Shown here piece after piece: positions 1 through 31,632 of a stretch of 31,632 bases of DNA (positions are counted from its first letter, which is position 1; every line of letters starts with the position of its first letter). The notes below the pieces were generated by a model. It did no database searches. It was not told the origin of the DNA and saw nothing but the letters and a program-made list of their open reading frames with translations. Location: IMG/VR virus record IMGVR_UViG_3300032286_001144, positions 1 through 31,632 of that record; one strand, written 5' to 3'. The position numbers were made by a program, and so were the translations under genes. The DNA is from a virus.

Positions 1-20
1 GAGATTCGAATTACGAACGG

Positions 21-776
21 CTAGATAAAAAAATCGTTGAGACCCTCCAGATGGATTTCGTGAACGAACCCACACTTTTGGCACGCATGTTTTACGTCAT
101 GCTTAATTTCTGGAAGATTTTCGAAGAATGCTATGATTCGATCATACTGTTCTTGTGTCAAAGAATCTAGGAAGTTACTAAACTCTTCTTTGCTCGATTC
201 TTTGGTATAGTACAATCCATCGGCGTCGTAGACGTACTCCGAGCATTCATAAATCATATCAAACACACCCTCATCTGTTTCGGCAGAAATCATGTTCTTG
301 ATAGGCGCGAACGTTCTTAGAGTCGGGATTTTTAATTGGATTCCAATCTTATCGGTAATTTGAACTTTTGAGGGTAGATCGTCGATAGGTGGCTTTATCT
401 CTAAAACATTAATCTTGATTGGCATCATATGAGCACAATCAACCTCAACATCATTTCCTTCCTCATCTTTCTCAACTACCTTGTTTCGGCAAAGGTAATA
501 CGTTTCAATTTCTTCGCCGACTGAACGAGCGCGGACGTTTAGAAAAAGATACTCAAGGTCAAATATCGGCAACTTTTCAATGTCTAGTTTATCGTCAATT
601 AGGCAGTTATTGACCACCTGCTTGATCGCTGACAGCACAGCTTCTTCTTCATTGGTCTGCAACGCCATCAGCAGCAGTTTTTCTTCCTTGACAAGGAACG
701 GACGAAACTTGATTGGCTCAGGAATAGAAACCAATTTCACTTCATAAATCGGCAAATCAATTTTAGGTAATGGCAT
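21..776 (-). CDS. gp26: gp26-like baseplate hub assembly protein
   Basis: This 251-aa protein resembles the T4 base plate protein family (gp26 type), which takes part in assembling the central baseplate hub. The C-terminal third carries the family's usual signature: a helical stretch (FSNFLDSLTQEQYDRI, about residues 199-214), then a CxxCG knuckle (C232, C235) and the ending HLEGLNDFF. Two further cysteines (C96 and C114) could complete a four-Cys zinc site; that is inference. The start is supported by a GAGGAT Shine-Dalgarno on the minus strand 8 nt before the ATG. It is the last gene of the minus-strand operon in view and follows the tube-fold gene after a 13-bp gap. Positions 1-20 beyond its stop hold nothing I can assign. 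Confidence 0.82.
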   Translation of the reverse strand: MPLPKIDLPIYEVKLVSIPEPIKFRPFLVKEEKLLLMALQTNEEEAVLSAIKQVVNNCLIDDKLDIEKLPIFDLEYLFLNVRARSVGEEIETYYLCRNKVVEKDEEGNDVEVDCAHMMPIKINVLEIKPPIDDLPSKVQITDKIGIQLKIPTLRTFAPIKNMISAETDEGVFDMIYECSEYVYDADGLYYTKESSKEEFSNFLDSLTQEQYDRIIAFFENLPEIKHDVKHACQKCGFVHEIHLEGLNDFFI

Positions 777-789
777 AGTAAATCATCCT

Positions 790-1482
790 CTATATCTTAA
801 TCGGTGGCACGCTAATATTAAAATTATCTATGGTTGGTGGCTTAATTGGTATTTCTTCAACTATCACTGAAGTATTTGCTTGTCTATCTTCAGCTTCAAT
901 GTACTCAAAATCTTTAATTTCCATATTCTCGAAGAAGAAGGAAACGCTAATCTTATGGAAGTTATCATCTCCCCAATTAGAAGTTAGGGATGTAACACTT
1001 AATGGATACAAATTCTTCAGAGTAACTTTCATTTGCACAGGTTGGTTGTCGACGATTTCATTTATCGTATTACCAAGAACTTCATTACCTTCCTTGAATT
1101 GAATAATTCTTGCTTGGCAAGTAATGTCGTCAAAATACTCATTTCTTGTATTTCTGAAAGAAGTAGTGGCAATCCATTCGTAAAAAAATTCGTACATTGG
1201 AATTTGCGAAGGATAGTAAAAGGTAGCATTAATTTCGCTGTATTCGCGTAGAAATGGCACCTTAATCTTTTTGCTTCCTGGAATTCTATAGTCCGTCGTT
1301 GAAAGAGTTTGACCTGGAAACTCAATAGAATCGCATAAGAATCTGCCGTCACTAATAACGTCTTGAAAAAGAACTCCGCTACTTGCTAGATTTCTTCGAA
1401 TGCATCTAGGTAACGAAAGCAAACTAAACGAATATCTGCAGCTCTTAAGAAAGCTGAAACTTTGTATTCTCTGTAGTGACAT
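790..1482 (-). CDS. Tail-tube-fold protein, probable baseplate-tube junction protein (gp54-like)
   Basis: The 230-aa product carries the signature of the T4 gp19-like tail tube family. From about residue 45 it reads SDGRFLCDSIEFPGQTLSTT, then DYRIPGSKKIKVPFLREYSE, with later segments typical of the tube beta-barrel (TFYYPSQIPMYEFFYEWI; MKVTLKNLYPLSVTSL). In T4, gp54 has this fold and starts tube assembly on the hub. The setting beside gp4, gp26 and gp48 favours that role over the main tube protein gp19, but the exact name is uncertain. The ATG overlaps the stop of the upstream gene as TAATG. Residues 10-35 look unlike the family (rich in Ser, Cys, Arg, Phe), whereas the +1 frame there is open and more protein-like, so a local pair of indels is possible (see findings). 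The C-terminus is proline-rich. Confidence 0.75.
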   Translation of the reverse strand: MSLQRIQSFSFLKSCRYSFSLLSLPRCIRRNLASSGVLFQDVISDGRFLCDSIEFPGQTLSTTDYRIPGSKKIKVPFLREYSEINATFYYPSQIPMYEFFYEWIATTSFRNTRNEYFDDITCQARIIQFKEGNEVLGNTINEIVDNQPVQMKVTLKNLYPLSVTSLTSNWGDDNFHKISVSFFFENMEIKDFEYIEAEDRQANTSVIVEEIPIKPPTIDNFNISVPPIKI

Positions 1483-2030
1483 TAGGTTTTATACACCATC
1501 TTTTCGGTTGGTAGGAAGCACGCCGTTTCCCATTGGTCAGGCTCAATATAGATTATCGAGGACATAATGTGATTAACAAGATAGCGTCTGACACAAGGTT
1601 CAATTAACTGATAACGTCTAGACTGCGACAGTAACTTGTACGACAGCTGCATTCTAGTTGTATCATCGTATTTATCGTTGTTAATGAAGTCTTGGAGGCG
1701 ATCTAAAAGCACCAATCGACTATATGGGTCAAGGTAGTGCAGGTTTAAACCCGTAAAACCGTCAGCGTGAATGTCCATCGGAATGACTAGCGGAAATTTG
1801 TCCCATTGAGGAAGCGTTTCTTTGTACTTCGGGTCATAGTGAAAGAAGTACATGCGCCCAATAAATGCTTTCGGCGAGATTCTATTAGCGTCGTGAAGGA
1901 TGTTCGAGCGGTTGGTCGGGATGCGCATCGCAGCGATTTTGGAACCGAGCCAGTTTCTGGCTGCACCTGTGCGTGGACGGATGCCAGCAGCAGACATCTC
2001 TTTGCTAATTTTGTCAAATAATGATGCCAT
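1482..2030 (-). CDS. Conserved T4-like structural or assembly protein, role unassigned
   Basis: A 182-aa basic protein. It resembles a family seen in T4-like phages close to gp4. The recognisable core is GRMYFFHYDPKYKETLPQWD, then FPLVIPMDIHADGFTGLNLH and YLDPYSRLVLLDRLQDF, followed by a helical C-terminal part with YKLLSQSRRYQLIEPCVRRY and an ending near EWETACFLP-like (here QWETACFLPTE). Some genome annotations attach DNA end protector or virion protein names to neighbours in this position; I cannot confirm any of them from sequence. Its start shares bases with the gp4 stop (TAATG) and its stop shares bases with the next start, so translation is almost certainly coupled along this operon. 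The N-terminal 40 residues are Arg/Lys-rich, which would suit nucleic-acid contact, but that is inference. Confidence 0.72.
   Translation of the reverse strand: MASLFDKISKEMSAAGIRPRTGAARNWLGSKIAAMRIPTNRSNILHDANRISPKAFIGRMYFFHYDPKYKETLPQWDKFPLVIPMDIHADGFTGLNLHYLDPYSRLVLLDRLQDFINNDKYDDTTRMQLSYKLLSQSRRYQLIEPCVRRYLVNHIMSSIIYIEPDQWETACFLPTEKMVYKT
1669..1676 (-). promoter_or_regulatory. Late-promoter-like GATAAATA box inside the 182-aa gene
   Basis: The minus strand reads GATAAATA, seven of eight bases of the T4 late core, about 190 bp upstream of the tube-fold gene start. It could give extra late transcription of the tube-fold and gp26 genes. An isolated match in coding DNA can arise by chance. 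Confidence 0.25.
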
Positions 2031-2464
2031 TAGATCCCCAAATCATCTTCTGTGATTACCATAAACTTCCAGTTGCGATCTTTACAGTACTCAGTCGCAG
2101 CCTTCCATTTCGCTTCGTTAATCCCGTAGGTCATTACTTCCTGGATGTACTGCTTGGTCACACGCTTCTTGGCTTTTGGAGCTACTGCTTGGGACTTCGG
2201 TTTCACCTCTAGAATCCTACTCTCCAACATTCCCTGCTTATTCTTTGTTTGAACGTAGAAGTCTGGAAAGTATCGGTGCCATCGGTTGTCGACGGGCGAT
2301 AAATAAGGGATGACTACCTCTTCACTAGACCACTTCATCACTCCTGGGTTTTCATCCAGGTGCACCATTACTCGGCGTTCCCATAAACTTCTGTAAATAA
2401 TGTTTGTGGGGTCACCTAAATATTTAGTGGGATTTTTGGGACTAAATTTTCCTGAGTATGCCAT
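2030..2464 (-). CDS. gp4: Head completion protein gp4
   Basis: This is a 144-aa homologue of T4 gp4 (150 aa), needed to finish the head before tail joining. It starts MAYSGKFSPKN and matches T4 gp4 along its length (KYLGDPTNIIYRSLWERRV; YFPDFYV; ILEVKPK; AKWKAATEYCKDRNWKFMVI; TEDDL). The spacing of D68 (PDF) and E86-x-K88 (EVK) fits the PD-(D/E)xK, TnsA-like nuclease fold attributed to this family. An upstream in-frame ATG at 2656 would add 64 residues that run into the divergent gene and look non-coding, so I chose 2464. It is the first gene of the minus operon. The gp48 gene diverges only 24 bp away. The last codon overlaps the next start as TAATG. Confidence 0.92.
   Translation of the reverse strand: MAYSGKFSPKNPTKYLGDPTNIIYRSLWERRVMVHLDENPGVMKWSSEEVVIPYLSPVDNRWHRYFPDFYVQTKNKQGMLESRILEVKPKSQAVAPKAKKRVTKQYIQEVMTYGINEAKWKAATEYCKDRNWKFMVITEDDLGI
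2298..2305 (+). promoter_or_regulatory. Late-promoter-like GATAAATA box upstream of the plus-strand operon
   Basis: The plus strand reads GATAAATA inside the gp4 gene (antisense to it), 183 bp before the gp48 ATG. It is the nearest near-consensus late box I see ahead of the hub operon. A weaker CCTAAATA lies at 2415-2422 within a 12-bp palindrome (CTAAATATTTAG, 2416-2427), about 66 bp before gp48. Which of these is used, if either, is not decided by the sequence. Confidence 0.3.
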
Positions 2465-2469
2465 AGATC

Positions 2470-2477
2470 TATTTATT
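2470..2477 (-). promoter_or_regulatory. Late-promoter-like AATAAATA box between gp4 and gp48
   Basis: The minus strand reads AATAAATA in the 24-bp divergent gap, matching 7 of 8 bases of the T4 late consensus TATAAATA. It ends 5 bp before the gp4 ATG, so a transcript starting the usual few bases downstream would be leaderless or nearly so. This makes a promoter role for gp4 doubtful. The same gap on the plus strand supplies the gp48 Shine-Dalgarno (AAGGA, 2478-2482). Confidence 0.35.
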
Positions 2478-2488
2478 AAGGAATAAGA

Positions 2489-3649
2489 ATGGGCGTTGCT
2501 AACACTGCTCCAGCACAAAATACAAATAATGGTACGGAAACACCAAATCCGATTATCATTACCTGTTTTCCACCTCGACTCGGCGTTTCGAAAGATATGC
2601 CATATATGCTCATTAAGGTCTTTGAAACACAAACAGGCGACAAAATACAATCTCAAGACGAAACAAGCAGGTCTTTGAGGGGTGGTGGAGCAAGGGTATA
2701 TAATGTTTTTGACAAAATTGCCTCATCAGACACCACTAAAGGCGCAGCCGTAGGATTCGCGTTGGGTGGAACACTGGGCAGCGCGGCGGTGGGCGGTGCA
2801 GCTGGATTTTTCGCTGATGCTATTGGCACAGAAATAAACACTCTTTTGTCTGCCACATTTAACGAAGAAGGAACACAAGATTACGTCAGCCAAGCCAAGA
2901 ACATGATTAAGAATTTTTCTCTCAAGAGAAATCAGGAAATGTTATCGGGTATGATTGCTCTGATGATTCCTGAGGGAATGACCGCTACTTATGACCAGGA
3001 ATATGAAGGTATCTCGATTACACAGGCTCTAGGTGCTGCAGGGTTCCTCGCCCAAGCTGCAGGTTCAGCAGGAACCTCAACAACAGGTAAGATCAATGGT
3101 GTAAACCCATACCTTGCCGAAGGTGCATCGATGCTCGCTGGCAAATTTATGGGCGAACAGGTTGCTAAGATTGGAACCTTTGCTACCTCAGGAATGGTCG
3201 TCAATCCACAAATCGAATTGCTTTACACCTCACCAACTCTCCGTAAGTTTACTCTAGACTTTCGCTTGGTCCCTAGAAATGAAAACGAGGCTAGGATTTT
3301 GTTTGGTCGTTTCGACAGGCAGCCTAATTCGACTCAGGAAGTGAAGACTAAAGATTTAGGAATTTTAAACTTGTTGAAGTATTATTCTGCGCCAAAGATC
3401 GTAGAAAATACAGGCGGCAGATACTTTATTCCTCCTGCGCAATTCCAGCTAGAGTTTTATCGTGGTGCTCAGGACTTCAACGGTAATCTTTTCAAGACTA
3501 AAAATTGTGTTCTAGAGTCCGTAAACTTAGACTTCGGTCCTAATGGATTTGCAACCCATCGCGACGGCGTTCCTGTTGAAGTGAGAATGCAATTGACGTT
3601 CCAGGAAACCGTAATGCTAGATCGTAATGCTATTCTACAGGGATACTAA
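2489..3649 (+). CDS. gp48: Baseplate tail-tube cap protein gp48
   Basis: This 386-aa protein corresponds to T4 gp48 (about 364 aa), which caps the hub and seeds the tail tube together with gp54. The C-terminal half is characteristic: NPQIELLYTSPTLRKFTLDF, RLVPRNENEA, then LLKYYSAPKIV, GGRYFIPPAQFQLEF and the ending VPVEVRMQLTFQETVMLDR. The N-terminal part holds a Gly/Ala-rich hydrophobic segment (about residues 85-116, GAAVGFALGGTLGSAAVGG and on) and a second Ala/Gly-rich stretch around 180-200, both longer than I would expect in T4. The start has the Shine-Dalgarno AAGGA 6 nt upstream. It opens the plus-strand hub operon; the gp53 ATG follows 3 nt after the stop, with tandem TAA codons between. 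Confidence 0.88.
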   Translation: MGVANTAPAQNTNNGTETPNPIIITCFPPRLGVSKDMPYMLIKVFETQTGDKIQSQDETSRSLRGGGARVYNVFDKIASSDTTKGAAVGFALGGTLGSAAVGGAAGFFADAIGTEINTLLSATFNEEGTQDYVSQAKNMIKNFSLKRNQEMLSGMIALMIPEGMTATYDQEYEGISITQALGAAGFLAQAAGSAGTSTTGKINGVNPYLAEGASMLAGKFMGEQVAKIGTFATSGMVVNPQIELLYTSPTLRKFTLDFRLVPRNENEARILFGRFDRQPNSTQEVKTKDLGILNLLKYYSAPKIVENTGGRYFIPPAQFQLEFYRGAQDFNGNLFKTKNCVLESVNLDFGPNGFATHRDGVPVEVRMQLTFQETVMLDRNAILQGY

Positions 3650-3652
3650 TAA

Positions 3653-4333
3653 ATGTACTTCAGAGGTTTTCCTAAAGTCCCATACACCTTTAACTTCAAG
3701 AATAATAGCCTTGTTGCGGTTACGAATATCTTTTCTAGATTCAAAATTCGTAGTGCCGTTCTGAGTAATACGCTCGCCTTTTACAAGTATCAGGTCCAGG
3801 ACGGCGAAACCCCAGAAATGATTTCTTATAAGATGTACGGCGACCAGAATTACCATTGGCTAATCTGTATGGCTAATGACATCATAGACGGGCAGTTTAC
3901 TCTCCCGCTTTCAAATTCTTCTCTAGAAAATAATATACTTAAGAAGTATGGCTACACTTCGATTGAACAGGCACTAGCAGCGACTCACCACTACGAAAAA
4001 GTAGTAAATACGCTTTACACACAAGCTGATGGGTTCTCAACCGAAACGACCGAAAAGAGCGAAACTTCTTTGCAGCAATACGATTTTACTTCTAACACTT
4101 TGGTCACTAAAACGACCAATAACCCTGAAGTTGAAACGGTAACGCTTAGAGCAAATACAGCCGACATTAATTCTGCTGTCACAGGAACTCTTACGATTAC
4201 TACGACGTATAGATCCGTAAATGTTTACGATTATGAAATTGAACAAAATGAAAAGAATCGTTCAATTAATATATTGAAAAAGCAATACATTCCTTTAATT
4301 GCACAAGAAATGGAATATATGCTCTATGGCTGA
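3653..4333 (+). CDS. gp53: Baseplate wedge protein gp53
   Basis: A 226-aa homologue of T4 gp53 (196 aa), which links the wedges around the hub. The N-terminus has the typical short motif MYFRGFPKVPYTF. Residues about 30-85 form a LysM-like region (FYKYQVQDGETPEMISYKMY, GDQNYHWLICMANDI) that is the conserved core of the family. The C-terminus ends in the usual EKNRSINILKKQYIPLIAQE. The protein is about 30 residues longer than in T4, the extra part being a Thr/Ser-rich stretch around residues 120-185. AGGGA (3639-3643) sits 9 nt before the start. Its last 8 nt overlap the chosen start of the gp27-like gene. Confidence 0.85.
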   Translation: MYFRGFPKVPYTFNFKNNSLVAVTNIFSRFKIRSAVLSNTLAFYKYQVQDGETPEMISYKMYGDQNYHWLICMANDIIDGQFTLPLSNSSLENNILKKYGYTSIEQALAATHHYEKVVNTLYTQADGFSTETTEKSETSLQQYDFTSNTLVTKTTNNPEVETVTLRANTADINSAVTGTLTITTTYRSVNVYDYEIEQNEKNRSINILKKQYIPLIAQEMEYMLYG

Positions 4334-5714
4334 TGTAAATACAAATACGTCGTCTCGGGACGTAACGATTGAACAATTAAAATTAATTGGCTCGAACGGC
4401 GAGACGTTTGCTATTGACCAAGGCGGATTTGTAGATATGATTAATATCTACGAAGACCTCTTTATGCCCGTAATTACTGGCACGATTCAGATTACGGACG
4501 GAGCTGGTATATTTCCGCGTTTAAGTATGCACGGAAACGAGTATTTGTTAATTACATTTACTCGTCCAGCAGACTCTGGGATGCCAGAAGAGAAGTATAC
4601 CAAGACGTTTCGCATCTACAAGTGCGAGAATAAGCGTCCGTATGAGAAAAGCCAGGCTCAGCGTTATGTGCTACATTTCTGCTCAGAAGAATTGGTTTTC
4701 TCAAACCAAAACACTTTATCAAGAAAATTGAGAAACGGTTCGGCTACCGAGCACGTCCTTAGAATTTGTAGAACAGATCTAAAGATTAATAGAAAAAAAC
4801 TGAAGCCAAGCAACTTCGAACGTTCCCTCGGCACAACCGAATTGATGTTGACACAATACAAACCTCTAGAAGCAATTGAATATTTGTGTTCTAGAGCATA
4901 TAATTCTAATGAGTCAACATTTCTTTTCTTTGAGAATAAGGACGGATTTAATTTCCTTTCTATTGAAAGTTTAATTAAACGCGAAACAATTATTCCGTTA
5001 CAATACAGTACAGCAAAAATTACTCAAGACCAAAAGACTTCGTCATTTGCTAATTACAATGCCGTAATTGATTTTAATTATTCTAGGGTATTTGACGTTT
5101 TAGAAGGTACAAAAGGCACCTCCCACAACGGAAGATTGTTTACGCTCGATCTAATTACTCAAAAGTATCAAAAATATGACTATTCGTACTACAACGAGTA
5201 CAATAGAAGAATGTTGATGGACTCGAACAATATCGCTAGTAAGGTTAGTTTCCCTTTCAACGACGCTAAAAATCGTAACAATAAGACGCTTTACGAAGAA
5301 TATGGTGGTGGAATAAATTTTTGGTTAACCAATAAGGGTCAGGGCAACCTTCAATACTTCCAGGATCGAGCCGTGCGTTCCGTAGATACAAATATTGAAA
5401 GAACGCTCCTACAAAGAAAAGCGCAGCTGAGCCTATTGAGAAGCGCAGAAGTCGAGTGTGTCGTTCCAGGAAACCCAGGACTCACCGTAGGAAGAATGGT
5501 AGAATTTGAGATTCCTGCATTTATGAAAGAAAATGACAACAAGCGAATGACAGACCCATATCTTTCTGGCAAATATATAATTACAGGTCTATGCCATACT
5601 ATCGTCGGCTCAACTCTACAAACGAGATTGGCGCTGTCGAAAAATTCCCTTAATGACAATTTGGATAAATTTGATTCAAATAGTGAAAATTTTAGGAAAG
5701 CGAGAGATTATTAA
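4326..5714 (+). CDS. gp27: Baseplate hub protein, gp27-like
   Basis: A 462-aa protein at the hub position, between gp53 and gp5. It is larger than T4 gp27 (391 aa) and sequence identity to T4 is low by eye; the call rests on context plus a hub-type layout. The N-terminal domain begins VTIEQLKLIGSNGETFAID and has IYEDLFMPVITGTIQITDG, resembling the first barrel of hub proteins. The C-terminal part has VPGNPGLTVGRMVEFEIP and KYIITGLCHTIVGSTLQTRL, typical of the last hub beta-domain. I chose ATG 4326 (MADVNTNTSS) rather than ATG 4299, which would overlap gp53 by 35 nt and add nine residues (MHKKWNICS). The Shine-Dalgarno is weak, so coupling to gp53 is likely. The stop overlaps the gp5 start as TAATG. 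Confidence 0.72.
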   Translation: MADVNTNTSSRDVTIEQLKLIGSNGETFAIDQGGFVDMINIYEDLFMPVITGTIQITDGAGIFPRLSMHGNEYLLITFTRPADSGMPEEKYTKTFRIYKCENKRPYEKSQAQRYVLHFCSEELVFSNQNTLSRKLRNGSATEHVLRICRTDLKINRKKLKPSNFERSLGTTELMLTQYKPLEAIEYLCSRAYNSNESTFLFFENKDGFNFLSIESLIKRETIIPLQYSTAKITQDQKTSSFANYNAVIDFNYSRVFDVLEGTKGTSHNGRLFTLDLITQKYQKYDYSYYNEYNRRMLMDSNNIASKVSFPFNDAKNRNNKTLYEEYGGGINFWLTNKGQGNLQYFQDRAVRSVDTNIERTLLQRKAQLSLLRSAEVECVVPGNPGLTVGRMVEFEIPAFMKENDNKRMTDPYLSGKYIITGLCHTIVGSTLQTRLALSKNSLNDNLDKFDSNSENFRKARDY

Positions 5715-7423
5715 TGCAAACTACTGACTTTATGTGTATGATTATTTTTGTGTGGTGGTTTGGTGTGGTTGAAAACCGCATGGATCCGCTCGAACTTGGA
5801 CGTTGTCAGGTTCGTTGCTTTGGTTGGCATACTGAAGACATAAACCAGATTCCTATCGAAGAACTCCCATGGGCTCAGCCTGTTGTGCCATATGGTGTTA
5901 AGTCTGTACAGCCACCGTCAGAAGGTACGATGGTATTTGGTTTCTTTGCTGACGGTAAAGAAGCATTGTATCCAATTATCCTAGGAACAGTTCCAGGCAT
6001 TCCGCAAGAATTGCGTGAGAGCAATCAAGGGTTCGCAGACCCATATACCGATGCGGAAAAGAATAGTTCTCAATTCCCTAGAAAGGTTAAGCAAGCACTA
6101 ACTCCTATCAACAATAGAGGCGTGCAGGTAACTGATGCTAATGCCAAGCGTTATCCTGGAATGGTTAATCTAAATGAACCAACCTTGTCTCGACTTGCTA
6201 GACCATTGAGAAATGAAACTGCTACTGGATTTTTTATTGGAATCGTTCCATCATCAATTGCTAACACGACCATTGATATCCAAAGAAAAAATAGAGTTGC
6301 AAACGTAAAGAGTGCTTCGTCTGACAAGTATAAATGGAACGAACCATTCCCTTCATTTGCCGCAAAGTACCCATTCAATCATGTCACAGAAACAGAATCA
6401 GGACATGCATTTGAAATGGACGACACCCAGGGATTTGAGCGCGTCCAGCTTTCCCACAGAGTCGGTTCTACTTTAGAGTTTATGTCTGAAGGCGATGTCA
6501 AACTCAAGTCTATGAAGAACAAGTATGACATTACCATGGGCAACAAATACGAATATATTAACGGAAAGCGCGACGAAACTATTCAGTCTGATATGTACCT
6601 TCGCGTTAATGGTAAACTAATCATTCAATGCAATGGTTTGCAAATCGCTTCGGCAGGTGATATTGACATGAAGGGGCAGAACGTCAGAATTACTGGTGTA
6701 AACAAATTGAACCTCTATGGTGCTGAGGTTGGTATTAGTGGAGTGAAGACTTCTATTGTTGGCGCAACAGATTTTAATGCTTTTGGTGGTACTCAATGCA
6801 GAATAAGCAGTGGAAGCCTACTCAGCCTTTCGGCATCTATCGTAAAAACTAGCGCACTGAGCACATTTACTGAGGCGATTATGATTAACACTCAGGGAAT
6901 TCATAATTTGTTTACTCCACTACCCGCACCTCCAGACTACACAGAACCTTCTAAGCCAGCTAAGTCTAGTCGCGCAAAAGTTGCTACTCCTGTGCTCAGT
7001 CCTGTTTCGGCTAATTCTAACAGAAAACCTAAGACCGACAGGTATGGACGACAAGAGCAATTGAAGACTGAACTAGATCCGAAGGCAGCAAAGGCACAGG
7101 CAGCGGCTATTGAAGCAGCAAAGAACAAGACAGTTACTGCAAATGATAGTATACTCAAGGACGTAGTCATTCCTGCAACAACGTTCTCGTTCTCTTCTAC
7201 TATCGACGCAAATACTGGTGCAATATCTTCTGTCACCAAGTTTACAGATGTTACAGTTAACCTAGATAGTAGTAATCCAGTACAAGTTGGAAGTACATCA
7301 ACAACGTCGTCGAAGATTTCGCCTGCACCAGAAACCAGCTCTCAAAAATCAGCGGGAACAATTTCAACGCCATCAACAGTACCAGACTATAGTACGTCCA
7401 ACACCGTTGTTACGGGTGGATAA
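5714..7423 (+). CDS. gp5: gp5-like central spike / hub protein without lysozyme domain
   Basis: This 569-aa protein is the needle of the baseplate. Residues about 13-95 are the gp5 OB-fold (WWFGVVENRMDPLELGRCQV, RCFGWHTED, then GTMVFGFFADGKEALYPIIL). Residues about 220-400 match the VgrG/gp5 C-terminal part: TESGHAFEMDDTQGFERVQL, then repeated short beta turns (SEGDVKLKS, INGKRDETIQSDMYLRVNGK, SAGDIDMKGQNVRITGVNKL) expected to form the trimeric triangular beta-helix. The lysozyme domain that lies between these parts in T4 gp5 is absent. The last 150 residues or so are Ala/Ser/Thr-rich and low in complexity. The ATG shares bases with the gp27 stop. The N-terminus before the OB-fold (MQTTDFMCMIIFVWWF) is unusually hydrophobic. 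No PAAR tip protein is seen next to it. Confidence 0.85.
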   Translation: MQTTDFMCMIIFVWWFGVVENRMDPLELGRCQVRCFGWHTEDINQIPIEELPWAQPVVPYGVKSVQPPSEGTMVFGFFADGKEALYPIILGTVPGIPQELRESNQGFADPYTDAEKNSSQFPRKVKQALTPINNRGVQVTDANAKRYPGMVNLNEPTLSRLARPLRNETATGFFIGIVPSSIANTTIDIQRKNRVANVKSASSDKYKWNEPFPSFAAKYPFNHVTETESGHAFEMDDTQGFERVQLSHRVGSTLEFMSEGDVKLKSMKNKYDITMGNKYEYINGKRDETIQSDMYLRVNGKLIIQCNGLQIASAGDIDMKGQNVRITGVNKLNLYGAEVGISGVKTSIVGATDFNAFGGTQCRISSGSLLSLSASIVKTSALSTFTEAIMINTQGIHNLFTPLPAPPDYTEPSKPAKSSRAKVATPVLSPVSANSNRKPKTDRYGRQEQLKTELDPKAAKAQAAAIEAAKNKTVTANDSILKDVVIPATTFSFSSTIDANTGAISSVTKFTDVTVNLDSSNPVQVGSTSTTSSKISPAPETSSQKSAGTISTPSTVPDYSTSNTVVTGG

Positions 7424-7426
7424 ATA
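7419..7426 (+). promoter_or_regulatory. Late-promoter-like GATAAATA box at the gp5 stop
   Basis: GATAAATA (seven of eight bases of the T4 late core) contains the gp5 stop codon TAA and runs into the ATG of the 57-aa small ORF. If active, the transcript would begin inside that small ORF and serve the 648-aa gene with a leader of roughly 190-200 nt. Confidence 0.35.
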
Positions 7427-7599
7427 TGTGTTTGAAGTATGATGATATTCTCAGAACTCGCGAGATAATGGATAAGGTGTATGCCAATCAATCTCTAGAC
7501 GAAAAAGAGATTGAAGAACTAAAATCGGTTGGTTTGGATTATAACAAACTAAAAAAAGTTGGCAAATTGTATAGTATGAAGGAGAACGTGTCTTCCTAA
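7426..7599 (+). CDS. Small 57-aa protein of unknown function
   Basis: An ORF starting MCLKYDDILRTREIMDKVYA and ending YSMKENVSS fills the gap between gp5 and the 648-aa gene. I do not recognise it. It is charged and mostly helical in appearance (DEKEIEELKSVGLDYNKLKK), with no membrane segment. The ATG lies 2 nt after the gp5 stop, with GGGTGGA upstream as a moderate Shine-Dalgarno, so translational coupling to gp5 is plausible. Support is the tight junction, the open frame and phage-like codon use; there is no family match. A late-promoter-like box overlaps the start. A strong AAGGAG (7579-7584) near its end has no obvious start codon to serve. Confidence 0.5.
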   Translation: MCLKYDDILRTREIMDKVYANQSLDEKEIEELKSVGLDYNKLKKVGKLYSMKENVSS

Positions 7600-7631
7600 A
7601 ATTAAGTTCCGTAATTAAGTGGATTTTATGT

Positions 7632-9578
7632 TTGATCGGCGGTCTGCCTTTGCTGCAGACGCTTTCGATCACATTTACAGGATCGCCTATTCCTTTCGGA
7701 AAATTGCAATTTCCTCCAAAGGGATTAGCGGAGCTGTTCAAGAAAATTAAGGAAGTTATCCAGAAGGGTAAGGACCTGATGGACATGCTCAAGCAGGAAT
7801 TCGTCAATCCCATAAAGCAAAATCTAGACGAAGTAAAGGCTAAATTGGACGCTCTCACAGCAAATAATTTCCAAGGTCTCAAAGATTCTCTTCCTGCTGT
7901 ATTTAATGATGCAAGAGAAAATGTGGTAGCTGCCAGAAACCAATTGATGGGTATCGTAGGAAGCGCCAGCACTGCTACAGACCAAAAGTTTTTAGGGATG
8001 AATATCGGCGATCTAAGCACTCTTGGTGCCACGCTTTATGAGGCTCACAAAGCCTTTGACAACCACACTAGCGAGATATCGGGTGTAGCAAATAATGATA
8101 AAGCATATACATTTGAGCGTTTGTACGGAGAACCGACTATTCCGTATACAACAGTTACAGTATATGGCGGAGATACGATTATTGAGCCGAGCCTTACCGC
8201 GATAAATTATCCTATCATCAATATCGGCGAATTGGTGGTAGTTAACTCTCAAACCAGAAGAGTAACAGGTAAGATTTATGATGTGCACCCAACTGGAACA
8301 GTTTCTATTGATACTTCGGCTAATAGCAGTAGACTTGCAACATCTTCTCTTGTTTTCCTAAATCTTGCAAATGTATTGCTAGAAACAGGCGGTGGTGGTA
8401 TTGTTAAACTATCGCCGAACATGTACATCAATGTCAACTCAGAAATACGACAGGTCAATACCATTAACGCAATGGGAGATTATTTGACCGTTTATCACCC
8501 ATTCAAGTACTCAGCTACAAGTGTTGTACTGAATAAAGAAGTCGGGTTAAACGTCAATACTGCTTTTGCAAGTACTATTACGGCTCAAATTAAGCACAGA
8601 ACACCATACATGGCAAATAGTTTGTGCCTCGACAACATCATTACAGGAAATGGCACAACGTTTACCTCTAGCCTAAGTCCAGGCGACAAGATCTATTATG
8701 ACAACAGAGAATTTTATGTTGTTTCACTTACCAACACCAGAATTGAAGTTGATGATGTCCTTAAGAAACGCGAAAATGTAGTAATCTATAAGGTTACTGA
8801 GGAAACTCCGCTGTATAAGTTGACAGAATCTAATGGTCCAGAAGATATCCTTGGCTTGTTCTCGAATATTGACCAATTGACAGGTACGGTAGGGGCGAAC
8901 ATCACTAGCGATCTAACTACCAGATATCGCTCATCAGATGGAACCTATTACACTATTAATGCTTCTTCGCCGAAAGATCTAACTACTTCTCTACAAAGAA
9001 ATGATCTAAACGCTAAAACTTCTCAAGTTTTGCAAACACTCATGGATAGACTGCAAGATGACGCTATTCGAAATCTAACCGAAAGTGATTTGGTTCAAGA
9101 GATTAATGATATTAAAAATGAAGTTAATGCAATTAAGAACGAATTAAATGATGCTATCAAGAAAGATCTTGCAGCTATCAATGCCGTAAAGGGTTTGTTG
9201 TCTGGACTTTTGAAACTATTCGTTGTTTCTTGTTCTAAGAAGAAGAAAAAAGACAACAACACCTCTTCTGATGAGTTCTTAGACCTAATCTTAGCACCAA
9301 ACCCAATTAGACAGGGATGTGATGCTACAGAAAGCGATTTTATCGACATCTTAGATGATATTGACGCTGAGCACAACAATCCAGATATCGCGCAACCCGA
9401 TGTCGTACTACCAGACGACGGCATCGTCGATGATGATATTTTCTTGTCTGACGAACTCGAAAGCAATATTTACGGCGATGAACCCGAAGAAGAAGCGGGA
9501 CCTGTTGCCGATATCATTATTGACGATGAGCCTGTTGTATTGCCGCCAACGCCAGATCCATGCAGTCAACCTTGCTAA
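7632..9578 (+). CDS. 648-aa coiled-coil virion protein of unknown function
   Basis: The reading frame is open from 7575 and contains no ATG near its beginning; TTG at 7632 is the first reasonable start (product IGGLPLLQTLSITF...). An ATG lies 4 nt earlier at 7628 but in another frame. Residues about 30-100 and 460-530 look helical or coiled-coil (KKIKEVIQKGKDLMDMLKQE; LVQEINDIKNEVNAIKNELN), and about 150-420 is beta-rich with repeated hydrophobic strands. A KKKKK cluster at about 538-543 precedes a strongly acidic tail (many Asp/Glu) that ends in PPTPDPCSQPC. Its place between gp5 and gp25 suggests a baseplate or tail-hub component. I cannot assign it to a T4 protein; the coiled coils leave a scaffold or fibre-like role open. 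Confidence 0.65.
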   Translation: MIGGLPLLQTLSITFTGSPIPFGKLQFPPKGLAELFKKIKEVIQKGKDLMDMLKQEFVNPIKQNLDEVKAKLDALTANNFQGLKDSLPAVFNDARENVVAARNQLMGIVGSASTATDQKFLGMNIGDLSTLGATLYEAHKAFDNHTSEISGVANNDKAYTFERLYGEPTIPYTTVTVYGGDTIIEPSLTAINYPIINIGELVVVNSQTRRVTGKIYDVHPTGTVSIDTSANSSRLATSSLVFLNLANVLLETGGGGIVKLSPNMYINVNSEIRQVNTINAMGDYLTVYHPFKYSATSVVLNKEVGLNVNTAFASTITAQIKHRTPYMANSLCLDNIITGNGTTFTSSLSPGDKIYYDNREFYVVSLTNTRIEVDDVLKKRENVVIYKVTEETPLYKLTESNGPEDILGLFSNIDQLTGTVGANITSDLTTRYRSSDGTYYTINASSPKDLTTSLQRNDLNAKTSQVLQTLMDRLQDDAIRNLTESDLVQEINDIKNEVNAIKNELNDAIKKDLAAINAVKGLLSGLLKLFVVSCSKKKKKDNNTSSDEFLDLILAPNPIRQGCDATESDFIDILDDIDAEHNNPDIAQPDVVLPDDGIVDDDIFLSDELESNIYGDEPEEEAGPVADIIIDDEPVVLPPTPDPCSQPC

Positions 9579-9583
9579 ATAAG
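9576..9583 (+). promoter_or_regulatory. Degenerate late box TAAATAAG at a stop codon, upstream of gp25
   Basis: The stop of the 648-aa gene reads GCTAAATAAG, holding the TAAATA core of the T4 late promoter but lacking the ATA start of the box. It lies 22 bp before the gp25 ATG, whose Shine-Dalgarno (AAAGGTAG) follows. The same octamer TAAATAAG occurs at the stop before the 968-aa gene. Confidence 0.25.
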
Positions 9584-9604
9584 TAGAATTTAAAAGGTAG
9601 ATAG

Positions 9605-9997
9605 ATGGCACTAGAAACTCGTGTTTACAAAGATCTTGACTTAAATCTTTCCGCTCATCCTGTGACGAAAGATGTAGTCAAGCGCACGGGTAATGCAGCC
9701 ATTATCGGTGCGCTGAAGAATTTAATTTTGACGAATTTTTACGAAAAACCATTTAGCCCAACTTATGGTTCTCGCGTTCGTGGGTTGCTGTTTGAAGATG
9801 TTTCCTTCATTACCGCGAATGCGATGGAAACTGAAATTAGAAATAGTGTCGAAAATTTTGAGCCTCGTGTTGGAATTGATATTGTCAGAGTTCAAGCTGA
9901 CCCTGAAGGTAATGGTTACAATGTGACTATACGATTTTACATCAACAATTTAGAGCAACCAGTCACTATTACCATGTTTCTAGAAAAGGTACGCTGA
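9605..9997 (+). CDS. gp25: Baseplate wedge protein gp25
   Basis: A 130-aa homologue of T4 gp25 (132 aa), the small wedge protein that with gp6 and gp53 joins wedge to hub and sheath. The family signature is clear: VYKDLDLNLSAHPVTKDVVK at the N-terminus, FEKPFSP-like (here FYEKPFSPTYGSRVRGLLFE) in the middle, and NFEPRVGI, the conserved EPR motif also found in the T6SS homologue TssE. The start has AAAGGTAG upstream. The stop TGA overlaps the gp6 ATG (TGATG), so the two are translationally coupled, matching their partnership in the inner baseplate. Confidence 0.93.
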   Translation: MALETRVYKDLDLNLSAHPVTKDVVKRTGNAAIIGALKNLILTNFYEKPFSPTYGSRVRGLLFEDVSFITANAMETEIRNSVENFEPRVGIDIVRVQADPEGNGYNVTIRFYINNLEQPVTITMFLEKVR

Positions 9998-12069
9998 TGG
10001 CAAATATAGACCAAAAACTGACTATCTCTGAGTTAGACTTTAACGATATTAAATCTAACCTTAAGAATTTTCTTAGAGACCAGTCTGAATTTAGCGACTT
10101 TGACTTCGAAGCTGCAGGTATTAATGTTCTCCTAGACATCTTAGCCTATAATACACACTACAATGCTTTCTACCTGAACATGGTCGCAAATGAAATGTTT
10201 ATGGATACTGCTCTTTTGCGCGATTCCGTAGTTTCTCATGCTAAGACTTTAGGTTATGTTCCAACATCGTCAACAGCAGCTCGCGCTACGGTTGATTTAG
10301 AAATCTATCGTTCAGCGGGTAGCGCACAAGCAAGCCTCACACTACCAAAATACACAAAATTTCAATCTTCTGTATTAGACGGCGGTACTTCTTACACATT
10401 CATAAACAAAGATGCTGTTGTCGGTAATTACGATGAAACCTGCGGAAGATTTTGCTTCCACAACCTTTACATCTATCAAGGTCAACCAGTAAGTTACACA
10501 TTTACATACGACGCTACCAGCAATATAAATCAAACTTTTGAACTTCCAGATACTGGAATTGATACTGGAACATTGCAAGTTATTGTACAAGAATCCTCAA
10601 CCAGCGTCAGAATAGAAACATTTACTCTTTCTACAGATGCCACAACAGTTACTTCTAACTCTGCGATTTTCTATATCCAAGAAAGCCGCAATGGAAAGTA
10701 TTCGATCTACTTTGGTGATGATATTATTGGTAAGAAGCTGGTTAACGGAAACGTCGTCATCGTTTCTTATGTAAAAACGGATGGTGCTGCGGCAAATAAA
10801 GCCAATTCATTTACCCTTGCAGAAACAGTTGGTGGGTTTTCTTCTTCTGTGATCTATCCTGTTGCTGCAGCGAGTGGCGGCGCTTTGCCTGAGAGTGTAG
10901 AAAGAATTCGTTTTTCTGCTTCAAAATTTTATACTTCAAGCGGAAGAGGTGTAACAGCTGACGACATTGCTGCTCTTATCAATCAAAAGTATCCATACTT
11001 TGACTCTGTTACCGTATGGGGCGGCGACGAGAACGATCCACCAGTCTACGGAAAAGTATTTGTTTCTGCGAAACCGACAGGTGGTTACGAGATTACAGAA
11101 GTCGAAAAGTCTTCTATCATTGCCGACATCATCAAGCCAATTTGCGTTGTTACTGTAACACCAGAGTTTGTAGATGTTGATTACAACTACATTAACATCT
11201 ACGCTAAGGTTTACTACGATCCAACCAAGACCTCTTTAAGCGCTGACGCTATTAAGAATGTTGCAAGAAACGCAATATTGACATATAAAGCAGCAGACCT
11301 TGATACATTTAACAGCAAATATAAACAATCTAGAATTTTGCGTACTATCGATGACTCGAATCTTGCGATCAACTATTCTGACGCAGATTGCACCATCGAA
11401 AAAAGAATTGTGCCAGCTCTGAGTGCTACTAGAAATTATAAATTAGATTACGGTACTCCGTTAGCGAGAGAAGATTCTAAGTATAGAATTTCGTCTTCTC
11501 CTGCATATACTCAATATGATGAAGACGGCGTTTTGCGTAACTGTTTCTTAGAAGAAACTCCTGGATCCTCTTCTGGAGTTGAATCTATTACTGTGGTTGA
11601 TGCTACCAATACATATGAATCAATACCTTCTATCGTAATTTCAGGCGATGGTATTGGTGCTAATGCATATCCAGTTGTTGTTAATGGTAAGATTACAAAA
11701 ATTGTCGTAGATAATCCAGGCTTTGACTATAAGTCTGCAACAGCACAACTCTACTATCAAGGCGATCTAGATACAACAGCAAAGTTTAATGCATTCGTAC
11801 AAAACAGATATGGCGTTATTCGTAGTTTCTACTTCAACAATAACAACATTAAAACAATTATGGACGCTACAGCAGGGTCGGTTGATTACAATATAGGTAA
11901 GATCGTTCTAAATGGATTTGCTCCCGTCGGCATTTCAGATGCGTCAAGAACCTTAAAAGTAATCGCTCGCCCTGAGAATCATAATTTCGAATCTTCTAGA
12001 AACAAAATTATAACTATTGACGAAGAAGCTGCTAATTCTATCAATATTGAAGTCATAGTATCTCAATAA
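9997..12069 (+). CDS. gp6: Baseplate wedge protein gp6
   Basis: A 690-aa homologue of T4 gp6 (660 aa), whose dimers form the continuous ring of the inner baseplate. The N-terminus is highly typical (LDFNDIKSNLKNFLRDQSEF, AAGINVLLDILAYNTHYNAF, YLNMVANEMFMDTALLRDSV, LGYVP). The central part has the baseplate-J-like region with VERIRFSASKFYTSSGRGVT and ALINQKYPYFDSVTVWGGDE. Residues about 528-590 hold a GGxGY/P-type beta module (SIPSIVISGDGIGANAYPVV) also found in other proteins of this window. The C-terminus ends NHNFESSRNKIITID. The start overlaps gp25 and the stop overlaps the next gene as TAATG. Confidence 0.92.
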   Translation: MANIDQKLTISELDFNDIKSNLKNFLRDQSEFSDFDFEAAGINVLLDILAYNTHYNAFYLNMVANEMFMDTALLRDSVVSHAKTLGYVPTSSTAARATVDLEIYRSAGSAQASLTLPKYTKFQSSVLDGGTSYTFINKDAVVGNYDETCGRFCFHNLYIYQGQPVSYTFTYDATSNINQTFELPDTGIDTGTLQVIVQESSTSVRIETFTLSTDATTVTSNSAIFYIQESRNGKYSIYFGDDIIGKKLVNGNVVIVSYVKTDGAAANKANSFTLAETVGGFSSSVIYPVAAASGGALPESVERIRFSASKFYTSSGRGVTADDIAALINQKYPYFDSVTVWGGDENDPPVYGKVFVSAKPTGGYEITEVEKSSIIADIIKPICVVTVTPEFVDVDYNYINIYAKVYYDPTKTSLSADAIKNVARNAILTYKAADLDTFNSKYKQSRILRTIDDSNLAINYSDADCTIEKRIVPALSATRNYKLDYGTPLAREDSKYRISSSPAYTQYDEDGVLRNCFLEETPGSSSGVESITVVDATNTYESIPSIVISGDGIGANAYPVVVNGKITKIVVDNPGFDYKSATAQLYYQGDLDTTAKFNAFVQNRYGVIRSFYFNNNNIKTIMDATAGSVDYNIGKIVLNGFAPVGISDASRTLKVIARPENHNFESSRNKIITIDEEAANSINIEVIVSQ

Positions 12070-15000
12070 TGTACGCAAATAATTTTACATCAAGTCTTGT
12101 AAATAGACAGCTCCCTGAGTTTGTAAGAACAGAACATCCTAAATTTGTTTCCTTACTCGAAAAATACTACGAGTATATGGAACAAACTGATAAGACCATG
12201 TATGCCTCGAAGCATATTCCTGATTACATGGACCTAGATACTACTAGAGCAGATCTTCTCAGCTATTTTAAAACTAAAGTAATTCCAAGTTTCCCAGAAG
12301 AAACTTCGCTTTCTAAAGAAAAGATAATGAAAGCAGCGAGAGATTTCTACGCCAAGAAGGGAACACCTGATGGGTTTAAGTTTCTCTTTCGTGTATTGTA
12401 CAAACAGGAAATTGAGATCTACTTTCCTAAAGAAGATATTTTTCGTGCGTCAGATGGTAAGTGGCAACTACCACAATCTTTAAGAATTTCAGTAACAGAT
12501 ACGTCTGATGCAGTTCTAGGTGGAAATGTAAATGTATTTTTCTCGACTAGCAATTCGAATACATCTGCGATTGTAGTTGCAAATGGTATTAATTTCGTCA
12601 GTGAAGGCATCGATGCTAATTCATACATTCGAATCAATGGTGTTAAAAGAAAAGTAATTAATTCCGCTTCTTCGCAACTTATTGTTGATGTTCCTTTTCC
12701 AAGCAATGACCGAAACGTCAATAATCAAATTTATGACAGTGAAACACTTTATAAAGTTACACTTAGCCCATATGACAGCTTTGACTTTAATCTCATAGAA
12801 AGAAGAAAGGGATATGGAAGTATTTCTAAAACTTCTTGCATTATCGAAAGCGCAGTTCGTACAGTTGACAGAGACACTGGGCGCGATATTGTTGAGATAT
12901 ACATCTCTAATGTCAGAAAACCTTTTGAGAATAATGAAAACTTAGTAGTCGACTACATTGATCCAACTACAAATACGACGGCAACTTTCTCTTCTCAAAT
13001 TATTTCTTTGATATCTAATGTATACTTGACGAGAAATAGATTTGGCGTTGTGCAAAGCGGCGCGCGATACAAATTTGGCGATCCTGTAGTATTTTTTGGT
13101 GGACTAAACCCAACTTCTGATGAAGCAGTTAAAGCGGTCGCTACCGTACAAAACGTATCCTCTGGTTTCTTAGATTACGTTACATTAGAAACCCCAGGAT
13201 ATTTCTTTCGCGATTGGTCAAATTCTATTGTTCAAATTGAAAACAATACAGGTGTTGGTGCGAACCTAATCATCGACGCTATCTGGGAAGACGGTGGCGC
13301 TAACTCTGCATCTTTCTCGTTTAACATTGACACGATTTACGATAAGCTCGGGATAGCATTAAATGCAGCAGACTACGGATTTGATACTGCGGGTACAACG
13401 ACGGCATCTAGTACTATAGCCAGTGCACTGACTTATGACTCATATACTCTTGGTAAAATTCGATTATTGACACTAGTCAACAGAGGTTCGTTTTACGAAA
13501 CTGTACCAACTTTTGACCCGATTTCAGTACATGATACAGACTATACTGAGTTGAATGGTGGATTTTTTAAAATACCTAAAAATGCAATGAGTAACTATAA
13601 TCCAATTTTGAAAACTATTCAGTTGGATGGTGCGAATTCAAGTTATAGTACAACCAGCGGAATGTACACTGGTGCAAGACTATTTATTGAGGCTTCTACA
13701 AGCAGTGCGCACTATGTTAATATTGTTGATTATGTCGTAGTTAATAACGGTGGAACGTACACTAAAACACTATATCTTGAGGATGCATTTGAAACGAATA
13801 TTACCGCAACTAACGCCCAAAACTTTAAATATTATATGGACTTTAGATCTGATGTAAGAAGTACAGGTAGATTAGGGTTTGTCAAAGTAGATGTTGCGGG
13901 GACTGGATATTCTGGAACAGATAAAGTTAAATTTATTGGAACGGGTTATGATGGAGTTGGATCAGTTACTGTTAACGGTTCTGGTGGCATCACAGCCGTA
14001 AGCCTTACTGGTGGTGCTAACAGCAGAGGCGAAGGTTATGTTGCCCGTCCAACTTGTGTTGTTTATAAATCTGATGGAACTACCCCGAGCGATGGAACTG
14101 GTGCTGTATTAACTGCTTATACATTGAGTGACGGCGAATCTATGGTCGCTGCAACTACGGGTATCGGCGAAATTCAGTCTTTCAATATTATAAACAGAGG
14201 TTACGACTACATCAGCGCGCCTCTTGTTTCTTTAAAAGTTGCAGATTTCTTAACGGACAATTTACCTTCTGCTGCAATTGTTGTTGCAGGCGATTCTATT
14301 TGGCAGGGAGGAGTTACAAACGTTGGTGCTATTTTTCAGGCTACCATCGATGAAATTTATAGACCAAACCCAACAACTTCTGTAATTCGTGTGTTCAATT
14401 ACAACGGAACAGTTGACCTAAATTTACCATTTAAGGTCAATACGGCAACGCAAAACATTACATGCAATCTTTATAAAACTAATACTAGCATTTCGTTTAA
14501 TGGTATTAACCCAGCATCTCCGCGACTTTATCCTTTCTTCTACGGAAATGGATTAGCAAAAGCAAATGCTGAGTTTTCAAGCGGACTAATTCGATACAAC
14601 GGATACTACTTAAATACAGATGGTCATGTTAGTGCAGATAAGAAGTTGCAAAATAAAGACTACTATCACAATTTCTCGTATGAAATTCAGTCAGAAAAGC
14701 CACTAAACGAATATAAGAAGACTATGTATGACGTAGCGCATCCAGCTGGAATGCAAATGTTGTCGAAGTATGTTATGAACGACAAATTGACGTTTAGCAT
14801 GAATTCAGAAAGCCAACTTGATACATCATCTAATCCAGTTAGTTCATCTTCAGTAATAAGAACAGTTTCGTCAAGTTACACTCACGCTAACGTGACATTC
14901 TCAGGATCAGTTGACGGAGTTTCAGTAGGCGACTATGTCGTCATAAATAGCTCGGGTACTGAACAAAAGCAATATGTTAAGAAGATAACTTCAACGATTA

Positions 15001-15308
15001 GCGCAACTAGATTTGGTATTGAAAGTGCGATTGGTGGGTTAGGTGATGGAAGGTTGACAACAACTGCAGGCAGTTCTTCTGTAAAAATTACTGGCAATAC
15101 TTATCCTGTATCTGATAGTTTGTCGGATGGAAATGTAATTGAATTTTATTTGAGTGGCTCAACAGTAACTGAAACTATTGCAACTAGCGGAATTTCTGGT
15201 AATACAATAACTCTAACATCTACTGTTGCATCTTCTTCAAATAACCTCGCCTTCTTCGTTAGACCGTCATATAGTGGGGTCGACGCTCTTATTATTAAGA
15301 CAATTTAA
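12069..15308 (+). CDS. Large baseplate wedge protein in the gp7 position
   Basis: A 1079-aa protein placed exactly where T4 has gp7 (1032 aa), between gp6 and gp8, and of similar length. The N-terminal region (LPEFVRTEHPKFVSLLEKYY, EYMEQTDK; then KAARDFYAKKGTPDGFKFLF, RVLYKQEIEIYFPKEDI) is typical of a virion protein of T4-like marine phages that follows gp6. I do not see clear sequence identity to T4 gp7, so the equivalence rests on position and size. The middle and C-terminal thirds are beta-rich with several GGxGY/P modules (DVAGTGYSGTDKVKFIGTGY; GANSRGEGYVARPTCVVYKS; IINRGYDYISAPLVSLKV). Residues about 875-905 (KPLNEYKKTMYDVAHPAGMQ) look like a conserved family motif. Its stop lies 15 nt before the gp8 start. 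Confidence 0.75.
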   Translation: MYANNFTSSLVNRQLPEFVRTEHPKFVSLLEKYYEYMEQTDKTMYASKHIPDYMDLDTTRADLLSYFKTKVIPSFPEETSLSKEKIMKAARDFYAKKGTPDGFKFLFRVLYKQEIEIYFPKEDIFRASDGKWQLPQSLRISVTDTSDAVLGGNVNVFFSTSNSNTSAIVVANGINFVSEGIDANSYIRINGVKRKVINSASSQLIVDVPFPSNDRNVNNQIYDSETLYKVTLSPYDSFDFNLIERRKGYGSISKTSCIIESAVRTVDRDTGRDIVEIYISNVRKPFENNENLVVDYIDPTTNTTATFSSQIISLISNVYLTRNRFGVVQSGARYKFGDPVVFFGGLNPTSDEAVKAVATVQNVSSGFLDYVTLETPGYFFRDWSNSIVQIENNTGVGANLIIDAIWEDGGANSASFSFNIDTIYDKLGIALNAADYGFDTAGTTTASSTIASALTYDSYTLGKIRLLTLVNRGSFYETVPTFDPISVHDTDYTELNGGFFKIPKNAMSNYNPILKTIQLDGANSSYSTTSGMYTGARLFIEASTSSAHYVNIVDYVVVNNGGTYTKTLYLEDAFETNITATNAQNFKYYMDFRSDVRSTGRLGFVKVDVAGTGYSGTDKVKFIGTGYDGVGSVTVNGSGGITAVSLTGGANSRGEGYVARPTCVVYKSDGTTPSDGTGAVLTAYTLSDGESMVAATTGIGEIQSFNIINRGYDYISAPLVSLKVADFLTDNLPSAAIVVAGDSIWQGGVTNVGAIFQATIDEIYRPNPTTSVIRVFNYNGTVDLNLPFKVNTATQNITCNLYKTNTSISFNGINPASPRLYPFFYGNGLAKANAEFSSGLIRYNGYYLNTDGHVSADKKLQNKDYYHNFSYEIQSEKPLNEYKKTMYDVAHPAGMQMLSKYVMNDKLTFSMNSESQLDTSSNPVSSSSVIRTVSSSYTHANVTFSGSVDGVSVGDYVVINSSGTEQKQYVKKITSTISATRFGIESAIGGLGDGRLTTTAGSSSVKITGNTYPVSDSLSDGNVIEFYLSGSTVTETIATSGISGNTITLTSTVASSSNNLAFFVRPSYSGVDALIIKTI
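14942..14949 (+). promoter_or_regulatory. Late-promoter-like CATAAATA box near the end of the gp7-position gene
   Basis: CATAAATA matches seven of eight bases of the T4 late core and lies about 375 bp before gp8 inside coding sequence. It could be fortuitous; it is listed because other boxes of this form sit in similar places near gene ends. Confidence 0.2.
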
Positions 15309-15323
15309 TCAAATGGGCAAAAA

Positions 15324-16907
15324 ATGAACTCAATAATCACCAAAGACTTTGGCGTTTCTATAGCTGAAAATTTTGAGAACTCAATCTCAAACGGAATAGA
15401 TTTTGTTTATTTGATGATGGGCAGAGCTGCTGCTTGGCCATATGAAAACAATGTAGAAACTGTAGAATACCCATACGACACTACTGAATATAAAAACAGC
15501 GTTTTTAAGAACGGTATCATCTTAAAGAAAGTTACAGGAAGCGACATTCAACCCGTAATACCAAGAGTAGATTGGACTTCGGGCACATTATATGTCGCAT
15601 ATGACCAAACAAGAAATCTTTTTGCCAAAACAGCAACAACAGAAATTTTAGATCTTGGTGTTTCTATTAACGCAGGAACATTAGCAAAAGTAGACGCCAA
15701 CGTCGGTTTTGATTTAAATAACGAATTTCAAGTTGGCGATATTGTAAGAATAGGTGCGACAGAAAAAGAAGTTATTTACATCGATGTTGATGGCGAGTTT
15801 ATGAACGTCAACACCAGCTTCGGCTCTTCTATATCTGCGTTCGAACCAGCAACAGCATATAGAATTGACCCAGTATCAATACAATATTATGTCCGTAACA
15901 AGTACGACCAAGTATTCAAATGCTTATACAATAATGGATACGCCAGTTCTACATCTGAGCCAGAAATAACTGTGGGTGGTGAACTCCCAGAAAACCCATA
16001 TGTGCAAACAGCAGATGGATACAAATGGAAGTACATGTACACAATTCCAAGTGGTTTGAAGAAGAAATTTTTTACTACCAACTATATGCCTGTTCTACGC
16101 GACACAGTGGTCTACAATAATGCTGTCGACGGAAGAATCGACGTTGTACAAGTTACAGATGGCGGTACTGGATATTACAACGGTGGCACTGTTACTAATT
16201 ATCCAGTTGTAACAGTAAGTGGAGATGGAACTGATGCAACGGCTACTGTTGATATTGAAGACGGAGTTATCACCGAAGTCAATATTACCGACGGCGGCGC
16301 AGGTTATACAAATGCAGAATTTACTATCGTAGATCCTTTGCAACTAAACACAGGAACGCCAGCAACACTTAGAGCTGTAATAAGCCCTCAATATGGCCAT
16401 GGCGCAGATCCAGCAAGAGAATTAGGCGCATCATACTCTATGATTAGCGCAGATTTTCAAGGCACAGTTGAAGGATATCTCCCAACACCAACAGTAAACG
16501 ACGATTTTAGGCAGATAGCTCTAATCAGAAATCCAAAATTGGCCAATGGAATAATTGCTATTCAGTCAATTTATCCAATGTACACTAAAATGTTTGTCGA
16601 AAACAGAACTACTTTCGTTGCTGACGCAAATTTAGTTGTCGATGGCACCAACTTTACTTCTACAGTGTTGTTTTACGACACAGCTGAAGACGCTTTGTAT
16701 GTAAATAACGTACGAGGTGATGCAAATACTATCTTGACGTTACCGATAAAGCAAGAAAATGATGCAGCAATATATGCTCAGGTCTATACCGTTGAGAAAC
16801 CTAGTATAAATATTGCATCGGGTGAGATTTTGTACATCGAAAATCGCGCTGCAGTCACCAGAAACGCAAACCAAACAGAAACTGCCAAGATCGTTATCGA
16901 ATTTTAA
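15324..16907 (+). CDS. gp8: Baseplate wedge protein gp8
   Basis: A 527-aa homologue of T4 gp8 (334 aa), a wedge protein of the middle baseplate. Recognisable family parts: DFVYLMMGRAAAWPYENN near the N-terminus, QPVIPRVDWTSGTLYVAYDQ, YYVRNKYDQVFKCLYNNGYA, TADGYKWKYMYTIPSGLKKK, FQGTVEGYL-type sequence and the usual ending GEILYIENRAAVTRNANQTE then KIVIEF. The extra length over T4 is mostly a beta insert at about residues 265-370, including two GGxGY units (VTDGGTGYYNGG; ITDGGAGYTNAE). The Shine-Dalgarno is weak. The TAAGGG at the stop acts as the Shine-Dalgarno for the next gene. Confidence 0.9.
   Translation: MNSIITKDFGVSIAENFENSISNGIDFVYLMMGRAAAWPYENNVETVEYPYDTTEYKNSVFKNGIILKKVTGSDIQPVIPRVDWTSGTLYVAYDQTRNLFAKTATTEILDLGVSINAGTLAKVDANVGFDLNNEFQVGDIVRIGATEKEVIYIDVDGEFMNVNTSFGSSISAFEPATAYRIDPVSIQYYVRNKYDQVFKCLYNNGYASSTSEPEITVGGELPENPYVQTADGYKWKYMYTIPSGLKKKFFTTNYMPVLRDTVVYNNAVDGRIDVVQVTDGGTGYYNGGTVTNYPVVTVSGDGTDATATVDIEDGVITEVNITDGGAGYTNAEFTIVDPLQLNTGTPATLRAVISPQYGHGADPARELGASYSMISADFQGTVEGYLPTPTVNDDFRQIALIRNPKLANGIIAIQSIYPMYTKMFVENRTTFVADANLVVDGTNFTSTVLFYDTAEDALYVNNVRGDANTILTLPIKQENDAAIYAQVYTVEKPSINIASGEILYIENRAAVTRNANQTETAKIVIEF
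16805..16812 (+). promoter_or_regulatory. Perfect TATAAATA late-promoter core upstream of the 1313-aa gene
   Basis: TATAAATA is identical to the T4 late promoter core, which is read by the gp55 sigma-like protein without a -35 element. It lies inside the gp8 coding end, 105 bp before the start of the 1313-aa gene, so it would give a leader of about 95-100 nt. It is the only exact match I found in the window. Confidence 0.5.
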
Positions 16908-16917
16908 GGGTAAATAA

Positions 16918-19900
16918 ATGTCAACATTGAACTTCTACGACGAGCCATATTGGGACGACTTTGAGGTCGGCGGTGGACCTAAAGACAACAACTATATGCG
17001 AATTCTATTCCGTCCAGGATATGCGGTTCAAGCTCGTGAGTTGACGCAAATTCAGTCAATAATTCAAAATCAGATTAAGCAGTTTGGCAATCATATTTTC
17101 CAAAATGGTTCCCCAGTAACTGGTGGACATCTAACTCTCGATACTTCTGCAGTCTATGTCAAGGTAGAAAAGCAGTTTTCTGGCAATGACGTTGACCTAG
17201 AAAACTTCTTGGGTCTAACTGTATACAACCAAACTAGCCCAAAAACTAGAGCAAGAGTAATCCAAACATACAGCTCGTCGACCGACAGAACGCTTCTAGT
17301 CAAATATATTCGCGGCGCAGACTTTTTGGCTTCGCAAACTCTCACGGCATCTTATGTCGGCGAACAGGCAACTATCCTTTCTGCTAATTTTACAGGCAAG
17401 GGTTCTATCGTTTCTATCAACGACGGTATTTTCTACGTTGATGGTTACTTTGTCCAGGTTGCTGCACAAACAATCGTTCTAGACCCATATAGCACCACAC
17501 CGACTTATCGTGTTGGTCTGCAGATCGAAGACGATATCGTGACTGAAAGTGAAGACACAATGCTTCTTGATCCTGCACAAGAATCATTTAACTATCAGGC
17601 TCCTGGCGCACACCGTTACAAGTTTAACCTAATCCTCGCAAAGCGTTCTATTGATTCGGTTGATGATAACCGCTTCTTCGAGTTGATGCGTGTTGAAAAT
17701 GGCGTTGTAACCAAGCAAATATCTTATCCAGTATACTCAGAACTAGAAAAAACGCTTGCTCGTCGTACATACGACGAATCAGGCGACTACACAGTCAAGC
17801 CATTCCGCGTCAATGTTACAGCTAATACTCCAGCAACCAGCGACGCAGCTAATAATACATTTATCATTAACATCGAGCCAGGTAAGGCTTATGTACAAGG
17901 ATTTGAGTACCAAACAATTGGAACTAAATCCTTCACTGCTACTCGCGCAAGAACATACAACGATAACCTAGATTACGATCTTTCTGTTGAATACGGCAAT
18001 TACATCAAGGTATCTGACGTCAAGGGAAACACTAACGGTATCGGTTTTAGCAAAAATTATGAACTAGTAGACCTCCACTGCGTCGATTCTGGACAAATTT
18101 CTTTCAGCAATACCCAAGCGTATTATTCCACTAGAATTGGTACGGCAAGAATTAAGAATTTTGACAGAGATGCTTCAGCAAATATCTACAAAGTAAATTT
18201 GGTTGATGTTAATTTCAATCAAATTGTAGGAATAGCAAACGGGCAATCATCGTTCAACCAAGTTGGTTTTGATAAATTCTTTTCTGCTGCTCCTGATGCA
18301 TATAGAGGCGGCAAAATTTCAATATTGACTGGTGATGCAGCTGGTCAATTTGGAACAATTACTGGATATACTACAGCGGATAAAGTCGCAACAGTAGATA
18401 AAACATTTACCAGCGCAATTGCTTCTACTGTTAAATATTCTTTAACTATACCGTTTGCGGCTGCGAAGTCTATTGCAATCGCCAACACCAATACATTTAC
18501 TTCAGCAAATCTAACGGCAAATATTGCACCATATGCATTCGGTGGTAAGACGCGCGATAATGCGGCATTTATTGCCGACACCAGCCTAAACAAGAGCATA
18601 TATGAATTACCAAATCAATTTGTAACCTACAACGGGTTCAAAAATGTAGATATCTATAGAAGATTGTTAACAAATGTTGATTTTTTATCAGACGGCACCT
18701 ACTCTCTTGGTTTAAGCGACGGAAGTATCTTCCCGTTCGGACCAGCGAGCAGCGGCGCTGTATCTTCTCAAGCAATTTTAGATAATATTATTGTTGTCGC
18801 TAGATCGAACCAAGCTGGTGGTGTGAGCAGAGGCGATATCATTGACTTTACTATTGGCGGAAAATCAGTCACTAAAGGCAGCAGCACATCACTAACATTT
18901 AATTCTGCTGTGGCTGCAGCATTTAATGCTGACATCTATGTCACCGTTAAAACAAATAGTATTGCTACTAGGGTTAAAACTCTAGTAAAATCTAACAATG
19001 CCCTTACCGCTTTCGACTTACCTTCTGCAGCAACCAGCGTAGTTGGTTATACTGACGTTAAATTAAATCTAAGTAAGGGTATTGCTTGGTTTACTTCTTC
19101 TAATGTTATCTACAAAACGCCTGAACAAAAACAATCATTATTTGTCTCAGACGTCATTAAAATTAACAAAATTTATGACTCTGCAAACATTTACTATGCA
19201 CCAAACATTGCAAATGCTACAACGGTAGACGTCACTAGCCGTTACACATTTGATAGCGGACAAAACGACAACTATTATGACCACGCAGCAATTATGCTCA
19301 AACCAGGTTCTCAGCCACCAAGTGGTCAGACATGTGTTTTGTTTGACTGTTACCAACATAGTGGGTCGGGATATCTTGCTGCGAATTCATATCCATCTTC
19401 AGTATATGCTGAAGAACAAATTCCAATCTATAAGGCTCTAAACGGTAAAGCATATTCTCTAAGAGATTGCATCGACCTAAGACCAATCAGAACTGACGGA
19501 ACTGCTGCTGCGCCATATGTGTCAATACCATTGAGCGCAAGAGTTAATGTTGCCGTCGGTAGCACTTTGGTTATAGCAAACACTTCGCTGACCTCTAATG
19601 CTATTTCTCCGCCAATAACAACAGGCACAATGATTAGCGTTGGCGGACAGTTTAGAACAGTTACTAATGTAATTAATAGCAAGGCTATATCCGTTGCAAC
19701 GTCTTGGGCATTAGCATGCACCAACGTAACAATAAGCACTGTATCTGCTAACTTAATTCTTTCTACAGATTACTTGCAAACAGGTAAATCTACTCAACCA
19801 ATGCAACTTGATTATCAGTATTACCTACCTAGAATTGACAAGGTTGTAGTGACCAAGGATAAGGAATTTAAGGTTCTAACTGGTGCACCGTCACTAACTC

Positions 19901-20859
19901 CGCAAGAACCTATTGAAACAGATGGCTCAATGCCGATCTATCTAATTAAAGTTCCAGCATATACTTCTTCAACAGAATCGATTGATCTCCAGTTTATTGA
20001 CAATCGTCGCTATACTATGAAGGACATCTCTTACATTGACCAGAGACTATCTGCGGTCGAAGAATGGAAGAAATTGAAGGAGTCTGAAGCCAATATCATC
20101 AATAATCCTCCAAGAGATACTTCGAATACAATGAGCAAGCCTATTTTAGGAACGCTTGTTGATGAGTACAACGACCTTGGTTCGGCTGATTTGTCGCAAG
20201 ACTTTTCGGCATCTCTAGAAAATGGAAAACTGACGACATACAAGTACTCTGTTCCGTTCTCGCTTGTACCGAAAGATCCAACTAGCGTTCTTCTTCGCGA
20301 CAAGTTTGTTTGCTTGAATTACACCGAAACGCCAGCTGTTACTCAAGAATTTGCAACACCAGCAGCGAATTCTATTGTACAAACTTCGGTTATCGGTAAG
20401 TTTGACGGATTTGTTACACTAACTCCAGAAAGTGATTATTACTATTCAACTGAACATCAGCCAGCAGTAACTGATTCGTTGGGCAGATTGTATCAAATTC
20501 CGCAACCATTACTACCGATTAGTAATCCAATCTTCACGGGTATGGGTTATGTCGGTTCAATTAGATATGCATATTCAAGCGGTTACTATAACAATGGTGT
20601 AATCGTAAGCGCAAGTCAACCAACCACAACCCAACAGGGTATTAAAGTTGCAGACTACACTGTAGCAAACACAGTAACCGAACCTACCACCACCGTCACC
20701 ATCCCAGTTACAACAGCTGGTGCAGTAGATGTGTTAAATAGGCAGTGGTATGGTCTGAACCCTGTTTTGAGTCCTGCGGATATCAACAAATATTTGCGTG
20801 GGTATACAGATAGTTCGCAAATAGCAAGTGGCTCTGTTGGATCGTACTCTACACCGTAA
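16918..20859 (+). CDS. Large baseplate/tail protein, DUF4815-like
   Basis: A 1313-aa protein. Its N-terminus matches the DUF4815 signature found in T4-like phages: RPGYAVQARELTQIQSIIQN, QIKQFGNHIFQNGSPVTGG (about residues 32-71), followed by GIFYVDGYFVQV and NIEPGKAYVQGFEYQTIGTK. The rest is beta-rich, with RYTMKDISYIDQRLSAVEEW at about 1037-1056, a short helix-rich link, and a Thr-rich C-terminus. By position it follows gp8 where T4 has gp9 and gp10, so an outer-baseplate or fibre-connector role is likely, but I see no direct match to those proteins. The start has AAGGGT overlapping the gp8 stop, spacing about 7 nt. A perfect late-promoter core lies 105 bp upstream. Confidence 0.72.
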   Translation: MSTLNFYDEPYWDDFEVGGGPKDNNYMRILFRPGYAVQARELTQIQSIIQNQIKQFGNHIFQNGSPVTGGHLTLDTSAVYVKVEKQFSGNDVDLENFLGLTVYNQTSPKTRARVIQTYSSSTDRTLLVKYIRGADFLASQTLTASYVGEQATILSANFTGKGSIVSINDGIFYVDGYFVQVAAQTIVLDPYSTTPTYRVGLQIEDDIVTESEDTMLLDPAQESFNYQAPGAHRYKFNLILAKRSIDSVDDNRFFELMRVENGVVTKQISYPVYSELEKTLARRTYDESGDYTVKPFRVNVTANTPATSDAANNTFIINIEPGKAYVQGFEYQTIGTKSFTATRARTYNDNLDYDLSVEYGNYIKVSDVKGNTNGIGFSKNYELVDLHCVDSGQISFSNTQAYYSTRIGTARIKNFDRDASANIYKVNLVDVNFNQIVGIANGQSSFNQVGFDKFFSAAPDAYRGGKISILTGDAAGQFGTITGYTTADKVATVDKTFTSAIASTVKYSLTIPFAAAKSIAIANTNTFTSANLTANIAPYAFGGKTRDNAAFIADTSLNKSIYELPNQFVTYNGFKNVDIYRRLLTNVDFLSDGTYSLGLSDGSIFPFGPASSGAVSSQAILDNIIVVARSNQAGGVSRGDIIDFTIGGKSVTKGSSTSLTFNSAVAAAFNADIYVTVKTNSIATRVKTLVKSNNALTAFDLPSAATSVVGYTDVKLNLSKGIAWFTSSNVIYKTPEQKQSLFVSDVIKINKIYDSANIYYAPNIANATTVDVTSRYTFDSGQNDNYYDHAAIMLKPGSQPPSGQTCVLFDCYQHSGSGYLAANSYPSSVYAEEQIPIYKALNGKAYSLRDCIDLRPIRTDGTAAAPYVSIPLSARVNVAVGSTLVIANTSLTSNAISPPITTGTMISVGGQFRTVTNVINSKAISVATSWALACTNVTISTVSANLILSTDYLQTGKSTQPMQLDYQYYLPRIDKVVVTKDKEFKVLTGAPSLTPQEPIETDGSMPIYLIKVPAYTSSTESIDLQFIDNRRYTMKDISYIDQRLSAVEEWKKLKESEANIINNPPRDTSNTMSKPILGTLVDEYNDLGSADLSQDFSASLENGKLTTYKYSVPFSLVPKDPTSVLLRDKFVCLNYTETPAVTQEFATPAANSIVQTSVIGKFDGFVTLTPESDYYYSTEHQPAVTDSLGRLYQIPQPLLPISNPIFTGMGYVGSIRYAYSSGYYNNGVIVSASQPTTTQQGIKVADYTVANTVTEPTTTVTIPVTTAGAVDVLNRQWYGLNPVLSPADINKYLRGYTDSSQIASGSVGSYSTP

Positions 20860-20864
20860 ATAAG
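20857..20864 (+). promoter_or_regulatory. Degenerate late box TAAATAAG at a stop codon, upstream of the 968-aa gene
   Basis: The stop of the 1313-aa gene reads CGTAAATAAG, the same octamer as at the stop before gp25. It lies 18 bp before the next ATG, whose Shine-Dalgarno AGAGGA (20868-20873) follows at once. It holds the TAAATA core only. Confidence 0.25.
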
Positions 20865-20881
20865 ATAAGAGGAATATCATA

Positions 20882-23788
20882 ATGGCAATCGCTTATGCAG
20901 CGCAGCAAAAGGTTTTAAGCAAGACTACTCCAGTTTGGAGTACGACAGATCCACAACAAACTCAAGTTCCTGTTGGGCTAACACCTTTTATTCGCGAAAA
21001 TGATATCGAATTTTCGGTAAAAAATCTAAAGCCTGATACGGATGCTAACTTTTTCTTTGATGATATCAAAGTTAATAATTTTTGTCAAAGAGCATCTGTT
21101 ATAAACGTATCTTCTAGCAGTGTGTTAGCAAATCTTCGAATTAATGAAGGCATATTCAACACAACGACGAATGCATATGCTCAAGTATTAGGGACGTCAA
21201 GAACAGCAACTTCAAATTTAATTTACGTTAATGAAAATTTCATTAGTATGAATTTGGTTCAGGGAGGAAGCCCTACTCTTTCGTCAAGTGAGTATAGTGT
21301 AGGTGATCTAGTTTATCAAACTTCTACTGGCTCTGCATATGCATTTAGCGCATATGCTGGATACCATCAGCCACAGTTTCAATTTTTAGGTAAAGTAGTA
21401 AAGTGGAAAACTGCTGAGGGTGCTAATAGAGGAACTTTGATTGTAGATCCTATCTTAGGCACTTTAAATACTTCAGCAACAGTTGCTAACAATATTTACA
21501 ACTTGACTAAACCTGATGCAGGAATTCGTCACGCTAATAATATCTTTACTACTTCAAGATTTAGTGCAGGAAGTACGATTGTTTACTCAGCAAATGATGT
21601 AACAATTACCACACTTAGCGCCGCAAATGCTTATATCGCTGTGTCTGGCGCATTGGCTAGAGTTAACGTAGGAAATTATAATAGCATAACTATCTCCACT
21701 AATGATATTACTAGAGATGGACTAGGTTCTACGTTAGTAGACAAAAAAATTACTGTTGTGTCTGGTAATAACATGGGTTTTACTGCTAACGTCACAGTTG
21801 GCGCAGTAGTAACTGGCGTTGGTTATGCACTAACTCTTGATGACGCAGCCCCTGTCAATTTTTCTTCAAACAGCTTATATTCTATCCAGAACCACGTTGT
21901 TGATGATGTTGGTTCTTTGTACGGTATTTTTCATATTCCTTCAGACAACAACCTTCGTTGGTTGGCTGGTGAAAGACTGTTTACTGTTACTGACACCGCA
22001 ACGCATAATGACAACGGTTACATGATGCGTGCTGTTTCTAAATATACAGCTCTCGGCAAGGTTAACAGCACAGAAAATGCAAGAAATTATGTTCTACGTG
22101 AACAAACTCCAAGCACTGCTCAAGCTGCACCTAGCGTTATCCAAGAAACGCAAAAGATTAACGATCGTAAGTTTATGGCACAAACTTTCTTTACACCAAA
22201 ATCAAGTGAAGTTCTTGATGGGCAAGTAAAGTCTTCATATGGAATTTATGTAACCTCGATCGATTTGTTCTTCAAGTCCAAGCCAACTGACGCTGAGGAA
22301 CTATTGCCGTTTACAGTTGCTATTTCTAAGGTTGAAAGTGGAGTTCCTAGCAATGACATCATTGCTGAAAAAACTTTAGAGCCTGCATACGTTAATGTAT
22401 CCGCAAATACTCCTGCTCTTTCTAATACGACAGTAATGACAAAATTTACGTTTAACGACCCTGTCTATCTACTTCCTTCTAATGAATATGCAATTAAGTT
22501 GATTACAGAATCAACAGACTATGAAGTTTGGACGGCAGTTCTTGGTGGCGAATATACTGACGAAATCGGTAACGTGCGCAAAATTTCAGAGCAACCATAT
22601 GTCGGTAATTTGTTCAAGTCACAAAACGCCTCTAACTGGAACCCGATTCTAAATCAGGATCTAATGTTTAGAGTAAATCGTGCTGTGTTTGAATCTTCAA
22701 ACACTGTATACTTCGGTATTAAGTCTAACGAAGACCACCAGCGCGATATCTATATGGACGAAATCCGTATTGCCGCAACTGAACAGCAACTCGCACCAAC
22801 CTCAGTTACCTATGACGTTAAAACTTGGACGGCGTTGGCTGATGCTGCTCCATCTGCACAAGACTACATTAGAGTAACTCCAAACGAGGTTTACAAGTTT
22901 GGTAAAGACACAAATGTTTCATCGGTAAATTCTAACAGAAGAAGAATTATACCTAAAGCCAATTCAGCATATAGCAATGTTAAAATCACACTTTCGACTA
23001 CAGATAATCGTGTATCGCCGATTGTAAACAGAGAACGTTTAGGTTTATTTGCTATTCAAAACATTATTAATAACGCTGGTATCTCAAATAACTTAATTAC
23101 TATCACTAATAGCGGCGCGCACGGCGCATGCGCCGCTTCTATTGTAGTGACATTTAGTTCTCCTGATGTTGGTGCAAATATAGCAAAGGCTAACATTTTA
23201 TCTTCGATGCTATCAAGTGGTAAGGTTATTGGTGTCAATATTATTAACCCAGGTGCTGGTTACTTTACTGCACCAACAATTACTATCGAAGAACCAGCTG
23301 TAGCATCAAATGCGACGGCAGTAGTAAATGGTGAAAATAATACATCTGGAGGCAATATTTTTGCAGGGTATCAAACTAAGATCGTTGAACTTGCAGAAGG
23401 CATCTATGCTGGCGATCTAATTGTTCGTCTAGACGTGGTTCGTCCACCTGGAACTGACGTTGGCGTCTACTTCAAGGTTCTATCGCCATTCGATAAAGAT
23501 CAATTCGTATCTAAGAAATGGGTCAAGATGGAAAAGGTCAACAACCTCTACTCTCCAGACCAGAACAGCAATGTTCGTCTTGAATATAGATTTGCGTTAG
23601 ATAAGGGTGAAATTGAATACTTTGAGGGCGACAAATCATTCCCACTCGGTAAGGTCTTCAAGTATTTTGCAATCAAACTACGTTTGACTGCTCAAGATCC
23701 AACCGTTGTTCCAATGGTTGATTCGTTGAAAGTTCTGGCGGTTCCTGGTGAATCTGAACTTCCATCGATCGACGGCGGTGGCTATTAA
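20882..23788 (+). CDS. Large tail/baseplate structural protein (968 aa)
   Basis: The product resembles large virion proteins found next to the DUF4815 protein in T4-like marine phages; no T4 counterpart is recognisable. An early motif is ENDIEFSVKNLKPDTDANFF at residues about 39-58. A central jelly-roll-like region (about 440-600) reads SYGIYVTSIDLFFKSKP, LLPFTVAISKVESGVPSN, then ISEQPYVGNLFKSQNASNWN and LNQDLMFRVNRAVF, a signature I know from phage structural proteins. A GGxGY/P unit (IINPGAGYFTAPTITIEEP) lies at about 780-800. The C-terminal domain (VRLDVVRPPGTDVGVYFKVL, FKYFAIKLRLTAQDPTVVPM) may bind fibres. It carries an odd GC-rich palindrome at 23122-23135. The start is backed by AGAGGA at 8 nt. 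The stop overlaps the next start (TAATG). Confidence 0.68.
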   Translation: MAIAYAAQQKVLSKTTPVWSTTDPQQTQVPVGLTPFIRENDIEFSVKNLKPDTDANFFFDDIKVNNFCQRASVINVSSSSVLANLRINEGIFNTTTNAYAQVLGTSRTATSNLIYVNENFISMNLVQGGSPTLSSSEYSVGDLVYQTSTGSAYAFSAYAGYHQPQFQFLGKVVKWKTAEGANRGTLIVDPILGTLNTSATVANNIYNLTKPDAGIRHANNIFTTSRFSAGSTIVYSANDVTITTLSAANAYIAVSGALARVNVGNYNSITISTNDITRDGLGSTLVDKKITVVSGNNMGFTANVTVGAVVTGVGYALTLDDAAPVNFSSNSLYSIQNHVVDDVGSLYGIFHIPSDNNLRWLAGERLFTVTDTATHNDNGYMMRAVSKYTALGKVNSTENARNYVLREQTPSTAQAAPSVIQETQKINDRKFMAQTFFTPKSSEVLDGQVKSSYGIYVTSIDLFFKSKPTDAEELLPFTVAISKVESGVPSNDIIAEKTLEPAYVNVSANTPALSNTTVMTKFTFNDPVYLLPSNEYAIKLITESTDYEVWTAVLGGEYTDEIGNVRKISEQPYVGNLFKSQNASNWNPILNQDLMFRVNRAVFESSNTVYFGIKSNEDHQRDIYMDEIRIAATEQQLAPTSVTYDVKTWTALADAAPSAQDYIRVTPNEVYKFGKDTNVSSVNSNRRRIIPKANSAYSNVKITLSTTDNRVSPIVNRERLGLFAIQNIINNAGISNNLITITNSGAHGACAASIVVTFSSPDVGANIAKANILSSMLSSGKVIGVNIINPGAGYFTAPTITIEEPAVASNATAVVNGENNTSGGNIFAGYQTKIVELAEGIYAGDLIVRLDVVRPPGTDVGVYFKVLSPFDKDQFVSKKWVKMEKVNNLYSPDQNSNVRLEYRFALDKGEIEYFEGDKSFPLGKVFKYFAIKLRLTAQDPTVVPMVDSLKVLAVPGESELPSIDGGGY

Positions 23789-23997
23789 TGGATCAAATTA
23801 AGATCGACGGTACACAGTATAGCAGGGATCTAAACAATAGAGCGGTCGTTTGTGACGATCGCAATGTTCTAGAAAACTACTACATGAAACAACGTAAGCA
23901 CCGCGACAATACTCGTCGAGATAAGGAAATAAATAGCCTGAAGGAAGAGATGTCCGAAATTAAATCTATGCTTAAAATTTTGATGGAAAGAGGCTAA
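23788..23997 (+). CDS. Small 69-aa coiled-coil protein
   Basis: The product begins MDQIKIDGTQYSRDLNNRAV and ends with a charged heptad-like helix (RDKEINSLKEEMSEIKSMLK, about residues 46-65). Short proteins of this design occur in T4-like marine phages between large structural genes; function is unknown. It is very basic in the middle (MKQRKHRDNTRRDK). The start overlaps the upstream stop (TAATG), and the next ATG comes 1 nt after its own stop, so it is co-translated with the 968-aa protein and the collagen-like fibre. A small trimerising or connecting helix is a reasonable guess only. Confidence 0.7.
   Translation: MDQIKIDGTQYSRDLNNRAVVCDDRNVLENYYMKQRKHRDNTRRDKEINSLKEEMSEIKSMLKILMERG
23928..23935 (+). 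promoter_or_regulatory. Late-promoter-like AATAAATA box upstream of the collagen-like fibre
   Basis: AATAAATA matches seven of eight bases of the T4 late core, sits near the end of the 69-aa gene and lies 63 bp before the fibre ATG. This spacing would allow a normal leader, so it is a reasonable candidate for separate late expression of the fibre module. Confidence 0.4.
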
Positions 23998-23998
23998 A

Positions 23999-25258
23999 AT
24001 GGCTAACGCAGATATCAATGTAGTTGCAACCACAGATACGTTCGACACATGGCGAACACGCACCAACGTTCTGATTACTGATAGAAACCAACTTCGTAAC
24101 GCACCATTCGTAAAAGACAACTCGAGTTTTATTGTTGCTAATGGCGAAATAAGTGTTGCAAGAACTACTAATGGTACTCTTTTGAGGCTTGAGGGTAGAG
24201 CAAACGCTTACATCGGTTACAACTTAGAAGTTGGCAGTAATATCTTAGTCGGTAACATTTCGACTACTCAAAATATTGCAACAGGTAATATATCAGTTAG
24301 CCGAAACACTTCGACTGGCAATCTGAGTGTTACTCAAAATATTGCTGCGGGTAATATTTCCGTAACACAAAATACCTCAACGGGAAACCTCAGAGTAACA
24401 ACTCTTGCTAACGTCGGAACTCTATCTATAATTGGGTTTGGTCCAATTATTGACAGCAGTGGTAATTGGCTTGGCAGTTCATCGGGGATTGGTGGTGCTA
24501 CTGGTTCACAAGGTGCTCAGGGAACGCAAGGAATAGGCGCCCAAGGCGTTCAAGGTGTACTAGGAATTCAGGGTCGCCAAGGCACTCAAGGCACCAGCGT
24601 CCAGGGTGCTGCTGGTAACATTCAAGGCACTCAAGGAACTCAAGGCACTAGCGTTCAAGGTATACTAGGAAGTCAAGGAGCGTCGGGTGGCGGCGGTGGG
24701 GGGTCTCAAGGATCGCAAGGCACTCAAGGCACCAGCGTCCAGGGTGCTGCTGGCAATGTGCAGGGTTCCCAAGGAACTCAAGGAACCAGTGTACAAGGTG
24801 CTGCTGGGGCTGGTGGCGGTACAGCTACCTCTATACAAGCAACAAGCAGTTCGACTAATGAAGCTCTCTATCTTGTTGGTGTTCCTGGAACTTTAGGAAC
24901 TAGCCAAACAATCAAAGCATGCACTTCTATATTTGCTAACGCTAGTACTGGATTAATTTTTGCAGTTGACTTCTCAGCATCGTCAGACGCTAGACTAAAG
25001 AAAGGTATTACAGTAATACAAAACTCATTGAACGATTTAGATTATATTAGCGGTGTCAGATATTTCTGGGCTGATGAATCTAGAGGAACGAATCAGCAAA
25101 TTGGTGTTATCGCGCAGGATGTTGAAAGAGTCATTCCTGAAGCAGTAAATGTTGACCATAATGGTTTTAAGAGCGTAAGTTACGACAGAATTATTCCTTT
25201 GTTGATTGAATCTATAAAAGAACTAAAGGCTCGCGTTGAAGAGCTTGAGAAGAGATAA
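23999..25258 (+). CDS. Collagen-like tail fibre with C-terminal S74 intramolecular chaperone
   Basis: A 419-aa fibre. The N-terminus (TDTFDTWRTRTNVLITDRNQ) is a baseplate-attachment type seen in several phage fibres. Residues about 85-135 are a 10-residue repeat (TQNIATGNIS, SRNTSTGNLS, TQNIAAGNIS, TQNTSTGNLR). Residues about 166-280 are collagen-like G-X-Y triplets dominated by GxQ/GTQ/GAQ, broken by a run of glycines (SGGGGGGS). The C-terminus from about 327 matches the peptidase S74 / endosialidase chaperone family: SASSDARLKKGITVIQNSLN, GVRYFWADES, IGVIAQDVERVIPEA, SYDRIIPLLIESIKELKARV. In this family the chaperone trimerises, helps folding and cuts itself off at the Ser of the SDxRLK motif; S and D are present here. 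The start follows the previous stop by 1 nt. Confidence 0.9.
   Translation: MANADINVVATTDTFDTWRTRTNVLITDRNQLRNAPFVKDNSSFIVANGEISVARTTNGTLLRLEGRANAYIGYNLEVGSNILVGNISTTQNIATGNISVSRNTSTGNLSVTQNIAAGNISVTQNTSTGNLRVTTLANVGTLSIIGFGPIIDSSGNWLGSSSGIGGATGSQGAQGTQGIGAQGVQGVLGIQGRQGTQGTSVQGAAGNIQGTQGTQGTSVQGILGSQGASGGGGGGSQGSQGTQGTSVQGAAGNVQGSQGTQGTSVQGAAGAGGGTATSIQATSSSTNEALYLVGVPGTLGTSQTIKACTSIFANASTGLIFAVDFSASSDARLKKGITVIQNSLNDLDYISGVRYFWADESRGTNQQIGVIAQDVERVIPEAVNVDHNGFKSVSYDRIIPLLIESIKELKARVEELEKR
24578..24753 (+). repeat. 38-bp perfect direct repeat in the collagen-like region
   Basis: The sequence at 24578-24615 (starting CAAGGCACTCAAGGCACCAG) recurs exactly at 24716-24753, 138 bp (46 codons) later. 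It encodes QGTQGTSVQGAAG. A shorter, diverged copy (QGTQGTSVQG) lies between them and another follows. Such repeats can change copy number by recombination while keeping the reading frame. Confidence 0.9.
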
Positions 25259-25260
25259 TT

Positions 25261-25908
25261 ATGAGTCTGCAAACATCAGCATCATCTGGAAATCCATTAA
25301 CTCTTCTAGAAATAGACACTGAGTTTGGTGGTCCTGCTGTTCCAAAACTTACTGACTTTTATAAAGCTGGTGGGTATGTACCACCGCATCAGTGCAATTC
25401 TACAGTTCCTACATCGGGTAGAATAAATGTGTTAGATTTTTTGGGCAGAGACGTAGTTTTTAGATGCGTAATGACCACTGGATATGCTTTAACTGGAGAC
25501 GGCAATGGTTCGTTCTACTCTGGATATTCTTCTTCTCCTTCATTCGGTTTTAGTTTAGGCACACAAAGCGGAAATTCTACAATAGGACTAGCGAATAATT
25601 CAGTCAATACATGCACACCAGCAGCTCTGTACACTCTAGCCGCTTGGAATAATAAACTTAGTCAATATGAATATTATACGATATTTGCAGTAGCCAGTTC
25701 TACAGATTTTAGCAACGGCACCACATATCCATGGACTAATATCATCATAACGCCTACTTCTCCGAGCGGAAGCCCTGTTACTTTAATTAGAAGTTCTGCT
25801 ACTCCTCCTACCTTTGATGGTTCATATACAAGATGGACTTGGAATGATACTATTGTATTTAATTTTGGCACGAATTATACAGTAAATTTAGAACTTAATG
25901 TAGTGTAG
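25261..25908 (+). CDS. Tail or fibre-associated protein with LQTS...EFGG N-terminal motif
   Basis: A 215-aa protein. The N-terminal 65 residues carry a motif common to many phage tail proteins: MSLQTSASSGNPLTLLEIDT, EFGGPAVPKLTDFYKAGGYV, PPHQCNSTVPTSGRINVLDF, LGRDVVF. This segment probably anchors the protein to the fibre or baseplate. The remaining part is beta-rich, Ser/Thr/Gly-rich and Trp-containing (PWTNIIITPTSPSGSPVTLI; YTRWTWNDTIVFNFGTNY) and ends in LELNVV; it may be a receptor-contact or decoration domain, but I recognise no fold. It starts 2 nt after the fibre stop. GAGGT just beyond its stop serves the next start. Confidence 0.72.
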   Translation: MSLQTSASSGNPLTLLEIDTEFGGPAVPKLTDFYKAGGYVPPHQCNSTVPTSGRINVLDFLGRDVVFRCVMTTGYALTGDGNGSFYSGYSSSPSFGFSLGTQSGNSTIGLANNSVNTCTPAALYTLAAWNNKLSQYEYYTIFAVASSTDFSNGTTYPWTNIIITPTSPSGSPVTLIRSSATPPTFDGSYTRWTWNDTIVFNFGTNYTVNLELNVV

Positions 25909-25919
25909 AGGTATACAAT

Positions 25920-26006
25920 ATGGGAAATTATACGTTTAAAGAATTGACGAATAGATTTGGCGTAATCATGCAATCATATACATGGATGGAACCAACAGAA
26001 TTATGA
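25920..26006 (+). CDS. 28-codon ORF with good ribosome site, possible 5' part of the 161-aa gene
   Basis: ATG 25920 has the best ribosome-binding site of this junction (GAGGT, 25908-25912, 7 nt spacing). It encodes MGNYTFKELTNRFGVIMQSY and stops after 28 residues, inside the next ORF. Its frame and the 161-aa frame overlap between 25982 and 26006. It may be a leader peptide coupled to the next gene, or the true N-terminus of that gene split by a one-base change. It is too short to judge by family. Confidence 0.4.
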   Translation: MGNYTFKELTNRFGVIMQSYTWMEPTEL

Positions 26007-26467
26007 TTACTCTAAAAACTTACTATTATTCGTTCGGAACCTTGCATCATATGATTGCGGATGATGGCGACCTTATGCAGTGGAAAGATGACGCTACATG
26101 CACATTTGCATATGTTGTTTCTGGAGATTTAAGGATTATTGATTCGCCTGTACCAGAAGCGATAAATTACTCATATGTAAATTCTAAAGGATTAGATCCA
26201 GTAGTATTTGTCGCTGAAAATAAGTATCAGGCGTTTGGAAGAACCGAGTGGATTTGCGCACATTTCAGTTTTAAGAGACCTTCTGGGTTTTCTTCACAAT
26301 TACTTCACTTGAATGGAACATCGACTTTGCCCTCTGGTTGGGGGTTTTTTGTTGTTTCTGGCTCTGCTACTGTTAGTGGTATCACCGCCATAGAAGATAA
26401 TTATTTCAAACCAAGAAATGAAGATTTAGAGATTAGTGGGGACGGAACACTCATTTTAATTCAATAA
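25982..26467 (+). CDS. 161-aa putative beta-barrel tail-associated protein, start uncertain
   Basis: The frame opens after a stop at 25952 and its first ATG is 25982 (MDGTNRIMITLKTYYYSFGT), which has no Shine-Dalgarno. The protein is beta-rich. Its end (LPSGWGFFVVSGSATVSG, then FKPRNEDLEISGDGTLILIQ) resembles the second half of a small cupin-type barrel, though no metal-binding histidines are evident; this is a weak visual match. The middle (YVNSKGLDPVVFVAENKYQA; WICAHFSFKRPSGFS) is unfamiliar. The well-started 28-codon ORF in another frame just upstream suggests that the natural product could be about 183 residues if a shift joins them. It lies between the 215-aa protein and the 1412-aa fibre and ends at a late-promoter box. 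Confidence 0.55.
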   Translation: MDGTNRIMITLKTYYYSFGTLHHMIADDGDLMQWKDDATCTFAYVVSGDLRIIDSPVPEAINYSYVNSKGLDPVVFVAENKYQAFGRTEWICAHFSFKRPSGFSSQLLHLNGTSTLPSGWGFFVVSGSATVSGITAIEDNYFKPRNEDLEISGDGTLILIQ

Positions 26468-26470
26468 ATA
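26463..26470 (+). promoter_or_regulatory. Late-promoter-like AATAAATA box upstream of the 1412-aa fibre
   Basis: AATAAATACCC overlaps the stop codon of the 161-aa gene and lies 29 bp before the next ATG. A start a few bases downstream would leave a short leader with the Shine-Dalgarno AAGGG (26486-26490) in the right place. Position and spacing make this the most convincing intergenic late promoter of the window. Confidence 0.5.
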
Positions 26471-26499
26471 CCCAAGAACAAATCTAAGGGTACGCTTTA

Positions 26500-29400
26500 A
26501 TGGCTGATGATACAATTCTCCTTAAGAGATCGGGTGTTCCTGGTGAAATCCCTCTCCCCAGCCAATTAGCACTCGGTGAACTTGCGCTAAACTATGCAGA
26601 CGCGCGTCTGTTTACCAAGAAATCAAATGGTGTTGTTACCGACATCAACGCGATGCCGCCTGCAAACAACATCATCTACGTTTCCGTAGAGGGTGACGAC
26701 GCAAATGACGGTAGAGATCCTGGATCTGCGAAAAGAACCATCCGCGCAGCATTAAATGCTATCGAAAAGAGCAATACAGTTGCCATCGGTCCTGGAACGT
26801 TCATAGAAAAAACTCCTTTGATTCTCCCACAAAACGTCACACTTCATGGTGTTGACCAGAGAATTACGACAGTCAAGGGTGAAGACCCAACCAAAGATAT
26901 TATTTGGGTTTCTAGTGCTTGCTATGTTACTGGTTTCGCTATCAAAGACCACATGTATCCATCTGCGGCTATTTCTTATCCAGGGAATGTAGAGTATGGA
27001 ACAGCGCAAAGCGCAGATAGTGATTCAATCGTTTTAGATGCGTCTGTCGCGGTTACTGGCGTCGGGATGGACAACTACTATCGCGAGATGCGCATTCAGA
27101 TTACTAGTGGTACAGGCGCAGGTCAATCTAGAAATATTGTAAGTTATGCGGTTGACACATTAACCGCAAAAGTAGACGCAAATTGGACTGTAGTACCCAA
27201 TTCTACCTCTGTGTATCTAATCGACATTAGAATTCCGACTGCACCGTCACCGAATACAAGATATAGCGCATACACCACTGCATCGCCTTATCTATATAAC
27301 CTCGCATCACTCACAGCAGACAAGGTTATAGGTAGCGGCACAACTTCCATCACTATTGCATACGGTTCTATATCTCTTACAATTGGAACTGGGCTGACTG
27401 TTGGTATCGGCAGAAGAGTCAGAATAAAACACGATCCAAATAATTTTATGGTCGGTGATGTCGTTTCGTATAATTCAGGCACTGGCGTTCTCGTCGTCAA
27501 TGTAATCAAATATCAAAGACAAGATAACAACCCAAGAACTTATTGGGATGTCCTGTACGTTTGTGGGGATGGCATGGTCATCGACGGCTATCATGCTGGT
27601 GGTCTAAAGAGTTTTGTATCTGCGCAGTTTACTCAGTTCAATCAGGGTGGTCGTGGTGTTGTTATTCGTAATATGGGATATGCGCAACTCGTTTCGATTT
27701 ACGGTATTTGTTGTGAAGACGCATTCGTTGCCGAATCGGGCGGTACAGCTTCGATGGGTAACTGTAACGTCAACTTCGGTAATCGGGGATTGGTTGCGAA
27801 TGGGACATCAGAAGTACTTTTAACTGCAAACGCTGGTTTTACATACAACGAAGCCAAGTGTCGCCGCGACACTGGATTGATCGTAGATACTCTTGCTGTT
27901 GACATTTTGATGGGTAGCAACACGCAATCCGTATTCGCAGGTATCCAATACTGGAATCAAGATGCAGTAGGAAGCATTCCTACAACGCAATTAATTCCAA
28001 CTATCGGAACATTTGAGTATCTCCAAATTCTTGCAAACAATGTTGTTCGCGGAGATACAACAGGAACAAGATACCAAGCCGTTGTATCTCAAACTACTAC
28101 TAATCCTGCAACAACTACAGAATCAACAATCGTTGAAACAGATTTTCAATACATCATTGATATCCTTACCGACGGAACTACTGGAATAACAGACCAAATT
28201 ATTCCAAACGGTGTAGTAGCCACAGTTAACGCAAATAAAATTAAAGCATATAACTTATTGCAAAGCAACAAGAGTTATATGCAAAAAGAAGCCACTGCGT
28301 GGCTCGGCTCAAATTATCCTGATTCTATTCGTCAAATTACTTCCGCGCCAACAATAACTGGGACTGGACCGTTTTATGTAACATATACCTTCACTTCAAT
28401 GACTGCAGCACCAACTGTTGGCTCAACGTATACAATTGAAGGTAACGCGACTACTGCATATAATGGAGATTTTGCAGTAGTAGAATCTTCTATAACAACT
28501 GCAAATCTTCAATATACGTCAAATCCTGGTGCTTGGGGTTCAGGTACGACTTATCTAACATCATACAATCGCGCAACATGCGAAAGAGACGTTGGTTACA
28601 TTATTGACTGCTTATCCTTCGACTTAAAATATACAGGAAATAGGCAAGCAATTCAGGCTGGTGTCTACTATTACGGATACACAGATGTAAGCGCAGTTGG
28701 TGCCGAGATACCGCAAACTATTGACGCATACAATAAAATTAAACAAATCGCGGCATATGTTATATCAAACACGGCAGTACCGCAAACATATCAAGCCGCA
28801 AACAATCAGGTGTTTAGTACTATTTACGGAACATCGAACGAATCTAATTATGCAAACAACCTCATTACATTAATTACAGATATTATCCAAGGTGGTCCAA
28901 CGGTAGCACCTCCGTTAAGACCTATTGGGTTAACTCCGAATGCTGCTATGAATACAGCAAACGCTGCTTCTATTCTTATTTCAAATAGAGCATTTATCCA
29001 AGACGAGACTATTTCTTATCTGAATACTGTATATGGCGCTGACAACCAAACTGGATTTATCATTAATGTGAGCAGTGTTACTGCGAACACAGATCCAAAA
29101 ATTAATATTCTTGCAAATACTAAACCATATCTTGGTTTGATTATGCACATCGAAGACGAAACTACTTTGGACATACAAAATGGTCCAGGATATAATCTTG
29201 GTGATACAATAAACATTGCGCACGTAGATTCAGCGTTTACTGACTACATGATTGGAACTATCACATCATGGGATCCTGCAGCAGAATCTGCAACAATAAC
29301 AATTACTGATGCTGTTGGTACGCTAGGAAATATTCATGCAACTTGGGAAACAACTAAAGTTGCATACGATAGAGCCAAGTGCGAGCGAGATACGGGTTTA

Positions 29401-30738
29401 ATTGTTGACGCGATTGCGCAAGATTTGTATTTTACAGACAACACTCAAAGTACATTCTCAGGGTTGCAATATTGGGAACAGTCTGGTTTACGAATTCCTG
29501 CACTAAACTTAGCAAAGACAGTCGCAGCGATAGAAGCTGCTCGTAATCAGGCTCTGACATATATCGTAACTGTGCCAGAACAAACAAAAATTCAAACTGA
29601 GTTTAATCTTATTAGAAATATTTTAAACGGCACTCAATCATTAGCAACTATCACTGATGCGATCGTTCCTAACAGCCTAATTGCAAGTACAAGTGCTAAT
29701 GTATTGGCTGCTAAAGCTGCGCTGCAAACAAACTTAGCAGCAATTCAGGCTGCTGCGGCTGCAGTAGATCCTACATTACCTGGATTGAATGGAACGATTC
29801 AACAAGATATTGACTACATTGTAGATAGTATTTGCACCGATTTGGTTTATGGTGGTAATCGTCAGGCAATTCAGTTTGGTGTTTATTACTACAACTACAC
29901 ATCAACCAGTGCCGTTCCTAGCGAAATCCCACAAATTAATGAGGCTTATGGGCACATTAAAGATCTAGCGACCTATATTATTCGAGGATGGGATGTACCG
30001 TTCAAATGGCAAACAGTAGAAACACAAGATAAAGTTACCGCTGGCGGAGCTGGAACATCTGCTCTAGTAACAGAAACGGGTGGATTGATAGATCTAATTA
30101 TTTCTATCATCAGCGACAGAACGATTGGTTTACCAAACAGATCACCATTACCGTTAAATCCAAGCGCAGTTGCTGCAAGAGCGTATGCCGCGAAACAGTT
30201 ATACTATAACCGCGATTTCATTATTGCTGAAGTTATCGCATACCTTGACAGAAATTACAGAGGAAGATTTACCCAAGAAATTGTTTTGACTGATACAGGC
30301 AGTTTGTTTATTGATACAGTTGACACCAGTTTGGTCATCCCTAAATATAGGACTGTATTGGCGGCAAATACTGTTGGAGATATTACAACTATCGAATTGG
30401 ACGAAAGAATCATAACAGCACTTCCTCGCGGAAAAACTGTACGTTTTTACCAAAAATCAACCCTTTCCGCTTCTGGTCAAACATTTGAATTCGTTGGTTC
30501 AGGCACCAATGTGACAACTGCTCTTCCAAGATTTGGTGGAGATATTATTCAAGAAAGCGAAGTGGTGTCTAGTAATGGCGGAATCGTCTACTTCACCTCG
30601 ACAGATCAATTCGGTAATTTTAGAATTGGTGAAGACCTAGTAATTAACTTCAATACTGGTACGTTGTCAGGTAGAACATTCACTAAGAGCTTGTATGCGC
30701 AGATCACTCCGTTCGTACTTGCTCTATCAAACGACTAA
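26500..30738 (+). CDS. Giant tail fibre-like protein with beta-helix and duplicated modules
   Basis: A 1412-aa protein. Residues about 1-50 (LLKRSGVPGEIPLPSQLALG, ELALNYADARLFTKKSNG) are a common phage fibre N-terminus. About 58-430 contain a pectin-lyase-like start (VEGDDANDGRDPGSAKRTIR, AIGPGTFIEKTPLILPQNVT) expected to form a parallel beta-helix. From about 449 to 1256 a four-part unit occurs twice (see findings), marked by AKCRRDTGLIVD / AKCERDTGLIVD and GNRQAIQAGVYYYGY / GNRQAIQFGVYYYNY. The C-terminus (FEFVGSGTNVTTALPRFGGD, VYFTSTDQFGNFRIGEDLVI, GRTFTKSLYAQITPF) is a conserved ending of marine T4-like fibres. It probably forms a long side or tail fibre. The start has AAGGG at 9 nt and a late-promoter box 29 bp upstream. 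Confidence 0.82.
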   Translation: MADDTILLKRSGVPGEIPLPSQLALGELALNYADARLFTKKSNGVVTDINAMPPANNIIYVSVEGDDANDGRDPGSAKRTIRAALNAIEKSNTVAIGPGTFIEKTPLILPQNVTLHGVDQRITTVKGEDPTKDIIWVSSACYVTGFAIKDHMYPSAAISYPGNVEYGTAQSADSDSIVLDASVAVTGVGMDNYYREMRIQITSGTGAGQSRNIVSYAVDTLTAKVDANWTVVPNSTSVYLIDIRIPTAPSPNTRYSAYTTASPYLYNLASLTADKVIGSGTTSITIAYGSISLTIGTGLTVGIGRRVRIKHDPNNFMVGDVVSYNSGTGVLVVNVIKYQRQDNNPRTYWDVLYVCGDGMVIDGYHAGGLKSFVSAQFTQFNQGGRGVVIRNMGYAQLVSIYGICCEDAFVAESGGTASMGNCNVNFGNRGLVANGTSEVLLTANAGFTYNEAKCRRDTGLIVDTLAVDILMGSNTQSVFAGIQYWNQDAVGSIPTTQLIPTIGTFEYLQILANNVVRGDTTGTRYQAVVSQTTTNPATTTESTIVETDFQYIIDILTDGTTGITDQIIPNGVVATVNANKIKAYNLLQSNKSYMQKEATAWLGSNYPDSIRQITSAPTITGTGPFYVTYTFTSMTAAPTVGSTYTIEGNATTAYNGDFAVVESSITTANLQYTSNPGAWGSGTTYLTSYNRATCERDVGYIIDCLSFDLKYTGNRQAIQAGVYYYGYTDVSAVGAEIPQTIDAYNKIKQIAAYVISNTAVPQTYQAANNQVFSTIYGTSNESNYANNLITLITDIIQGGPTVAPPLRPIGLTPNAAMNTANAASILISNRAFIQDETISYLNTVYGADNQTGFIINVSSVTANTDPKINILANTKPYLGLIMHIEDETTLDIQNGPGYNLGDTINIAHVDSAFTDYMIGTITSWDPAAESATITITDAVGTLGNIHATWETTKVAYDRAKCERDTGLIVDAIAQDLYFTDNTQSTFSGLQYWEQSGLRIPALNLAKTVAAIEAARNQALTYIVTVPEQTKIQTEFNLIRNILNGTQSLATITDAIVPNSLIASTSANVLAAKAALQTNLAAIQAAAAAVDPTLPGLNGTIQQDIDYIVDSICTDLVYGGNRQAIQFGVYYYNYTSTSAVPSEIPQINEAYGHIKDLATYIIRGWDVPFKWQTVETQDKVTAGGAGTSALVTETGGLIDLIISIISDRTIGLPNRSPLPLNPSAVAARAYAAKQLYYNRDFIIAEVIAYLDRNYRGRFTQEIVLTDTGSLFIDTVDTSLVIPKYRTVLAANTVGDITTIELDERIITALPRGKTVRFYQKSTLSASGQTFEFVGSGTNVTTALPRFGGDIIQESEVVSSNGGIVYFTSTDQFGNFRIGEDLVINFNTGTLSGRTFTKSLYAQITPFVLALSND

Positions 30739-30750
30739 TAAGGTTGGATT

Positions 30751-31089
30751 ATGGCAAATTTAGTACCCTTAAATACATTTAAATCTAACACAGCAACTGT
30801 CACTACATCAGACTTGATTGCATATCAAGCACCGACAGGAGTAACGACAGTTGTTCTGTTAGCACAATTTTCAAATATCGGTACAGGTACTGGCAATGTG
30901 TCAGCAAACATCTATCGTTCTGGCGCCAATACGCAAATTATTAAAAACTTTGCTGTTCCTCAAGGAGACGCAGCATCAGTGCTTACTGGTCGTCTAATCT
31001 TAGAAGAAGGTAACAGACTTTATATTCGCGCGGATGAAAATAACAAATTTAAGTTTGTATTTTCATTCCTTGAAACTGCTAACGCTTAA
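30751..31089 (+). CDS. Small structural protein next to fibre genes (112 aa)
   Basis: The product reads MANLVPLNTFKSNTATVTTS, then IAYQAPTGVTTVVLLAQFSN, KNFAVPQGDAASVLTGRLIL and FKFVFSFLETANA. This matches by eye a family of small beta-sandwich proteins that sit beside fibre genes in T4-like marine phages; no function is established to my knowledge. It carries no signal peptide or membrane segment. AAGG (30740-30743) lies 7 nt before the start, within the 12-nt gap after the 1412-aa fibre. The next gene starts 9 nt after its stop, so all three are probably read from one message. Confidence 0.7.
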   Translation: MANLVPLNTFKSNTATVTTSDLIAYQAPTGVTTVVLLAQFSNIGTGTGNVSANIYRSGANTQIIKNFAVPQGDAASVLTGRLILEEGNRLYIRADENNKFKFVFSFLETANA

Positions 31090-31098
31090 GAGTAAACT

Positions 31099-31632
31099 AT
31101 GACGAGACTGGTAAGCGGTAGGGAAAAAACAGTACCACCTGGGGCAGTTGATGACTCCAGATACGAATTCTTACACCCTGGGCAAGCCGAACCTAATCTT
31201 GGTCAGGCTCCTGTTGAAGGATATGTTTTATCATATAATTCAACTATGCCTGGAGAACGCGAGTGGATTCCATCGAGCGCTGGTTCACAGGGCACTTCAG
31301 GTGTTCAGGGTGCTCAGGGTGTTCAAGGCGTAAGATTTTCAACTTTCATCGGTTCAACGCCTCCAGTTGGTCCTTCTGCTGGTGATATTTGGTGGGATTC
31401 TGAAACTGGTGTCAGATATATTTGGTACACTGATCCAGATAGTTCTCAGTGGGTACAAGAATCAGCACCAGGTGCATTAGGAGCACAAGGCGCATCTAAT
31501 TCAGGAGGATCTCAAGGTGCACAAGGTGCTGGAGGTTCCCAAGGAACAATTGGAATATCAGTTCAAGGATCTAGTGGTTCCGCATCTTCTCAAGGTGCAC
31601 AAGGTGCTGGAGGTTCCCAAGGAACAATTGGA
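31099..31632 (+). CDS. Second collagen-like tail fibre, 3' end outside the window
   Basis: The frame is open from ATG 31099 to the window end (178 codons), so the gene is partial. It starts MTRLVSGREKTVPPGAVDDS. A first short collagen-like run (GSQGTSGVQGAQGVQGV) lies at about residues 63-79. Then comes a compact module GSTPPVGPSAGDIWWDSETG, VRYIWYTDPDSSQWVQESAP (about 85-124), which is widespread in phage fibres. A second collagen-like run of GSQGAQGAGGSQGTIG units continues to the edge. It differs from the first fibre in having the GDIWWDSETG module and no visible S74 domain, which could lie beyond the window. Confidence 0.82.
   Translation, partial: MTRLVSGREKTVPPGAVDDSRYEFLHPGQAEPNLGQAPVEGYVLSYNSTMPGEREWIPSSAGSQGTSGVQGAQGVQGVRFSTFIGSTPPVGPSAGDIWWDSETGVRYIWYTDPDSSQWVQESAPGALGAQGASNSGGSQGAQGAGGSQGTIGISVQGSSGSASSQGAQGAGGSQGTIG
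31510..31632 (+). repeat. 45-bp direct repeat in the second collagen-like fibre
   Basis: The sequence at 31510-31554 (starting TCTCAAGGTGCACAAGGTGC) is repeated without change at 31588-31632, a 78-bp period equal to 26 codons, encoding SQGAQGAGGSQGTIG. The second copy ends at the window edge, so more copies may follow. Confidence 0.92.

Follow-up and report, generated by a model that had tools for sequence, protein, structure and literature searches.

The question raised by this locus is whether the glycine-rich beta units that recur in several of its tail proteins are copies of one domain and, if they are, to what this domain is related and what it may do. The window, that is, the whole stretch of DNA analysed, is a virus record of 31,632 bases with a T4-like tail gene block inside. 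The genes of this block are the following:

9605-9997, gp25
9997-12069, gp6
12069-15308, gp7-position protein (gp7 below)
15324-16907, gp8
16918-20859, DUF4815 protein
20882-23788, 968-aa protein

When positions 8000-24000 were compared with phages by megablast, no match was found.

A unit shared by four tail proteins

A first-pass annotation had proposed that units with a GxGY motif are shared by gp6, gp7, gp8 and the 968-aa protein. We iterated five seeds with HMMER, two taken from gp7 and the other three from gp6, gp8 and the 968-aa protein, against 1536 ORFs (the window plus 96 loci, one of which, L001, duplicates part of the window) and 1536 shuffled and 1536 reversed decoys, with inclusion at E<1e-3. 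All five runs converged on the four proteins, which entered every run between the first and the third iteration that followed the initial phmmer pass, and none of the 3072 decoys reached inclusion (best decoy E 0.0098). Therefore, the shared unit is confirmed and its copies are linked above background. Single window sequences linked to each other weakly or not at all at iteration 0, whereas the profiles linked them strongly. The underlying repeat of around 42 residues has a loop of the form G-x-G-Y and a linker, GDGxGA; a full unit takes about 1.5 repeats, and the units measure around 60-85 residues. From 45 such units we built the module profile A3. The units of the window, with the evidence for each, are:

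11566..11748, + strand, core of the GxGY barrel unit of gp6, residues 524-584 (iterated HMM, A3, comparison with T4)
13041..13277, + strand, first gp7 unit, residues 325-403 (iterated HMM, A3; earlier given as 13177-13300)
13407..13514, + strand, doubtful half-unit of gp7, residues 447-482 (iterated HMM, best i-E 0.0072)
13860..14246, + strand, fused unit pair of gp7, residues 598-726 (iterated HMM, A3, fold alignment of 603-686)
16122..16382, + strand, gp8 unit, residues 267-353 (iterated HMM, A3, AlphaFold2 model, fold alignment of 273-353)
23096..23347, + strand, unit in the 968-aa VrlC-like protein, residues 739-822 (iterated HMM, A3; earlier start 23209)

All five intervals proposed earlier lay within the proteins named, although the starts of the first gp7 interval and of the one in the 968-aa protein had to be shifted; one profile stretches the gp6 unit to residue 631 (11889). 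The loop departs from GxGY in many places, as with TPGYFF in the first interval of gp7 and with NTY and PGFDY in gp6. To call the four proteins neighbours is slightly loose, because a 1313-aa protein in which no unit was detected separates gp8 from the 968-aa protein.

Regarding the A3 scores, gp6 reached 5.4e-20, gp8 7.0e-17 and two gp7 units 3.2e-11 and 1.5e-10, partly by construction because these units are rows of A3. The gp7 unit at 13866-14042, which is outside the rows, scored 2.7e-8, and the 968-aa protein scored 7.0e-10; the window's copy of the latter is also outside the rows, but its homologues from other loci are inside.

The 45 units were also compared with family databases. In Pfam-A at E<=1 they hit 14 families, none of them significant and none Ig-like, with Gp18_dom_I (2 units) and COXG (1 unit) sharing the best E of 0.019; in NCBIfam at E<=1 they hit 6 families with one unit each (best E 0.028), again none significant. 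We thus rejected the identification of the module with a named Pfam or NCBIfam domain, and what is described here is a domain with no significant match to either database in the 45 units scanned. Searches of the PDB with phmmer returned nothing credible (best E 0.16 for the gp6 unit and 0.019 for the gp8 unit), and the A3 matches there, the tailspike Dpo31 at 0.029 and gp18 at 0.33, are suggestive only. The overlap was already latent in the PHROGs, because 28 of the 45 units match within phrog_460 (head closure Hc2), 31 within phrog_438 (baseplate wedge), 28 within phrog_2885 and 27 within phrog_701, with matches in other families too. However, these are whole-protein families and none of those listed is defined as the module.

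Fold of the unit

AlphaFold2 modelled gp8 with a mean pLDDT of 89.8 (10-residue means of 92-96 over the module) and gp7 with 76.9 overall and 82-93 at residues 601-720. With VIA-align, residues 603-686 of the predicted gp7 model fell on residues 99-187 of 3fo8 (Z 8.6, 77 residues, 2.4 A, 20% identity) and residues 273-353 of the predicted gp8 model on residues 99-186 of 3foa (Z 6.0, 72 residues, 2.6 A, 17% identity), bearing in mind that a VIA Z near or below 8 may reflect merely a common arrangement. Among the matches listed for each model, only those to gp18 chains had ranges confined to the module stretches. One gp7 and one gp8 unit are thus predicted beta-barrels that superpose on residues 98-188 of gp18, the tail sheath protein of T4. 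Judging by the ends of the aligned ranges, the GxGY loops of these two units would lie within about one residue of the T4 G-S-N-Y, an inference from predicted models. The idea of one common fold holds directly for these two units, while those of gp6 and the 968-aa protein are joined to them by sequence.

Foldseek placed T4 gp8 first for the gp8 model, followed by the AP22 tailspike 4y9v (probability 1.00, 109 columns) and F1-ATPase barrels, at E >0.1. The tailspike is absent among the VIA matches listed for this model. We discarded the likeness of the module to F1-ATPase, because the corresponding VIA alignments fall on gp8 residues 106-183 and 420-480, off the module. For the gp7 model a single chain reached E<=0.001, namely 9f4a_A0 of the KP1 baseplate.

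Probable sequence relationship to domain I of the tail sheath

Across the T4 genome (168,903 bases) the sole A3 match at E<=1e-3 was gene 18 (98536-100515), at residues 102-154 and E 9.6e-5. The phiM9 sheath matched at residues 110-166 (E 5.2e-7), and Pfam Gp18_dom_I matches it at the same place (4.3e-4, below its cut-off). Two overlapping clear matches (i-E 6.7e-15 for residues 240-298, and 5e-9) lie within residues 240-318 of the sheath of Stenotrophomonas phage YB07, and the S-PM2 sheath matched at residues 253-294. These last two sheaths carry the match off the T4 domain I position; therefore, insertion into the sheath was repeated, or the insert moved. A tblastn search with a gp6 unit also reached two Stenotrophomonas sheaths (71% over 31 residues, E 2e-4 and 3e-4). 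In a profile-profile comparison by hhalign, A3 matched A4, built from six T4-type domain I sequences, with a probability of 73% and P 3e-5, the best of 200 column shuffles reaching 0.0069 and the reversed control 0.61.

Not all the sheaths matched. With Z set to 1000, A3 scored T4 at 0.0026, phiP4-3 at 0.055 and AhFM11 at 0.4, and found no match in the sheaths of YI837, D490, KVP40, Los1 and the cyanophages S-PRM1 and S-B64. A 197-kb relative (G001) had no A3 match in its sheath and gave no Gp18_dom_I match at E<=0.01. In the reverse direction, the Pfam family (PF22639) hit 7 of 17 records at E<=0.01, above its cut-off only in T4 and KVP40; the hits coincided with A3 places in phiM9, P-HM2 and HTVC008M, whereas that in P-SSM2 was near but off an A3 place and that in Cr30 was in a frame with stops. 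The window itself gave no PF22639 match at E<=0.01 and none at the curated score, so we file the module as a relative and not as a member of this family.

The likeness to T4 gp18 domain I consists of an inserted beta-barrel, a GxxY loop and a weak but specific sequence match. The difference is that the protein which carries it is the sheath and that, from our reading of the alignments, in T4-type sheaths a different, partly helical stretch replaces the second GxGY of the module. The insert of the YB07 sheath, at 240-318 and thus off the T4 position, has clear GxGY units like those of the module. In the titles and abstract openings searched, we found no report of a link between such a module and sheath domain I.

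Inheritance and distribution of the units

The comparison with T4 was made for gp6 and gp8, and in both the module is an insertion into a tail protein whose T4 counterpart lacks the region, as had been proposed. To follow the units among relatives, we computed a quick maximum-likelihood tree of 140 of 234 units (59 columns), dropping those at least 72% identical to one kept but retaining the window's own. Although 69 of its 137 inner branches are unresolved, the tree requires only 5 changes of host protein, against a minimum of 4 and a shuffled mean of 68.6, and none of 200 shuffles was as low. One branch sets all the gp6 units apart (support 93) and another does so for the gp8 units (support 77), while each of the remaining three host-protein classes by itself needs two changes. 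With so few changes, recent shuffling among the four proteins was rejected. The domain can be called mobile, as was first suggested, only in deep time: in the sampled relatives the units follow their host protein and keep a steady place within gp6 and gp8. Our best reading is that they were inserted long ago into several tail proteins and are now inherited with them.

Merging the hits of the five profiles, and counting the window, its copy, fragments and near-identical contigs among loci picked by gp8 or gp7 similarity, which favours carriers, the unit was present in 89 of 89 gp8-class, 66 of 76 gp6, 80 of 92 gp7, 21 of 28 968-aa-class and 26 of 90 DUF4815-class ORFs. The same profiles found no unit in 14 gp48, 25 gp53, 66 gp5, 64 gp25 and 30 p419 ORFs of the sampled loci. 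The gp6 ORFs without a unit include those of L076, L090, L092, L094 and L096 (597-617 aa), and some of the misses are fragments. In the DUF4815 class, L063 has a long fused ORF whose unit, at residues 1904-1957, occupies the place of the unit of the 968-aa protein. The listed gp7-class ORFs longer than 850 aa hold 2-4 A3 domains each, regardless of their length (874-1679 aa).

We then scanned with A3 a wider set of 17 records (the window, two IMG/VR records and 14 named phages) and obtained a match in 16 of them: 31 matches in P-HM2, 23 in Syn9, 16 in S-PM2, 12 in P-SSM2 and one in T4. KVP40 gave none, although its sheath matches Gp18_dom_I. The matches of P-HM2 fall in gp7 (14), a second gp7-annotated protein (10), gp14 (3), a fibre protein (2), gp8 and gp5 (one each), and those of Syn9 in the putative fibre gp101 (16), gp103 (4), gp14 (2) and gp8 (1), with none in gp6. 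In P-SSM2 a hub protein of the gp5 type and a fibre protein have one match each, and in phiM9 so do VrlC, gp8 and the sheath. The gp8 unit is widespread, being found in HTVC008M and BUCT-ZZ01 too, while no unit match was found in gp6 of Syn9, Melnitz, T4, L076 and L090. To say, as before, that the domain spread through the baseplate is therefore too narrow, because in other phages it also occurs in sheath, hub, neck, VrlC and fibre proteins.

Two side observations belong here. The BUCT-ZZ01 gp8 (L101, 234-1811) has two tandem units (185-241 and 279-336) in the gp8 insert region. Units also occur in MAG contigs assigned to Verrucomicrobiaceae, Kiritimatiellaeota, Armatimonadetes and Hodarchaeum (L142-L146), in three of the five within ORFs longer than 1100 aa. 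Against plasmids, a gp6 unit found 2 Azospirillum records.

Possible role of the barrel

According to PMC3004832, domain I of T4 gp18 (98-188) is a six-stranded barrel with a helix, inserted into domain II. It protrudes, takes no part in contacts between gp18 subunits and, while the sheath is extended, binds the baseplate; it also binds the long fibres when these are retracted, and the mutations G106S, S175F and A178V in it inhibit fibre retraction. The three mutated letters fit the T4 sequence in three of three cases with a one-residue shift (G107, S176, A179) and in one of three without it; with this shift G106S therefore falls on the glycine of the shared GxxY loop. Because T4 domain I docks both the baseplate and the retracted fibres, a docking role is suggested for the baseplate units, whose outward exposure is presumed. 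We hold, with somewhat more confidence than doubt, that the unit is an ancient small beta-barrel related to T4 gp18 domain I, which would have been inserted long ago into gp6, gp7 and gp8 of the wedge and into the C-terminal half of VrlC, would since have been inherited together with these proteins, and most likely acts as an outward knob on which other components of the tail dock, chiefly the fibres in their folded state and the adjacent subunits of wedge or sheath. In Anabaena phage A-1(L), one copy of the wedge insertion domain of gp31 holds the long tail fibre (PMC10966104); this may be a precedent for the holding of a fibre by such an insertion, not for kinship with the module.

The barrel could instead be passive surface decoration or a spacer, which fills or stabilises outward loops without a specific partner. 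This explanation would suit the fact that many unrelated proteins tolerate the insert and that its copy number varies, from the few A3 domains per long gp7-class ORF to the arrays of 14 in the P-HM2 gp7 and 16 in one Syn9 protein. Nevertheless, we consider it rather unlikely, given that the related T4 domain docks partners and that the steady place and retention of the unit in gp8 and gp6 suggest a kept role, even if the loci were picked by gp8 or gp7 similarity.

Less probable still is that the barrels bind directly to the host surface or its glycans, their arrays serving as a glue of low affinity. The weak Dpo31 match concerns a solved tailspike, and the wedge and putative fibre proteins of cyanophages hold arrays. 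The pattern search of cellular MAG contigs gave 5 relatives among 218 hits, those of Verrucomicrobiaceae and Kiritimatiellaeota lying in long ORFs (1140-1937 aa); therefore, the module is not confined to phages and adhesion keeps some plausibility. However, the module also sits in proteins of the sheath and neck, which are remote from the cell when contact is first made, and sugar binding would be no more than a candidate role. That glycine-rich beta repeats converged without common ancestry is very improbable: the motif is short and repetitive and single-sequence searches hardly join the window's own units, but no decoy entered the five iterated runs, units of two proteins align to nearly all of the same solved domain, and none of the 200 column shuffles came close to the real match between the profiles.

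Returning to the docking barrel related to domain I, such a reading would connect the repeated inserts of aquatic phages with the only tail domain for which genetics supports fibre docking, and would turn what was called decoration into a testable interface. It is conceivable, if unlikely, that T4-like phages have one docking barrel in common among their sheath, neck, hub, wedge and fibre proteins, that a fibre in its folded state can thereby be held at several stations of the virion by a like interface, and that the large gp7 of some cyanophages consists partly of arrays of docking barrels.

Other features of the tail gene block

The DUF4815 protein and the 968-aa protein match successive parts of a single PHROG, phrog_358, which is VrlC-like in annotated phages. 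This VrlC-like protein is split into two ORFs in the window (16918-23788) and in 12 of the 19 relatives listed; it is a single ORF of 2042-2043 aa in L032 and L043 and of 2023 aa up to the contig end in L063, and the remaining listed relatives have the first ORF only.

By iterated HMM and by fold alignment we also found a second, different shared barrel, which is likewise an insert relative to T4 gp8:

15600..15881, + strand, second shared barrel, gp8 residues 93-186

It is missing from the 441-aa gp8 of L032. Iterated HMM searches, in which no decoy was included, join it to gp7 (144-212), the DUF4815 protein (873-935) and the ORF at 7632-9578 (residues 171-212 and 237-296), and residues 94-186 of the predicted gp8 model align by VIA-align to residues 247-373 of the LKA1 tailspike (Z 9.8). 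Finally, residues 419-493 (16578-16802) in the core part of the gp8 model align to residues 766-845 of the T4 baseplate chain 5iv5_BJ (Z 8.7, 1.8 A over 71 residues), which from its length we take to be gp7, and this hints at a domain common to gp7 and gp8 themselves.
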